Source: Verrucomicrobiia bacterium (GTDB lineage Bacteria > Verrucomicrobiota > Verrucomicrobiia > Opitutales > Cerasicoccaceae). From it: a stretch of DNA of 64,000 bases. The translations under genes and the position numbers were made by a program. Every line of letters starts with the position of its first letter. The stretch's first letter is position 1. The DNA is taken from NCBI GenBank assembly GCA_030432235.1, contig JAUIHT010000013.1, positions 1 through 64,000 of the forward strand, read 5' to 3'. Shown here in pieces: positions 1-64,000 of this stretch. The notes under the pieces are model-generated. The model saw nothing but the letters and a program-made list of their open reading frames with translations. It was not told the origin of the DNA and did no database searches.

Positions 1-1123
1 ATGGAGTCAGTTTCAGGAAGCCTTCGTAGTAACGGCAAAAGTACATCCGCGGCGGGTCCATGCTCTGCCAGGAGTCGATCAGATCCCAGCCCTCCTGCTT
101 TTGGTCGGGGTCGTTGAAGTGAACCCGGGGCTGGGCCAGCAGCAGCACCACATTGTCCGGCAGCTCGCTGTACTCCAGCGGCGGCAGCCGGTACTTCTCA
201 TAGGCGCAGTAAACGATCTTGCCCGGCAGGCTCGAGACCGCGTCGGCCGTCTCCATCACCGCCCAGCCGATCAGGTCCGAGTACTCGCCCTTGGGGCCGC
301 GCTCCGGCGTCAGGTAGGGCTGGCAGTAAGGGTTGTTGCCCACCTCGTAGGCATCGCTTGGCAGCACCAGGAAGTAGTTGCGGCCGGGGTGCTTTGGCGT
401 GGTCAGGTAGTCGCTGGCCTGGTCGATGACCAGGTCCATCACGCCGGGGATCGGAAAGTGGAAGCCCTGCGCCACCAGGTCCGGATGCGTGTCGCCGTAC
501 AGGTCTTCCATGCGTGACAGCTCGAAGGTATGACGCGTCCGCCATGGGTCCACCGTGCCCCCGTAGCCGGCCCGACGGCGCCACTCGTAGCTGCCGTAGG
601 CGAAGCGGTACTCGAAGTATGGCTCCTCCTCGATGTCCAAGTCGGGCGCCACCAGCGTCGGCTCCGAGGGCACCACCTCCCACTGCTCGTCCGGGTAAAA
701 CCACCGGCAGCCCAGCTCCTCCAGGAAGCGGTAGACCCCGTAAAGCGTGCCCGCGCTGACCGTGCTGTAATCGTAGTTCATGTTGAAGCCGCTCTCGTCC
801 ACACCCACGATCGCGATGCCTCCGGTGAAGCTCTCGATACGGAACCCCTCCGCCGCCAGACCGCTCGCGCTAATGCCAAGGTTGTCCGTGTAGACGCTTT
901 GCCCCACCAACACCGCTGGCTTGCCACCGGTGAACGTGCTCAGCGGTACCGTGCTGCTGCTCGAGACGCTCAACACCGGTAGCGTCGTGCCCGTCATCTT
1001 CTCAATGTACTCGTTCAGCTCGCCAACAGCCGTGCTCACGCAGCCCACCGGGCTGCTCGAGATCACGATCACCGCCTCCGCCACGCCGCCGTCCGTTAGC
1101 TCCGTTGGCGCGCCGAAGACGGC
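1..1123. repeat. Tandem duplicate, copy B
   Basis: This stretch matches 4040-5162 at a constant offset of 4039 with no gaps. By eye I count roughly 38 mismatches over about 1120 bases. Most fall at the same codon position of the minus-strand frame, so they are mainly synonymous. The repeat continues beyond the left edge. Confidence 0.95.
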
Positions 1124-1204
1124 AGAGGCACCTCCCATAAGAAGAAATGCCAGTACACGCAGCCTCACTGTTCCCAAGAAGAAATGCTTAATCCCCAAGC
1201 TCAT
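1..1204 (-). CDS. DUF4838-type secreted protein, N-terminal part (runs off left edge)
   Basis: The frame opens at an ATG at 1204 and stays open to the window edge, so only about 400 residues are visible. A basic start and a hydrophobic stretch ending near SAVFG form a signal peptide. The mature part matches residues 17-390 of the upstream gene almost exactly: a GH67/GH20-type N-terminal subdomain, then the motif GCRWFYPDEQW seen in DUF4838 proteins. The start overlaps the upstream stop by 17 bases, so the two are probably co-translated. The signal peptide is not similar to that of the upstream copy; homology begins just after the cleavage site. Substrate is unknown; a glycan-active enzyme in a polysaccharide operon is the inference. 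Confidence 0.8.
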   Translation of the reverse strand, partial: MSLGIKHFFLGTVRLRVLAFLLMGGASAVFGAPTELTDGGVAEAVIVISSSPVGCVSTAVGELNEYIEKMTGTTLPVLSVSSSSTVPLSTFTGGKPAVLVGQSVYTDNLGISASGLAAEGFRIESFTGGIAIVGVDESGFNMNYDYSTVSAGTLYGVYRFLEELGCRWFYPDEQWEVVPSEPTLVAPDLDIEEEPYFEYRFAYGSYEWRRRAGYGGTVDPWRTRHTFELSRMEDLYGDTHPDLVAQGFHFPIPGVMDLVIDQASDYLTTPKHPGRNYFLVLPSDAYEVGNNPYCQPYLTPERGPKGEYSDLIGWAVMETADAVSSLPGKIVYCAYEKYRLPPLEYSELPDNVVLLLAQPRVHFNDPDQKQEGWDLIDSWQSMDPPRMYFCRYYEGFLKLTP

Positions 1205-4200
1205 TGATAACCTTTAAGCGCATGAACACGGGTTGCCCTTCCGACACCGGGATTTTGGAACGAATGGACACTCGTTCAATCTCCCCGTTGATGACCACAG
1301 GGGGCCCGGCCTGTTCAACATAAGCACTCCCGGAAACCCAGTTTCCCTCCGCCAGGTTCGTGCATACCTCAACGTAATAACGAAATCCATTGCAGCTGTA
1401 ATCCACGCCCGGAGTCCCGCTGCCGCCACGAAGCTGCCTATAAGTCAACATGGGATAATGCCCGTCGACTTCAGGGGAAGGCAGACTGCTCGCATTATCG
1501 TGGCTATCCATACCAAAGGCAGTGCGCAGAATCTGCGGGTACACATCATAACCCGATCCACTGCCCGGATCTTCGGAATCGTTACCTCCCGCTCCTGGTA
1601 TTTCGACTCCACCCTCTGTCGAGAATGCATATTCGTAAACATAGACGTAGCCCGGCACCCATAGGGTCAGCGAGGTGGGGCTCAAGGAGGCATGTTCCTT
1701 TGCCGACCATATTATCTGTGACCCTGACGGCTGCTCCTCGGTAATAATAAAAGTCACCAGGTTGCCGTGGTCATCCTCGCTACTGAGTGACTCATTGAGA
1801 AAATCAGTCAAATCCTCGCCACTAATGCTGAATTCAGTTCCTGCTGCCGGCGCGTCACCTACTGCGGGTGTGGTAAAGCTCCCGACCAAACTCAAGTACG
1901 ACGGCAGTGCCGAATAGGCCGAGGCGCTTGGGTCCCACGGGGCATTGTCCCCGGCCAGAGCCAACTCATCCCAATCTTGCCCGAGTTTACTGGCATCTCC
2001 CTGATAGGATGGATCTATGGCATACACCAAGGCCGTATTTTGAGCCTTTCCGCTGTACATGCTAGAATACCGAAATGTTAGTTCCGCGTCTTCAATCGCG
2101 GTACTTCGCATGTAGCCCCTTCCACCATCCGTCAGGTTGAAGCGCACATAGCTCATCCTCGTGGTAGACCCACTCGCAGAGCGTTGTGAGCGCAAGACGC
2201 CCTGTGCTCCGAAATTTCCGCTCATCGATGTGGCATCGACATAGGCATCCGCATCCGGCGCCAAGTACTCCAACTCGTAGGGGTCTACTTCCTTTCGTAC
2301 CGTTAGCTCCAAAGACGCTGGGTCAAAATCCTCGTGCTCTTTGGTGATCCAGGAAACCTGATTACCCGAAGTCGAGGACTCTTCGAATACCACGAAGGTT
2401 ATCAAATCGGCATAGTTCTCGGAACTCTGCAGGGAGGCATTAAGGAAGTCGACCAAGCTCTCACCGCGAATGGTAAACTCGGTGCCCGCCGGCGGAGAGT
2501 TGGCCGAATCGGGAATCATGAAATCCCCAACCAGAGTCAGATCATCAAGATTCGTTTGCTGCCCTTGCAACCAGGTCACGGGGGCATTGTTACCAGTCAG
2601 TGTAAGCTCTCCCCAGTTTTGCCCCAGCAAACCGCTCCCTCCCTGATAATCGTGATTTAAAGCATAGACGAGGATACGGTTTTCACTTCGGCCACTGCTA
2701 ATGCCGCCCATGCGCAGCGTAAACGAGGCATATTTAACGGGGTCGGTGGGATGCTCGCCCCAATTCTCATTAGACAAATCGAACCGGACATAACTGGAAC
2801 GCCTGTAATTACTATTCGTATAGTAACGTACCCACATCCCGCTGGAGTCGCCGTTATTTTGAGAGGCAGCGGAAGAGCCTGAAGTCACATAGGTATCCGC
2901 ATCCGGAGTAAGGTAGGAAAGCGCCTCCTCCTGAAAATGATTCACCTCGGGCTCAAGATACAACTGCCGAATCTCACTAAAGGTTATCTCCCGATCATAG
3001 ATTTTTATCTCATCAATGATACCGTCGAAATATTCGATAATATCAGTGGGACCACTTTCTCCCGCTGCACCGATAAACCGAACCCCATACTCCGAAGGAA
3101 TGGTAAGAGTCGGGTCCAAGGCAATCAGCGTTCCATTAAGGAATATAGCCATCCCGTTTTCATCGCTAAACGTAGCCACAATATGATGCCACTCGTAGGG
3201 CTTGATTTCCTCTGAATTAGCAAACAAGCGACTGCGCTCAGTGGCCCAGGAGCCGCCATCGTGACGATGAATCAACCTCAATACGCCTTCCTCAATCGAA
3301 ATCCCGTGACGGTCCCACGCCTCCGAGCCGATCAAGTATTGTGATAAGTCGAAAGTTACTGCCTCCGGTTTGACCCATAGAGACAATGTATAATCGCTGC
3401 CACTCAAACTGACTATGGGAAATGAAACGATGCTGCTGCTTCCATTAAATCGCAGTGCGTTTCCACTGATCCCGCCAACCCACTCGGCATCCGTAATCGT
3501 GGCATTCACCGAGCGGACAGCGTCCTCCGTGCTCGTCCCCTCCCCTTCATCAAACGAAAAGGTAGAGACCGGGCCCGTGAGCACGCCCGCCGGCTCATTC
3601 TCCATCCGGACCCTAATAGCTCTAATGGCATCGAAGCTTTGGTCGATGTAGTCGACGTGTGATTGGTAGGGGGTAGTGCTGGCGAGTGTCTGTGCTTGTT
3701 GTAGGTAGCCTTCGAGTTCGTCGATGGTGTCGAGGGAGTACAGGTGCAGTTCGCTGGGGGTGTGGTAGAGCTCTTCGAGGCGTTCGAAGAAGGCTTCCAT
3801 GGGGGTGGCGGCGGGCCCGTAAAACTTATCGAAGTAATCTTCCAGCAGCTCGTCGATATCCAGGTCGGGGTTCCATAGCAGCCTGGCGGTGACGTACTCG
3901 TTCAGGCAGAACCACCAGGCGTAGGCGTGGTCGGCGGGCACCGAGCCGTAGTTCATCTCACCGCCGAAGGGCAAGGTGTCGTTCTCGCGGTACTGCTTCA
4001 TGCGCTTGATGTCCTCGGCGATCATCCGCGGGGCGTAGGACGGAGTCAGTTTCAGGAAGCCTTCGTAGTAACGGCAAAAGTACATCCGCGGCGGGTCCAT
4101 ACTCTGCCAGGAGTCGATCAGATCCCAGCCCTCCTGCTTTTGGTCGGGGTCGTTGAAGTGAACCCGGGGCTGGGCCAGCAGCAGCACGACGTTGTCCGGC

Positions 4201-5210
4201 AGCTCGCTGTACTCCAGCGGCGGCAGCCGGTACTTCTCATAGGCGCAGTAAACGATCTTGCCCGGCAGGCTCGAGACCGCGTCGGCCGTCTCCATCACCG
4301 CCCAGCCGATCAGGTCCGAGTACTCGCCCTTCGGGCCGCGTTCTGGAGTCAGGTAGGGCTGACAGTACGGGTTGTTGCCCACCTCGTAGGCATCGCTTGG
4401 CAGCACCAGGAAGTAGTTGCGGCCGGGGTGCTTCGGCGTGGTCAGGTAGTCGCTGGCCTGGTCGATGACCAGGTCCATCACGCCGGGAATCGGGAAGTGG
4501 AAGCCCTGCGCCACCAGGTCCGGGTACGTGTCGCCGTACAGGTCTTCCATGCGCGACAGCTCGAAGGTATGACGCGTCCGCCATGGGTCCACCGTGCCCC
4601 CGTAGCCGGCCCGGCGACGCCACTCGTAGCTGCCGTAGGCGAAGCGATACTCGAAGTATGGCTCCTCCTCGATGTCCAGGTCCGGCGCCACCAGCGTCGG
4701 CTCCGAGGGCACCACCTCCCACTGCTCGTCCGGGTAAAACCAACGGCAGCCCAGCTCCTCCAGGAAGCGGTAGACCCCGTAAAGCGTGCCCGCGCTGGCC
4801 GTGCTATAATCGTAGTTCATGTTGAAGCCGCTCTCGTCCACACCCACGATCGCGATGCCGCCGGTGAAGCTCTCAATGCGGAACCCCTCCGCCGCCAGAC
4901 CGCTCGCGCTAATGCCAAGGTTGTCCGTGTAGACGCTTTGCCCCACCAACACCGCCGGCTTGCCGCCGGTGAACGTGCTGAGCGGTACCGTGCTGCTGCT
5001 CGAGACGCTCAACACCGGCAGCGTCGTGCCCGTCATCTTCTCAACGTACTCGTTCAGCTCGCCAACCGCCGTGCTCACGCAGCCCACCGGGCTGCTCGAG
5101 ATCACGATCACCGCCTCCGCCACGCCGCCGTCCGTCAACTCCGTCGTCGCGCCGAAAACGGGCACTTGAAAAGCAAGAGATAATAAACCTAGAAAATAGA
5201 AACGCTTCAT
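1188..5210 (-). CDS. Large secreted DUF4838 protein with LamG and two CBM96/DNRLRE-like modules
   Basis: This 1340-residue protein starts with a signal peptide (cleavage near residue 20). Residues 20-540 form a DUF4838-like region with a GH67/GH20b-type N-terminal fold. About 545-757 is a LamG (concanavalin-like) domain beginning near FSFDEGEG. Two DNRLRE/CBM96-like modules follow, at about 765-970 and 980-1190, each opening with PDADTYV or PDADAYV and containing SYVRF. The last 130 residues resemble the C-terminal tails of other verrucomicrobial secreted proteins. It lies 30 bases after the lyase-like gene and overlaps the next copy. The first third is GC-rich and the module part is clearly less so, which suggests assembly from two sources. 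DUF4838 proteins are mostly uncharacterised, so the reaction is unknown. Confidence 0.8.
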   Translation of the reverse strand: MKRFYFLGLLSLAFQVPVFGATTELTDGGVAEAVIVISSSPVGCVSTAVGELNEYVEKMTGTTLPVLSVSSSSTVPLSTFTGGKPAVLVGQSVYTDNLGISASGLAAEGFRIESFTGGIAIVGVDESGFNMNYDYSTASAGTLYGVYRFLEELGCRWFYPDEQWEVVPSEPTLVAPDLDIEEEPYFEYRFAYGSYEWRRRAGYGGTVDPWRTRHTFELSRMEDLYGDTYPDLVAQGFHFPIPGVMDLVIDQASDYLTTPKHPGRNYFLVLPSDAYEVGNNPYCQPYLTPERGPKGEYSDLIGWAVMETADAVSSLPGKIVYCAYEKYRLPPLEYSELPDNVVLLLAQPRVHFNDPDQKQEGWDLIDSWQSMDPPRMYFCRYYEGFLKLTPSYAPRMIAEDIKRMKQYRENDTLPFGGEMNYGSVPADHAYAWWFCLNEYVTARLLWNPDLDIDELLEDYFDKFYGPAATPMEAFFERLEELYHTPSELHLYSLDTIDELEGYLQQAQTLASTTPYQSHVDYIDQSFDAIRAIRVRMENEPAGVLTGPVSTFSFDEGEGTSTEDAVRSVNATITDAEWVGGISGNALRFNGSSSIVSFPIVSLSGSDYTLSLWVKPEAVTFDLSQYLIGSEAWDRHGISIEEGVLRLIHRHDGGSWATERSRLFANSEEIKPYEWHHIVATFSDENGMAIFLNGTLIALDPTLTIPSEYGVRFIGAAGESGPTDIIEYFDGIIDEIKIYDREITFSEIRQLYLEPEVNHFQEEALSYLTPDADTYVTSGSSAASQNNGDSSGMWVRYYTNSNYRRSSYVRFDLSNENWGEHPTDPVKYASFTLRMGGISSGRSENRILVYALNHDYQGGSGLLGQNWGELTLTGNNAPVTWLQGQQTNLDDLTLVGDFMIPDSANSPPAGTEFTIRGESLVDFLNASLQSSENYADLITFVVFEESSTSGNQVSWITKEHEDFDPASLELTVRKEVDPYELEYLAPDADAYVDATSMSGNFGAQGVLRSQRSASGSTTRMSYVRFNLTDGGRGYMRSTAIEDAELTFRYSSMYSGKAQNTALVYAIDPSYQGDASKLGQDWDELALAGDNAPWDPSASAYSALPSYLSLVGSFTTPAVGDAPAAGTEFSISGEDLTDFLNESLSSEDDHGNLVTFIITEEQPSGSQIIWSAKEHASLSPTSLTLWVPGYVYVYEYAFSTEGGVEIPGAGGNDSEDPGSGSGYDVYPQILRTAFGMDSHDNASSLPSPEVDGHYPMLTYRQLRGGSGTPGVDYSCNGFRYYVEVCTNLAEGNWVSGSAYVEQAGPPVVINGEIERVSIRSKIPVSEGQPVFMRLKVINELGD
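4040..5162. repeat. Tandem duplicate, copy A
   Basis: Partner of 1-1123. It covers the DUF4838 region of the 1188-5210 gene just after its signal peptide. The other end of the duplication lies outside the window. Confidence 0.95.
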
Positions 5211-5240
5211 TGATGAATCTCACTTGGGGTTTGAGGGGCA

Positions 5241-8200
5241 TTACATACGCGCTGGCAAAAACCAACGCCCACGATCATTCGAATATACCGGAGGAATTCT
5301 CTTATCCGGCGAAAAGTTTAGCTGAGCGCCTGGGGTAGTAATCCGCCACAACCTGCCAGCCTGGCCTGGACCAACGGGTACCGTCAGCGAAATGGGGTTA
5401 GGCCCGTCATACGTGTCCATGTAGATGCTTTTGTCCCAAACAAGCTCTCCATCAGGCCCCCATATTGACAGACGTCGCACTTCACTTCCTTTTGCCAAAG
5501 GCAGCTCCATCGTGAACTCGTCAATGCCTTCGGGCACCCGAAACCAGACCTGATCGTGATAGCCGAGCAGATTAATTCCTTCGCCTGGCTCAGTAACGAT
5601 AACTTCCGGAACCTCGCTTCTCTGGCATACAGGCACTGCGAGACTACGCGAATTGGTTAGCTGTAAGCAGTACTCGCCTACTTCCGAATTCTTCGGCAGG
5701 GATAATTCCAGTGGCTTGTCCGTAGCCCATTCACCTTGAAGAATAATATCTCCGCTCGGGCCAACCAATGAATAAGGAACAGCCCTCGCCTTACCTTTGC
5801 CACCCAGCGTTTCCTTGAGAACCAGTGGAATGTCGCCGGAACCGTCATGAAGGAAAATCACCCTCGGGTTTTGCTCCAACAACATTAAACGATTGGCCAC
5901 AGGCACAACATTCTTCTCGCTACGATAAAGCGCATCCAGGGCCAGGGGGAAATACTGAAGCATCCAGCCAGTCGTCTGCGGTGTTTCATGGTCGCTTCGA
6001 TGGATGTAATACCCCTCCAAATAACCGGGCTGCTCGCCAGTCCACACTGATGCTTTGGTCCATTCAAGTATGTCGGCCAGACGCCCCAGGTAATAGTCAT
6101 CTCCCGTCAGTCGCCAAGCATACGCATTGGGCTCTATCATAGGGTCAATGTATTGCACATAATCGATGCCGCCTGTAAAATCGGCGTAGGTCAGGTAGTA
6201 TTGCTCCCAGTCATCGCTTCCGGTAAAACGCTGGTATTCACGAAACGCCGTCACGTAAGGGGTTCCCAGAGTCCCCTCTTCAAGCAGTTCTCTTTCAAAC
6301 CCACGCGCCAGCTCATGCGCGGCAACCAGAAACCAGGGATCAAAAGTGGCCTCATAGGTTTCAACGTAGGATTTGAGCATGGTAAGCGGAAAACGCATAT
6401 CGAGCGACCCTTCACCAAAGGGACCGCGTATAGCAATGGGACCGCGCAGCTTACCCGCATCTTCGACTTTAGTGAGAGCCACCCACTCTTGAAACAGGTC
6501 CCACGCCCGCCAATAGTCATTCAAATACCAGGCATAGAGAAGATAATCCACCTTGCTTTCATAGTCGCGTGTGCGGGTGGCATTCTCGTCCTCTCCAATA
6601 GTCGAAGCCCATGGGAGCGTTGAGCGATGAATGACGCCGCGCTTGATGTCACCCGTACCGTAGTGTTTCCAATTCGCATCGATATTCTGGCGCGTTGCAA
6701 TGTCAGCTTCATGCAAAAGCTTGGAATCGCCACTACGCGCGTAGGGAATCCACGAATAGGGCCAGCCGTGGTGCCTCTTTCGGTAAGCACGGTATAGCGC
6801 CGGCTCGCGTCTTTTCAGGCCTAGATCCCAACCGGGAATATCGCCGTAAATCCACATCCCGTAGATGCCAAGGTGCTCCCTCCACTGCGCCGGCGCCATC
6901 GCTATTGACTCATAAGCGCGCTCTTCATCAGGGAAATTCTCAGTGTCCTTTTGGCGTATCTCATAAAATACCCCACTGGACGCGACCCATTCCGGATCCA
7001 CGACGGCACGTAGCGTTTCCTCATTCAATCCTTTGAGTACACGAACAGCATTATCCACATCCTTGTCGCCACTCTGAGCAAGCAACCACATTTCCTCCGT
7101 ACGTGAAATGCCCTGTGCGTTAATGGAATCCGGCTCACCCTTCCGCCAATATTTATTCCACGGCCTTCCGGCACGCATCCGCGAGTGGACAGGATCGACG
7201 GTAACTTCATAAGGCAGATGAAAATTCAGCTTCTCCCCCTCATGGGCAAACCTTGCCTGGATTAAATTCAAGGTCCACTCCGAGCGTGTCAAATAGCCAT
7301 CCTGATACTGCCCATGTCTGGATGCTGACGGAAACGCGGCTTCCCCAGCCTCTGGTTCCAGAACGCCCTCAAAGGTGTAGCCAGCCGGGCGGTTGTGCCG
7401 TGGCCAGTTATGAAACCAAAGGCTGCCCTTTGTGAACTCCAACTCGGAGGGATAATTCTGCCAAAAGTCGCGTATCCCCAAAAACAAATTAATGTCCTGC
7501 TTCACTTTCACAGCCGCGACGCCGGGAGCCCGGGCACCCGGGTACTCACCAATAACCCCGTCCTTGTTAAAATCAAAGTGCTCGTAATCCCACTGCAGCA
7601 GATAATCTCCCTTCTCTCCGATAAACTCACTGTCATAAGATGGCAAAACCCCAAGCGGCTCATAGCCTTCCGACATGGCTAACTCCCACCCCATATTCGC
7701 AATTTTGTCTTTGTTTCCATCACCGGTAAAAATCCAGCTATAGAAAATCTTAACCAGAGGGCTATCCTCATAGAGGAAGTAACGAACGATATATTTGCAG
7801 TAGGCATCCTCCGTGGAATCCTCCGTGTACCAGCCGGATTTTTTCAGGACCGTCTTGAGCGGCCCGGTTTCCTCTATCTCCCACTCACCTCCATTCGACG
7901 AATGATAAACTGCTTTCCCCGAGGGTTGGACAAAGGCCCCGTCCATGCCATGCTTATTCACGATTTCGACATAGTCTGCATTGTCCGATGAACGGTACCA
8001 CAGGCCATTCTGCAGCTTGAGCTTCCCGGCATCAACTAACGGATTATTCCCCTCTACTGAGGCCTCCATGGGAGGTAACTCTTCACAATTAACTTTTGGC
8101 CCATACTCCAGCTCCAGGCGACGAGCCTCGCCGCCAAGGTCTACCATAAAAGAGATATGAGCCCACTTCACCGATTCCCACTTGGCCCATCTGCCTACGG

Positions 8201-8858
8201 TTTTAACTTGAATCGGGATTTCAGGACGCCCCGGACGATCCGTCGCAACCAGGCGCAGGTGCGAGGTATCATAAATAAGGCCACGGGGAAAAGGTACTCC
8301 CGCAGTGACCGGCAAGTCATCAAGAGTTACGGCCTCTTCATTCAGTATGGTCAAAGCAATAGAGCCATTTATCGGCTTCTCTAAAGCAGAAGTTTCAACA
8401 CGAAACCCATGTTTGGCCTGAGCGAGTTCCCGACCATTTTTGTCCTCCAAAAGGATGCGCAGTTCACCCTGACCCGCGGGCAGCAGCCCTTCGGGGATGT
8501 CCGGATAGGCAATCATTGCATATGCCGGAGGCTTGAATGAAAATTCTGACAGTGGCTCCGTGCCGTCAAGCTCCCCGATTTGCATCTTCAGAATAACGTC
8601 CCCCAGCTCACGCGCCAGCGCCGATTCGTTCAACTGGATGACTACATCCAAATGCCCATCCTGCACCCAATAACGGCTTCGGGAAAGCAGTGTGCGCATG
8701 GGAGGAAACTCGTCGTTGGGCTTAGGTTCACGGACGGTTCTTATCGACGCATCATAAAACGGCAGCAGTTCGTTTATCGCCTCAACCTTTACTTCAGCAG
8801 CACTGACAGGCAGGCTGATGGCCATTATAAAATATATAAATTTCTTAAAAATATTCAC
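5241..8858 (-). CDS. Secreted exo-rhamnogalacturonan lyase-like protein (PL26/PcRGLX/YetA-type)
   Basis: The 1205-residue protein opens at a GTG with a short signal peptide (ISLPVSAAE). After about 130 residues comes the motif GVPFPRG followed by a segment around KWAHISFMVDLGG, typical of the RIFT-barrel N-terminal domain of PcRGLX-like exo-rhamnogalacturonan lyases. The middle (about 600-1000) is rich in W, Y and G and alpha-helical, as expected for an (alpha/alpha) toroid. The C-terminal 200 residues look like beta-sandwich. Length fits large members of the group. It sits 46 bases after a small secreted gene and 30 before a DUF4838 gene. Lyase activity on a rhamnose-uronate glycan is inferred; family assignment is by motif memory, not by search. 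Confidence 0.6.
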   Translation of the reverse strand: MNIFKKFIYFIMAISLPVSAAEVKVEAINELLPFYDASIRTVREPKPNDEFPPMRTLLSRSRYWVQDGHLDVVIQLNESALARELGDVILKMQIGELDGTEPLSEFSFKPPAYAMIAYPDIPEGLLPAGQGELRILLEDKNGRELAQAKHGFRVETSALEKPINGSIALTILNEEAVTLDDLPVTAGVPFPRGLIYDTSHLRLVATDRPGRPEIPIQVKTVGRWAKWESVKWAHISFMVDLGGEARRLELEYGPKVNCEELPPMEASVEGNNPLVDAGKLKLQNGLWYRSSDNADYVEIVNKHGMDGAFVQPSGKAVYHSSNGGEWEIEETGPLKTVLKKSGWYTEDSTEDAYCKYIVRYFLYEDSPLVKIFYSWIFTGDGNKDKIANMGWELAMSEGYEPLGVLPSYDSEFIGEKGDYLLQWDYEHFDFNKDGVIGEYPGARAPGVAAVKVKQDINLFLGIRDFWQNYPSELEFTKGSLWFHNWPRHNRPAGYTFEGVLEPEAGEAAFPSASRHGQYQDGYLTRSEWTLNLIQARFAHEGEKLNFHLPYEVTVDPVHSRMRAGRPWNKYWRKGEPDSINAQGISRTEEMWLLAQSGDKDVDNAVRVLKGLNEETLRAVVDPEWVASSGVFYEIRQKDTENFPDEERAYESIAMAPAQWREHLGIYGMWIYGDIPGWDLGLKRREPALYRAYRKRHHGWPYSWIPYARSGDSKLLHEADIATRQNIDANWKHYGTGDIKRGVIHRSTLPWASTIGEDENATRTRDYESKVDYLLYAWYLNDYWRAWDLFQEWVALTKVEDAGKLRGPIAIRGPFGEGSLDMRFPLTMLKSYVETYEATFDPWFLVAAHELARGFERELLEEGTLGTPYVTAFREYQRFTGSDDWEQYYLTYADFTGGIDYVQYIDPMIEPNAYAWRLTGDDYYLGRLADILEWTKASVWTGEQPGYLEGYYIHRSDHETPQTTGWMLQYFPLALDALYRSEKNVVPVANRLMLLEQNPRVIFLHDGSGDIPLVLKETLGGKGKARAVPYSLVGPSGDIILQGEWATDKPLELSLPKNSEVGEYCLQLTNSRSLAVPVCQRSEVPEVIVTEPGEGINLLGYHDQVWFRVPEGIDEFTMELPLAKGSEVRRLSIWGPDGELVWDKSIYMDTYDGPNPISLTVPVGPGQAGRLWRITTPGAQLNFSPDKRIPPVYSNDRGRWFLPARM

Positions 8859-8904
8859 TTTATACTATTTAATCGGGAAATGGTCTTTCCGGATATTCAA
8901 AGCT

Positions 8905-9606
8905 TTAGGAGACCCGATCGCGTATCATGAGCAACCAAGGGTCGAATCCCTCGGCAAACCAGATCACCAGCCAGCGCGTTTTGGGGAATACCGGGAGGCC
9001 CGAGGCATAAACCCTTTTCCAAACTTCATTTTCCTGCTCTTGCACAGCAAGCTGGATTCGAAAACCACGGGCCTGCTCCCCCCCAAAAGGCTCCAGCACT
9101 TGCCCCCCGGCAACCACTTTATGCATGGAGCCATTAAACAGGCCGATCACTTCCTCCGAGGATATGTTGTAAAACAAAAGATTCCCCTCCGGAAAGGCTC
9201 CACCCCCCTCATCCAAGGCGAGAACCCGAATCGCCTCTGGAGAAACCTCTCCCTGAAAAAAAATCAATATCTGCTCAGCACTGGCAGGCTTGAGCCTCAC
9301 CGTTGCCAATGGTTTCGGCCTGATATCCTCCTCACTGAAGGGCTCGGAAAAGAATTCAATTAGCTCGGGCCCGTAGTATTCAAAAGGTTGGCTACTACGC
9401 GCACTTGGGACATCCAACTGTTGCCATTCGCCATTACTCCGGTAGTGTAGCCCCTCCAGCGGCTCTTCGTTCGTTACACATATAAGCGAACATTTAATAT
9501 AGCCTTCTTTTGCATTAATATTCGCCTGTATCGCGCCGGGAAAAGCCATTGCGAGCGTGATTATGAAAAACGAAAAGCTGATATGGAGTTTAGATGTCAT
9601 CTTCAT
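8905..9606 (-). CDS. Small secreted protein of unknown function
   Basis: A 233-residue protein with a clear signal peptide (basic start, hydrophobic core, cleavage near IQA). I do not recognise a domain. It is Glu- and Pro-rich with predicted beta character and only one or two cysteines. Its ATG overlaps the stop of the pseudopilin gene by 17 bases, so the two are translationally coupled, and the lyase-like gene follows after 46 bases. It may be an accessory of the pseudopilin or an anchor for the enzymes, but nothing in the sequence settles this. Confidence 0.7.
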   Translation of the reverse strand: MKMTSKLHISFSFFIITLAMAFPGAIQANINAKEGYIKCSLICVTNEEPLEGLHYRSNGEWQQLDVPSARSSQPFEYYGPELIEFFSEPFSEEDIRPKPLATVRLKPASAEQILIFFQGEVSPEAIRVLALDEGGGAFPEGNLLFYNISSEEVIGLFNGSMHKVVAGGQVLEPFGGEQARGFRIQLAVQEQENEVWKRVYASGLPVFPKTRWLVIWFAEGFDPWLLMIRDRVS

Positions 9607-12600
9607 CCAACCAATCTAAAGAGGTAATAATAAACCGGCGCCCCATCGTATTTTTAGTCTGCTGCGATGGCTCCCATGGGTTGGCTGAATCCGGCTCCAC
9701 CGGTTCCGCAATACGTTGGACTGTCGCCTCACAAACAGCAGTGATGCGTTCGCCTGTTATTTTGTTCTCAATGTCGCCGTAGGCACGGATTGTAAAAGTG
9801 TCCGATCGCACCGTGAGGATGCTGCCAAGCAGTGTCAAAATATCCGCCTGAGTAAGGTAACCCGGGGCGGAGCGATTTCGGGAAAGCCCAACAGTCGCCG
9901 CGAAATTCGGAAGCCCAACCTCATCGGTCGCATACCCCGTTATCCGTTGATGGTACTTCAGTGGCGGTGGAATATACTCGCGCAACTGCGTATTGATATC
10001 ACTGGAACTATATGTGGTCCCATGTACCTGAACAGATCCGTTATAATCGATAGCTGCCTGAAGTGCCCCCATCTGTCTGGGAGTATAGAGGCCACTGGTG
10101 GTATCATCGATGTCCCGGTTGACAAAATCCGCCATTGAGAGAAATGGCCCACGACTTTGCACCTGCCAAACTATCTGCCCGGCCAAGCGCTCTATTTGCT
10201 CATCGCTGAGATTCCGGAAACCCTTCCACATTTCCGCCTCCAGGCTATCGGAGGGAGAGTCGGCCTCGAAAACCTTTCCCGTAGGAAGCGGATAGCGGAA
10301 AATAGGATTTTCCAGTTCTGACTCTTCGTAGACATCCATACTGGTATTTCCAATGCTCGCGTCAAAGTATTGAACCGGACGGTTCCGCAACGATGCCAAC
10401 TGAGCCTTCCAGGCATCCACATTGGTTGAGTTCACATTAAAGGCGCCATCGACCAAAAGCATACTCGCGATAGAGGCAGGATCCTCGAGTCTGGGGTCGT
10501 CCTCAGCATCGGCAATATCTGCCGCATGCACACGGGGGTTATGCCATTTCTGGGCATCTCCGTCATAACCGCTAAAAAAGAAGTGGTCCCAAGTTGCCTC
10601 ATTAATACGATAGGAAAAGTCTTTTTCATCATAGGGCAGATATACGCTTGCCCATGAGTTACCGATTGCAAAAGCAGGCTCGTAGCCTTTACCGACATTC
10701 AGGTGTTGGAGTTGTCCCAAGGATAATAACGGCCCCCTGGGCACATCAAAAAGAACCACATTCTCGTGTCCGTTAGATGCAGCCAAGCCATATCCCCAGA
10801 AGGCATTCCCGCCATTGGTATCCACGAGAAAGTGGCTTGTGTTGTTTTTGCCCCCAGACTGGTAGACCCCGAGATAAGCGGTATTGCCATCCCATAAGTA
10901 GTCTGATGATTCGGGCAACTCATGATCCGCGGAACGAAGGTTGGAACTCACGAGCCATGACAAACCAGTATTTACCGTAATGCTGCCGCCATGATTCACC
11001 GTATCTGTTCCACTACTTCCATAGTTGACGCGGTTTTGGTGAGAATTTCGGGAAATGATACGCCCGGGCACCCCAAAGTAGATTGATTCAGAGAAGCCGT
11101 CACCTTCATCCACCATGGAAACCGCGCCTGACGACTTATTGGGCACCCAGCTTCCGGGTGAAAAAATACTGTTTATTGTCTGCGCGGGAGTGCCGTTCAC
11201 TGACAACGACAAGCGGTTGAAGCCCGGAAGAAGCTGTACGGTCCCCACGGCAACGAGACTGCCTGAAGCATCAAAAGCTTTGGGCTCCAATGTGATTCCC
11301 GTATCGATCCAGGCATAGGCACCGCTGGGCGTAATGCCATCGTTTATCATCGGCAAGCCATTCGGTGGAAACGCTACAGGGGTTGTCTGCTCTATCGTAA
11401 ACACCTTTACTTCACCGGGAGCAAAGGCCACTTGGTTTAAAAGGAATGTTACTGGTTCTCCCAGTAGAGTTTCCATATCCTGAAAAGGATATCCCCAGGC
11501 GCCCCCATTCGCATAGATACGAAACACAAGGCCTGGGCTTTCCATTCCCGGTTCGGGACTCCAAGCCACCTCATAATCGGCGGCGTCCAAGTGGATATTG
11601 TAAGGGTTGGCCAGAACAATCGTGGGCTTCATCGTCACGAGTAAATTGGCTGGAGTCGTTTGAGAGGAAGCCGCAAATCCAAAATGGAACATAAACATAG
11701 TTAGGACAGGCATGACCCCATGCTCGGTCGCCGTTTGGGCTCTCGGAACAATAGACGCATTCTCCCCTGTTCCCGTCACTTCATCCTTCAACTGATAGTA
11801 CGAACGCGCAAGGCCCATGTCTGGCAAGTCCGTCCCCCAATTCGGCAACAGGGCGGCATTGTCCTCGAAGAGCAACGTCAGGTCCTGTTTGAGCCCTCCC
11901 TCACTTGTATCGGTTAGCAACCCCTGGCTGGCAAAGCTGACATTATGACGAAGGCCAGCCTTGGTCGCGTCGCTCATCACTTGCGCGCCCGCGTGGGCCA
12001 ATGACAAATGCTCTGATTTGAGCAAAGTCTGGTTGAGGGAATCCTTGACATCGAAATCCGCAAACACCGGAAGAATCCCCAATCCCGCATTTTCAGGAGA
12101 TGCAATACCGGGGTCCCCATTCCCATAAGGCTCATCGCGTGGAAACAGACCGCTGAAATAGTCTACCTTGATGCCTTCATCGCCAACCCACCATGCGTAA
12201 TGGCCTTGCCACGTATGTCCCTCGCTGAGTACGGCGACACGGGGTGCTCGAACCCTATCGTTATTATTCTGAGACAAGTCCTTGCCCACAAGGGTTACCG
12301 CATCCGTCCCTGCCCCGTCCACATGACCGGTGACGGCATCAACGTCCCCCGAAACCAGCCAGGCCAGACGCTCTCCACCCGTGGCATCTGTGAGATCGCT
12401 ATTCCAAACACCCGTCCAGCGGGCAGCCTCCGGTGCTGGGGCCGCCGTCAATTGAAGAATGTCAGCGCGGGCGCTAACCCGCTGGTCCGGCCCCAATTGC
12501 TTTTGAAGTTCACCGATAGCGACACCGAGACCAAGCAGCGCATTTTCTCGGGCCAAAACCTTTGATTGCTGGGTTGAGGCCAGTTGCAGCTCAGTCGACA

Positions 12601-12727
12601 CGAGGGCGGACAGGCTCAGCAACACCAGTACGATAAAGGCAAGCAGTACAATCGCCACCATCACCGCAAAGCCACGCCGCCCTTTTTTAGGCAGAGAAAA
12701 TGATGCTTTGCGGTGCGTTGGCAACAT
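9590..12727 (-). CDS. Verru_Chthon cassette protein A-like giant pseudopilin
   Basis: This 1045-residue protein has a short basic leader (KKGRRGFAVMVAI) and one hydrophobic helix of about 22 residues, like the PilX-type minor pseudopilins. The segment ENALLGLGVAIGELQKQLGP right after the helix is the hallmark I associate with Verru_Chthon cassette protein A, a verrucomicrobial family of about 1000 residues. The rest is a large beta-rich exported domain. Family members usually sit with smaller pseudopilins (B, C, D), which are absent here; instead the gene is coupled to a small secreted gene and carbohydrate enzymes. A role in a type II/IV-pilus-like apparatus that exports or displays the enzymes is inference. 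Confidence 0.7.
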   Translation of the reverse strand: MLPTHRKASFSLPKKGRRGFAVMVAIVLLAFIVLVLLSLSALVSTELQLASTQQSKVLARENALLGLGVAIGELQKQLGPDQRVSARADILQLTAAPAPEAARWTGVWNSDLTDATGGERLAWLVSGDVDAVTGHVDGAGTDAVTLVGKDLSQNNNDRVRAPRVAVLSEGHTWQGHYAWWVGDEGIKVDYFSGLFPRDEPYGNGDPGIASPENAGLGILPVFADFDVKDSLNQTLLKSEHLSLAHAGAQVMSDATKAGLRHNVSFASQGLLTDTSEGGLKQDLTLLFEDNAALLPNWGTDLPDMGLARSYYQLKDEVTGTGENASIVPRAQTATEHGVMPVLTMFMFHFGFAASSQTTPANLLVTMKPTIVLANPYNIHLDAADYEVAWSPEPGMESPGLVFRIYANGGAWGYPFQDMETLLGEPVTFLLNQVAFAPGEVKVFTIEQTTPVAFPPNGLPMINDGITPSGAYAWIDTGITLEPKAFDASGSLVAVGTVQLLPGFNRLSLSVNGTPAQTINSIFSPGSWVPNKSSGAVSMVDEGDGFSESIYFGVPGRIISRNSHQNRVNYGSSGTDTVNHGGSITVNTGLSWLVSSNLRSADHELPESSDYLWDGNTAYLGVYQSGGKNNTSHFLVDTNGGNAFWGYGLAASNGHENVVLFDVPRGPLLSLGQLQHLNVGKGYEPAFAIGNSWASVYLPYDEKDFSYRINEATWDHFFFSGYDGDAQKWHNPRVHAADIADAEDDPRLEDPASIASMLLVDGAFNVNSTNVDAWKAQLASLRNRPVQYFDASIGNTSMDVYEESELENPIFRYPLPTGKVFEADSPSDSLEAEMWKGFRNLSDEQIERLAGQIVWQVQSRGPFLSMADFVNRDIDDTTSGLYTPRQMGALQAAIDYNGSVQVHGTTYSSSDINTQLREYIPPPLKYHQRITGYATDEVGLPNFAATVGLSRNRSAPGYLTQADILTLLGSILTVRSDTFTIRAYGDIENKITGERITAVCEATVQRIAEPVEPDSANPWEPSQQTKNTMGRRFIITSLDWLDEDDI

Positions 12728-12775
12728 GGCTTGCAGACATCAAAAATCGTTTATCAGTAAATACACCAGTCCCAT

Positions 12776-12805
12776 GCTGCGCGCAATCGTAGTATTGCGC
12801 GCAGC
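12776..12805 (-). terminator. Perfect 11-bp hairpin after PEP-CTERM gene
   Basis: GCTGCGCGCAA and TTGCGCGCAGC flank an 8-base loop, 26 bases past the PEP-CTERM stop. There is no T-run on either strand, so it may slow polymerase or protect the 3' end rather than act as a classic intrinsic terminator. Confidence 0.5.
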
Positions 12806-12831
12806 TTCTGAATCCTATTCCAGTCTCGGCG

Positions 12832-13650
12832 CTACACCCGGGCCGCACGATTGCGACGCCGCGCATAGGCTACCATTCCCAGAGCCATGATTGCCATGGA
12901 GAGGCCAACCGTTTCAGGCTCGGGGATAACGGTCACCGAAAGAGATGGCGCAGTACCGGTAGCATGAGTCCTGGCAAACCAGGAGGTGTTAGCACCATCA
13001 TTCGACGACTCCTGAAAAACAACAAAAGTAACCAAATTCGAGAAATCCTCTCCGCTATTCAGGCTATCATTGATAAAAGCAGCCAATGGCTCGCCCGATA
13101 TCGTAAAAGGCGTATCCGAAGGCGGGGCATCCGCAGATGCCGGCATGGCGAACGTCCCAACCAAAGACAAATAGGACGGCACGGCACCAGAACTGGCGTC
13201 CCAGGGTGCATTATTGCTGGTAAGAGAAAACTCACCCCAGTCCTGCCCAAGAAGCCCATCGCCCCCTTGATAATCCGCAGCCAAACCATAGATAGTGTAA
13301 GTGGTTGCGGGCACACTGCCGCCGAAGCCTGCGTAATAAATAGTAAGCTCCGCATCACTTATAGTTCCGTCTAAATTTGGCTCGTTACCACCCGCAAAAA
13401 GGTCGAAGCGGACATAGGTCTTGCGGCGGAACGACGCATTGGATGCGTACCGAACGATAAGGCCGGCGCTACTCCCGAAATTTGAATTGGGTGAGGCCGC
13501 ATCGATGTAGGTGTCCGCGTCGGGTGTATCATAGTCGATGACAGCTTGCCCCGCGGCAATGTTAGCAGTGAAAAAGCCGCCAAACAACAAGCCGGCAGCA
13601 AGTGCGCATTTGGGCAGAGTGCGCCCGGTGGTATTGGATTCTTTTTTCAT
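12832..13650 (-). CDS. PEP-CTERM protein with a CBM96/DNRLRE-like module
   Basis: About 272 residues: a signal peptide (cleavage near IAAGQA), one DNRLRE/CBM96-like module starting TPDADTYIDAASP with KTYVRFDLF, and a PEP-CTERM tail (VIPEPETVG, hydrophobic helix, then ARRRNRAARV). PEP-CTERM tails are cut and anchored by exosortase. The module is clearly related to the two in the 1188-5210 protein. I chose the second ATG (13650) because the signal peptide starts cleanly there; an ATG at 13668 is possible. It is the first gene of the minus-strand run, divergent from the LacI gene. Likely a surface-anchored glycan-binding protein. Confidence 0.75.
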   Translation of the reverse strand: MKKESNTTGRTLPKCALAAGLLFGGFFTANIAAGQAVIDYDTPDADTYIDAASPNSNFGSSAGLIVRYASNASFRRKTYVRFDLFAGGNEPNLDGTISDAELTIYYAGFGGSVPATTYTIYGLAADYQGGDGLLGQDWGEFSLTSNNAPWDASSGAVPSYLSLVGTFAMPASADAPPSDTPFTISGEPLAAFINDSLNSGEDFSNLVTFVVFQESSNDGANTSWFARTHATGTAPSLSVTVIPEPETVGLSMAIMALGMVAYARRRNRAARV

Positions 13651-13868
13651 AATTATATCGTTCAACATTTACTGGGGTTAACTTCGGGCACTTCGGCCAT
13701 CTTTCCATGAAATTGACCCATAGCATTTTAATCGTCAAGCTATAAATAAAACATTTATTACTTGATAACGGAAAAAAATTATTCCAGCATATCCTTTAAA
13801 ATATACGACAGAGAGCCATTTATACTTTTCTTTGAAAAAAATATTATATTTAATCAAAAAGTTTTATC
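13651..13868. promoter_or_regulatory. Divergent control region, PEP-CTERM operon / lacI-type gene
   Basis: An AT-rich 218-base gap. It contains the inverted repeat AATAAA-ACA-TTTATT at 13745-13759, a plausible binding site for the adjacent LacI-type protein. No strong promoter boxes could be fixed by eye. Confidence 0.35.
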
Positions 13869-14978
13869 ATGAAATCCGCCACCAAAGAAAAACGAGTCAC
13901 CATCGCAGATATCGCCCGAGAATCCAGTGTCTCTTCCAGCGCCGTTTCTTCATTCCTCAACAATCGCGAGTATGGCATACGCCTGGGCAAAGAAGCACAG
14001 CTCCGGATTTTAGAGGCCTGCAGACGGCTCGACTATCGCCCCAAAAACGACTATGCCATGCGGCGGCTATACCCCAAACTCGGAGACATTTGCTTTTTGA
14101 TCAACTCGGTTGTTCCCGGCGGCCTTCATCACCAGTACTATGGGAAAATGCTGTCGGGCGTCGTTTCCTCACAGGACAACTCAGCGCAATCAGTCACTTA
14201 TGCCCTTTTCGACAGGGAAATCGACTATGAAAAAGAGCCGGACAAGTTGCCGCCACCCATGCGCAACGGTTCCTCAACACGATTTATAGCAGCCAGTGCG
14301 CCCAACCCCACCCTCGTGCGCCAAGCCCTAAAAAACGGCTTTCCCTTTGTCTACCTAGGGCACGTTTTGGACATCCCGGGCCTTTGCTGCATCCTGCCGG
14401 ATTACGCGGAAGCTACCCGCATGGCGATACGCTACCTCGCCAAGCTGGGTCATAAACGCATAGCCTACATAACGGGCCCCCTAGGCGAAGGACTCTACAA
14501 CATACTTGAGATGGATCGCGGCTTTTCCGAAGGCATCCGTGAGACGGGCTTAAAACTTTCCCAAGAGCATATTTACCACTGCGAGTCACATCTCGGGGAG
14601 TACTCAAGGGAAGACCTCGCCGCGGCCGCCGACTATCTCATGGCGCTGAATCCTCGCCCTACCGCTATATTCTGTTTGCACGACCCTGCCGCTACCGTCG
14701 TTTCCGCACATCTGCAATCGCGAGGTTATCGTATTCCAGATGATGTCTCCATTATGGGCTGCAACGACGAACCCGCTGCCGCCACTCATCACCCGGGGCT
14801 AACTACCATACATTTCCCCCTTGAAGAGATGGGCGTACAAGCAACGAAGGAAATCGAGAAACAAATTAGCCTGGGCATCCCGGAAGGCCGCCAAATCATT
14901 AAGCTACCGGTAAAAGTCGTGGAAAGAATGTCGTGCGGAGCCCCTACTAATCGGAATCATGAGAATGAGCCCAATTGA
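13869..14978 (+). CDS. LacI-family transcriptional regulator
   Basis: 369 residues. The N-terminal helix-turn-helix reads VTIADIARESSVSSSAVSSF, close to LacI consensus but with S-S-A in place of the common T-V-S in the recognition helix. A hinge and a periplasmic-binding-protein-like sugar domain follow (GHKRIAYITGP, DDVSIMGCNDEP). It is divergent from the region 1 operon and upstream of the KDG genes, so it probably controls one or both in response to a sugar or sugar acid. Length is slightly longer than usual, with a short polar tail. Confidence 0.9.
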   Translation: MKSATKEKRVTIADIARESSVSSSAVSSFLNNREYGIRLGKEAQLRILEACRRLDYRPKNDYAMRRLYPKLGDICFLINSVVPGGLHHQYYGKMLSGVVSSQDNSAQSVTYALFDREIDYEKEPDKLPPPMRNGSSTRFIAASAPNPTLVRQALKNGFPFVYLGHVLDIPGLCCILPDYAEATRMAIRYLAKLGHKRIAYITGPLGEGLYNILEMDRGFSEGIRETGLKLSQEHIYHCESHLGEYSREDLAAAADYLMALNPRPTAIFCLHDPAATVVSAHLQSRGYRIPDDVSIMGCNDEPAAATHHPGLTTIHFPLEEMGVQATKEIEKQISLGIPEGRQIIKLPVKVVERMSCGAPTNRNHENEPN

Positions 14979-15066
14979 AAGGTCAGTCCGGTGTGTCAGA
15001 AAGGAACCAAACTATTAGAGGCAAGCGGCTCACTTCACGTGCTCACGGCCAGGCCCAGCAAGTAAT

Positions 15067-15549
15067 TTGAGACTCCTTTACCTGCTCGGGTCGTTCACCC
15101 TGGAAACAGCCGCCAAAGGATTTTGCATCAAGTCTGGTTTACCCGACATCCAGCCGGGTGACTGGACACGGCAGGGCCTGCCCTTTTACAGCGGCTCCAT
15201 CGTTTATCGTTACGAGGTGGATGTACCGTCCGGTACACAGGCCTGGCGCATTGCAGCCCCCCAGTACGAAGGCGCATTGGCCCGGGTATACTGCGACGGA
15301 CAACTGCTGGGCCCGATTGCTTTCCCTCCCTACTCGCTTGAGAGCCCCTGCCCCGCTCCGGGCAAACACGAGATAGGCATCGAGGTCGTCAGCGACCTGC
15401 GTAATCTGCTCGGACCCTACTTTGGAGGCAATCAGCACTCACAGTACTGGGCCTGGCGCAGCGCTCCCGTGCATGAAGTTCCCGGTGAACACTACCAACC
15501 CATCTCGCAGGGCCTGCTCAGTAATCCGATCGTAACGTATCTGCGATGA
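15067..15549 (+). pseudogene. C-terminal fragment of a glycoside hydrolase
   Basis: A frame from a TTG at 15067 codes 160 residues matching in style the C-terminal beta-sandwich of large bacterial glycoside hydrolases: GLPFYSGSIVYRYEVDVP, then a turn around CDGQLLGPIAFPPY, and NLLGPYFGG. Such domains end enzymes of about 1000 residues; here the catalytic part is missing and no start with a ribosome site is visible. It is probably a remnant of a lost enzyme gene between the LacI gene and kdgK. About 28 bases at 15056-15083 also resemble part of the dead recombinase near 60265-60292, which may mark a rearrangement joint. Confidence 0.6.
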
Positions 15550-16230
15550 TGCTAGGAGCAAACAAGCTACTAGCCAACCAAGGCATGCGACTGGCCCTCG
15601 AGTGCACTGCGCAACGTATCGCCAACAAGAAATGGCGTCCCCACAGGGATTCGCCCCCCCAGTCCGGACAGCAGCCCTCAATTTTTACTCAGTACGTTTT
15701 GCTTACCGTGCAGGGTCAAAATTAAGCATTAGCGCTGATTGACAGCAGCTTATGATTTTCTAAAAATGCACTCTTGAATACGCATCTCTGTTTTTTCTTA
15801 GTACCTTGAACGGCTGGATAAGCCCAAAAGAATAACAGGTTAAAATCCCTCCTTATCGCTCAGATAGATTACCCGCAGCAGAACGGTTACGCTGAGAGCC
15901 TTGTATGTGGTATCCGCCGTGAATGCCTGGACCGCATAATTTTCTTCGGCGAAAAGCCGCTGCAACGGGCCATTTCTCAGTATGAGGCACATTTTCACCG
16001 GGAGAGGAACATCAGGGCTTAGCGTGATCCTCTTCCCCACCCAGTCCGCAACGATGCCTCTTCAATCAAGCTTTCGAACGGTTAGTGGTCATATCGGATG
16101 TTACAATAACAACAAAAAGGGTTGGCCTTCGCCTGAAGCAATTAGGCACTATAAAAATGTGAAAAAGCTGAAGAACGGCAGATAGCCCCCTAATAATACC
16201 CTTTTTATAAAGTCGAACTTTCAACCATTC
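15550..16230. other. Intergenic region before kdgK, no clear gene
   Basis: The gap holds an open frame on the minus strand (15840-16040, 66 codons) that I do not recognise and cannot support as a gene; it could be another enzyme scrap. The last 100 bases are AT-rich and probably carry the kdgK promoter. Confidence 0.4.
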
Positions 16231-17328
16231 GTGAAAGCAAAAAAAATCATTACTTTCGGTGAAATTATGGGACGCCTTTGTCCGCCCGGAAACAAGCGTT
16301 TCATCCAAAATCTCCCTGGACCGTTGGATCTCACCTTTGCCGGCGCGGAGGCTAACGTGGCGGCATCTCTTTCTCTCCTGGGTGCGCCGGTAATGTTTGT
16401 CAGCTCCCTGCCATCAAATGTGCTGGGAGATGCCTGCCTGCAAATCCTGCGCGGACTGGGAATCGATACCAGTTTCATTCTTCGCTCTGATGTGGGTCGA
16501 CTCGGTTTATACTTTGTCGAAAAAGGTGCTAACCAACGACCAAGCATGGTCACCTATGATCGTGATCACAGTGCGATTGCGCAGTCAAAGCCCGAAGACT
16601 TTGACTGGCCGGCAATTTTTGAAGGAGCCGACTGGTTACATGTGTCCGGAATCACTCCGGCATTGTCAGAGTCGGCTTTCCGATGCACACTCACCGCAGT
16701 GAAAGCAGCCCAAGCCGCAGGCATAACGGTTTCCTGCGATCTGAATTTTCGAAAGAAACTGTGGCAATGGGAACCGGGCATGGCGGCCAAGGAGTTGGCC
16801 AGCCAATGTATGCGGGAAATATTACCGGCAGTCGACGTGGTGATTGCCAACGAGGAAGATGCTGCCGACGTGCTGGGGATTCAAGCCGAGGGCAACGACG
16901 TTGACAGTGGCGAGCTGGCGATAGACCGTTATCCGCAGGTGGCCTCGGAGATAATCGAACAATTTCCGAATGTGGCAAAAGTCGCCATCACCTTGCGTGA
17001 GAGTATTTCAGCCTCGCACAATAACTGGGGCGCGATGCTTTACGACGGTGCTTCGCAAAAGGCGTATTTCGCACCTTTAGGGAAGAATGGCTATCAGCCC
17101 TATCAAATTCGAGATATCGTGGACCGGGTTGGAGGCGGAGACAGTTTTGCCGCCGGACTTATTTTTGCGCTAACCACCGAGGAACTGTCGGAAGCCGAAA
17201 AAGCTGTTCGCTTTGCCGTTGCTACTTCATGCTTGGCACACTCCGTAGAAGGCGACTTCAATTTCAGTAGCCGTGCAGAGGTAGAAAAACTAATGAATGG
17301 AAATGCTTCAGGTCGTGTAGTGCGCTAA
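16231..17328 (+). CDS. kdgK: 2-dehydro-3-deoxygluconate (KDG) kinase, PfkB family
   Basis: 365 residues of the PfkB/ribokinase fold. The N-terminus ITFGEIMGRL and the segment FAGAEANVAASLSLLG are typical of KDG kinases, and DRVGGGDSFAAGLIF carries the catalytic Asp and anion hole. It phosphorylates KDG with ATP to KDPG in the cytoplasm. I accept the GTG start at 16231 because the family's conserved strand begins five residues later. It heads a run with a TctCBA importer and KDPG aldolase, so the operon couples uptake of a sugar acid to its cleavage. Specificity for KDG rather than another keto-deoxy acid is supported by the aldolase partner. Confidence 0.87.
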   Translation: MKAKKIITFGEIMGRLCPPGNKRFIQNLPGPLDLTFAGAEANVAASLSLLGAPVMFVSSLPSNVLGDACLQILRGLGIDTSFILRSDVGRLGLYFVEKGANQRPSMVTYDRDHSAIAQSKPEDFDWPAIFEGADWLHVSGITPALSESAFRCTLTAVKAAQAAGITVSCDLNFRKKLWQWEPGMAAKELASQCMREILPAVDVVIANEEDAADVLGIQAEGNDVDSGELAIDRYPQVASEIIEQFPNVAKVAITLRESISASHNNWGAMLYDGASQKAYFAPLGKNGYQPYQIRDIVDRVGGGDSFAAGLIFALTTEELSEAEKAVRFAVATSCLAHSVEGDFNFSSRAEVEKLMNGNASGRVVR

Positions 17329-17405
17329 GGGAAGATTCACGTCAGAGCAAGGGCACCCCGATTTCTCTACCCTAAGCCATATGCACAATCTCGTCTCAAG
17401 CGCGG

Positions 17406-17420
17406 CTAATCGAAGTGCCC
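17406..17420 (+). repeat. Solo TAATCGAAGTGCCC repeat
   Basis: CTAATCGAAGTGCCC lies between kdgK and tctC. It matches the right end of the 59814-60103 element (one base different). Related copies lie at 20405 and 53516. Confidence 0.5.
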
Positions 17421-17444
17421 TTTTACAGAGAAGCATTCGTCGAT

Positions 17445-18431
17445 ATGCATAAGGAAAAGCGAAAAATCCTTCTTTCTTGGTTCGTAGTTCTGCTGGGCTC
17501 GGGTGGCTTGATTTGGATGTCGCTGGAGCGTTGGATGGGCGAGGAAGGCGAGGTTTTTCCTTCACGGGTTATCAATATCATCTGCCCTTATTCCGCCGGA
17601 GGGGGGACAGATTTATTTGCCCGCAGCCTCGCACGAACCGCTGAGGCGGAACTCGACCAGACCATCATGGTGCAGAACATCACTGGTGGCGGAGGCGCGG
17701 TTGGTTTCGCCTCAGGCCTGATTGCCCCTGCGGATGGCTATACCGTTACCGCTGTGACCTTCGAGTTGGTTTCATTGCCTATTCAAGGACTCGTTCCATT
17801 CGAGCCAAATGACTTCGATCTTCTTCTGCGGGTCAATCAAGACCCGGGTGCATTAGCAGTACGGGCAGACACTCCGCTGGATTCGCTAGAGGAATTCGTC
17901 GCCTGGGCCAGGGAACGTGGCGGGGTAAGTATCGGAAACTCCGGTCCAGGCTCGGTGTGGCACCTGGCTGCTGCACTGATGGCCGATCGTTTGAATATTC
18001 CCGTCACCTTCGTCCCGTTTAACGGCTCGGCACCGGCGATTACCGCTCTGGTGGGAGGTCATGTCGACGCGGTCGTCGTCGGCCCAGGGGAGCTGCTACC
18101 CCAGGTCGAAGCAGGCCTGGTGAAAATCCTGGCGGTGATGTCTGAAGAGCGCCTGTCATTCGTCCCCGATACTCCTACCTTCGAGGAGCTGGGCTATGAT
18201 GTTGTCTTTGGAACGTGGCGAGGGTTAGCGGTGCCGCGAGGAGTACCGGAGGCTGCCCGTGAAAAACTAACCTTCGCTTTTCGTGAAGCGATGGAAAGCG
18301 AAGACTTTATTGAAATGGCCCGTCGCGGGGCATTGAATCTGAGTTATGCTGACGCCGCCCGCTTTCGGGATGATGTGCAGACACAGAGTGCGGACGTAGA
18401 ACAGTTGATGGAACGGTTGGGACTCAAATGA
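17445..18431 (+). CDS. tctC: Tripartite tricarboxylate-type transporter, solute-binding protein
   Basis: About 328 residues. An N-terminal hydrophobic segment (LSWFVVLLGSGGLIW) acts as signal or anchor. The motif INIICPYSAGGGTDLFAR is diagnostic of the TctC/BugC family, whose Venus-flytrap fold binds carboxylated solutes in the periplasm. I prefer the ATG at 17445 over the GTG at 17415, since the upstream bases form a dispersed repeat. It overlaps tctB by four bases (ATGA). The ligand is not readable from sequence; in this operon a uronate-derived acid is likely. Confidence 0.88.
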   Translation: MHKEKRKILLSWFVVLLGSGGLIWMSLERWMGEEGEVFPSRVINIICPYSAGGGTDLFARSLARTAEAELDQTIMVQNITGGGGAVGFASGLIAPADGYTVTAVTFELVSLPIQGLVPFEPNDFDLLLRVNQDPGALAVRADTPLDSLEEFVAWARERGGVSIGNSGPGSVWHLAAALMADRLNIPVTFVPFNGSAPAITALVGGHVDAVVVGPGELLPQVEAGLVKILAVMSEERLSFVPDTPTFEELGYDVVFGTWRGLAVPRGVPEAAREKLTFAFREAMESEDFIEMARRGALNLSYADAARFRDDVQTQSADVEQLMERLGLK

Positions 18432-18916
18432 GAGTGGACTTTACCCTTAGCCTGCTGCCTCCGGGAATATTCCTGGCTACCACCGCCGTCGCGCTATGGC
18501 AATCGGCGACCTTTCCCAAAGCTGCGGGCGGGGTACCGGGCCCGGCACTAGTGCCGATGATCTTGGCGGTCGTGCTCGGGCTGGCAAGCCTTGCTCTTGT
18601 GACAGGGGCCTTGCAGCGTCGCAACCTTAGCGGCAAAAGTGAAAACCTCAAGAGTCGCCCAGAGGATACCGCAAAGGCCTCGGTTCCGTGGCGTCGCCTG
18701 GGAATGCTCCTTGCCGCCATTGTGCTTTACCTGGTTGTCATGCCGTGGATGGGCTTTATCAGCAGCACGACAGTCTTCATTGCCGTCTCTCTATTTTGTT
18801 TTGATTACCGCAAGGGAATCCATAACTGGGCCTTCGCCATTTTGGCAGCCTACATTCTCTACGCTCTATTCGCATTGTTAATGAATGTGCCCCTGCCCGT
18901 TGGCTGGTTGGGGTAA
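18428..18916 (+). CDS. tctB: Tripartite tricarboxylate-type transporter, small membrane subunit
   Basis: 162 residues with four likely membrane helices, two at each end of a charged loop (SGKSENLKSRPED), the layout of TctB. It starts inside the stop of tctC (ATGA), and tctA follows 13 bases later, so the three subunits are made together. TctB helps the large subunit move solute across the inner membrane, driven by an ion gradient in the family. Confidence 0.86.
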   Translation: MRVDFTLSLLPPGIFLATTAVALWQSATFPKAAGGVPGPALVPMILAVVLGLASLALVTGALQRRNLSGKSENLKSRPEDTAKASVPWRRLGMLLAAIVLYLVVMPWMGFISSTTVFIAVSLFCFDYRKGIHNWAFAILAAYILYALFALLMNVPLPVGWLG

Positions 18917-18929
18917 AGGAACAGCAGTA

Positions 18930-20408
18930 ATGGACTTTAGCAATTTCACCGAAGCCTTTCAACTTCTCGCCGATCCAATGGTATTCCTCTTTTTGATTTG
19001 CGGGGTTTTGCTAGGAGTCATCGTTGGTGCTTTGCCAGGTCTTTCCGCCACACTGGCAGTCGCCCTACTGATCCCATTTACATTCGATCTCTCGCTGATG
19101 CCAGCGCTGGCTATGCTAATCGGTGTTTATGCCGGAGCGGTCTACGGCGGCTCTGTACCGGCTATTCTTTTTCGCACACCAGGGACGCCGGCATCAGCAG
19201 CCACGGTATTTGACGGTTATGCGCTCACACAAAAGGGGGAGTCTCAGCGTGCTCTATCGGTTGCTGCTTTTTTCGCAATGGTGGGTGGTTTGATTGGGAC
19301 AGTCATCCTCATTCTACTCGCACCTCAGATCGCGAACATTGCTTTGCGTTTTGGACCTCCGGAATATTGTGCGCTGGCTCTGTTCGGCCTGAGCATGATC
19401 GTGGCGGTTTCGGGTGAATCCCTTCTCAAAAGTGCCGGGGTGGCTATCTTCGGCCTGCTGCTTGCAACGGTGGGAATGGATCCCATCACCGGCTATCCCC
19501 GGCTTCTTTTCGGTAGTGTGAGCTTGATGGAGGGTATTCCTTTCATTCCTGCACTTATCGGGCTATTCGCCCTGGCCGAGGTGTTTCGGAGCATCGGAAA
19601 TACCGAGCAGATCGCCCAGCGAAGTTCTGGCAAATTCGCCTGGCCGATGCGAAGTGACATGATTCGGGGGAGCTGGACCGGGATTCGGTCCGGCTTAATC
19701 GGCACCGGCGTGGGCAGCACTCCCGGTTCCGGTAGTGACATTGCCGCCTTCATGGCCTACGGGATCGCGAAACAGCGCGCCAAGCCGGGGGATACTTTTG
19801 GGCATGGAGACATCAAGGGAATCGCAGCCCCCGAAGCCGCCAAAACCGGTTCCATATCCGGCTCAATGGTCCCACTGCTTTCCCTCGGGATTCCGGGCGA
19901 TGCAGTGACGGCTGTGCTGATTGGAGCATTTATTCTACATGGCATTCAGCCGGGTCCGCTTCTTTTTGAACAGCATGGTCCACTCGCTTACTCGATTCTC
20001 GCAACGGTTCTTGTCGCCCACATAGTGGTCTTCCTTGTCGCGATTCTGGGAACACGCTTCCTGGTGAGGATTGTGGCCTGTGATCGAAAATTGCTTCTTG
20101 CCAGCATTACCATACTGGCACTCCTGGGTGCCTATGCCCTGCGGAATAACATTGTCGATGTCTGGGTCGCCATAAGCTTCGGAGTCCTGGGCTATATTCT
20201 GGAACATCAACAGTATCCGGTAGCCCCATTGCTGCTTGCACTCATCCTCGGGCCGATGGCGGAGGAAAACTTTCGCCGTTCCCTAATCCTATCCGATGGA
20301 AGCTATCTTGTTTTTCTCACGCATCCGATAAGCGCTATCATTCTGACGCTTTCAGTCCTGTCATTGATCTTTTCGGTGATTCGGCGTCAGAAGCCCAGAA
20401 ATGGCTAA
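18930..20408 (+). CDS. tctA: Tripartite tricarboxylate-type transporter, large membrane subunit
   Basis: About 492 residues and ten or more membrane helices. The motifs GALPGLSATLAVALL and GVYAGAVYGGSVPAIL with repeated PGTPASAATVFDGY are typical of TctA. I set the start at the ATG at 18930, preceded by AAAGGA, rather than an earlier in-frame codon inside tctB. It is the channel subunit for the solute bound by TctC. A variant of the dispersed repeat overlaps its stop. Confidence 0.9.
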   Translation: MDFSNFTEAFQLLADPMVFLFLICGVLLGVIVGALPGLSATLAVALLIPFTFDLSLMPALAMLIGVYAGAVYGGSVPAILFRTPGTPASAATVFDGYALTQKGESQRALSVAAFFAMVGGLIGTVILILLAPQIANIALRFGPPEYCALALFGLSMIVAVSGESLLKSAGVAIFGLLLATVGMDPITGYPRLLFGSVSLMEGIPFIPALIGLFALAEVFRSIGNTEQIAQRSSGKFAWPMRSDMIRGSWTGIRSGLIGTGVGSTPGSGSDIAAFMAYGIAKQRAKPGDTFGHGDIKGIAAPEAAKTGSISGSMVPLLSLGIPGDAVTAVLIGAFILHGIQPGPLLFEQHGPLAYSILATVLVAHIVVFLVAILGTRFLVRIVACDRKLLLASITILALLGAYALRNNIVDVWVAISFGVLGYILEHQQYPVAPLLLALILGPMAEENFRRSLILSDGSYLVFLTHPISAIILTLSVLSLIFSVIRRQKPRNG

Positions 20409-20420
20409 TCGAAATGCTCC
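20405..20420 (+). repeat. Variant TAATCGAAATGCTC repeat
   Basis: CTAATCGAAATGCTCC overlaps the tctA stop. It differs at two or three bases from the copies at 17406 and 60089. Confidence 0.35.
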
Positions 20421-20476
20421 TAAATAAAACAGACTAAAATCCAGGACAATCATTCGCCTGCCCGTGAAAATACGCT

Positions 20477-21130
20477 ATGAAATTACTACCCAATGATCTG
20501 AACGGTTTGCTTGCCGGCCACAGTGTGATTGCCGTGCTTGTCATTGACCAAATAGAGGATGCGGTGCCTCTTGCGGAAACTTTATTGGAAGGCGGAATAA
20601 CCGCGATGGAGCTGACGCTGCGTACGCCGATCGCCTTGGATGCTTTGCATGCCATTCGTGATAATGTTCCGGAGATGCTCGCAGGTGTCGGCACCGTACT
20701 GACTCGCGGGCAGGTGCAGCAGGTGAAATCAGCCGGTGCGGCATTTGCCGTCGCTCCGGGCATGAACCGCAATGTACTTGACGAAGCGGTTAAGCAAAAT
20801 CTGCCGTTTGCTCCAGGGGTAGTCACCCCCTCGGATATCGAATCTGCCTTGGAATTCGATTGTCGTGTGATGAAGTTCTTTCCTGCCGTGCCATCCGGAG
20901 GACTGGGCTATCTGAATAGTATGACTGCTCCTTATAATCACCTTGGCCTGCAGTTCATCCCCCTCGGAGGGCTCAATGAAAATAATGTGCAGGAATGGCT
21001 TGAGAGCCCATTGGTTTGTGCCGTGGGCGGATCATGGATAGCGCCACGCGAGCTCATCCAAGCAAAGGACTGGGCTGAAATCCGGCGGCGTGCCAAAGCG
21101 GTAGGCCTCGCAGACGCAGGAACGAAATAG
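20477..21130 (+). CDS. eda: 2-dehydro-3-deoxy-phosphogluconate (KDPG) aldolase
   Basis: 217 residues, the usual size for class I KDPG/KHG aldolase. MELTLRTPIALDAL carries the catalytic Glu region, GVGTVLTRGQVQ follows, and CRVMKFFPA holds the Schiff-base Lys. It splits KDPG into pyruvate and glyceraldehyde 3-phosphate. With kdgK upstream it completes the lower part of uronate breakdown. It lies 68 bases after tctA and is probably the last gene of the operon. Confidence 0.92.
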   Translation: MKLLPNDLNGLLAGHSVIAVLVIDQIEDAVPLAETLLEGGITAMELTLRTPIALDALHAIRDNVPEMLAGVGTVLTRGQVQQVKSAGAAFAVAPGMNRNVLDEAVKQNLPFAPGVVTPSDIESALEFDCRVMKFFPAVPSGGLGYLNSMTAPYNHLGLQFIPLGGLNENNVQEWLESPLVCAVGGSWIAPRELIQAKDWAEIRRRAKAVGLADAGTK

Positions 21131-21226
21131 CGCTGTCATGGCTGAAATGAGCCCATCGTTAGAATACTTTTGTCTCGTTGATCGCATGATCTGATTACCC
21201 TTTGGGGAGAACTTTGACCCGCGTCA

Positions 21227-21241
21227 TTGGTAACATAACAA
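21227..21241. promoter_or_regulatory. Degenerate TGTTA-type operator before the YidR-like operon
   Basis: TTGGTAACATAACAA keeps the right half (CATAACA) of the palindrome found at 33401 and elsewhere but has a poor left half. It lies 28 bases upstream of the 21269 gene. Confidence 0.3.
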
Positions 21242-21268
21242 GGCAAAGTATTTTGCTAGAATGCAGAT

Positions 21269-22711
21269 ATGCGAATATACGTTGTGAAAAGATTACCAAT
21301 CAATTTGCCACCCTTGTCTCCCGTTAATACCTCAATCCTGATTTCTTTATGTACCTGCGCTGTGTCCGCACTTGTCGGGCAAGAGCGTCAGGTCACTCAC
21401 GCCGAACATGGACACATATTAACTAATGTCGGCTCATGGTCTGCCGACAGCAGGTGGCTGGCATACGATGTCCGCGATGTTCCAGAGAAGTTTACCGGTG
21501 ACCGAATTGAGCGCGTTGACATACTCACCGGTGATACAGAGGTTGTTTATCGTGCCCCGCAAAATTCCAACTGCGGCGTCGTTACCTGGCATCCCAGCGA
21601 CCCCATCCTTATTTTTATTCAAGGCCCGGAAAACCCCACAGACCAATGGTCCTATGGCTTTAGTCGGCGTCGCGGCGTCACCGTCGATTTGCGTCACGCC
21701 ACCGACTCACCGGAACGGGTACGCCCCCTTGATGCCATGAATTACGCACCACCTTTCACCGCTGGTGCACTCCGTGGCGGTTCACACGTACATGTCTTCA
21801 GCCCGGACGGCGAGGCCGTAAGCTTCACCTACGAGGATGAACTGCTCGCACGCCCCGCTCCCGGCATTGAGGATGCCGAGCCCAACCAGCGCAATATCGG
21901 GGTCTCCTTCCGAAGCGGCGGCCCCGTCCACGTAGCCACAAACCACCCGCGTAATCACGACGGTGACTGGTTCAGCGTACTGGCCACACGGACCGTGGCG
22001 CATCCACGTCCCGGCTCGGACGAAATCAGACGCGCATTCGAAGAGGGCTGGGTCGGTAAAAATGGCTACCTGCGCGCCGACGGCACTCGTCAACTAAAGT
22101 CTCTCGCCTTCCAGGGGCGCGTCACCGCGCCCGACGGCCAGGAGCACGACGAGGTTTTTATCGTCGATTTGCCCGAGGATATTTCGGCCCCAAGTCCCGA
22201 CGGCCCCATTACGGGGACTGTGACGCGGTGCCCCTTGCCCCCCGCCGGTGCTGTCCAGCGGCGGCTTACATTCACCTCAGACCGGAAATATCGCGGCATC
22301 CAGGGTCCGCGCCACTGGTTACGATCATCTCCCGACGGTAAAAACATCGCATTCCTCATGCGCGATGATGCCGGAATCGTGCAGATGTGGCTCGTATCAC
22401 CCCTCGGTGGCGAACCTCGTCAACTCACACACATTGCCAGCGGAACAGGCATCGCTTCAACTTTCACCTGGTCACCCGATGGCAGCTCTATCGCCGCCGT
22501 GGTCAACGGCCAGGTTTGTGTGATCGATGCCCAGGACGGCGCCATAAAAACACTAACCCCGACACCAGCAGATGAAGACAACAAACCCCTTGATCTGGCA
22601 TGTGTCTTTTCGCCTGACGGGCAGTACATTGCCTACCAACGCCGTGTGGGTGATTACGCACAAATCTTTATCATACCCGTCTCCTCTTCTTCTCCCGAAC
22701 AAAGCCGGTAA
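21269..22711 (+). CDS. DUF3748 (YidR-like) TolB-type beta-propeller
   Basis: 480 residues. The run HGHILTNVGSWSADSRWLAY, then TGDRIERVDI, and GALRGGSHVHVFSPDG closely follow E. coli YidR and other DUF3748 proteins. Several WSPDG/FSPDG motifs mark TolB/PD40 propeller blades. The N-terminal 35 residues contain a hydrophobic stretch, so it is likely exported. Biochemical role is unknown in the family. It heads a five-gene run with a VCBS propeller, a symporter, a sialidase-fold protein and a fucosidase, which suggests a part in handling glycan fragments. Confidence 0.78.
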   Translation: MRIYVVKRLPINLPPLSPVNTSILISLCTCAVSALVGQERQVTHAEHGHILTNVGSWSADSRWLAYDVRDVPEKFTGDRIERVDILTGDTEVVYRAPQNSNCGVVTWHPSDPILIFIQGPENPTDQWSYGFSRRRGVTVDLRHATDSPERVRPLDAMNYAPPFTAGALRGGSHVHVFSPDGEAVSFTYEDELLARPAPGIEDAEPNQRNIGVSFRSGGPVHVATNHPRNHDGDWFSVLATRTVAHPRPGSDEIRRAFEEGWVGKNGYLRADGTRQLKSLAFQGRVTAPDGQEHDEVFIVDLPEDISAPSPDGPITGTVTRCPLPPAGAVQRRLTFTSDRKYRGIQGPRHWLRSSPDGKNIAFLMRDDAGIVQMWLVSPLGGEPRQLTHIASGTGIASTFTWSPDGSSIAAVVNGQVCVIDAQDGAIKTLTPTPADEDNKPLDLACVFSPDGQYIAYQRRVGDYAQIFIIPVSSSSPEQSR

Positions 22712-22730
22712 AAACTTCAATTCCTTTTCC

Positions 22731-24806
22731 GTGAAATATATTCCCCCGCTTTTTCTCCTACCTCTAATTGCCACCATCCTCCCGCCCAGTACGCAGGCTG
22801 CATCGGAAACCGAGGACGCCTTACCCGAGCAACTCGTCCGCCTTTCCTACAACACGCCTGAGGCCACCGCCGATCTGGGCGTCGGGCTATGGGGCTGGCC
22901 TTTCCCTTTGGACCGTAACGATGACGGCAAAACCGACCTCATCGTTATCTCCGGCTCGTCGCCGTACCGAGGCACCTATTACTTTGAAAATACAGGAGCT
23001 CACGATGCTAACGGCGCAGAAATATTCAAACGCGCAGTTCGCATCGGCAAAGGTCGCAACGACATCACACCATCCTACTTGCCTGACGGCTCAATGCGTG
23101 TGCTCGGTCCCGGCTGGGATTATCCGGATTTTCTCCAAACCGGTGCCGAGCACCGTGTCCGCATTTCCGGCATCGACCCCAAGGCCATTCATCAGACCGC
23201 TGGCCGTATCCGTGGCCAGCAGTACAGTCTCGTAGATTTCGACAGTGACGGCCTGCTTGATCTCGTCGTCGGCATCGGCGACTGGACCGACTACGGGTGG
23301 GACAACGCCTACGATGACAACGGACGCTGGGTCAACGGCCCGCTGCACGGCTATGTTTACATCCTTAAAAATACCGGCACCAACGAAGAACCCGTTTACG
23401 AGGAGCCCATGCGCCTTCAAGCCGATGGCCGGCCGATTGATCTGTACGGCATGCCCTCGCCCGTCTTCGGCGACTTCCGCAACACCGGCAAACTAGATCT
23501 GATCTGTGGCGAGTTCGTGGACGGACTCACTTTCTTTGAAAACGTCGGCACCCGCACCGAGCCGCGCTATGCGCCCGGCCGCCGCCTCAGCTACGATGGT
23601 CGTCCCGTTACCATGCCGCTTCAGATGATCGTCGTTACTGCCTACGACTGGAACAACAACGGCCTCCTTGATTTGATCATCGCGCAAGAAGACGGACGCG
23701 TTGCCCTTCTTGAGAATACCGGGCGCGTTATCACCACCGAGCAGCGCACCACACCCAGCTCTCCCTTCTTTACGCTCAATCTTCCTGAATTCGCACCACC
23801 AAAATTCTTTCGCCAGGAGGCTGACGAAGTGAAGTTCGGTGTACTCACCACGCCCTCCATCATCGACTGGGACGGCGATGGTTGCGCCGACATCGTCACC
23901 GGCAACGCCGCCGGGGAAATAGCTTACATTAAAAACCTGGGTGGTGATCCCACCCAATGGGCAGAGCCTAACATCCTTGTGACTGGCAACAACGAAACGC
24001 CTATCCGCTTTATGGCCGGCTACAATGGTTCCATCCAGGGCCCGGCCGAAGCCAAATGGGGTTACACCAATCTCTCCACTGGCGACTTCGATGGTGACAG
24101 CCTCGCCGATATCGTGGCAAGTGACATCACGGGACGTGTCTACTGGATCAAAAATCTTGGCGGCAACACTCCGGGCAAGCCACCGCACCTCGCCCAGCCT
24201 AAAAAGATTCGCGTATGGTGGGACGGAGCCCCCGCAGAGAAAACCGCCTGGAACTGGTGGAATCCTGAAGATGATGAACTCGTTGTTCAGTGGCGCTGCA
24301 CGCCAGCACTCGTCACCCTGCCCGGCGAATCCGGCCCCGGTCTTGTCACCGTCGATCCCGAAGGCTATCTTACACTCTACCGACTCGAAACGCGCGACGG
24401 CGTGACCCGCGTGCTCCCCGGTGATCGCATCTTTCGCATGCGCGGGCCGTCTTCCTTCGATAGCCACCATCGCCCCACTGGAGAGGAGGACGGCCTTCTT
24501 CGCATGAATTCAGCCGAAGCGGGCCGCAGCGGGCGGCGCACTTTCACCTTCACCGACTGGGACGACGACGGTCGCGTCGACCTTCTCGTCAACAGCAAGA
24601 ACGTCAACTTCCTCAAAAACATTACCGAAAAGCCGGGCGAATTTATCTTCGAAGATCAGGGCCCCATCGACGGCCGGAAGCTCGCTGGTCACAGTACCGC
24701 ACCCGCACTCGGTGACCTCAACGGAGACGGCAACCCCACTCTGCTCATTGGCGCGGAGGACGGATTTTTCTATCACGTCAAGACGTCCGACAATCCCGTT
24801 CAATAA
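22731..24806 (+). CDS. Secreted FG-GAP/VCBS-repeat beta-propeller protein
   Basis: About 691 residues from a GTG at 22731, chosen because it gives a clean signal peptide (LFLLPLIATILPPSTQAAS) 19 bases after the previous stop. At least six calcium-loop motifs of the DxDxDG type are visible, for example DFDSDGLLDLVVG, DWDGDGCADIVTG and DWDDDGRVDLLVN, spaced as in a seven-bladed propeller. Such proteins in verrucomicrobial and planctomycetal glycan clusters are thought to bind polysaccharide or act as lyases of the propeller type; none is proven here. An SSS symporter follows after 33 bases. Confidence 0.75.
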   Translation: MKYIPPLFLLPLIATILPPSTQAASETEDALPEQLVRLSYNTPEATADLGVGLWGWPFPLDRNDDGKTDLIVISGSSPYRGTYYFENTGAHDANGAEIFKRAVRIGKGRNDITPSYLPDGSMRVLGPGWDYPDFLQTGAEHRVRISGIDPKAIHQTAGRIRGQQYSLVDFDSDGLLDLVVGIGDWTDYGWDNAYDDNGRWVNGPLHGYVYILKNTGTNEEPVYEEPMRLQADGRPIDLYGMPSPVFGDFRNTGKLDLICGEFVDGLTFFENVGTRTEPRYAPGRRLSYDGRPVTMPLQMIVVTAYDWNNNGLLDLIIAQEDGRVALLENTGRVITTEQRTTPSSPFFTLNLPEFAPPKFFRQEADEVKFGVLTTPSIIDWDGDGCADIVTGNAAGEIAYIKNLGGDPTQWAEPNILVTGNNETPIRFMAGYNGSIQGPAEAKWGYTNLSTGDFDGDSLADIVASDITGRVYWIKNLGGNTPGKPPHLAQPKKIRVWWDGAPAEKTAWNWWNPEDDELVVQWRCTPALVTLPGESGPGLVTVDPEGYLTLYRLETRDGVTRVLPGDRIFRMRGPSSFDSHHRPTGEEDGLLRMNSAEAGRSGRRTFTFTDWDDDGRVDLLVNSKNVNFLKNITEKPGEFIFEDQGPIDGRKLAGHSTAPALGDLNGDGNPTLLIGAEDGFFYHVKTSDNPVQ

Positions 24807-24839
24807 CTCCCAGCTTTTTCAACCTTAATACCCCGTCCA

Positions 24840-26378
24840 ATGCCAACCCCCTCACATTTCACCGCACTCGATGGCATGGTGCTCGCGATCTACTTCGCGG
24901 TCACCATGGGCATCGGCTTCTTCTTCTGGCGCAAAAGCAAATCCGTGGACGGATTCACGGCTGCAAATCGGAGCCTTCCCGGCTGGCTCACCGGGCTCTC
25001 CATCCTGGGTACCTATGTCAGCAGCATCAGCTTTCTCGCAGTGCCCGGCCGGGCTCTCTCAAGTAACTGGAATGCTTTCGTGTTCAGCATTTCGATACCC
25101 CTCGCCGCCTGGGTAGCCGTGCGCTGGTTCATGCCTTTTTACCGCAAGGGCGGCCACGTTTCCGCTTATGTCCATTTGGAGGAGCGCTTCGGGCCATGGG
25201 CTCGTATTTACACCAGTGCCTGCTACCTGCTCACGCAGTTCGCCCGCATAGGCACCGTCATGTATTTGATGGCCCTGCCGATGAACGTGCTCCTGGGATG
25301 GAATATCCACTGGATAATTCTCGCCACGGGAGTCGCCGTTACCCTCTACACGTTTGTCGGTGGCATCGTCGCGGTCATTTGGAACGACGCCATCCAGACC
25401 GTGGTTCTCATCGTCGGGGCACTGGTCTGTTTCGCTCTCATGATAGTTGCCCTGCCTGGTGGCTTTGGGCAATTCATCGAGGTTGGCTCCCAGCATAATA
25501 AGTTCGACCTGGGATCCTATAGCTTCGATCTAGCCACTCCCACCTTCTGGGTAGTCCTCGCTTATGGCATTGTAATCAACCTCCAGAACTTCGGCATAGA
25601 TCAAAATTACATCCAGCGGTATCATGCCGCATCCTCGGATCGCGAAGCAGCTAAAAGCATATGGCTGGGTGCCCTGCTCTATGTACCTGTATCCGCTATT
25701 TTCTTCCTTATCGGCACAGCCCTATTCGCCTACTACACAGCGGGCCCCGGAGCCCTGCCTGAAGCCTATCAAGGCGAAGCTCAGGCCGACAAGGTCTTTC
25801 CCTATTTCATTGTCACCTCTCTCCCAAGCGGCGTCACCGGCTTACTTATCGCAGCCATATTTGCCGCCGCCATGAGTACCGTCTCCACGAGTCTCAACTC
25901 CTCGGCTACCATTATTTTAAGCGATTACTACAAACGCTACCTCCGTAAGAACTCTGACGAGCACAGCGATATGCGCACGCTCTACATCACAACAATCATC
26001 ATCGGCACGCTTGGCACCTGTATTGCCCTGGCCCTGACCAAAGTCTCTAGTGCCCTTGACGCCTGGTGGCTGCTCGCAGGAATCTTCGGTGGCGGCACCC
26101 TAGGGCTCTTTCTTCTCGGCTTCCTCTCTCGCCGCGCTACCAATCTAACCGCCATCATTGGAGTAACCTGTGGCGTCATCCTGATTGTCTGGATGACGCT
26201 CTCTCCTCGTGCCGGTGACTGGTTCAGCGACACTTTGCGCAACCCGTTCCATAGCTTTCTCATCATCGTCTTTGGCACCGCCACCATCCTGCTTGTCGGC
26301 CTGATCGCAACCAGTTTTCTGAATCCACGCATCACTCACTCCTCCTCAGCCGAAGACTCGAGCTCATCATCCCGCTAA
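24840..26378 (+). CDS. Sodium:solute symporter (SSS family)
   Basis: 512 residues with about 13 membrane helices. The N-terminal pattern MGIGFFFWRKSKSVDGFTAANRSLPGW and GTYVSSISFLAVPGRA are typical of SSS transporters, and GLLIAAIFAAAMSTVSTSLNS is the conserved sodium-site helix. It likely imports a sugar released by the secreted enzymes of the same operon, such as L-fucose or a short oligosaccharide. Substrate cannot be fixed from sequence. Confidence 0.9.
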   Translation: MPTPSHFTALDGMVLAIYFAVTMGIGFFFWRKSKSVDGFTAANRSLPGWLTGLSILGTYVSSISFLAVPGRALSSNWNAFVFSISIPLAAWVAVRWFMPFYRKGGHVSAYVHLEERFGPWARIYTSACYLLTQFARIGTVMYLMALPMNVLLGWNIHWIILATGVAVTLYTFVGGIVAVIWNDAIQTVVLIVGALVCFALMIVALPGGFGQFIEVGSQHNKFDLGSYSFDLATPTFWVVLAYGIVINLQNFGIDQNYIQRYHAASSDREAAKSIWLGALLYVPVSAIFFLIGTALFAYYTAGPGALPEAYQGEAQADKVFPYFIVTSLPSGVTGLLIAAIFAAAMSTVSTSLNSSATIILSDYYKRYLRKNSDEHSDMRTLYITTIIIGTLGTCIALALTKVSSALDAWWLLAGIFGGGTLGLFLLGFLSRRATNLTAIIGVTCGVILIVWMTLSPRAGDWFSDTLRNPFHSFLIIVFGTATILLVGLIATSFLNPRITHSSSAEDSSSSSR

Positions 26379-26403
26379 ATCCATTCATTCTTTTTTTGAT
26401 ACT

Positions 26404-27723
26404 ATGGCTATGACCCAACCTCTGAATCTCATGCGTGCAGTAAGCGTATGCTTATTACTTGGCATTAGCTGCGTCGGCGCCACCCCCATCCGCCCGCTGG
26501 CGCAAGATCACGTCACCGTCTACGAGTCGCCCGACCCTACGACCATTCCGCTTTATAACCCAAGTATCATCAGTCTTGATTCAGGCCGCCTGGTGGCTAC
26601 CTTTTTGATAAGTGGAAGGAGAAATCCAAATATCTCCTCCTACACGCAGATCGTCACATCCGATGACGGTGGCCTAACCTGGCAAAAGCGGGCTGAAAGC
26701 AAAACAGGTCAATCCCGGCTGTTTCAGGTGGGCCAGGATATCTATCTCATTGGCACCTCGATGGGACTTCGCATACAGCGCTCCAGTGACGAAGGCCTTA
26801 CTTGGTCCGAGCCGTCAGTAATCGCCAAGGGCAAATGGCACCAATCCGCTAGTAACTACTGGCTCGCCAACGGAAACATTTACCTAGCTTTGGAAAAACG
26901 AGTCGACCATGACATCGAAAGCTGGCCCGTCGGTGAGCTCTCTCCTATCCTGCTTCGCGCCGACGTTACCGACGATCTCACCAAAGCTGAATCCTGGTCG
27001 TTTTCTCCAGACTTAACTCTCAAGGATGTCATTCCGGGCTACACCGAAAACACCCCCGAGCTCGATTTCGTCGGCATCCCCTTTTTCTCACAAGCCTACC
27101 CTGGCAGCAACGAGATCGCGCCACGCCGCGGCATGTCTCCACTGGGCTGGCTTGAAACCAATGTCGTCCAGATAACGAATCCTGATCACTACTGGTATGA
27201 CCCTGAAGGCAAAACCTTTCATCTGCTGATGCGCGCCCACACCGGAGGCACCGGCTACGCAGCTCTGGCCAAGGTCGTCGAAAACGACGACGGCACGATG
27301 ACCACCTCGTTGGAAACGGTGCCCTCTGGAAAACGCATCCTCTACCTCCCCATGCCCGGCGGGCAAATGCGTTTCCATATTCTCTACGACGAGGAAACCG
27401 AGCTGTATTGGCTGCTCAGTTCACAGGCTACTGACTCCATGACACGCGCCGAAGAGCTGCCAGGTGAGCGATACAACCTGCCGAACAACGAGCGCCACCG
27501 CATGGTTCTGCATTTCTCGAAGAACCTCGTTGACTGGTGCTTCGCCGGAGTTGTCGCCATCGGTGATTCTCCCAAAGAATCCCGCCACTATGCCAGCATG
27601 GCCATCGACGGCGACGACCTCGTCATCCTCTCCCGATCCGGGGATGATCGCGCACGCTCTGCTCACGACGGAAACCTCATCACTTTCCACCGCGTAGAAA
27701 ACTTCCGAGACCTCGTCTATTGA
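26404..27723 (+). CDS. Secreted sialidase-fold (BNR) glycosidase-like protein
   Basis: 439 residues with a signal peptide (cleavage near VGA). BNR/Asp-box motifs SDDGGLTWQ and SSDEGLTWSEP show a six-bladed sialidase propeller. The end HDGNLITFHRVENFR is shared with the N-terminal half of the 34827 protein (HDGNILSFHRLENFR), so the two are paralogs. Sialidase folds serve several exo-glycosidase families; true sialidase activity is not implied. It sits 25 bases after the symporter and 74 before a fucosidase. Confidence 0.75.
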   Translation: MAMTQPLNLMRAVSVCLLLGISCVGATPIRPLAQDHVTVYESPDPTTIPLYNPSIISLDSGRLVATFLISGRRNPNISSYTQIVTSDDGGLTWQKRAESKTGQSRLFQVGQDIYLIGTSMGLRIQRSSDEGLTWSEPSVIAKGKWHQSASNYWLANGNIYLALEKRVDHDIESWPVGELSPILLRADVTDDLTKAESWSFSPDLTLKDVIPGYTENTPELDFVGIPFFSQAYPGSNEIAPRRGMSPLGWLETNVVQITNPDHYWYDPEGKTFHLLMRAHTGGTGYAALAKVVENDDGTMTTSLETVPSGKRILYLPMPGGQMRFHILYDEETELYWLLSSQATDSMTRAEELPGERYNLPNNERHRMVLHFSKNLVDWCFAGVVAIGDSPKESRHYASMAIDGDDLVILSRSGDDRARSAHDGNLITFHRVENFRDLVY

Positions 27724-27797
27724 GCACTGGGCATCATGTATCAACGCAATCGAACAGCTCTTATTCTCCTTCGAATCCCGCAACAATAACCCAGCCT

Positions 27798-29564
27798 ATG
27801 TCCACCATGCGTAAAGAATATTTGATTATCAAACCACTAACCCGTGTCATCGCAACGCTTGCCATTGCAGCATTCATCACAGCTGTATCCGCACAGGATA
27901 CCGTACCGAATGAAACCGAAGCCGAACGCGACGCGCGTATGCAGTGGTGGCGCGACGCCAAGTACGGCATGTTCATCCACTGGGGCGCCTCAACCTACCT
28001 GGGCGGAGAATGGAAAGGTAAAAATTACGGCGACAGTCACGGCCTGATCCGCAACGCAAAGCTTTCTCCCGAGGAATACGCCGCCGCCGTCCAGCCCTTC
28101 AATCCTATTGATTTCGACGCCGAGCAATGGGTACTTGACGCTCAGCGCTTCGGCTTCAAGTACATCGTCTTCATCGCCAAGCATCATGATGGTTTCGCGA
28201 TGTGGGATTCTGAAGCGTCCGATTTCAACATCATCGACGCCACTGACTTTGATCGTGACATCCTGGCCGAACTGTCAGCCGCCTGTCAAAAGTACGACAT
28301 GAAACTTGGTATTTACTACTCCCATGCACGTGACTGGTATCATCCCGGTGGGGCTATGGGGTTGCACAACATGCCCACCTGGCATCCGTCGCAGGAGGGT
28401 GAGTTCACCGATTACATCCACGAGGTTGCCGTCCCGCAGGTGCGCGAGCTGTTGACCAACTACGGTCCGATTGCCGAGTTCTGGTGGGACACGCCTGACA
28501 ACATGACACCGGAGCTGGCCGAACCGTTCACCGAACTGCTTCAGCTGCAACCCGGCATTGTCACCAACAGCCGGTTGCTCAGCCGCGACGGCACCGGAGG
28601 CGACTTCGACACGCCGGAGCGGTATATCCCAACCAAACAAGAGCATGACCTCGATTTTGAGGTCTGTATGACAATTGGACGTACCTGGATGTGGAGCAAG
28701 AAGGACGAACGAGAAAAAACAGGCCAGGACCTGCTCTTTAACTTGCTGGAGATTGCCAGTAAGGGCGGCAATTACCTGCTCAACATTGGCCCCACCCCAC
28801 AAGGAACCTTCGCCGACTGGCAGATCGAGCGGCTCGAATACGCCGGCAACTGGCTGGCGGAATACGGCGAGGCGATCTATGGCACGAGCGAGGGCCCTTT
28901 CCGTTATTGGGAAAACGGTTACGCCACCACCAAAGACAACGCACTCTATCTGCTTATAACCGAATGGCCGACCGACGGCAGGCTATATGTCCCGATCGGC
29001 AACGCACCCGAAACCGCACACACGCTGGGGGGGACTTCTCAATCGTTCACGTTTGAATCGACTGACAAGGGGTTGTTCATCGACGTGCCGGATCAGCCGC
29101 TGGATGACCGCGCGTCAGTGATTGTGCTCGACATGCCCGAGCCTGCGGTGCCTATCCGCCAGGGCCGGCTGCCTGACGAAGACGGAGCGTATGAACTAAC
29201 AGCAGTGGACGGAGAGCGCTACGGCCTGCGTCTACGGTTGATCGGCGATGTGATCCCCAGTTGGCCGACCGGTTTGTACAGTGTGACTTGGCCGATTTAT
29301 ATCGAATATCCAGGCACCTACAAGGTGCAGGCGACCTATGCCTGCGACCCAGACAAGGCCGGGGGCACGCTTGATTTGACATTCAACGAGCAAAAGCTCA
29401 CCGCGATCACGCAGCCGACCGCGTCGGTCACCGACTTCCAGACTTTTGATCTGGGCACGGTCACATTCGACCGCGAAATGCCCGTCGAAGTAGTGCTCAA
29501 GCAGCTCAAGAGAAAAGCCCCCGATGCGGTCAGTTTCAAGTCTTTGACGCTCACACGCGAGTAG
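27798..29564 (+). CDS. Alpha-L-fucosidase, GH29 (copy 1)
   Basis: About 588 residues. A signal peptide ends near AVSAQD, and the ATG at 27798 is chosen for it. GH29 hallmarks are KYGMFIHWG, FIAKHHDGFAMWDS and YYSHARDWYHP. The segment GPIAEFWWDTP carries the expected nucleophile Asp. The last 120 residues form a beta-rich module (YACDPDKAGGTLDL). The enzyme removes terminal alpha-L-fucose from glycans in the periplasm or outside. It is a paralog of the gene at 39260-40996; the cluster with sulfatases points to a fucose-containing sulfated polysaccharide. Confidence 0.92.
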   Translation: MSTMRKEYLIIKPLTRVIATLAIAAFITAVSAQDTVPNETEAERDARMQWWRDAKYGMFIHWGASTYLGGEWKGKNYGDSHGLIRNAKLSPEEYAAAVQPFNPIDFDAEQWVLDAQRFGFKYIVFIAKHHDGFAMWDSEASDFNIIDATDFDRDILAELSAACQKYDMKLGIYYSHARDWYHPGGAMGLHNMPTWHPSQEGEFTDYIHEVAVPQVRELLTNYGPIAEFWWDTPDNMTPELAEPFTELLQLQPGIVTNSRLLSRDGTGGDFDTPERYIPTKQEHDLDFEVCMTIGRTWMWSKKDEREKTGQDLLFNLLEIASKGGNYLLNIGPTPQGTFADWQIERLEYAGNWLAEYGEAIYGTSEGPFRYWENGYATTKDNALYLLITEWPTDGRLYVPIGNAPETAHTLGGTSQSFTFESTDKGLFIDVPDQPLDDRASVIVLDMPEPAVPIRQGRLPDEDGAYELTAVDGERYGLRLRLIGDVIPSWPTGLYSVTWPIYIEYPGTYKVQATYACDPDKAGGTLDLTFNEQKLTAITQPTASVTDFQTFDLGTVTFDREMPVEVVLKQLKRKAPDAVSFKSLTLTRE

Positions 29565-29783
29565 CCGATATCCGGCTGCAGGGCTGACCAGGTCGAAACC
29601 ATGCGTCCGTCATGGCTTACATATAGACACTCAATAGCCCAACTAATGAATAGCCCAAAGCGTACCCTTGGTTGCACGTTCAGTTGGGATATCGTAAGCC
29701 TGGGGATCGATATCGAAGACGTAAATGACGAATACAGCCACTGCAAATCAACCCAAATGTAATCCAGTCCCCCCTTTGCTTTT

Positions 29784-32096
29784 ATGAAGTACCGTACTGT
29801 AGTGAGTCTACTGGCTCTTCTGTCTGTTGCCCACGCCCAGACCTCTCAAGACATCCTTGAAGATGCTGTGGCGGTTTGGGAGATGAACACCTTGAACTCT
29901 ACCAATGGGCAGGCCCCGTTAGAGGCCGTGGGGGCTGTTACCGTCGGAGAAACCCTGCGCGGAATCGACCGGGAAGCTTCCCTGGAGCGAGGAGGCGGCG
30001 GAGAGGTCGCGGTTCTCTCGGGTGGTTACCTGAACGCGGGCGAGGGTGCGAACCGGCAGTTTCAGATAGAGGGAGATCAGCTCACGCTCCTGCTGCGCTT
30101 CAAGCTAGACGAAGGGGGGCTCTCCGCCGGAGAGCTTTTCTCCAAGCATGGCGGTCACGAAAAGTGCTCATACAACCTTTATGCGAATCGTGGTGATATC
30201 GGATTCGAAATCGGGACGGAGCATATTGACGGACTTACGGGCAGCATCCGTATTCCTGCTGACATGATTTCAGAGAATGCGTGGCAGACGGTTGCCGCCC
30301 GCTACGACGGCGATCAAATAACTATATTCCTAAACGGCGTCCTCGTCGCCATGGATAAGGCATCCGGGGATCTGCGTGAGAACAATGAGCCGTTGATACT
30401 TGGCCGCGCCATGCGCGGGGAGGTCGATTTAGCAGCGATTTGGAAACGTGCGCTTTCCGACGCGGAGATCGAGACACTTGGCGGGGATCCCGAGTCTATT
30501 ACCCGGAAGAAAAGAGAATTACTCGAAGAAATCGAGAAGCAAACGGGCAAAGACGGCCTGACTACCGTTGACAAAATGCGGGCCGCACGGGAGCTCCGGG
30601 AGGACCTTGCCTCTGACCGTCAACGCCCCCGCTATCACCTAATGCCTCCAGAAGGCTACTGGAACGATATCAACGGCACCTTATACTGGAAGGGGCGTTA
30701 CCACGTGATGTTCCTGGGCCGAACAGCCCCGGATGCCCAGACCGTACTGGACGGTATCGACACGCCGCTGGCACGCGAGACTTGGATGCACGCCTCCAGC
30801 GCCGATCTCGTACACTGGGTGCAGCACCCTCCCGCGATGAAGCCGGTTTTCGACGGCTCCATGCCGCGGGGGCAATTCAGCGGCGATGCCATCGACGGTG
30901 CTCCAGAGCCAACGCTCATTTATCACGTTCCCTCCCAGGGAACCAGTATCTCAACCGCCGCCGATCCGAACGACCCCGAGCTTATTGAGTGGACGCCCAG
31001 TCCGCACAACCCCGTTATCCCCGAGGATGGCGAGCCTGACGAAGTCGTGGTTTTCGACCCCACCGTCTGGAGGGAGGAAGACGGCACCTACTATGCGCTC
31101 ATCGGTAACAAAAACCGCGCCCCGGGTTACGAGGGTGACTCGACCAGCCTTTACCGTACAACGGACCTTATCAACTGGGAGTACCGCGGGCCATTCTACA
31201 AGTCTGCCCGAAAATGGACCCATGAGTTGGAAGATGCGGCCTGCCCGGACTTTTTTCCCATTGGCAACGACAAGCACATGCTGCTCATGCACGGCCACCG
31301 TCCGCTTTTAAATACCCATTATTATATCGGTGTATGGGACCGCGAGAACGAACGCTTCATCCCTGAGCAGCACGGTCGCATGAGCTGGGCGGGCGGTGAA
31401 GTGTGCGCGCCCGAGACACTCGAAGATGATCAAGGGCGACGTATTTACTGGGGGGCTGTACGGGACGCGATTCGCACTTCCCCTGGCTGGAAGACTGTGG
31501 CGACGCTCCCGCGCATCCTCAGCCTCGACGAAGACGATACCCTCCTGATCGAGCCGGTTCCCGAGCTGGAAGCTCTGCGCTACAACGAACGCAGCTTTCA
31601 GGACCTGACCATTTCCGGTGAACAGCGGCTCGACGATCCCGGCGGAGACCTGCTTGAAATACGCGCCGAAATCATTCCGGGCAAGGCCCGCGAGTTTGGT
31701 ATCATCGTACGCCAGTCTCCGCACGGCGAAGAACAACTACCCGTCATGATCAATCTGGATGACAATACGGTCTATACGGATATCAGCAAAGCGTCCCTGA
31801 ACCCGAAAGTGAAGTACAGGCGTCTTACCTACAAACAATCATTTGAGGCCCTCTCGGATGATCAAAAATATGTGAACCGACAGGAGGCCCCCTTTACGCT
31901 GAAGCCAGGTGAGACGGTCGATTTACGCATTTTCATCGACAAAAGCATCGTTGAAATATTCGTCAACGGCCGCCAGTGCGTGACACAGCGTATCTACCCG
32001 ACCCGGAAGGATGCGCTCGGCATCTCGCTGGTTTCCAAGGAGGCTCCCATGACGATCCGCAACTTGCATATCTGGGACATGCACCCGACCCATTGA
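29784..32096 (+). CDS. Secreted GH32-like protein with N-terminal LamG domain
   Basis: 770 residues: signal peptide (VAHA), a LamG-type domain at about 30-235, a short coiled linker (KKRELLEEIEKQTGKD), a five-bladed GH32-like catalytic domain from about 275 and a C-terminal beta-sandwich ending near IFVNGRQC. The nucleophile motif is WNDING (canonical WMNDPNG keeps the same Asp). The RDP motif is VFDPTVW, with Phe where Arg is expected, and the EC motif reads AACPDFF, so the usual acid/base Glu is Ala. The fold is clear, but fructan hydrolysis is doubtful. It lies 219 bases after the fucosidase. Confidence 0.75.
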   Translation: MKYRTVVSLLALLSVAHAQTSQDILEDAVAVWEMNTLNSTNGQAPLEAVGAVTVGETLRGIDREASLERGGGGEVAVLSGGYLNAGEGANRQFQIEGDQLTLLLRFKLDEGGLSAGELFSKHGGHEKCSYNLYANRGDIGFEIGTEHIDGLTGSIRIPADMISENAWQTVAARYDGDQITIFLNGVLVAMDKASGDLRENNEPLILGRAMRGEVDLAAIWKRALSDAEIETLGGDPESITRKKRELLEEIEKQTGKDGLTTVDKMRAARELREDLASDRQRPRYHLMPPEGYWNDINGTLYWKGRYHVMFLGRTAPDAQTVLDGIDTPLARETWMHASSADLVHWVQHPPAMKPVFDGSMPRGQFSGDAIDGAPEPTLIYHVPSQGTSISTAADPNDPELIEWTPSPHNPVIPEDGEPDEVVVFDPTVWREEDGTYYALIGNKNRAPGYEGDSTSLYRTTDLINWEYRGPFYKSARKWTHELEDAACPDFFPIGNDKHMLLMHGHRPLLNTHYYIGVWDRENERFIPEQHGRMSWAGGEVCAPETLEDDQGRRIYWGAVRDAIRTSPGWKTVATLPRILSLDEDDTLLIEPVPELEALRYNERSFQDLTISGEQRLDDPGGDLLEIRAEIIPGKAREFGIIVRQSPHGEEQLPVMINLDDNTVYTDISKASLNPKVKYRRLTYKQSFEALSDDQKYVNRQEAPFTLKPGETVDLRIFIDKSIVEIFVNGRQCVTQRIYPTRKDALGISLVSKEAPMTIRNLHIWDMHPTH

Positions 32097-32526
32097 AACG
32101 CAAGTATCCGAATATACGCACACATGTGTTTTCCTCATCGTTGATTGTTGTCTATATAACGTGAAACGCTTAGCATTTTTAGGTACTTATACGCACAGAA
32201 AGTACTACTATATCGATCTATGCCGGAGGAATTTAAATCCGGCACCATGATCGAGTGTTAGCATAACACCCCGTCTCTGTTGAAAAAAACAAGAGTTTTC
32301 CAAATATAGATTCTAATAAATCAATCCCATATCGCATAGGACATCGATTCCCGTTATCAGCGACATTTCTTTTCGACGGAAGCAACTGGGCAAATCGCAG
32401 AACCCTGAAATTCGATATGATTTCAACTCACTGTGTCGATACGCTTAGTTTTAACACTGTCTAAAATCCCTTTATATACTCGGTTACACCCTTCCCTTTA
32501 TACTGAACCGGAATTATAACAAAAAG
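32097..32526. promoter_or_regulatory. Control region before the 32527 gene
   Basis: The gap holds a hairpin TGCCGGA/TCCGGCA (32221-32244), a possible end of the GH32 transcript, and the palindrome at 32255-32269. No gene is visible. Confidence 0.45.
32255..32269. promoter_or_regulatory. TGTTA-type palindromic operator 1
   Basis: GTGTTAGCATAACAC. The core TGTTA...TAACA recurs before five other genes in the window. It lies 258 bases upstream of the 32527 start. Confidence 0.55.
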
Positions 32527-33369
32527 ATGCAAGCAACGAATCTCCATTCCCACTCTAAATCCATCACCACACCCTATCTTAAAACCCTCACCTTTGCCGT
32601 GCTTCTGCCTTTCTGCACAAACGCCGATACGATCCTGTTGCACGATGATTTCGAAGATGGCAGCCGTTTTAATCAGGATTTGCCTGATTCTGCGGAGTGG
32701 TTTGCTTCCTTCAATAATCTCCGAATGGCAAAAACCGCATCTAGGGAGTACTCTCTGGAGAACGCTCCGGTAGGTAGTGTCGCACGGCACGGTGTCGCCT
32801 ATTTCGCCCCCTCGGATGCTCCAGTCTCACTGGCCGACGGGGAAACGCTCACCGTCTCATTTAACGTAACCCCGACCTCGCGCACTCCTGAAAACGGACT
32901 ACATGTGTTGCGTGTCGGAGTGCTCCATTCCGGTAGCGAACAGCAAAAGATTGATAATGGTAATGCAGATCCCAAGGTAAGCGGCTACGGTTTTTTTATC
33001 AATCCCGCAGACCAGCGCATTCGCATTTACGGTCGCACCGACGACGCCGGCCCACTCTTTTCCTCACTTGGCAGTGGCAATGGTTGGGCAGGCGGAAAGA
33101 CCGGCGGATTTCTTTTCGGCAACACCCCCTCCTATAGCGTCTCGATGACTCAAGACAAAACCTACAAAATCACTGTCGCAATCAAACGTCTTAACAATGA
33201 CGATCTGGACATTACCTATACTATCACTGAGGGAGATGAAACGACGGAGGTCAACTTTGTGGAAAGCGATTATCTTGTTTATGATTTCGATACCATTGCC
33301 TTCGCCTGGGGCGATGCTTTCGGTGACGGCCTCGTCGACAACGTAACCGTCACTCACACAACTACCTGA
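32527..33369 (+). CDS. Secreted single-domain protein of a new four-copy family
   Basis: 280 residues. A signal peptide (LTFAVLLPFCTNADT) is followed by one 240-residue domain that begins DDFEDGSRFNQDLPDSAEWF and ends FAWGDAFGDGLVDNVTVTH. The same domain occurs twice at the end of the 34827 protein and once, with a PEP-CTERM tail, in the 50565-51446 protein. This copy lacks any sorting tail, so it is probably soluble in the periplasm or secreted. The beta-rich pattern suggests a jelly-roll, possibly a glycan-binding module. I do not know a named family for it. Confidence 0.75.
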   Translation: MQATNLHSHSKSITTPYLKTLTFAVLLPFCTNADTILLHDDFEDGSRFNQDLPDSAEWFASFNNLRMAKTASREYSLENAPVGSVARHGVAYFAPSDAPVSLADGETLTVSFNVTPTSRTPENGLHVLRVGVLHSGSEQQKIDNGNADPKVSGYGFFINPADQRIRIYGRTDDAGPLFSSLGSGNGWAGGKTGGFLFGNTPSYSVSMTQDKTYKITVAIKRLNNDDLDITYTITEGDETTEVNFVESDYLVYDFDTIAFAWGDAFGDGLVDNVTVTHTTT

Positions 33370-33400
33370 ATGCAGGACTCCACAATTTAACTATTACCCT

Positions 33401-33415
33401 TTGTTATCATAACAC
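33401..33415. promoter_or_regulatory. TGTTA-type palindromic operator 2
   Basis: TTGTTATCATAACAC, the site closest to the ideal palindrome. Confidence 0.55.
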
Positions 33416-33482
33416 GACGCCGCCCGCCAAAGCAAAAAACTATTCTACCCTAAACACGGTCCCCTGTTGCTGACCCTCACTT

Positions 33483-33497
33483 TTGTTACCATAACCC
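33483..33497. promoter_or_regulatory. TGTTA-type palindromic operator 3
   Basis: TTGTTACCATAACCC, with one mismatch in the right arm. Confidence 0.45.
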
Positions 33498-33750
33498 ATA
33501 GCCGCCTTTGACTATCATGGCTGTGGCCTCATGAATTCAGGACGAACATTCGATAGCTTTTCTTGTTCAACAAACATCCCCGGGCACATCGGAAAACGCC
33601 CAGAGACAATCTACCCAAGAATCTCGTTTGTATACTCACGAAGTTCCACTTTCTCCAACGGCCCTCTCCGAAAATTCCCTGACCCGACAGCATTTATTTT
33701 CATTCGTCGTTTTGGGATTAACTTACGCAACGAGTTCAGAATAAAATCGT

Positions 33751-34719
33751 ATGAATTCCGACAAAACTATCCACCCTCCCCAGACAGATATCGGGCCTCC
33801 CCGAGGCCAGATGCGCTGCGGCAAGCACCGCGGTATCATCCCTCCGATGGTCACACCTCTAGCTGATCCCGACACTCTCGACCTCGACGGTCTTGAGCGG
33901 ATAATAGAGCACATTCTCGCGGGAGGCGTAAACGGGCTCTTTGTTCTTGGTACCACCGGTGAAGGCCCCAGCCTCAGTTACAATCTACGCCGCGAGGTGA
34001 TAGCGGCCACGTGCCGTTTCGTCAATAAACGCGTTCCGGTCTATGTCGCCGTCACCGACACGGCCTATGCTGAGACTCTCAGCCTTGGCCGCTATGCCGC
34101 AGACTACGGTGCCGACTTCCTTGTCCTAGCCACTCCCTACTACTACGTCGCCGCGGGCAGTGATCTTCTGCAGTATACTGAGCAGGCTGTTCGCGAGCTG
34201 CCACTTCCCGTTTTCCTCTACAATATTCCCTCCCTGACAAAGGCCCATTTCAGTTATGATATCGTCCGACGATCTCTGGATTGGCCCAACTGCGTGGGAC
34301 TCAAAGACAGCTCCTGTGACGTGCTCGGTTTTCACAAAATGAAGCGCACCATTGCCAGCCGTTCCGATTTTTCACTCCTCGTCGGGCCGGAGGAGATACT
34401 CGCTGAGACGGTTATGCTCGGCGCCGATGGCGGCGTCAACGGAGGAGCGAACCTCTTCCCTTCCCTGTATGTTGAAACTTTCGAGGCAGCCGACGCGCAG
34501 GATGCAAGAAAAGCGGTGGAGTTACAGGGGCGCATACTCGACATTTCCGATTCGATTTACGGGCACGGTCAGTCCGGGGGCACAATTATACAAGGCCTGA
34601 AGTGCGCTCTCGCCTGCCTCGGCCTCTGCAAGGATGTCATGGCGCAACCCTTTCCTCCCCTCGACCGCGAAGGCCGGCTGGCAATCCACGCGGAGCTTGA
34701 GCGTCTGGATCTTCTCTAG
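33751..34719 (+). CDS. DapA-family aldolase/lyase
   Basis: 322 residues, slightly longer than DapA because of a 25-residue polar start. GTTGEGPSL is the phosphate/carboxylate loop, YNIP holds the catalytic Tyr, and CVGLKDSS holds the Schiff-base Lys. Members include dihydrodipicolinate synthase, N-acetylneuraminate lyase and keto-deoxy sugar acid aldolases. In a glycan cluster the last is more likely, for example cleavage of a 2-keto-3-deoxy acid to pyruvate and an aldehyde. Two operator-like palindromes lie upstream. It is distinct from the DapA paralog at 55260. Confidence 0.82.
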   Translation: MNSDKTIHPPQTDIGPPRGQMRCGKHRGIIPPMVTPLADPDTLDLDGLERIIEHILAGGVNGLFVLGTTGEGPSLSYNLRREVIAATCRFVNKRVPVYVAVTDTAYAETLSLGRYAADYGADFLVLATPYYYVAAGSDLLQYTEQAVRELPLPVFLYNIPSLTKAHFSYDIVRRSLDWPNCVGLKDSSCDVLGFHKMKRTIASRSDFSLLVGPEEILAETVMLGADGGVNGGANLFPSLYVETFEAADAQDARKAVELQGRILDISDSIYGHGQSGGTIIQGLKCALACLGLCKDVMAQPFPPLDREGRLAIHAELERLDLL

Positions 34720-34826
34720 GGCATAATAAGCAGCCAGGATTGTCCTCCTGGATCCGCCGATGCCCCTTCGTCCGGCTTGCTTTTTCAACCCCCACAGAAC
34801 TCAACCACCCCGAATCTCACACTTGT

Positions 34827-37800
34827 ATGCCTCCCATTTCAACAACCTATATGTACGAGCAGCTTTTGTCCTGCTTTCAACGGCGTCTCGGACTACTCCG
34901 CTTTCGTCCCATCTGGTTGCTGACGTTAACGATCATATCCGTGCTATTCACCGGTACGACCCGCGCTGTCGACCTGGAACAGCTTGGCGGTGTCGTCATT
35001 CACAAGCACAACCAAAGCGAGCGCTACATAGCCGACCCTGCGATCACGGTCATGCCCGACGGCAGCTATATCGCCAGTCACAACTGGCATGGTGATAACC
35101 CGCCGTCTCCACGCACGACACGGGTCTACCGTTCCACCGATGGCGGTCAGACATGGACGTTCCGCTCGGAAGTCGACAAGTCCAAGCAGATTCTCTACAG
35201 CTACAATGGCGATCTCTATATGCTGGGAGGTTTTAACCCCAAAATCCGCCGCTCTACCGATATGGGGTTGACGTGGTCGAGCCCGGAATCCCTTCCCAGC
35301 GGCGGTTCTGACTCAGCTGTCAGCGTACCGCATATCTACAATGGACGTATATACTTTGCCAACGGTATGCGTCTGATTTCGGCTCCGCTCGTGCCGAACC
35401 TGCTCGAGGCGGACTGGACCGCGACCAACGAGCTGGCCGCAACGCCTTCGGGGTCGGGATCGTGGCTCGGTGGTGATTTCAAACGGTGGCACGAGAGCCA
35501 GGTCGTGGCCTCCCCCCAGACGGGAGTCGTCATGATGCCCAACATTGAAGACCTGCCTTATTCTGCATTGATAGAGTGTAACGAAGCCGCGACGACGCTT
35601 TCCTTTGATACTGACGACTTTGTCAATCTGCCGGGCGCCGACAAGAAGTTCTGTGTCTTCTACGACGAGGTATCCGAGCGCTTCTGGGCACTGACCAATC
35701 CAGTGCTAACGGAGCACGGCGGCTACGGCACGTCGCGAAACGAGGACCTCATTCGCAACGCCGGGGCGCTATATTCCTCTGCCGACTTGCGGAACTGGGA
35801 GCTAGAAAAGATGCTGCTCTACACGGCGGATATTGATCACGAAGGCTTCCACTACTATTGCGCGGCGGTCGATGGCGATGACCTCGTCTTTGTCGCACGC
35901 ACGGCCTTGACTGATGGCAGTTATACGCCACCGCGAGCCCATGACGGCAATATTCTCTCCTTTCACAGGCTGGAGAACTTCCGTAATCCAGAGCGAAAAT
36001 ATGCTCTGGTCACCTGTACCGATAGCGACAAAATCCGCCGGGTAGAAACGACCCTCAACGCAAACCTCGCCCCTAACGGCCAGTTCACTACCTTCTCCAT
36101 GGACCGGCCTTTCGGCATCACACAAGCGACGAACGGGGACGTTTACGTCGGAGAAAACAAGGCGGGAGGACGCATCTTACGCTTCACACCTGAGGGTAGC
36201 TATGTGGAGACGGTGGCGACCGAAGGGGTGGACTTCGATGGTATGCCAGTGGCGATGACCTCCTATGGCGATGACGTCTTTTTTACCTCATGGGGGACCT
36301 CCGACCGCGTGCACCGACTGGACACGCTTACCAGCGACGTCAGCTTCTTCGTCACCGGTAGCTTCGGGCTTCAAGAACCCAAGGGCATCGTCGCCGGCTC
36401 GGACGGCACGATTTATGTGGCCGACAGCGGCAATGGCCGGATCAGTAAATTCGACGCTGTAAGCCGAGACTTCCTCGGCAACCTGCTCACCGGTCGAGAC
36501 GACGTCAACGCCCTCGGCATTCACGAGTCGAGCAACCGTATGTTTTTTTCCTGGAATGGAGGAAGCCACACGAACCTGGGTCGCGCATTACTTGATACCG
36601 GTGCGGTACAGACTTATTATAACATCAGCGACCTTGGCACCGTCAGCGGATTTATTCGATACAACGGCGAGTACTACTTCACCGACTATGAGGCCGATAC
36701 GCTCTACCGGCTTGAGATCAGTAACAGCAAGACGACCAACATCAACGTGACTTTCCACGGCGTCTCACACATCCAACCACTGGCGCCGATCGCTCCGACA
36801 ATCGTCTCCTCACCGTCTTCTCAGGTGATCAACGAGGGCTCTATGGTCGTTCTCGAAGTCGAGGTGGATGGCTTTCCTGAGCCTTACCTGCAATGGTATT
36901 ACGAGGGGAATCCTATTTCTGGAGAAAATGATACGTCATTAAGCCTGGAGAACTTTACGGCGAGCATGGCAGGGGATTACACGGTAACGGCCACTAATAG
37001 TGGAGGCAGTTCGAGTAGCAGCCCAGCCACACTACTTGTGTCTCAGTCGATATCGTTCTTCCCACAACCTGTGGTTCGCTTTTCCACTGAAGGGATTCCG
37101 CTCTTTGCTGAGTCAGACTCTGGCTTGCCTGTGGCCCTAGAAGTGACCTCAGGGCCCGGCACAGTACAGTGGACGACTCTATTGCCCAGCGGCCTCGGTG
37201 ATATTGACCTGCGTGCCACACAAAGTGGAGATGATCAGTATGCACCGGCTGCACCCGTTGATCGTACCGTTACCGTTGAGTCGAGCTTCGACTACTGGCG
37301 TTACGGCCAATTCTCGGCAGCTGAACTTGAAAACCTTCAAGTCAGCGGGCCTGCTGCCACTCCCGATGATGGCTTATACAATTTGATGAAATATGCTCTG
37401 GGGCTGGGTCGTTATGAGTCTTATTCGCACCTATTGCCGAGTGCGGGTACGCAGGGAAATGCATACCTTTACGAATACTGGCGTGATCCCACCGTCAAGG
37501 ATGTAGACTGGCTGGTCGAAGTATCTTCCAGCCTTTCCGGTGGTTGGCACCGGCCCCAAAACTTACAGGAAATGTTTGTGGAAAACGTTAGCGGAAGAGA
37601 ACGTTGGCGAGTACTCGTGCCTATGGGTTTTGGGCCACAGTGTTTCTTTAGGTTAAACCTTTTAAGGTTAGACGAAGATAACAATCTAATCCTTCAACAA
37701 GATAATTTTGAAGATAATAACCGCTCTAACCAGTATCTGCCCGATTCCGCGCAGTGGTTTCAGTCCTTCAATAACCTCGATATTGTCGAGACATCACCGG

Positions 37801-39161
37801 ATGCCTACGCACTGGAGAACGCCCCGTCCAGTGCCGTTATTCGGCACGGTGTCAGCTACTTCGCCCCCACGGATGCCCCTATCTCACTTGAGGTTGGCGA
37901 AACCCTTACGGCTTCTTTCACTGTTACTCCGACCTCGCGAACACCCGACGAAGGGCTGACTGTGTTGCGTGTCGGCTTGCTTCATTCCGGCAATTCCCGT
38001 CAAACGACCGATAACACGAGCCCGAATCTCACAATGAGTGGCTACGGGTTCTTTGTTAATCCGGCAAATCAGACCGTGCGAACCTACGGTCGCTCCGAAG
38101 ACTCGGGCCCCCTCTTTTCCTCGCTTGGCAGTGGCAACGGCTGGGTTGGTGGATCAACCGGAGGGCTCCTGTCCGACATCACTGCTGAGGACGCCTTCGC
38201 ACTGGCCCAAGGAGTGCCCTACGTTATCAGTGTAGAGATCAAGCGCCTTGCCAACGATGACGTGAACATTGCCTACACGACCACTGATGGCATAAACACC
38301 GCAAGTACCAGCTTCGTGGAAAGCAGCTATTTGGTTTATGATTTCGACACCTTCGCCTTTGCCTGGGGTGACGCTTTCGGAGACGGCCTCGTTGACGACG
38401 TAATCGTCACACTCGCTTCTCCCGTGATCCTGGCCGACAATTTTGAAGACAGTATCCGCTCAAACCAGAATTTGCCTGAATCCGCGCAGTGGCTTCAGTC
38501 ATTCAACAATCTCGATGTAGTCGAGACATCACCGGATGCCTACGCACTGGAAAACGCCCCGTCCAGTGCCGTTATTCGGCACGGCGTTGCCTACTTCGCC
38601 CCGACGGACGCTCCGGTTTCGTTGGCCGCTGGCGAAAAGATTGCGGCTTCTCTCAGCGTAACCCCAACCTCGCGCACACCGGATGACGGGCTGACTGTCC
38701 TGCGAGTCGGTTTACTTAATTCCGGTAATTCCAGACAAACGACCGATAACATGAACCCAAATCTGGTAATGAGCGGCTACGGGTTCTTTATTAATCCTGC
38801 GGCCCAGCGCGTGCGTACCTACGGTCGATCCGAAGACTCCGGCCCTGTCTTTTCCTCTCTGGGCAGTGGTAACGGCTGGGTTGGAGGGTCAATCGGCGGG
38901 CTCCTTTCCGACATCACGCCAACTGGCAGCTTCGCCATGGTTCAAAGCACGACTTACGACATCACTGTTGAGATTGAACGCCTAGCCAATGGTGATTTGA
39001 ACATTACCTACACAAGTACCGATGGAACCAATACTGCAAGTGCCAGCTTTGTGGAAAGTGGCTATGTTGTTTATGATTTCGACACCTTTGCCTTTGCTTG
39101 GGGTGACGCTTTCGGCGACGGCCTCATCGATGATGTTATCGTCACACACGAAGCGCCCTGA
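34827..39161 (+). CDS. Multidomain secreted sialidase-fold protein with two C-terminal copies of the new domain
   Basis: About 1444 residues from the ATG at 34827 (34851 is also possible). A long signal peptide ends near TTRAVD. Residues 40-390 form a BNR sialidase propeller (STDGGQTW, STDMGLTW); 392-650 an NHL/SMP-30-like propeller (GTIYVADSGNGRISKF); 654-737 an Ig-like domain (PEPYLQWYYEGNPIS); 819-944 a tail domain common in verrucomicrobial exported proteins, ending CFFRLNL. Normally such proteins stop there, but two tandem copies of the 240-residue domain follow (955-1197 and 1199-1444). It looks like a fusion of a complete enzyme with two binding modules. Reaction unknown. Confidence 0.75.
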   Translation: MPPISTTYMYEQLLSCFQRRLGLLRFRPIWLLTLTIISVLFTGTTRAVDLEQLGGVVIHKHNQSERYIADPAITVMPDGSYIASHNWHGDNPPSPRTTRVYRSTDGGQTWTFRSEVDKSKQILYSYNGDLYMLGGFNPKIRRSTDMGLTWSSPESLPSGGSDSAVSVPHIYNGRIYFANGMRLISAPLVPNLLEADWTATNELAATPSGSGSWLGGDFKRWHESQVVASPQTGVVMMPNIEDLPYSALIECNEAATTLSFDTDDFVNLPGADKKFCVFYDEVSERFWALTNPVLTEHGGYGTSRNEDLIRNAGALYSSADLRNWELEKMLLYTADIDHEGFHYYCAAVDGDDLVFVARTALTDGSYTPPRAHDGNILSFHRLENFRNPERKYALVTCTDSDKIRRVETTLNANLAPNGQFTTFSMDRPFGITQATNGDVYVGENKAGGRILRFTPEGSYVETVATEGVDFDGMPVAMTSYGDDVFFTSWGTSDRVHRLDTLTSDVSFFVTGSFGLQEPKGIVAGSDGTIYVADSGNGRISKFDAVSRDFLGNLLTGRDDVNALGIHESSNRMFFSWNGGSHTNLGRALLDTGAVQTYYNISDLGTVSGFIRYNGEYYFTDYEADTLYRLEISNSKTTNINVTFHGVSHIQPLAPIAPTIVSSPSSQVINEGSMVVLEVEVDGFPEPYLQWYYEGNPISGENDTSLSLENFTASMAGDYTVTATNSGGSSSSSPATLLVSQSISFFPQPVVRFSTEGIPLFAESDSGLPVALEVTSGPGTVQWTTLLPSGLGDIDLRATQSGDDQYAPAAPVDRTVTVESSFDYWRYGQFSAAELENLQVSGPAATPDDGLYNLMKYALGLGRYESYSHLLPSAGTQGNAYLYEYWRDPTVKDVDWLVEVSSSLSGGWHRPQNLQEMFVENVSGRERWRVLVPMGFGPQCFFRLNLLRLDEDNNLILQQDNFEDNNRSNQYLPDSAQWFQSFNNLDIVETSPDAYALENAPSSAVIRHGVSYFAPTDAPISLEVGETLTASFTVTPTSRTPDEGLTVLRVGLLHSGNSRQTTDNTSPNLTMSGYGFFVNPANQTVRTYGRSEDSGPLFSSLGSGNGWVGGSTGGLLSDITAEDAFALAQGVPYVISVEIKRLANDDVNIAYTTTDGINTASTSFVESSYLVYDFDTFAFAWGDAFGDGLVDDVIVTLASPVILADNFEDSIRSNQNLPESAQWLQSFNNLDVVETSPDAYALENAPSSAVIRHGVAYFAPTDAPVSLAAGEKIAASLSVTPTSRTPDDGLTVLRVGLLNSGNSRQTTDNMNPNLVMSGYGFFINPAAQRVRTYGRSEDSGPVFSSLGSGNGWVGGSIGGLLSDITPTGSFAMVQSTTYDITVEIERLANGDLNITYTSTDGTNTASASFVESGYVVYDFDTFAFAWGDAFGDGLIDDVIVTHEAP
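37700..38421 (+). repeat. Intragenic tandem repeat, copy 1
   Basis: First of two in-frame copies at the end of the 34827 gene, period 735 bases (245 codons). Long identical stretches, for example around 37790-37850 versus 38525-38585, show recent duplication or conversion. Confidence 0.88.
38435..39156 (+). repeat. Intragenic tandem repeat, copy 2
   Basis: Second copy, offset 735 from the first, ending five bases before the stop. Confidence 0.88.
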
Positions 39162-39259
39162 GGCAGGAGCTTCACCATCTGCAGTCCCTCCACTTACGTA
39201 TGTACTTCGATCACGACTGGGAAGTTCCTACTCTATAGAGCCTTGCTGTATGCCTACGA

Positions 39260-40996
39260 TTATTTTTCAATAGTCAATTCAGGCACCAACCGCACGGCGT
39301 GAAAACGGGCATCGCCAGCATTCATAATTTTCGGCAGACTGAGCTCGACCTCGACAGTCTCCGCATTATCAAAATCAATCGTTCCGATAGTAAAGGATTC
39401 AAAAGACTCTGCCGGCTGAAAGACCGCATTAAAAATACACTCACCTATCTTCACCTGATAAGTGTCGCCCGCAAGCTTTGGGCTGCAGCTATATACCGCT
39501 TCTACCCGGTAAGTACCCGGTTCTTCGACATACATCGGCCAGTTCATTCGATAGGTGCTGTTGGTCCAACGAACGATCGCGTTGTCCTCAATATGGATCC
39601 ACGCACCGCGACGCTCACCAATACGTGGCGTTAAATCGTAAACACCCTCATCATCTGGCAAGTAGCCCTGGCGGATGGCAATTGCGGGTTCACTCAACTC
39701 TACTGCCAGTACCGACACCATCGGCTCCAAAGGCTCGCGCGGTACATCAATCAGTAACCCATCAGGTGTGCTTTCAAAGGACAATGACTGTCCAGATTTA
39801 CCCAGCGAAGACACCTCCAAGGGTACATTGCCTATCGGCACGTGTAATGAGCCATCGTTCGGCCAGTCATATACATGCAGGTAAAGCGTATTGCCTTTCA
39901 CCGTTGCGCTACCAGCAGGCCAATGACGAAACGGTCCCTGACGTGTCCCATAGACGGACTGGCCATATTGATCGAGCCACGTACCAATCACGAGTAGACG
40001 CTCAGTATTTTCAGGAATAATATTTCCTTTCTCGTCAGGTGTAACATTCAACAAAAGGTTGCCGCCCCGGCCCACTGAATTGAGTAGATTACGCAATAAC
40101 TGCTGCTCTGACTTCCACTCCCGATCAGTCTCACTGTATACCCAATACTTACCGATAGTCATACACGCCTCGATGTCACGATCCGGCGGATCACGGAAAG
40201 AGGGAATGTATCGCTCGGGCGTATCGAAGTCGCCACTACCGCTGATGAGCCGATCATTGGCGATGATGCCCGGTTGAAGAGACATCAGCGCATTGAGACG
40301 TTCTGCCTGCTCGAGTGTGATATCCTCAGGCATGTCCCACCACATCACCGCGATCGGGCCATAGTTCGTAAGCAGTTCACGCACTTGCGGCTCGGCTACT
40401 GTTTTGAGATATTCATTGAAATCGCCGTTCTGTGCCTCGTCCCAACGCTTGTCACTACCCGCGATCGCACCGCCAGGGTGATACCAGTCCCGCGAGTGTG
40501 AATAATACACCCCCAGTTTCATATCATATTTGGCGCAGGCCTCGGCTAGCTCCTTGAGAATGTCACGATCATAGTCAGTGTGGTCAATGATGTCGAACTC
40601 GGACGCCTGGGTATCCCATAGCGCGAAGCCGTCATGGTGCTTGGCAATGAAGATGATGTATTTCATACCCGCCTCCTTTGCGAGCAACACCCATTCTTCG
40701 GGATCGTAGTCTACCGGGTTGAAGTGGCTGAGTGCCTCGGCGTAATCAGAAATGGGCATCTTAACACCGCGTAAAATATTGTAACCATCACCACGTGGTC
40801 GACCTTCCCATTTGCCAAGCAACTCAGCGGATGCGCCCCAATGAATAAACATACCGTACTTAGCATCACGCCACCACTCCATACGAGCGTCGCGCTCAGT
40901 CTCGGTTTCGTCAGGGAACGTGGGCAAGGCAGCTAGTACAGGCAGAAAAACCACCAGGAATACAAGAGCAATCAGAGATTGCTTCGCGTATTTCAT
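39260..40996 (-). CDS. Alpha-L-fucosidase, GH29 (copy 2)
   Basis: About 578 residues. The ATG at 40996 gives a signal peptide (LIALVFLVVFLPVLAAL); an open stretch upstream to 41248 lacks signal-peptide character. It shares ERDARMEWWRDAKYGMFIHW with copy 1 (Gln for Glu there), then FIAKHHDGFALWDT and YYSHSRDWYHPGG. The nucleophile Asp is in GPIAVMWWDMP. A C-terminal beta module (YSCSPKLAGDTYQV) also matches copy 1. The enzyme releases alpha-L-fucose. It is divergent from the SDR gene with three GntR-type palindromes between, so both are probably induced together. Confidence 0.92.
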   Translation of the reverse strand: MKYAKQSLIALVFLVVFLPVLAALPTFPDETETERDARMEWWRDAKYGMFIHWGASAELLGKWEGRPRGDGYNILRGVKMPISDYAEALSHFNPVDYDPEEWVLLAKEAGMKYIIFIAKHHDGFALWDTQASEFDIIDHTDYDRDILKELAEACAKYDMKLGVYYSHSRDWYHPGGAIAGSDKRWDEAQNGDFNEYLKTVAEPQVRELLTNYGPIAVMWWDMPEDITLEQAERLNALMSLQPGIIANDRLISGSGDFDTPERYIPSFRDPPDRDIEACMTIGKYWVYSETDREWKSEQQLLRNLLNSVGRGGNLLLNVTPDEKGNIIPENTERLLVIGTWLDQYGQSVYGTRQGPFRHWPAGSATVKGNTLYLHVYDWPNDGSLHVPIGNVPLEVSSLGKSGQSLSFESTPDGLLIDVPREPLEPMVSVLAVELSEPAIAIRQGYLPDDEGVYDLTPRIGERRGAWIHIEDNAIVRWTNSTYRMNWPMYVEEPGTYRVEAVYSCSPKLAGDTYQVKIGECIFNAVFQPAESFESFTIGTIDFDNAETVEVELSLPKIMNAGDARFHAVRLVPELTIEK

Positions 40997-41301
40997 GATG
41001 AAGCTGAATGATTTTAGCGGTATTGTTATCATGGGTTTCAAGTGGGAGTGAGTATGAATTGCGCGCGCCAGTATTTTAAACATCTGGCTTAATAAATTAG
41101 TTCGTGGAAATATTACCGCGAGGAATGAGGTGTGGTTTTTGTCGTAAGATGAACCTATGTAGTCGTCACTAAAGCCGAAAAATGCAGGATGGAACATCCT
41201 TACAATCAAGGGCATGAGTAAGGAATAAAGGAAATGCCGATAGGGCAAAACAGTGGAAGGACAACAGACGATTCTTGTTCAAAGTGAGATATTAGTTCCA
41301 T

Positions 41302-41319
41302 TAAAGCGTATACAATTCT
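41302..41319. promoter_or_regulatory. Weak GntR-type operator
   Basis: TAAAGCGTATACAATTCT, a degenerate form of the site at 41474. Confidence 0.3.
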
Positions 41320-41409
41320 TATCCAATTAAGGTGGCTAGATAGCCAGTGATCACGAACATATCCAAATATGATTTCATCGGGAATTATGGAGATTAAATT
41401 ATTGGATCA

Positions 41410-41427
41410 AAAAGCGTATACGAGCCT
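41410..41427. promoter_or_regulatory. Weak GntR-type operator
   Basis: AAAAGCGTATACGAGCCT, left arm well kept, right arm poor. Confidence 0.3.
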
Positions 41428-41473
41428 TAGCAGAACTCATAAACAAACAATTTTAACACTTGTGCGTCAACCC

Positions 41474-41491
41474 AAAAGTGCATACACTTTT
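41474..41491. promoter_or_regulatory. GntR-type palindromic operator 1
   Basis: AAAAGTGCATACACTTTT: seven-base arms around CATA. Closely similar sites lie at 44398, 51494 and 58909. Confidence 0.6.
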
Positions 41492-41626
41492 TTGATTTAA
41501 TTCATTCCTGAAAATATGCCTCCCCTGCCGAGACCCCAGATACGACTTACTCTAATTTACTGAAATTGCACTTACCGCATGGACTTGATCGAACGCTACT
41601 CTGACGATTATATCACTGGCACACGC

Positions 41627-42403
41627 ATGAAAAAACTATCCCAGAAAGTTATCCTTGTCACCGGAGGCTCCAAAGGCATCGGATTAGGCTGTGTCCTTAC
41701 TTGTCTGAAGTATGGGGCACGTGTCGGCATCCTCTCCCTCGAATCAGAGCTAGCGGCCGCAGAGGTAGCAAAAGCGGGCTTCAGCACAAAAACGGATATA
41801 TTCATGGCAGAATGCGACGTGCGCGCTCCTTCCGACTTTCAATGTGCTTTTGAACAAGCGCTAACACACTTTGGAAAGATCGACGGGTTGATAAACAACG
41901 CCGGCTGGCACCCGCCCGCCTTGGAAATTGAGGATATCTCTGTCGAAGATTTCGAGAACCTCGTACGCCTGAATCTCACCAGCTCATTCCTGGGTTGCAA
42001 GCTTGCCGTTCCCCACCTCAAGAAGACCAAAGGCGCCATCGTCAACATGTCGAGTGAGGCTGGGCTCATCGGCCAGCCCGCTGCCGCCGCCTATGCAAGC
42101 ACCAAAGCCGGTCAACTAGGACTGACCAAAGCACTGGCATTGGACTTGGCCCCGCATGGCGTCCGGGTAAACGCCGTGTGCCCAGCAGGTGTCATGACAC
42201 CCCTGATGAAAGACTGGGCCGCTACCGAATATGACCCCGAAGCCGCCCTGAAAATGGTAGACGAGTGGCACCCGATCGGCCGCATGGCCACCCCGGGGGA
42301 AATGGGGGAGGTGTGCGCTTTCCTACTCTCGTCCGAGGCATCATTTATTACCGGGCAAACGATCTGCCCAGATGGCGGCGCCACGCTGGGCTATCGCCGA
42401 TGA
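41627..42403 (+). CDS. SDR dehydrogenase, probable L-fucose (deoxy sugar) dehydrogenase
   Basis: 258 residues from the ATG at 41627, where the Rossmann strand VILVTGGSKGIG begins; an ATG at 41579 would add 16 residues. NNAG and the active site (SS...YASTK) are intact. The end, HPIGRMATPGEMG through FITGQTICPDGGATLGYRR, resembles mammalian HSD17B14, now known as L-fucose dehydrogenase. Predicted reaction: L-fucose to L-fucono-lactone with NAD(P). A fucosidase is divergent upstream, and a lactonase and aldolase are at 55260-57153. An L-rhamnose or galactose dehydrogenase of the same fold is the main alternative. Confidence 0.75.
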   Translation: MKKLSQKVILVTGGSKGIGLGCVLTCLKYGARVGILSLESELAAAEVAKAGFSTKTDIFMAECDVRAPSDFQCAFEQALTHFGKIDGLINNAGWHPPALEIEDISVEDFENLVRLNLTSSFLGCKLAVPHLKKTKGAIVNMSSEAGLIGQPAAAAYASTKAGQLGLTKALALDLAPHGVRVNAVCPAGVMTPLMKDWAATEYDPEAALKMVDEWHPIGRMATPGEMGEVCAFLLSSEASFITGQTICPDGGATLGYRR

Positions 42404-42412
42404 CGCATAGAG

Positions 42413-43138
42413 CTACATAGATGTCCTGCTGCGCCTTGCGGTCTTTCCTTTTTCCGCCTTAGCTTTCTCATGGAGGATAAAAAACTTGTAGATCATCTCT
42501 CCGGACTTGCGGATATGACGCTTGAGAAGTGTTTTGGTGCGCTTCAAATCTCCCTCCTCCATGGCCTGAATGATCTGCGTGTGATCCTGAAATGCCTTTT
42601 CCGGCACTTGAGGATACCGCTTCAATAGCTCGGATAGATTCGGGCGATAAATCAGCAAACGCTCCAAAGCGGCTATCAGCCAGGGATTGTCGCTTTTGCT
42701 GATCCACAAACCATGCAACTCACGGTCGAACGTGAACTGCGCATCCAGGCGCTTCTGCATGTCTTTTAGTGGCAATATTACCTTTTGCAGCTTACGCAAT
42801 CTGGCGAAATCAGCCTTACGAAAATTAGGCCATGCCAATTCCAATGCATAACATTCCAAGAGTTCGCGTAAGTCGTAAATCTGACGAATGTCGTCCAGTG
42901 TAAACTGCCGAACGGTTGCCGAGCGATTAGGTTTGAGCACCAAGTACCCCGCCTCTGCTGCTCTTTGAACGGCCTGCCGCATCGGTGTCCGGCTTATCCC
43001 CCATTCGGCGGCCAGTCGCTTTTCACGAACAACTTCACCCTGCTTTAATTCACCGATGAGTATTGCTCGCTGCAGCCTCTCAAAGGCAATATCGGGCTTG
43101 ATGGCAGTACGTTTAAGTTGCGGTTTTTTCTTCACCAT
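42413..43138 (-). CDS. GntR-family regulator, FCD type
   Basis: About 241 residues from the ATG at 43138, the point where the basic start MVKKKPQLKRTAIKP begins. The winged helix reads LAAEWGISRTPMRQAVQRA, followed by an all-helical FCD domain (DDIRQIYDLRELLECYALELA) that usually binds a metal and a sugar acid. It ends 9 bases from the convergent SDR gene and is followed upstream by the Ldh-type gene. It is the best candidate to bind the AAGTGNATACACTT palindromes that surround its neighbours. A weak GCGCATACGC site at 43191-43200 could be autoregulatory. Confidence 0.88.
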   Translation of the reverse strand: MVKKKPQLKRTAIKPDIAFERLQRAILIGELKQGEVVREKRLAAEWGISRTPMRQAVQRAAEAGYLVLKPNRSATVRQFTLDDIRQIYDLRELLECYALELAWPNFRKADFARLRKLQKVILPLKDMQKRLDAQFTFDRELHGLWISKSDNPWLIAALERLLIYRPNLSELLKRYPQVPEKAFQDHTQIIQAMEEGDLKRTKTLLKRHIRKSGEMIYKFFILHEKAKAEKGKTARRSRTSM

Positions 43139-43297
43139 TGATGCGATTGGACCATGAGGAATACCAGGCCGTTGCTTTAAAATCCGCGACGCGCATACGC
43201 CATGGAGTTCTGAAACAAAAAAGCATTCTGGATTCCATGAGTCCAAGCCATGACAAAGCCTTTGGCAATACTAAGCTCATCCGCAACCGCCTGACTT

Positions 43298-44374
43298 TTA
43301 CGCAGATTCCCGATGGCACTCAAGCGGGCCAATCCCTGAGGCAATCATCAAGGCATTCAACTCATCCAGTGTCTGCAGTCCAACCGGGATCCCAGACTTA
43401 CGACGGTCCAACTCGGACTCCATTTCCGGCTGACCGGGGCACATGACCCTCTCGCATCCAAAAGCCGGCGCAAGACCGTTATAGCGGTTAGTCAGTTCCT
43501 GTACTCGCCTCATGAATTGCTCCGGATCCGAGAAGGGCTTTACGTCAATAGCTCCCACCAGTCCGCCGAGGCGACGATTAGCGGAAAGGTCGCCGTACAT
43601 CTTGGGAATATCGGGGCCATAAGGAGCTCCGGACAGCATGGAACACAGAATATCTATCATCAACCCCATGCCCGAACCTTTGTAGCCCCCGACCGGATAA
43701 AGGGCATTAATCTGCTTAGGCTCAGTGGTGTCACGCCCCTCTGCATCCACGCCCCAGTCTTCTGGGATTGAAATGCCCTCGTTGGCCGCATTGGCAACGA
43801 GGTTCCACGGCACAACACTGGTCGCCATATCCAGACACACATGGTTGCCCCTAGCCCCAGGGACCGTAATGCAAAGCGGATTCGTGCCACAGAAAGGCTC
43901 TCGACTGCCATAAGGCAAGACCATCGGATCGACATGGGTAAAAACAAAGGAAATAAATCCTTCCGATGCCAGATCCAGGCCGAAGGGAGCCAGGGCTCCG
44001 CAGTGACTTGAATTGCAAACCGAGACCCAACCCGCACCGCCCTTTCTCGCCAGAGAGGCAGCCTCAGCGCAGGCCCGCTTCACTACCAAGTGACCCAACG
44101 CATGGTCTCCATCCAGAATCCCAAGCGAAGGGGCCACCTGTTTAAAGTGCATCGTAGGATCAACACGGATGCTGCCAGCTTCGATTCGCCTAAGGTAATG
44201 CGGGAGTCGAGCGATACCGTGCGAGTCTGTTCCGCGCAGGTTCGTTCGCACCAGATGTTCGACAACCTGGCCAGCATCGGCACCCGACAAGCCATGTGCG
44301 GACAACAGACGGGTGCATTTTTCAATCAACTCTGCCGAGTTAACGCAGATCGTTTCATGTGTAATTTTCGCCAT
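43298..44374 (-). CDS. Ldh/malate-sulfolactate dehydrogenase family oxidoreductase
   Basis: 358 residues of the LDH2/MDH2 family, which uses NAD(P) to reduce or oxidise 2-hydroxy acids. The motifs RGTDSHGIARLP, VCNSSHCGALAPFG (catalytic His) and YKGSGMGLMIDIL are typical. Known members act on malate, L-sulfolactate, ureidoglycolate or diketogulonate, so the substrate is open. Here a palindrome lies 24-41 bases upstream of the start and the GntR gene follows, so it likely handles an acid made during deoxy sugar breakdown, for example a keto acid or lactate product. Confidence 0.85.
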   Translation of the reverse strand: MAKITHETICVNSAELIEKCTRLLSAHGLSGADAGQVVEHLVRTNLRGTDSHGIARLPHYLRRIEAGSIRVDPTMHFKQVAPSLGILDGDHALGHLVVKRACAEAASLARKGGAGWVSVCNSSHCGALAPFGLDLASEGFISFVFTHVDPMVLPYGSREPFCGTNPLCITVPGARGNHVCLDMATSVVPWNLVANAANEGISIPEDWGVDAEGRDTTEPKQINALYPVGGYKGSGMGLMIDILCSMLSGAPYGPDIPKMYGDLSANRRLGGLVGAIDVKPFSDPEQFMRRVQELTNRYNGLAPAFGCERVMCPGQPEMESELDRRKSGIPVGLQTLDELNALMIASGIGPLECHRESA

Positions 44375-44397
44375 GTCAATATGATGCTAAATAAAAT

Positions 44398-44415
44398 AAA
44401 TGTGTATACACTTTT
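44398..44415. promoter_or_regulatory. GntR-type palindromic operator 2
   Basis: AAATGTGTATACACTTTT, with perfect core GTGTATACAC. It lies 24 bases before the Ldh-type start, where a bound repressor would block transcription. Confidence 0.6.
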
Positions 44416-44551
44416 GAAAAGAAAAAAATGCGCCGCCAAGGATTTGTACGTATCCAATCATCGCAAAGACGACACATCCTCGGCGTTTTTATCATTCAAC
44501 CCAGGCTATGCTGTGTGAGAAATATAGTTTGGCTGGCCGGGAAAATCGCTC

Positions 44552-44566
44552 ATGTTAGAATAACAT
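44552..44566. promoter_or_regulatory. TGTTA-type palindromic operator 4
   Basis: ATGTTAGAATAACAT, 74 bases before the sialidase-fold start. Confidence 0.55.
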
Positions 44567-44639
44567 ACCGATGCACTTGCCCATGAATTTGGGTTGTGAA
44601 TCATGATTGTCCCTTATCAACTCCTCGATAGTAAGCATC

Positions 44640-45920
44640 ATGAAGTGTATCTCTCTCGTCTCCTTCCATCAGGCAACAAAGCTCCTTCGACATCCCCTTT
44701 ACGCTGGTGTACTCTACCTGGCACTGACCTTGTCGGCTCAAGCCGACGACCCGGCTATGTCGCCTGCCGAATTATTTAAGCCGAAGTCGGAAGCCGACCT
44801 CTCCGCGCCTCGTGATTTTCAGGGCATTCCCGGCCTGGCCGCGACGCCCAACGGGCGCCTGTGGGCGCTCTGGTACGGTGGCGGCCACGACGAGGGACCG
44901 CTCAACTACGTCATGCTCGCTTACAGCGACGATCGAGGTAACACATGGTCAGATATTGAGCTGGTTATCGACCACGTTAACCCCCACGTCCGCACCTTTG
45001 ACCCCGTCATCTGGACCGCGCCGGATGGTACCCTGTGGGTCTTCTACGCACAGGCCTACGGCTGGTGGGACGGCCGCGGAGGCGTCTGGGCGGTTACCTG
45101 TTCCAATCCCGATTCCGATTCGCCAACTTGGTCAGAGCCGCGCTACCTGACAGATGGGATCATGATGAATAAGCCGACCGTGCTCAAGGACGGTCGCTGG
45201 CTGCTGCCAGTGGCGATGTGGAGTCATGAGCCCAAAGACAAAGAGGGCTATCCCGAGCGTCATGTGCCCGAAAAGTATAACCATTGGGATCCCAGCAAAG
45301 CCGGCACCCTCGTAGTAGAATCGAGCGATAACGGTAAAACCTTTCATCAGATCGCACAGATACCCACCCAGGATGTCCGCTACGATGAACATATGATCGT
45401 GGAGCGCAACGACGGGAGCCTGTGGCTTCTTATTCGCGGCCTCAAGGGTATACTGGAAACCACATCCACCGACGGTGGCAAGACGTGGACCACGCCGGAG
45501 TTGGTAGGCATTCCGCATATCCGTTCCCGTTTCTTCATTCGTCGACTGGATTCGGGTGAGCTCCTGCTCGTGCGCCATCAGACACCCGAGGAAACCGGGA
45601 TGTCCCAGAAGGATATCAAGGATAGAATCACCCGTAAACGCCCCTCGGCTGACCGTTCGCACCTCACCGCATATCTCTCCCGCGACGATGGGAAGACCTG
45701 GGAAGGTGGGCTGCTGCTCGATGATCGCACCCAGATTGCCTATCCTGACGGCGACCAGCTTGAGGACGGCACGGTGGTCATCGCCTACGACCACCGACGC
45801 AAGGATGAGCGCCAAATATTTTGCATCAGTTTTACCGAAGAGGATATCAACGCGGGCAAGTTTGTAAGCCAGGATACCGGCACCCCCCACCTCGTTAATC
45901 AGGTTCCGGCCAGTGAATAG
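44640..45920 (+). CDS. Secreted sialidase-fold (BNR) glycosidase-like protein
   Basis: About 426 residues from the ATG at 44640. A signal peptide ends near LSAQADD. Asp-box motifs SDDRGNTWSD, STDGGKTWTTP and SRDDGKTWEGG mark a sialidase propeller. It differs from the 26404 and 34827 proteins and belongs to the BNR_2-type group often found in rhamnose- or fucose-glycan clusters. True substrate unknown. A TGTTA-type palindrome is upstream; a TIM-barrel isomerase follows after 27 bases and a propeller gene overlaps that, giving a three-gene operon. Confidence 0.78.
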   Translation: MKCISLVSFHQATKLLRHPLYAGVLYLALTLSAQADDPAMSPAELFKPKSEADLSAPRDFQGIPGLAATPNGRLWALWYGGGHDEGPLNYVMLAYSDDRGNTWSDIELVIDHVNPHVRTFDPVIWTAPDGTLWVFYAQAYGWWDGRGGVWAVTCSNPDSDSPTWSEPRYLTDGIMMNKPTVLKDGRWLLPVAMWSHEPKDKEGYPERHVPEKYNHWDPSKAGTLVVESSDNGKTFHQIAQIPTQDVRYDEHMIVERNDGSLWLLIRGLKGILETTSTDGGKTWTTPELVGIPHIRSRFFIRRLDSGELLLVRHQTPEETGMSQKDIKDRITRKRPSADRSHLTAYLSRDDGKTWEGGLLLDDRTQIAYPDGDQLEDGTVVIAYDHRRKDERQIFCISFTEEDINAGKFVSQDTGTPHLVNQVPASE

Positions 45921-45947
45921 GCATTGGCACGAGCGAGGCATACCCGC

Positions 45948-46901
45948 ATGAAGCCACCATATAATGCGGCCAAAGCGCCTTTATGGTTTGAGCCGAGCCT
46001 TCTTTTATCCGAGGCGTTCTATCCCTGGTACGAGAGATGTGAGGTCATGATAGAAGCCATGGAATCCGTCGTTAGCGAGGGGTTCTTCACGCGCATTGAG
46101 TGGATGGCGTCAGAACTGCCCGTAAATCAGCACCGACGTATTTGTAAGCTGCTTGAAGACAGCGGCTGTGAGCTCTCCCTCTGGGCCCCGCCTGAGATCG
46201 ATTCACCGGAACTCAGCCTGTCGTCGCTCGATAAAACGGTGCGGAGCGCCGCCGTCGAATCCATGCGCCGCCTGATCGGTGATGCGCTGGCTTGTGGTGC
46301 CAGCGCCGTCTGTGTTCGCAGTGGTCCGGACGTGGAGGGGATTAAGCGATCAAGCGCCCTTCAGGCACTCGAAGCCAGTCTGGTGGCGCTGTGCGAAGAG
46401 GCCGAGCAGTCCCCCCGACTCGAGATTCTGCTGGAGCCATTAGACCGGGATGCCCACAAGTACATGCTGGTCGGAGGGGCGAAAGATGCCATCGCACTCG
46501 CACGCCGGGTGCGTGTAGCCTCTCCCCGCTTCTCCCTGTGTTGGGACAGCGGGCACATGTTGCTCAACCACGAGGACCTACTGGAGTCGCTGGAGTTCTG
46601 CTGGCCCGTACTCTCGCAAATTCACATCTCCAGTCCGGTGCTGGCCCCACGACATCCGTGGTTTGGCGACACGCACATGTGTGTGGGCGAACCAGGCAGC
46701 GTGGTCGGTGCGGGCGAGGTGGCGGCCATACTCCAACGGACGAAGCAACTACAGGACGACAGCGACCGGACTATTGCCATCGCCATCGAGGAACGTAACT
46801 GGCCGGGGAAACCGGGTCGGGAGTTCGTGCGCCACGCACAGGAACTGCTGACTACAGCTATCGCACGAGTGGCGCGGGAGGAGCGAGTGGATGCCTGTTG
46901 A
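45948..46901 (+). CDS. Sugar phosphate isomerase/epimerase-like TIM barrel
   Basis: About 317 residues from the ATG at 45948; no signal peptide. The TIM-barrel strands SAVCVRSGPD, EILLEPLDRD, SLCWDSGHMLLNHED and QIHISSP, with Glu, Asp, His and His positions, resemble the AP-endonuclease-2/xylose-isomerase-like fold. Members isomerise or epimerise sugars and use a divalent metal. It overlaps the next gene by 11 bases. The likely job is conversion of the sugar freed by the upstream enzyme; the exact substrate is not readable. Confidence 0.75.
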   Translation: MKPPYNAAKAPLWFEPSLLLSEAFYPWYERCEVMIEAMESVVSEGFFTRIEWMASELPVNQHRRICKLLEDSGCELSLWAPPEIDSPELSLSSLDKTVRSAAVESMRRLIGDALACGASAVCVRSGPDVEGIKRSSALQALEASLVALCEEAEQSPRLEILLEPLDRDAHKYMLVGGAKDAIALARRVRVASPRFSLCWDSGHMLLNHEDLLESLEFCWPVLSQIHISSPVLAPRHPWFGDTHMCVGEPGSVVGAGEVAAILQRTKQLQDDSDRTIAIAIEERNWPGKPGREFVRHAQELLTTAIARVAREERVDAC

Positions 46902-47910
46902 GAAGACGATTCTCGGTCACCTGCCTATGGTCTATGCTGTCAGCGCTCAACGTATCGGCGATCAGCAGGTGTTTCTGGCTGCCACGGAATTGCATGGGCC
47001 CTGCCTAGCCTTTAATTCCTCTGACCCCAAACCCGTGGAAGTGTGGGATCGACCCGGTGGAACCATGAGCCTGGTCCCGGTGCACGACGGGAGTGGGCGC
47101 TTTCTGGCCATTCAACAGGCATGGCCGATCTACCATTTCGAGCACGCCAGAGTTGTGGATGTGCGTCCCACCGATAGCACCGCACATGTCTGGCAGTCGG
47201 CGAATGTCCTCGATCTCCCTTTCGCACATCGTCTGGCGTTGTTCGAGGGCTGGGTCATTGGTGCTACCATGGCTGGCGGAAAGACGGCCCAGGAGGACTG
47301 GTCATCGCCCGGCTCCGTTATCGCTGCACCGCTTCCGTCCGAATGGGGTACACCGCTGCGACCAAAGGCCATTTGCGAAGGCATCCGTCGTAATCATGGC
47401 ATGACCACAGCACGGCTCGACGGTCTGTCGCGTCTGTTTGTGTCGGGCATTGACGGTGTATTCATGCTGACAGCCCCGCCTCAGGATGACGGGGAATGGG
47501 CCTGTCGGCGGTTACTCAACCACGATGTCAGCGACATGGCCGTCTTCGACATTGATGGCGACGGCGAGCCCGAATTGATCACCATCGAGCCGTTTCACGG
47601 CGACTGCCTGGTCTTCTACAAGCGCGTTGGCGGGGGATGTTGGCGCGCGGTGGCCCGATTAGCGATCAACTTTGGCCACGTTGTCTGGGCGGGGAGTTTG
47701 AACGGACGCCCGGCATTGATCGTCGGCAATCGAGGGGGGAATAAGGCTATTGTCCTCATGCGTCCGCGTCGGCAGGGGACGCTGGAAATGTCGATTGAAA
47801 CCCTCGACACCGGAACCGGGCCGGCCAACATCGTGGTAATCGGCTCAGATACGATCCTCTCCGCTAACCATGCTGCCGGCGAAATCGCTCTCTACCGAGT
47901 CAGGGACTGA
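46891..47910 (+). CDS. Cytoplasmic propeller-like protein of unknown function
   Basis: 339 residues without a signal peptide. One FG-GAP-like motif, DIDGDGEPELITIEPFHGD, and several repeats with W/F-G patterns suggest a beta-propeller. Its start overlaps the isomerase gene by 11 bases, so it is made with it. Similar proteins turn up next to sugar isomerases in verrucomicrobial and planctomycetal clusters, but no function is known to me. Confidence 0.65.
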   Translation: MPVEKTILGHLPMVYAVSAQRIGDQQVFLAATELHGPCLAFNSSDPKPVEVWDRPGGTMSLVPVHDGSGRFLAIQQAWPIYHFEHARVVDVRPTDSTAHVWQSANVLDLPFAHRLALFEGWVIGATMAGGKTAQEDWSSPGSVIAAPLPSEWGTPLRPKAICEGIRRNHGMTTARLDGLSRLFVSGIDGVFMLTAPPQDDGEWACRRLLNHDVSDMAVFDIDGDGEPELITIEPFHGDCLVFYKRVGGGCWRAVARLAINFGHVVWAGSLNGRPALIVGNRGGNKAIVLMRPRRQGTLEMSIETLDTGTGPANIVVIGSDTILSANHAAGEIALYRVRD

Positions 47911-47988
47911 TGGCTCTGCTATATCGTTACCTGTGACTGTAATATTCCCAAGAAAATCAATAAGGCCCTAAAGATAGTCCAAATCACG

Positions 47989-48132
47989 ATGAATAGAGCA
48001 GCTACCAGCTTGGCGGCAACCTACTTGTTATTGGCTTCGGCTTTTTGGGTATTGGAAAGCCTGGCGAAAGTTGTTGATCGGCCGAACATTATTTTCAGTA
48101 TGGCTGATGATCTCGGATACGGTGACCTTTGA
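47989..48132 (+). pseudogene. Sulfatase, N-terminal fragment cut by an IS end
   Basis: Forty-seven codons: a signal-peptide-like start (LAATYLLLASAFW) and then RPNIIFSMADDLGYGDL, the metal-binding first motif of formylglycine sulfatases. The frame stops at TGA (48130-48132), which is also the first three bases of the IS3-type terminal repeat. The active-site CxPxR and the rest of the enzyme are absent beyond the element, so this is a dead remnant rather than a simple insertion. Confidence 0.8.
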
Positions 48133-48587
48133 CCCGCTCCCTTAAAACTGATCCGCGGTAGTGTGATTATTTTTCTGGCCTAGTTGGGTTTAAACGAAAG
48201 AAATCCGAGCAATGGGCAGACGAGGGAAACGATACAGCGAAGAGCAAATCATCTAAGTGCTGCGACAGGTTGATGGTGATCGCAAGATCGTGGAAGTCTG
48301 CCGCGAGTTAGGGATGAGAGAACGGACCTATCACTTGCGGAAAGAGCAGTACACGAGGGGATGGACATCAATGAGCTGCTTAACACTGAGATATTTTTCT
48401 CCCTGCCCTAGGGCAGGTAAAAGCTTGAACAATATCGCCTCGATTATAATACTCATAAACCACACAATTTGCTGGGCTATCGGTCTCCGGCTGAATACGC
48501 CCAGCAAGCTGTATCCAAAACGATAACCACCCGACACGATCAGAGAAACCTAACACCACTACTGCACTGAAGATCGGGAGCAGGTCA
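48130..48587. mobile_element. Internally deleted IS3-family insertion sequence
   Basis: The ends are TGACCCGCTCCC (48130-48141) and GGGAGCAGGTCA (48576-48587), an inverted repeat with one mismatch. Inside are an OrfA fragment (from 48212, MGRRGKRYSEEQII, then a stop, then VLRQVDGDRKIVEVCREL) and an OrfB tail (YNTHKPHNLLGYRSPAEYA near 48430-48525). About two thirds of a normal 1.2-1.4 kb element is missing. No target duplication is visible, so a later deletion removed one flank. Confidence 0.82.
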
Positions 48588-48688
48588 TCATCAAATCTGG
48601 ATTAACTTAAGGATTCCAAACAGTTTTTTACCTTTGAATGGGAATCATCTATTAACCATAGAACCCTACCCGCGCTGGGTGCTTCGTA

Positions 48689-49735
48689 ATGGCCAGTTCT
48701 AAAATATCTGTAGGCCTGGGCCAGGTTGCGGCCAAGGCGGGAGTATCGGCGATGACGGTCTCGCGAGTTTTCCGAAACTCGCCGCATGTTTCGCCGGAAA
48801 TGCGCCGTCGAGTTGAGGAGGCGGCAAAGGCTCTTGGCTATCGACCAGATCCAAACATTGCACGGCTGATGGATTTGGTGCGTTCGCGACGCACTCGGCA
48901 TTCTCACGCTGTACTGGCTCTGGTGCGAGACGATTTACTTAATAGCGAGTTACACAACGAGGCTTACCGATACATATCAATCGACGATATCCGTAAGGGG
49001 GCCGAGAAGTGGGGCTACGACGTGGCTGAGTTTTGGTTGGGCAAAAATGATTTGAAACCTGAACGATTGAACGAGATTTTATTAGCCCGCGGCATTGAGG
49101 GTATCCTCATTTCTCCACAGTCCATCGGTTCGTTTTCTGCCAATCTGGATTACTCATGTTTTGCATCAGTTACCTTTGGGTACGGGCTGAGCACACCTCA
49201 AATTGATCGGGCTAGCACGAATATGATGGATGGCATACTGACCGCGATGCGCGTACTGGAGAAGCGGGGTTATCAACGTATCGGAGTCGCTGTCACACAA
49301 TGGGTGAACACACGTGCCGACCACACATATTCGGGTGCGGTTCTGCATTATCAGCAAGGAAAAGCGAAGTCACAGCGAGTACCGTTTTTCTTATTGCCAC
49401 ATGATGAGCTTGAGCTGAACAAGAAGAAATTTTGTGAGTGGGTGAAACGATACAAGCCAGATGCCATCATTACCTTTTATAAACCTGTCGTGGGCTGGCT
49501 ACGCGAACAGCTCGGTCTGCGCATTCCGCAAGATATTGGGCTGGTGGCCCATGACTGGGATCCTGGCATGACTGAATTTGCGGGGATTGATCATCGTCGC
49601 GAGTACGTAGCTGCCGCCGCGGTGGACATGCTGGCGCGTCAACTCCAGCATAACGAACATGGCATACCGGAAGTTGCGCGGCAGATACTTATCCCACCGC
49701 GATTTGTGGATGGCCCGAGTATACGCGAAGCATAA
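48689..49735 (+). CDS. LacI-family transcriptional regulator
   Basis: 348 residues. The helix-turn-helix VAAKAGVSAMTVSRVFRNSP is close to consensus, with the hinge ALGYRPDPNIARLM. The sugar-binding domain is longer and less typical, resembling the verrucomicrobial LacI/GntR-like group (GYQRIGVAVTQW, IPQDIGLVAHDWDPG). It is followed convergently by a pseudopilin gene. It is a candidate to bind the TGTTAKNATAACA palindromes, though the nearest lies 1.8 kb away. Confidence 0.9.
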   Translation: MASSKISVGLGQVAAKAGVSAMTVSRVFRNSPHVSPEMRRRVEEAAKALGYRPDPNIARLMDLVRSRRTRHSHAVLALVRDDLLNSELHNEAYRYISIDDIRKGAEKWGYDVAEFWLGKNDLKPERLNEILLARGIEGILISPQSIGSFSANLDYSCFASVTFGYGLSTPQIDRASTNMMDGILTAMRVLEKRGYQRIGVAVTQWVNTRADHTYSGAVLHYQQGKAKSQRVPFFLLPHDELELNKKKFCEWVKRYKPDAIITFYKPVVGWLREQLGLRIPQDIGLVAHDWDPGMTEFAGIDHRREYVAAAAVDMLARQLQHNEHGIPEVARQILIPPRFVDGPSIREA

Positions 49736-49746
49736 GCTTCTAAAAG

Positions 49747-50502
49747 TTATTCGAACCCTCTCCAACGCTCAATGGTCAGAGTCTCGAGGTAATCAGGGCC
49801 AACCGACTTTACCGCGCCATCGGCCATGAGGACATTCATGTGGCCCTTGTGCCGAAAAGACAGGTATTTCATCTCCTCTGGTGCTTTTTCCATATCAGAG
49901 ACGACTTGCTGCCATCTCGCGAAATAGTTGCTCTGTACGTTAAAGGTGGGAAGTAGGGGTGCATCGTACACGAGAGGCGTGTTCCCGGGGTCTGCAATTG
50001 TCTGGATATTCCGGGCAATAAAGCGCGATGTAGCGAGGCCTTCCCCAGATATACCATACATTGCCTCGCTGCCGTTGTAGGCCATTTTAATCTCACCCCT
50101 GCCAGACTTGCCAGTGGGAGTCTCCGCGGAAGGGCAGACAAAGATTTCATTATCCCATACATGGTTAGAAGCATTTGCCCGGCGAGACTGGGGCAGATAC
50201 TCTTCGAGATCACGAGACCAGCGGGAATTGGGCGATTTGGTGATAGGCTGTATCGTAGGGTCGGTAGCGCGCGTGGCGATGGGGAGGTTGCCGTCATGAT
50301 CGGCTGCATAGAGATGCAGCGTTGCCATGATCTGACGGAGGTTGCTTGTACATTCAGTCTGATGGGCGGACTCGCGGATGGAACCAACAAGAGGGATGAG
50401 TATGGCAGCAAGCACACCGATGATAGCGATGACGGCGAGCAACTCGATCAACGTGAAGGCGCGATCAGAATGAAAGCGGGATATAGGAAGGGCGTGGCGC
50501 AT
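49747..50502 (-). CDS. Type II secretion-type pseudopilin
   Basis: About 251 residues from the ATG at 50502. The leader is followed by AFTLIELLAVIAIIGVLAAI, the class III prepilin cleavage motif and helix. The rest (CTSNLRQIMATLHLYAADHDG and KGHMNVLMADGAVKSV) is the globular part common in verrucomicrobial and planctomycetal pseudopilins. These genomes carry many such proteins, often next to glycan genes. It lies 62 bases after the PEP-CTERM gene and may be co-transcribed. Confidence 0.85.
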   Translation of the reverse strand: MRHALPISRFHSDRAFTLIELLAVIAIIGVLAAILIPLVGSIRESAHQTECTSNLRQIMATLHLYAADHDGNLPIATRATDPTIQPITKSPNSRWSRDLEEYLPQSRRANASNHVWDNEIFVCPSAETPTGKSGRGEIKMAYNGSEAMYGISGEGLATSRFIARNIQTIADPGNTPLVYDAPLLPTFNVQSNYFARWQQVVSDMEKAPEEMKYLSFRHKGHMNVLMADGAVKSVGPDYLETLTIERWRGFE

Positions 50503-50564
50503 AAGCTCGAACAGAACCAATACGTGTTGCGGGGATATGAAGCTGAGCACTAGGGGGCGCCGTA

Positions 50565-51446
50565 TCAGGCACCTTTTTTATAGCGTCTGATACCGAGCCC
50601 GATAAGGGCAGTGAGGCCGACGATGAATGCGAAGCCGGAGGGCTCGGGTACCACGCTGACATTAACGTTGTCGACGAGGCCGTCACCGAAAGCGTTGCCC
50701 CAGGCAAAGGCGATCGTATCGAAGTCAGACACCAGATAAGTGGTTTCCTCAAAGCTGGTGGTTACCGTATTTACACCATCAGTGATTGAGTAGGAGATGT
50801 TCAGATTGCCACTTCCAAGAAGTTGTACCGCTACAGTGATATCGTAAGCCGTATTTTGAACCATAGCGAAAGTGTCCTCTGGGGTAATAGTGGAAAGAAG
50901 CCCACCGGTCGTACCGCCAACCCAGCCATTACCGCTGCTCAAGGAGGAGAAGATGGGGCCGGCGTCTTCAGTGCGCCCGTAGGTGGAAACTTTTTGGTTC
51001 GCAGGGTTAACAAAAAAACCGTAGCCACTCATCACAATATTTGGGTTCCCGTCTGATGTTAGTTGGGAACTGCCGGAATGAAGCAGGCCGATACGCAATA
51101 TCCTGTCTGCGTCACTGGGGGTTATAGAGCTTGGGGTGATGTTGAGCGTAGCTGTAATGGTTTCTCCGGCGGACAGAGAGATGGGCGAATTCGTGGGGGC
51201 GTAATAAGCAACTCCGTGACGAATCGTGGCGCTCGTTGGTCCATTCTCAAGTGCGTATACCCCGGGAGAGGTCTCCACCATGCTTAGGTTATTGAAGGAC
51301 TGAAACCACTGTGCGGAATCAGGCAGGTCCTGGATTTCGCGGCTGCCGTTGCTAAAGTCCTGATCCAGGATCACTGTGGCATTCGCGCAAAGGGGCAGTA
51401 TTACAGTCAGGGCGAGGGTCTTCATGGATGTTCGTACGATATTCAT
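50565..51446 (-). CDS. PEP-CTERM protein with one copy of the new domain
   Basis: About 293 residues from the ATG at 51446 (51425 also possible). Signal peptide (LALTVILPLCANAT), then the 240-residue domain, starting QDFSNGSREIQDLPDSAQWF and ending FAWGNAFGDGLVDNVNVSV, then PEP-CTERM tail VPEPSGF, helix and RRYKKGA. It is the anchored version of the family at 32527 and in the 34827 protein. Both a GntR-type and a TGTTA-type palindrome lie upstream, the only gene here with both. Confidence 0.82.
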   Translation of the reverse strand: MNIVRTSMKTLALTVILPLCANATVILDQDFSNGSREIQDLPDSAQWFQSFNNLSMVETSPGVYALENGPTSATIRHGVAYYAPTNSPISLSAGETITATLNITPSSITPSDADRILRIGLLHSGSSQLTSDGNPNIVMSGYGFFVNPANQKVSTYGRTEDAGPIFSSLSSGNGWVGGTTGGLLSTITPEDTFAMVQNTAYDITVAVQLLGSGNLNISYSITDGVNTVTTSFEETTYLVSDFDTIAFAWGNAFGDGLVDNVNVSVVPEPSGFAFIVGLTALIGLGIRRYKKGA

Positions 51447-51493
51447 GGGATAGTCGGTATAGTTTTGGGGTTTGTGATAGCGTGAAGTAACAC

Positions 51494-51511
51494 AGAAGTG
51501 TATACACAATA
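51494..51511. promoter_or_regulatory. GntR-type palindromic operator 3
   Basis: AGAAGTGTATACACAATA, core GTGTATACAC, 48 bases before the PEP-CTERM start. Confidence 0.55.
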
Positions 51512-51565
51512 GATTTATTCAGGAAAAATATGGTAGTACAGCCTAAATAAGTCAAATGCGGCATC

Positions 51566-51580
51566 GTGTTATGATAACAG
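51566..51580. promoter_or_regulatory. TGTTA-type palindromic operator 5
   Basis: GTGTTATGATAACAG, on the PEP-CTERM side of the gap. Confidence 0.5.
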
Positions 51581-51809
51581 AAGAGGTGTGGGACGAGTTC
51601 TGCGTGAGTTGTAAGCGAAAGCTACCTTATCGATGAAGACGCCTCCTAAAGTATTGCGTCAGACGATTACAATTGTGTCGAGCTCCCCAAAAACCTGGAA
51701 TCGCTTTCCTCAAAGCTGATATTGATAGTATCATCCCATCGGTGAGCATTTAAGGAATATCGAGAGGGCCAATAGCAAGCCGCTAATCCAATCGTCATAC
51801 ACAGCACTT

Positions 51810-51824
51810 ATGTTAGTATAACAC
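51810..51824. promoter_or_regulatory. TGTTA-type palindromic operator 6
   Basis: ATGTTAGTATAACAC, 108 bases before the sulfatase start. Confidence 0.55.
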
Positions 51825-51931
51825 ACCAAGCCCCTTGCTGATACCATGCACTTATGACAAAGGTAGGCTTCATCCCTAGTCAAAGCGCAACCCATCTATA
51901 GCGAAGCGCATTATCTCGTACCCTATTACCT

Positions 51932-53455
51932 ATGTTTATGAATAATACCAAAAGTGCTCTTTTCTTCGCATTCACCTTTGTTTTTTCGGCACTATACGTT
52001 TCTGCTGATGACAAACCCAATATCCTGATTCTCTATGCGGATGATATTGGGTACGGTGACTTGGGGTGCTACAACTCAGAGTCCAAGATACCAACGCCAA
52101 CCCTGGATAAGCTGGCACAGGAGGGGATGCGTTTTACGGACGGACATTCATCATCAGGGATATGTAGCCCAAGCCGCTATGCCTTGCTGACCGGTCGCTA
52201 CCATTGGAGAAAATTTCACCATATTGCCGAGTCCTTTGGAGCATCAAAGTTCAGTCCCGAGGAACTAACTTTACCTGAAATGCTGCAAGAAAATGGCTAC
52301 ACAACAGCCGTCATTGGCAAGTGGCATCTCGGGTGGGACTGGGATTCCATCCGTAATCCGGGGGCGAAGCCCGAGAAACAAGGCAAACGGCTGGCCTGGC
52401 AACCGGACGACTTTGACTGGTCGAAACCCATCCCGGATGGCCCCCTTGACCACGGATTCGATTACTACTTCGGAGACAATGTGATTAACTTCCCGCCCTA
52501 TGTGTGGATTGAAAACAACAGGGTTCTGGATGTTCCGGATACCATGATTGATACTGAAAACTACAATCCCGCCAAGGAGGGGTATTGCGAAATCCGCCCC
52601 GGCCCGATGGTCACCGGATGGGACCCCTATGATAACATCCCAACCACGACGGCAAAGGGAGTGGAGAAGATAAAAGAGTACGCTGAGCAGAATAAGCCCT
52701 TTTTCCTCTACTTTGCCTTTCCTTCTCCCCATCAGCCCATCATCCCCCATGATGAATTTGACGGGACATCCCAGGCCGGCCCCTACGGTGATTATGTTGT
52801 CGAGACCGACGCTGCATGCGGGACGCTACTCAAAGCGCTCGAAGAAGCTGGCGTTGCCGATAATACCATTGTCATCTTCACCGCGGACAATGGAGCCGAG
52901 CACTATGCGTATAAACGCGACGAGCGATTTGACCACTGGTCATCTTATCCTTTGCGTGGCGTCAAACGGGATATTTACGAAGGTGGCCATCGTGTTCCCT
53001 TTATTGTCAGATGGCCTGGCGTTGTCTCACCCGATTCAGTAAGCAACGCACTCGTATCTCAAATAGACATTATGAGAACCTTGGCAGCTGTATTGAATGT
53101 ATCGCTTCCTGAAGATCAGGCCATAGATTCATACAGTCTACTGCCCATTTTAGAAGGGAAAGCAAAAACTGCCCACCAGTCCCTTGTCCACAACACCTAC
53201 CAAGATAGATATGCGATACGGTATGACGATTGGGTGCTGATAGACTGTGAGACTGGATACATGCAAGGGAAGAAGCGTCATGAAAAGTGGGAAGAAAGGC
53301 ACGCTTATCCTGAAGATGATTCATCTCCGGTAGAACTCTATGATTTAAGCACCGATATTGGCCAAAAAAACAATGTGGCCGCAGCACATCCCGAAGTAGT
53401 TGAGAAGCTCAAGAAAGAACTCAATAGTATTAGACAAAGCCCAAGCACTCTCTGA
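51932..53455 (+). CDS. Secreted S1-type sulfatase
   Basis: 507 residues with a signal peptide (cleavage near VSADD). [19 protein letters not shown] gives the metal-binding Asp pair. [13 protein letters not shown] is the formylglycine signature with an intact Cys. VIGKWHLG and [10 protein letters not shown] complete the active site. It needs a maturase or formylglycine-generating enzyme, which is not in this window. It removes sulfate esters from a polysaccharide. A TGTTA-type palindrome lies upstream and a second sulfatase 131 bases downstream. Confidence 0.92.
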
Positions 53456-53515
53456 CGCGTGACCTGTGCCTACACTCAACTCGATTATTCCTTAGCACTT
53501 GATATCCGCCAGGCT

Positions 53516-53530
53516 TTAATCGAAGTCACC
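53516..53530 (+). repeat. Variant TAATCGAAGTCACC repeat
   Basis: TTAATCGAAGTCACC lies in the short gap between the two sulfatase genes. It shares the first ten bases with the copy at 60089. Confidence 0.35.
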
Positions 53531-53586
53531 TAAAAGCAATGTAATGGTTCAATCGTCTCAGGCGAAGTTAACGTTCAGTCGCGCCA

Positions 53587-55113
53587 ATGATACCTCTTCG
53601 ATATAAATCTATTTATTGCGGTGTTCGCTCTTTAGCATTGTTGACCGTGCTGGGCATGGGGAGCTCATATGCTGCTACCGGTGATGGCCTCCCCTTTCAC
53701 GTCGCTACTGAGTCAAAGCGCCCAAATATCATTTTGATAATGACAGACGATCAGGGCTACGGCGATCTTGGTTGTCACGGACACCCCTTTCTGAAAACGC
53801 CGAATCTTGACCAGCTGTATGCACAGAGCACTCGTTTTACGGACTTTCATGCCAGCCCGACCTGCTCTCCAACCAGAGCAGCGCTGATGTCTGGTCGGGC
53901 GCCGTTTAAGAATGGCGTCACGCACACGATTTTGGAGAGAGAGCGAATGAGTCTCGATGCAACGACGATTGCTGAGGTGCTCAAATCGGCGGGTTACTCA
54001 ACGGCCATTTTCGGTAAATGGCATTTGGGGGATTCAGACCCATATCAGCCCGAAAATCGTGGCTTCGATGAAGTTTTTATCCACGGAGGAGGTGTTATCG
54101 GGGAAAGCTACCCGGGTTCGGCTGCAGATGTGCCTGTAAACAAGAAAAATCAGTATTTCGATCCGGTTATAAAACACAATGGCCGCTTCATAAAAACCCA
54201 GGGTTATTGTACGGATGTTTTTTTTAGAGAGACCTTGGGGTGGATCAAAGAGCATAAAGATGAAGATAATCCCTTCTTTGTCTATTTGGCTCCGAACGCA
54301 CCTCATGGCCCGTATATTGTGGCAGAAAAGTACAGGAAGCCATTTGAGGGACTGTGTGATAGTAGAGCTGCCGCTTTTTATGGAATGATCGTCAATATCG
54401 ATGAAAACATAGGGCTGCTTATGCAAAAACTGAGCGAGTGGGGACTCGCTGATAACACGCTTCTTATCTTCATGACGGATAACGGCAGCGCTGTCGGTTG
54501 GAAGATCTATAATGCGGGAATGCGTGGTGGAAAAACCACGGTCAATGAGGGGGGTACCCACGTTCCACTTTTTATGCGCCTGCCAAATAACATTCAGGAG
54601 GGAGTGGATATCAACCAACTAACGCGCCATGTTGATTTGTTCCCGACCCTGGTTGAGGTAGCTGGCGCTAAAATGCCAGATGGCCTGGATTTGGATGGGC
54701 GCAGCCTAGTCCCGCTGCTTCAGGATTCTGAGGCGAATTGGGGCGATCGAAATACTTTTTTTCACAAGGCGCGGTGGGGTCAGGAGGGCGCGCCGGGCTT
54801 CTGGGGCACCCGGAAAACGAGAGTGGAGAATGCCAAAAATCGAGATTTTGCGGTAAGAAGCGAAAGATGGCGCTTAGTTGGTGAATCGCTCTATGATATC
54901 CAGCAGGATCCGGGCGAGCTACATAATGTGGCTGATGAATATCCGGATGTTGTTGCGGCAATGAGAGCGGAATACAACGCATGGTGGGATGAGGTCCGGC
55001 CACTGATGGTTAACGAAAATGCACCCCTGGATGTGCCCAAGCCTTTCGTTGAGCAATATGAAAGGCAGGTTGCTCAAGAGGGAATCCCCCAGTGGGAGGA
55101 GCCTCAATTGTAG
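53587..55113 (+). CDS. Secreted S1-type sulfatase
   Basis: 508 residues with a signal peptide (GMGSSYAATG). PNIILIMTDDQGYGDLGC holds the Asp pair, TCSPTRAALMSGR the formylglycine Cys, FGKWHLGD the Lys/His pair and FMTDNGSAVGW the last metal ligands. It belongs to another S1 subfamily than its neighbour, so the two probably remove sulfate at different positions. The C-terminal tail ends with QWEEPQL. It converges on the aldolase-lactonase-symporter operon. Confidence 0.92.
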   Translation: MIPLRYKSIYCGVRSLALLTVLGMGSSYAATGDGLPFHVATESKRPNIILIMTDDQGYGDLGCHGHPFLKTPNLDQLYAQSTRFTDFHASPTCSPTRAALMSGRAPFKNGVTHTILERERMSLDATTIAEVLKSAGYSTAIFGKWHLGDSDPYQPENRGFDEVFIHGGGVIGESYPGSAADVPVNKKNQYFDPVIKHNGRFIKTQGYCTDVFFRETLGWIKEHKDEDNPFFVYLAPNAPHGPYIVAEKYRKPFEGLCDSRAAAFYGMIVNIDENIGLLMQKLSEWGLADNTLLIFMTDNGSAVGWKIYNAGMRGGKTTVNEGGTHVPLFMRLPNNIQEGVDINQLTRHVDLFPTLVEVAGAKMPDGLDLDGRSLVPLLQDSEANWGDRNTFFHKARWGQEGAPGFWGTRKTRVENAKNRDFAVRSERWRLVGESLYDIQQDPGELHNVADEYPDVVAAMRAEYNAWWDEVRPLMVNENAPLDVPKPFVEQYERQVAQEGIPQWEEPQL

Positions 55114-55259
55114 GTCTTCAATGAAGCCTGGGTGACTCTGCCAAACATTTTCTACCCTTAATACTCGATGCTTCACATTGGGGCGATCCCGGTCAGGCTA
55201 ATAATTTAGATCCGGTTTCCTAACGAATGTGGAGAATAACAACTCCCCAGGCATGGCGG

Positions 55260-56312
55260 TCACTTCATTGATGCCATGACCTCGCGTACGAGCTGCTCAA
55301 CACGGGTGCGGTCGAGGATAGCGGAAGCGAGCTGTCCGGCAGGGGCTTGTTTTCCGGAGTAAGGTGTCTTCGAATGAAAGCCGGGCAGGTCGCACCTGGG
55401 CAGCTTTTCGTCGAGGCCGCACTCGCCGAGTAGGCAGGCAATTTTCTTGGCCACTTCACCAAGCAGTACGGCCTCTTCTTCCGAACAAGGGAAGCGGGCG
55501 TGACCGATATCGAAGCCGCGGGCTTTGTAGCCGAGGCGGAAGCCGGCCGGGAAGTTACCGGCCTTGAGCATGGTCTGGAAGAGTTCGAGCAGCTTGTATT
55601 GCAGGCGTTTGGCCTCTTCAAAGTCACCTTTACGCACGGTGTTGTAGATGCGCATGATGGCCTCGGGAGCGACCCCGGCGGTGGAGAGCGTACCGCCGTC
55701 CGCCCCCATCATTATGGCCGGCACGATGAGTTCTTCCCAGCCGAGCAGGACGGAGAAGTCGGGCCGCTGCGGCTTAACCGCGTTCATAATATGGAGGAAT
55801 CGACACATGTCCGCGCTGCTGTCCTTAGTGCCGACGATGCGCGGGCAATCGAGGGCCAGGCGAGTCAGCACCGGCACGCTGATTTCAGTTGAGAAGGCCG
55901 GGATGTTGTACAGGACGATGTCGATAGGCGAATTGGCCGCGATTTCGCGGAAGTACGTCTCGATGCTTTCCTGGCTGGGCTTGTAGTAATAAGGTCCCGT
56001 GATAGACACGGCGCGGCAACCGAGGTCGGCGCAAAAGCGACACATCTCTAGGACGAGATCGGTGTTGGGCTCGGCCGCGCCGGCCAGCACAGGTACGCGG
56101 CCCCTGGACTCGTCGGCCACGATTTTTACCACGCGCTTGCGCTCCTCGAAGCTCAGGCGGATGAACTCGCCCATGCTGCCGTTCGGGTAGAGCCCGGAGA
56201 CGCCTTTGCCGATCAGCCAGGAAACAATCTCGCGCAGAACGCCTTCGTTAAGGCTGCCGTCAGCGCTGTACGGCACGACGTGCGGCACGAAAATTCCGTT
56301 AATGGGATTCAT
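55260..56312 (-). CDS. DapA-family aldolase, candidate 2-keto-3-deoxy-fuconate aldolase
   Basis: 350 residues: a DapA-type barrel plus an unusual C-terminal extension of about 50 residues. The loop reads NGSMGEF (canonical GTTGE), YNIP has the Tyr, and IVGTKDSS the Schiff-base Lys. Its start overlaps the lactonase gene by 14 bases. In non-phosphorylating L-fucose breakdown a DapA-type enzyme can split 2-keto-3-deoxy-L-fuconate to pyruvate and lactaldehyde; the operon supports this but does not prove it. Confidence 0.8.
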   Translation of the reverse strand: MNPINGIFVPHVVPYSADGSLNEGVLREIVSWLIGKGVSGLYPNGSMGEFIRLSFEERKRVVKIVADESRGRVPVLAGAAEPNTDLVLEMCRFCADLGCRAVSITGPYYYKPSQESIETYFREIAANSPIDIVLYNIPAFSTEISVPVLTRLALDCPRIVGTKDSSADMCRFLHIMNAVKPQRPDFSVLLGWEELIVPAIMMGADGGTLSTAGVAPEAIMRIYNTVRKGDFEEAKRLQYKLLELFQTMLKAGNFPAGFRLGYKARGFDIGHARFPCSEEEAVLLGEVAKKIACLLGECGLDEKLPRCDLPGFHSKTPYSGKQAPAGQLASAILDRTRVEQLVREVMASMK

Positions 56313-57153
56313 TGCATTTCAGGTTGTATATTCGTTTCGCATTACTCGAATAAAGCTTCTCCAGGCTGTCCGTACTTTCCTTGGCGAGAATGGCGTCGAG
56401 CGTATCGCACCATTGCCGCAGCGAGGCGGTGAGGTTGCACACTGGCCAGTCACCACCCCAGATTACACGGTCCCAGCCGAAGGCATCGATGACGGTTTCG
56501 ATGTACGGGCGCAGTGTCGCCACCGGCTCCGCTCCTGCGGGCACATAGGCAATGATGCCCGAGATTTTACATGCCACGTTATCGCGCTCGGCTAACTCGT
56601 GGATGCTTTTTGACCAATCGTCAAAGTCACCACCGGCGATATCCGGCACACCGCAGTGGTCGAGGATGAAAGACGTTCGCGGGCAGGCGTCGATCAGCTC
56701 GACGGCGATCGGCAACTGCTTTTGCAGCGCGCAAATATCAAAAGTCAGCCCGTGCTTAGCCAACGCAGCCACGTTCTCGCGAAAGCGTACGCTTTGCGAT
56801 ACAGAGTAAGATTGCGTGTGCAAGATGCGCCGGATGCCCTTCAGCGCCGGATGTGCAATCGCATCGAGGTGACGCGCAAAACCTTCGTTCTCGGGGCGCC
56901 CTGAGGCGATCACGCCGCACAGGCCGTTGCCTTGTTTTTGGGCAAGCTCACAAAAGTAAAAAGCCTCGCCGGCGCATTGACCGTCATCCACATCAACCTC
57001 CATGAACAACGTCCCCTCAATGCCGCAACCTTCCGCCGCACGCCAGTAATCCTCCAGCGTGAAAGCACTTTGCAGCACGGGGAAGTCGTTTGTCCAGCTA
57101 TAGCCAAAACGACCCGGATGCAATAGATGCTGATGCGTGTCTAGGCGGCTCAT
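56299..57153 (-). CDS. Amidohydrolase, probable L-fucono- or L-rhamnono-lactonase
   Basis: About 284 residues from the ATG at 57153, which overlaps the symporter stop (ATGA). The HxH motif lies in RLDTHQHLLHP; SFILDHCGVPDI and VIWGGDWPVCNL give further metal ligands. This is the pattern of COG3618 lactonases, which open sugar lactones in deoxy sugar breakdown. It would act on the product of the SDR dehydrogenase at 41627. Coupled to the aldolase by a 14-base overlap. Confidence 0.83.
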   Translation of the reverse strand: MSRLDTHQHLLHPGRFGYSWTNDFPVLQSAFTLEDYWRAAEGCGIEGTLFMEVDVDDGQCAGEAFYFCELAQKQGNGLCGVIASGRPENEGFARHLDAIAHPALKGIRRILHTQSYSVSQSVRFRENVAALAKHGLTFDICALQKQLPIAVELIDACPRTSFILDHCGVPDIAGGDFDDWSKSIHELAERDNVACKISGIIAYVPAGAEPVATLRPYIETVIDAFGWDRVIWGGDWPVCNLTASLRQWCDTLDAILAKESTDSLEKLYSSNAKRIYNLKCNESH

Positions 57154-58811
57154 GCAAAATACCAGTAGAGTGAGCAATAGAGGACAACGAGCAGGACACA
57201 GAGGATGCGATAGTCTGCCAATCCCGGCCAGCCGCTTTCCCTAAAGGCCAGGCTCGGACGCGACCAGGCGAAACGTCCATCACAAGTGGCCCCTGGCTGA
57301 CGTGTTAAATAGGTCAGGACCAACTGCAAAACGACACACACCACCAAAAGGAGGAAGGCCATCAACATGAACGGAATAGCCGCCAACGGATTGTCCGGAA
57401 CCAGCTTGTTGAAGACAAATACGCCGACACCCAGAGCAGAGCCAAGCCACAGAGTCCAACGTGCCGATGCCGCCGTTGCCGCAGGCAACAGCACCCCGAT
57501 AAGAAAGACACAAGTAATTGAGGGGGCAAGGTGGGCAATAATGTCGTTCAGACCTACGAATAGGCTATCGTACATGTCCAGAAGTGGCACCAAGCCGATT
57601 GACACCAGCAAGGCCAATCCGGCAACCATGCGGCCGACGGCAATAAGTTGGCGGTCTGAGCGACCCGGAGCAAAACGGGCGTACAGATCGTAGCTGACCA
57701 GGGTCGAGATGGAGTTCAGCGCCCCCGCAACCGTACTCATAAGCGCAGCCAGCAAAGCCGCCATCACGAGTCCGCGCAGCCCGGTGGGTAACAACTGCTC
57801 AATCATCACCGCGAGAATGTCTTTGGAGTCAGTCACCATTTTGCCATCATGAACCGTCTGCAAAGCACTGATATCGAGCCCCCCACTCTTGAAGAGCAAG
57901 TAGGCAACCAAACCAGGAAGTACGAAGATGAAGACAGGGAAAATTTTCAGCACTGCGCAAAAGAGTGCCCCCGTACGCGCATGGTTGGCGTCCCGGGCTC
58001 CCAGCACCCGCTGGACGATAGTCTGGTCTGCACACCAGTACCAGATGCCAAGAACCGGATACCCCAACAACACCGCGTACCAAGACATCCCCGACGGATC
58101 GCCCGCGGGACGCAACATCGACAGACGCTCCATCTCATTCAACTCGGAAAGCTTTTCCATCACTGCGCCGAAGCCACCAAGCTGATAGAGGGCTACGACC
58201 GTAATGATAGTCGAGCCGATTAAGAGTACTACCGTTTGCAGGGTCTCAGTCACAACCACAGCAATGAGTCCTCCCACGATGGTATAAACCCCCGTAAGGG
58301 CCGCGATAAAAATGATCGCCACGTAAATATTACCCAACTCGGGAATGAAATAGGTGATCATTCGCCCACCCGTGAGGAAAGCAAAACCGATATGCACAAT
58401 AACCGCAGAAGCGATGGACAAAATAGTCAACCAATCCCGACAGGAGCGATCATAGCGCTTTTCCAGGTAGTCCGGCAGCGTCGTGACTCCGGAACGTAAA
58501 TATATCGGTGCAAAGAACAGCGCTAGCAGGATGAGCGTCAAGGCCGCCATCCATTCGAAGTTCCCAATCAGTAAGCCCGAATCAAAACCTGCCTGTGCCA
58601 AGCTGACCAAGTGTACGCAGGAAATATTCGTCGCGAACAGCGCCATACCTATTATCGGCCAGCTAAGGCTGTGGCCAGCGAGGAAGTAGCCTTCTGCATT
58701 TCCATTCTTCTGTGCGGCCCGGGATCGGCTCTTCAAGGAAACCACCAATCCCAGCGTAACCACTACCACCAAATATCCGGCGACAACTAACAGATCCAAT
58801 AGAGAATTCAT
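57150..58811 (-). CDS. Sodium:solute symporter (SSS family)
   Basis: About 553 residues from the ATG at 58811, with 13-14 membrane helices. HSLSWPIIGMALFATNISCVHL and LLAALMSTVAGALNSISTLVSYDLY are conserved SSS segments. It heads the lactonase-aldolase operon, so it probably imports the free deoxy sugar, most likely L-fucose. A GntR-type palindrome lies between it and the divergent mutarotase gene. It is only distantly like the symporter at 24840. Confidence 0.9.
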   Translation of the reverse strand: MNSLLDLLVVAGYLVVVVTLGLVVSLKSRSRAAQKNGNAEGYFLAGHSLSWPIIGMALFATNISCVHLVSLAQAGFDSGLLIGNFEWMAALTLILLALFFAPIYLRSGVTTLPDYLEKRYDRSCRDWLTILSIASAVIVHIGFAFLTGGRMITYFIPELGNIYVAIIFIAALTGVYTIVGGLIAVVVTETLQTVVLLIGSTIITVVALYQLGGFGAVMEKLSELNEMERLSMLRPAGDPSGMSWYAVLLGYPVLGIWYWCADQTIVQRVLGARDANHARTGALFCAVLKIFPVFIFVLPGLVAYLLFKSGGLDISALQTVHDGKMVTDSKDILAVMIEQLLPTGLRGLVMAALLAALMSTVAGALNSISTLVSYDLYARFAPGRSDRQLIAVGRMVAGLALLVSIGLVPLLDMYDSLFVGLNDIIAHLAPSITCVFLIGVLLPAATAASARWTLWLGSALGVGVFVFNKLVPDNPLAAIPFMLMAFLLLVVCVVLQLVLTYLTRQPGATCDGRFAWSRPSLAFRESGWPGLADYRILCVLLVVLYCSLYWYFA

Positions 58812-58908
58812 TGTGGGTAGATTTCGTCGAGGGCAGGAGCTAAAAAGTGAAAATATGAGTTTCAGCGAAGCGATGAGCAAACTGCTTTTACTTCTTGTGT
58901 GTCAATTT

Positions 58909-58926
58909 TAAAGTGCATACACTTTT
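58909..58926. promoter_or_regulatory. GntR-type palindromic operator 4
   Basis: TAAAGTGCATACACTTTT, nearly identical to operator 1. It lies 98 bases before the symporter start and 84 before the mutarotase start. Confidence 0.6.
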
Positions 58927-59009
58927 ATCTTGATTTGTTTGCTATCACTCAAGATTTTTCCTCTAATTCCACCCCACCCATGATTAATACCTTTCATCTA
59001 TTCATAAAA

Positions 59010-59780
59010 ATGAAACGCGTACTTATTCTTTTGACTGCTTGTGTGATGGCATCTGTCGCCTCCGCATTTTCTCCATATGAAAACTACTTGCAATCTGGCC
59101 GCACGACTGTGGTCGGTCTCATTGCACAGGTCGATCCTGAGAAGAAGACGAGTCTGTTAGAAAGCATAGAAGCTCTGAACAACGACACTGCTCGAAGACC
59201 CCTCGCCGCTTCTGGTATTGAAAATGTCAGTGCTTATACACGCCAAATCGGTGAGCACGAATGGATAGTGCTGAATTTTCTCTACGACGGAAACAAGGAC
59301 TATCTTCAAGCCGCCAATGATTTTGAAGCGTCCTGTGAAGAAGCGGCAAATCTTGCCGCATTTACCCTACCCCATCCGCGTGCCGAGCGCTTTGGAACAC
59401 ACTGGCTGCAAATGGAATGGATTACCTACATTCGCGGTATGGACGTCCCTGGTTCTGCTATGAACCAAATAATGATTGTGACGACAGTTCGCCCGGAAAA
59501 AGAGCAGGAATACCGTACACTCCATCAGACTGTGTGGCCGGGTGTGGTCGACCAGGTCAAGCGTAGCAGGAATCGTAACCTGGCTATATTCCTTACTGAA
59601 ATCGACGACTGGCTTGTGGAATTCCTCTATCTTGAATATGTTGGCGATACCCCGCAATCGGATGATGAAATGAGCCAGACCGACGCCATTAACCATCGCT
59701 GGTGGAAAATAACAGACCAATGCCAAAAGCCTCTTCCAGGAGCCCCCAAAATATGGGATCCAATGACTCCGCTTAATTGA
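59010..59780 (+). CDS. Exported double-domain L-rhamnose/L-fucose mutarotase-like protein
   Basis: About 256 residues from the ATG at 59010. A signal peptide ends near VASAFS. The C-terminal 110 residues match RhaM-type mutarotase: VRPEKEQEYRTLHQTVWPGV, LEYVGD and HRWWKITDQCQKPLPG. Residues 25-130 look like a second, worn copy of the same ferredoxin-like fold (GLIAQVDPEKKTSLLESIEAL, then W-I-V-L-NFLY). Mutarotases speed the alpha/beta switch of the free sugar. An exported, duplicated form is unusual and would act on sugar released by the fucosidases before uptake by the divergent symporter. Confidence 0.75.
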   Translation: MKRVLILLTACVMASVASAFSPYENYLQSGRTTVVGLIAQVDPEKKTSLLESIEALNNDTARRPLAASGIENVSAYTRQIGEHEWIVLNFLYDGNKDYLQAANDFEASCEEAANLAAFTLPHPRAERFGTHWLQMEWITYIRGMDVPGSAMNQIMIVTTVRPEKEQEYRTLHQTVWPGVVDQVKRSRNRNLAIFLTEIDDWLVEFLYLEYVGDTPQSDDEMSQTDAINHRWWKITDQCQKPLPGAPKIWDPMTPLN

Positions 59781-59813
59781 CTGTGTCCACATAAACTGAG
59801 CCTGAGGGGTTCA

Positions 59814-60103
59814 GGAGACCTCGATTAACATCGGAGCCTACGCCGTGTATTACGTGCTTGGGTTGGCCACTCTCAAGTTTCGGTCGAGGTTATCGTTGTT
59901 TTAGCCTCAGGAGTGGGCCGTTTGGGGCGTTTTCTCCTGATTGGGCAGGCGCCCTGCTGTGAAACAGCGCATAGCGGTCGCCGCGAGGCGATGTCCCCGT
60001 GGGACAAAATTTTGAAGAGATTGCTTTGGTCGCTGCCTGTTTTTACGCGCATAGCCAATCGTCGCTGTTTATCGTAGCGGCGTCCAAGTTAATCGAAGTG
60101 CCC
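59814..60103. mobile_element. Small element bounded by 16-bp inverted repeats
   Basis: The left end GGAGACCTCGATTAAC (59814-59829) and the complement of the right end GGGCACTTCGATTAAC (60088-60103) agree at 13 of 16 bases. The interior has no recognised protein; a 61-codon minus-strand frame (59873-60058) is unsupported. The homology of the dead recombinase begins right at the right end, as expected if the element cut it. Solo copies of the right-end motif occur at 17406, 20405 and 53516. It could be a miniature or decayed insertion sequence of a family I cannot name. Confidence 0.5.
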
Positions 60104-60776
60104 TCTAAATGAGTATCTCAATGCATTGAACACCTTCCTGAACTGGATGGTACGCCAAGGCCGTATTCCGGCCAATCCCCTAGCCTCCGTCGAAAAGGCC
60201 GATGTCAGAGGAAAACAGCAACTCAGACGTGCCTTTACAGACAAACGAACTGGATGCGCTGCTGGATGTAGCAGGCAATCTTAGACTCCTTTACCTGACT
60301 TCAGCCTATACCGGCCTGCGCCTGGGCGAACTTCAAAGCCTCTGCTGAGCCAATATCGAGTTCAACTGAGTCTTTCCGCTCATTCGCTTGCAAGCTGATT
60401 CCACCAAAACCATAAAAAACCTCGTGCCTCTCCTTCCGCAACCCGTCTGAGAGCTGCGCGTCAAGTTAAGTGACACAAACGATAACGCAATAAAGATCCA
60501 CGTATCATTGATAATAGGAAAAATAGGCGCGAAATGGCCGCTGCTGACACAGAGGAGCACATGGCAGGGGAGCCGGGACTCGAACCCAGTGTTGAAAAAT
60601 CGCAACCTACTGACAGCCAATATAGTTGCAAAACTGACCTGCCACAAAACACACAAATAGGCCTACAAAATCCTGGCCCGGGCTGTCCTGATTTGAGTCG
60701 AGTGGTCGAGAAGTGGAGAAAGTTGCCGAAGCCATTGAAGCGGGCGATGCTGGCGATTGTCGATTCAGTGCCATGA
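60102..60776 (+). pseudogene. Degenerate tyrosine recombinase (integrase)
   Basis: Recognisable pieces in shifting frames: LNEYLNALNTFLNWMVRQGR (core-binding end, from 60105), NPLASVEKADVRG, then after a frameshift LRLLYLTSAYTGLRLGELQSL (the catalytic Arg box, near 60275-60345), stops at several points, IRLQADSTKTIKNLVPLLP, and a tail with MAGEPGLEPS and LSRVVEKWRKLPKPLKRAM. The N-terminal third and the final Tyr box are lost. It marks an old mobile element or genomic island edge. Confidence 0.75.
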
Positions 60777-60948
60777 ACTAAATATGCTAAGCTCACGGAG
60801 ATTCGAACCTAACTTGAGTGTTCACGACATTTCATCTGACTGCGCTTTATGATGTTTAATAGCACCTTACGGAAATGTAGATTGGAAAGCAAATGCAGTT
60901 AAAAGCAGCAAAACAACTTGAATTTGGCAAATGATTGGCAAATTTCAG
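60777..60948. other. AT-rich spacer, nothing recognised
   Basis: No coding pattern, repeat or RNA structure that I can support. Confidence 0.4.
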
Positions 60949-61092
60949 TTAAATCCCGCCGAGCTTCTTACCTTTCTTGACCAAGCTCTGGCACTGCTTA
61001 TCGCTCAAGTGAAACTTCTTGCCCGTGGCATCAAACTGCTCCTTGAGAATCCCGTTTGGGCACTTCGGTACCTCATGCAGATAATCAATCAC
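60949..61092 (-). pseudogene. Short unidentified C-terminal fragment
   Basis: A 47-codon frame (VIDYLHEVPKCPNG ... KKFHLSDKQCQSLVKKG) has plausible amphipathic composition and a natural stop. Upstream the frame breaks but a neighbouring frame continues with LDELNTAASD, which looks like a frameshifted gene end. No family recognised. Confidence 0.3.
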
Positions 61093-61301
61093 TTGCTGCT
61101 GTATTCAATTCATCCAACCCCGCTACTGAACGGCCAAGGAAAACGGGGTGCCGTATTTGACGGCCATCAACGGTTTTAGATGTGGTCATCTGGAATCAGG
61201 CCAATGATTGGGCTTAAATGCAGGCAATCATGACACCAGATTGCGTGCCATGAGAATCAGGGTCCCTCTCGATCCTACTTCCCCATCCCAATCCGTTGTC
61301 C

Positions 61302-64000
61302 ATGCCACAGCATCTGTTCCCCACCCTGGTCCGGCGTGTCTGTCGTCCACTTGTTTTGGTAACCGTACTCGCGGTACACCCGTTGTCCGCCGGCACCATC
61401 AGTACCGAATACGATGTCGACGACTACGACGCGGCCAATACGACCACCCCGTTTACCTTGTCGATTCCGACCCGCAACGGCACGCCGATTGAAAAGATTC
61501 GGGCCGTCGTTATCTATGCCCCGGGCGTAACCTCCAATCCGGTGTCCGGCCCTGTCAACAACCGCTGGGCCAAGTGGCTGCACGCCAACGAGGCGGCTTT
61601 TCTCGACATCGGCGATGATTACAAGGCTCCCTCCTATATCCTGGAAGTTCTTTCCGGCTTCGCGTCCCCCACCGGCTACCCTGAACTGGACAATGTGCCC
61701 GTCATGATCTACGGCGAGTCCGCCGGCGGCAGCACCTCCTTCTACATGGCCATGCATTACCCCGAGCGCACCATCGCCTTCGTAGTCGAACACACCCAGT
61801 ATTGGGATTACCCCATACCGGACGCCATGAAGCTCGTCCCGGGCTACTTCCGCTGGGGCGAATTCGACTACGACCGCTGGTCCAACGGCTACTACGACAT
61901 CGACGGCGACAACCTGAAGGACAAGATGAACGAGGGTGCGCAGTGGATGTGCCTCAGTGAAGACCGCCAGACTCACGCCAGTATGCGCTACGCCGTCGAG
62001 GAAGCCATGGGCTACTTTTCACTCATGCTGCCCCTGCGCTACACCTACCAGGAAGGCGTCGCCGGGCACGACCCCAAGCTCGGCGCCGTCACCCTCAACA
62101 CCATTGAGCGAGAGGACGGCTACCTCGGAGAAATCAACATGGGCGCGGTGCAGACTCCGCGCTACGACCTGATGACCAACCTGCTCAAGGACTGGGAATC
62201 GCTCGACCCCTACACCGCCCCTTATGTCACCGCCGAACGTAACGACAAGTTGGAACACTGCTGGATGCCCGATGCCAAAACTGCTGCCTTCTGGGCCACC
62301 AAAGCAAGCAACGGCGAGCACGATCTGGACATCCGCTATCTGGACACGCTGGAAACCGACTACGGCACCGAAACCTACAACAACCGCTCCGGCTACTTTC
62401 CCAATCTCTTCACCACCGATCAACAAGTGCGCATCGAAATCGCCGCCAGCGACTTCCCGGACATCCGCGAGGTGCAGTTCTGGATGGACGACCAGCTCGT
62501 GGCCACCGACACCACACCGCCCTACGGGCACGCCTACACTTTCACCGAGCAGCAAATCGGCGTCCACTTCATCTATCCGGTGGCCATTGCCGAAAACGGC
62601 CGGCGCTGCGTGGGCCGCCGCCGGGTGCTCCAGGTTTATTCGAACACCTACGACGGCAACACATCGCCGCTCGTCAGCGACATCGAGCACTTCACCGGGC
62701 GCCCTGGCGAAACCGTCGAGATCCCCTTCACCGTCGACGACGCCGAGACCGACCCGGCCAGCCTCAGCGCAACCTGGAGGCACGTTGACTGCACCGACGA
62801 CTTCGCCTCCACCGACTACACCGCCGCTATCACCGGCTCCGGAGCGGATCGCGTCCTCAGCATGACGCTGCCCGAGACCCCCGGCATCATTTGGGGCATC
62901 GTGCAGGTCAGCGACGGCGACATGAGCGTCAACGAGTACGTGCAAATTCGCGTGGCGGCCAACGACGGCTACAGCCCGCCCTTCTTCGTCGAAGGCGAGC
63001 GCCTGACTTCCGCCGGTACTGTTTTCATGGAAGATTCCTGGTCCAAGCGTATTTCCCTGCACATCTTCGACTACGACACGCCGGTGGAAGACCTGACCGT
63101 CACCGCCACCACCAACGTCCCGTCCATGCTGCCCGAGGAGAACATCATCGTCGGCGGAGTCGGGCGCTTCCGCTACATCCAGGTCAAACCCCTCGCCGCC
63201 GGCTACGCCACCGTGACGGTGGAGGTCAGCGACGGCATCAGTACGGTCAGCACTTCGTTCGGCGTCCCCGCCCGGACACTCGACGACTACGTGCCCGTTA
63301 TCTCCGACATCCCCGACCAGACCGCCTTCGGCGGTCGTCCCGCCAATCCAGTCGAAGTACGCCTGTACGATTTGCAAACGACCGGAGAACCTTTTTACGA
63401 CGGCGAACAAACCCTTGCCCTGAGCGTTACCTCCAGCGACCAGACGCTCATCGCCGACGATGACATCACGGTGGAAGCCGTGGGCCCGCGCCGCCTGATT
63501 CGCTTCACGCCCTCGGCTACGAACATCGGCACGGCCACCCTCACCGCGACCGTGACGGACGATGGCGGGCTGACCGCCGTCGATACCTTCGACGTTACCG
63601 TGACCACTACCGGCACGCTGGCGGTTGACGGCGGCGCCCTGGTCACTGCAAGCCTCGGCCAGAACTACGGCGATTCGCTCAGCGCCAGTGGAGGCGTCAA
63701 GCCGTTTGCCTGGTCGCTGCTCTCCGGCAGCCTGCCGACCGGCCTTACCTTGAACACCGACGGCACCTTCAGCGGCACCCCGCAAGCCACCGGAAATTTC
63801 ACCTTCACCGCCCAGGTGACCGACGGCAACGACGACACCGTCTCGGCCGCATTCAACATCACGGTTAATGCCTGGTTACCGCTCCCGGGCAACTTTGTCC
63901 TTACCGCCGAAGACGACTCCACTGTCACCTTGACCTGGAACGACGATGCCGAGGGCGAGACCGGCTACGAAATCCAGCGCCGCAAACGCGACTATCTGGG
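61302..64000 (+). CDS. Large secreted alpha/beta-hydrolase-like protein with Ig-like modules (runs off right edge)
   Basis: Open from the ATG at 61302 to the window edge, about 900 residues so far. A signal peptide ends near HPLSAGT. Residues 50-300 resemble an alpha/beta hydrolase with the nucleophile elbow in VMIYGESAGGSTSFY, followed by linker, several beta-sandwich domains, a putative Ig (He_PIG) module with LPTGLTLNTDGTFSGTPQ and the start of a fibronectin III domain (TVTLTWNDDAEGETGYEI). The region is clearly GC-richer than its neighbours, like the DUF4838 repeats at the left edge, and follows the recombinase graveyard, so it may have come in by transfer. Likely a polysaccharide esterase or surface enzyme. 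Confidence 0.75.
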   Translation, partial: MPQHLFPTLVRRVCRPLVLVTVLAVHPLSAGTISTEYDVDDYDAANTTTPFTLSIPTRNGTPIEKIRAVVIYAPGVTSNPVSGPVNNRWAKWLHANEAAFLDIGDDYKAPSYILEVLSGFASPTGYPELDNVPVMIYGESAGGSTSFYMAMHYPERTIAFVVEHTQYWDYPIPDAMKLVPGYFRWGEFDYDRWSNGYYDIDGDNLKDKMNEGAQWMCLSEDRQTHASMRYAVEEAMGYFSLMLPLRYTYQEGVAGHDPKLGAVTLNTIEREDGYLGEINMGAVQTPRYDLMTNLLKDWESLDPYTAPYVTAERNDKLEHCWMPDAKTAAFWATKASNGEHDLDIRYLDTLETDYGTETYNNRSGYFPNLFTTDQQVRIEIAASDFPDIREVQFWMDDQLVATDTTPPYGHAYTFTEQQIGVHFIYPVAIAENGRRCVGRRRVLQVYSNTYDGNTSPLVSDIEHFTGRPGETVEIPFTVDDAETDPASLSATWRHVDCTDDFASTDYTAAITGSGADRVLSMTLPETPGIIWGIVQVSDGDMSVNEYVQIRVAANDGYSPPFFVEGERLTSAGTVFMEDSWSKRISLHIFDYDTPVEDLTVTATTNVPSMLPEENIIVGGVGRFRYIQVKPLAAGYATVTVEVSDGISTVSTSFGVPARTLDDYVPVISDIPDQTAFGGRPANPVEVRLYDLQTTGEPFYDGEQTLALSVTSSDQTLIADDDITVEAVGPRRLIRFTPSATNIGTATLTATVTDDGGLTAVDTFDVTVTTTGTLAVDGGALVTASLGQNYGDSLSASGGVKPFAWSLLSGSLPTGLTLNTDGTFSGTPQATGNFTFTAQVTDGNDDTVSAAFNITVNAWLPLPGNFVLTAEDDSTVTLTWNDDAEGETGYEIQRRKRDYL

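Follow-up and report, generated by a model that had tools for sequence, protein, structure and literature searches.

Adjacent DUF4838 paralogues with a core probably homogenised by gene conversion in a polysaccharide-utilisation-type locus of a Verrucomicrobiia bacterium

Domain-limited gene conversion between bacterial paralogues has been described for RF1 and RF2 in Bacteroidia and Chloroflexi, where, according to PMC4530459, conversion acts within one functional domain while the other domains diverge. The pair of genes reported here would be a similar case. However, the RF1/RF2 paralogues date to the common ancestor of bacteria and their conversion was recognised from trees, whereas the present genes are adjacent, differ by a dS of 0.14 in their shared core and carry a compositional block. 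A hypothesis of GC-biased conversion in bacteria, as set out in PMC4450053, expects GC enrichment where recombination is frequent; it relates the GC of genes to recombination across many genomes, whereas the present locus offers one tract, for which the cause of the high GC is a matter of inference. As for the protein family, a Polaribacter DUF4838 protein is labelled GH163 in a table of PMC9870897, and the GH67 alpha-glucuronidases offer a further comparison, through a likeness to their N-terminal domain at the level of profiles. Among the titles and abstract openings returned for gene conversion with polysaccharide utilization, with catalytic domain/carbohydrate-binding module or with Verrucomicrobia, we found no like case. 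A homogenised paralogue core is the product of an ordinary evolutionary process of a known type; the unusual part of this locus is the GC-rich block that lies in the copied tract.

The window, that is, the whole stretch of 64,000 nucleotides that was analysed (G000:C15:1-64000), begins at the end of contig C15, and all features of the locus described below lie on its reverse strand. Gene 1 (1188..5210), identified from its open reading frame and from Pfam and NCBIfam matches, encodes a secreted protein of 1340 aa. Its domain order is signal peptide, GH67N-like domain, DUF4838 (PF16126; 3798..4733, residues 160-471), LamG_3 (2970..3443, residues 590-747), two CBM96/DNRLRE domains (1689..2918) and a C-terminal region. 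The N-terminal part of gene 2 (1..1204) is truncated by the end of C15 and has 17 bases (1188..1204) in common with the end of gene 1. Upstream of gene 1, Pfam identified a gene for a PcRGLX-like (rhamnogalacturonan-lyase-like) protein (5241..8858).

The initial annotation had described a gap-free repeat of about 97% identity, and the direct alignment of window 1-1123 with 4040-5162 agreed with it: 39/1123 positions differed, with zero gaps (96.5% identity), and a self-BLAST of the window returned a single match of 1120 bp for the repeat (96.7%, E=0). The differences had been called mostly synonymous, which was also borne out, since over the comparable codons (n=374) 34 synonymous and 5 non-synonymous differences were counted. 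The synonymous and non-synonymous rates that the annotation had proposed to compute were dS 0.141 and dN 0.0059 (ratio 0.042). The non-synonymous share of the core changes was 5/39, against 0.764 expected (p=7.5e-17), and the visible cores were identical at 369/374 amino acids. Just beyond the repeat the signal peptides are dissimilar, as had been noticed, with identity at 4/16 aligned residues. The homology edge placed at the signal-peptide boundary is real; the other end of the repeat, at position 1, is the cut-off of the contig and no true edge, and it is because of this cut-off that the repeat resembles half a gene. When the 39 core differences were polarised by the orthologue in G004, a genome of another genus in the same family, 13 matched gene 1, 15 matched gene 2 and 11 matched neither, a polarisation that is rough because G004 is distant. 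Change since homogenisation has been about equal in both copies and mostly synonymous.

The annotation had advised extending the assembly to the left; a search of the whole assembly found the probable remainder of gene 2. C6:1-123 matches window 3612-3734 base for base, entering the reading frame at gene-1 codon 493, and on C6 the similarity to gene 1 is lost abruptly after gene-1 codon 533. The tip of C6 (G000:C6:1-795, locus L032) holds an open frame of 264 aa with a LamG_3 domain, followed by a stop. Gene 2 thus probably continues from C15 onto the tip of C6, and if the two are colinear, 305 bp of it would be missing between the contigs. The equivalent segment is present once in the assembly, in gene 1, as would be expected if the assembler had merged two near-identical stretches; the unassembled copy would then be nearly identical to its counterpart in gene 1. 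Joined in this way, the full gene 2 would encode about 765 aa, without the C-terminus of gene 1 or its two CBM96 domains, which are absent from the C6 continuation. The core common to both genes would measure ~1.55 kb (residues 17-533; dS 0.14, dN 0.006), with its C6 part attached through the proposed join. In gene 1 this tract occupies 3612..5162 (codons 17-533) and falls into three pieces: 4040-5162, which pairs with window 1-1123 (the visible gene 2 copy); 3735-4039, whose counterpart is unassembled; and 3612-3734, which pairs with C6:1-123. It spans the complete unit of GH67N-like domain, DUF4838 and helical part. The last 41 shared codons contain 0/123 differences, against 39/1122 in the front part (Fisher p=0.027), a contrast that faintly hints at a second, later homogenisation event.

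The surroundings fit such a join. In G004 an operon has the same order, namely a LacI regulator, a CBM96 protein, two proteins without a Pfam match, a PcRGLX-like protein and one DUF4838 gene. On C6, genes for a LacI regulator, a sulfatase, a xylose-isomerase-like protein and an FAD-oxidoreductase lie beyond the end of gene 2, and the orthologue of this LacI gene is found 14 kb downstream in G004, which supports joining C15 to C6. Moreover, the nearest relative in the genome of the LamG on C6 is that of gene 1 (55%; next 32%), which fits a whole-gene paralogue.

The distances seen in the LamG tails and in the core are in strong conflict. The LamG domains of the two genes are identical at 83/158 residues, and their identities to the G004 orthologue are 59.5% for gene 1 and 55.7% for gene 2; in the core, gene 1 and the G004 orthologue share 64.7%. 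Between gene 1 and gene 2 the synonymous difference (pS) is 0.128 in the core versus 0.768, that is, saturated, in LamG. For the same core codons, dS between gene 1 and G004 is 1.62, which shows that synonymous changes do accumulate in the core, and a recent duplication cannot yield both a near-identical core and a saturated LamG. The gene 2 tail aligns colinearly with that of gene 1 from the linker onward. In two of three LamG tree builds, gene 1 and G004 stood together, apart from gene 2 (87/90 and 88/89); the third (6 rows) did not resolve the order of gene 1, G004 and gene 2. Within the 36 kb of G004 that were covered, the orthologue has no second copy beside it; either an early duplication was followed by loss in G004, or the genes duplicated at roughly the time when the two genera split. 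These comparisons suggest that the paralogues arose at about the time of that split or before it, and that homogenisation of the core came much later. Conversion between paralogues is recognised by a tract much more alike than its flanks, and the values here are 4/16 in the signal peptides, 98.7% in the core and 52.5% in LamG, the 3' side depending on the proposed C15-C6 join. The initial title of a half-gene duplication was therefore misleading, since the LamG tails have diverged: the duplication was probably old and of the whole gene, and the "half" is the homogenised tract as truncated by the contig end. That a half-gene looks freshly duplicated although the genes are old is a caution against dating duplications from one domain.

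We consider it probable, from comparison of the sequences, that the locus, of polysaccharide-utilisation type, holds old paralogues whose core was homogenised by gene conversion. An old duplication would have given two adjacent same-strand paralogues for secreted, probably polysaccharide-acting proteins. Their core (residues 17-533) would later have been homogenised by homologous recombination between the copies, presumably as gene conversion, while divergence went on in the signal peptides, the LamG domains and the C-terminal parts, and purifying selection would have retained both copies ever since. The outcome would be two proteins with one core activity in common and different accessory domains, LamG, two CBM96 domains and a C-terminal region in gene 1 and LamG alone in gene 2. 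The core is near-identical, the flanks are diverged, the edges are sharp and the core is under purifying selection. Of the selection or gene conversion offered in the initial annotation, conversion together with purifying selection is the best supported reading, given the core at 98.7% against LamG at 52.5% and a dN/dS of 0.042.

Three other histories were weighed against conversion between old paralogues. A recent partial duplication, in which the gene 1 core was copied onto a pre-existing different gene with its own signal peptide and LamG tail, requires no long-standing paralogy, and it agrees with the abruptness of both tract edges, the strong divergence of the flanks and the lack of a second copy beside the G004 orthologue. 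Nevertheless, the colinear tail of gene 2 and its LamG, closest to that of gene 1 (55%, next 32%), indicate that the recipient was already paralogue-like, so that this history, which we think unlikely, differs little from conversion. An artefact of assembly or a strain mixture, with a single gene and a misjoined variant at the contig end, had also to be considered, as C15 and C6 both end inside the repeat. This worry is largely answered, although the C15-C6 join is itself a reconstruction: the 5' end and the 3' end each occur in two different versions, every one of them in frame, which means at least two copies, and the gene order of G004 joins the same neighbourhood. An artefact is accordingly very improbable; the assembler may even have merged more than two copies. 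A recent whole-gene tandem duplication, suggested by same-strand tandem genes with overlapping ends, in which one copy diverged fast in its LamG tail and signal peptide under positive selection or relaxed constraint, is scarcely credible, being contradicted by the pS of 0.768 in LamG versus 0.128 in the core, which selection at the protein level cannot explain.

To see how common such pairs are, DUF4838 was searched in 132 genomes and found in 62, of which 21 had at least two matches. The pair survey covered these 21 genomes, with 78 domain rows (the gene 2 row being added by hand) and 137 within-genome pairs, 113 of them with a BLAST match; excluded from it were the 41/62 single-match genomes, three rows below the cut-off and two rows that were second stretches of one frame. 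Identity of at least 90% was reached by 7 pairs, 1 in the present genome (G000) and 6 in G006, which belongs to the same family. The best pairs of ten other genomes, mostly near neighbours, stood at about 57-74%, and the remainder were lower or unmatched. In G006, a DUF4838 core of 2053 bp is 100% identical at four contig ends (L094 7092-9144; L095 1-2053; L096 1-2053 and 11032-13084), with two different N-flanks, two different C-flanks and no rise in GC3. The DUF4838 of G006 and that of gene 1 share only about 21% identity, so the case in G006 is an independent one. As few as two genes may lie behind the four ends, and the pattern may also stem from a recent whole duplication in which the ends were altered. 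The two genomes suggest that in this bacterial family a uniform DUF4838 catalytic-like core can go together with varying signal peptides and binding domains. Several genomes of the order, namely G025, G058, G096, G043, G022 and G116 (L100, L103, L108, L111, L115 and L117), also have neighbouring DUF4838 paralogues, with about 50-75% identity.

The GC-rich block covers 3720..5168 of gene 1 (codons 15-497) in a two-change-point fit. Through codon 497 GC3 is about 0.87, dropping to 0.58 thereafter; the change point at codons 493-502 gained 68.9 in lnL, whereas none of 300 permutations gained more than 8.5, and the composition shift was the largest among the 34 ORFs of the window (66.3; next 14.3). 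Gene 2 likewise has the rise at its signal-peptide end, and the G004 orthologue is almost flat (0.73 / 0.68). Codons 498-533 (window 3612-3719) lie within the shared tract but are not G-rich, with 0/14 fourfold sites ending in G, so the block and the tract end apart; from these codons, the shared tract may be a mosaic of two events. The ribosomal genes of G000 reach a GC3 of 0.80-0.85 with C-ending codons, whereas the block is G-ending, and native translational selection was rejected as its sole cause on this ground.

One account, added to conversion between the paralogues, is that one copy acquired the block by import from a GC-richer relative and the other copy then received it from the first, and to this we give an even chance. 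It agrees with the sharp change point, with the G-ending codon use unlike the C-ending GC-rich genes of G000, with the separate ends of block and tract, with polarised recent core changes that run 15 GC>AT to 8 AT>GC, and with the absence of a GC rise in G006. On the other hand, a search of 384 genomes of the class and 387 of the phylum (overlapping samples) turned up no donor closer than G004, and by our reading the third-base use is also near the pattern of the neighbours once G and C stand in place of A and T. No relative of the core was present among the plasmid records searched, and scans of genome contigs for close relatives gave a sole match, apparently G004's own record. Alternatively, the block could be the direct footprint, within single genes, of GC-biased conversion between bacterial paralogues. 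On this view GC3 would have risen to 0.87 in the exchanged cores, with the unexchanged ends left near 0.58 and the single-copy orthologue flat, but the absence of a rise in G006, the shared codons 498-533 that are not G-rich and the excess of GC>AT among the polarised changes all argue against it, and we regard it as rather unlikely. An abrupt composition block in a converted tract would be a small natural experiment for telling import from GC-biased conversion in bacteria.

As to function, the gene 1 core passes the PF16126 gathering cut-off (61.3 bits vs 26.6) and is a weak member of the family, other genomes scoring up to 326 bits. A profile of 28 DUF4838 proteins matched the GH67 alpha-glucuronidase 1k9d (E=1.3e-13), its best stretch being the N-terminal domain, and the next structures matched were GH115, GH20 and GH84. 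Pfam and domain searches of gene 1 gave no match to the GH67 catalytic domain; gene 1 alone scored 13 bits with Glyco_hydro_20b, below the cut-off of 26.1; and PDB searches with single sequences gave chance-level matches only. AlphaFold2 on the core with a two-row alignment was unusable (mean pLDDT 37.6). Six residues are invariant in 28/28 relatives (R189, H214, P230, D273, Y324 and W368 in gene-1 numbering). One relative aligned weakly with a GH20 enzyme (E=0.14), and in that alignment the D273-type position coincides with the GH20 "DE", which we take to be the catalytic pair of that protein; D273 as its possible counterpart is a lead only. The core, which would combine a GH67N-like domain, DUF4838 and a helical tail, is proposed as a predicted glycan-cleaving unit paired with different binding tails; to our knowledge, no activity has been reported for the DUF4838 subgroup of gene 1.

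Elsewhere in the window, a gene at 61254-63998 for a protein with Ig-like domains (He_PIG, Big_7) stands out from most of the window by its GC3 of 0.82 and its C-ending codons. An adjacent direct repeat (37701-38412 / 38436-39147; about 81% over 714 bp) sits at the end of the frame of a 1486-aa Ig/NHL protein, with related copies at 32641-33353 and, inverted, at 50657-51333. In addition, 28158-28264 and 40557-40663, which lie 12 kb apart, are inverted copies of one another (83% identity over about 104 bp).
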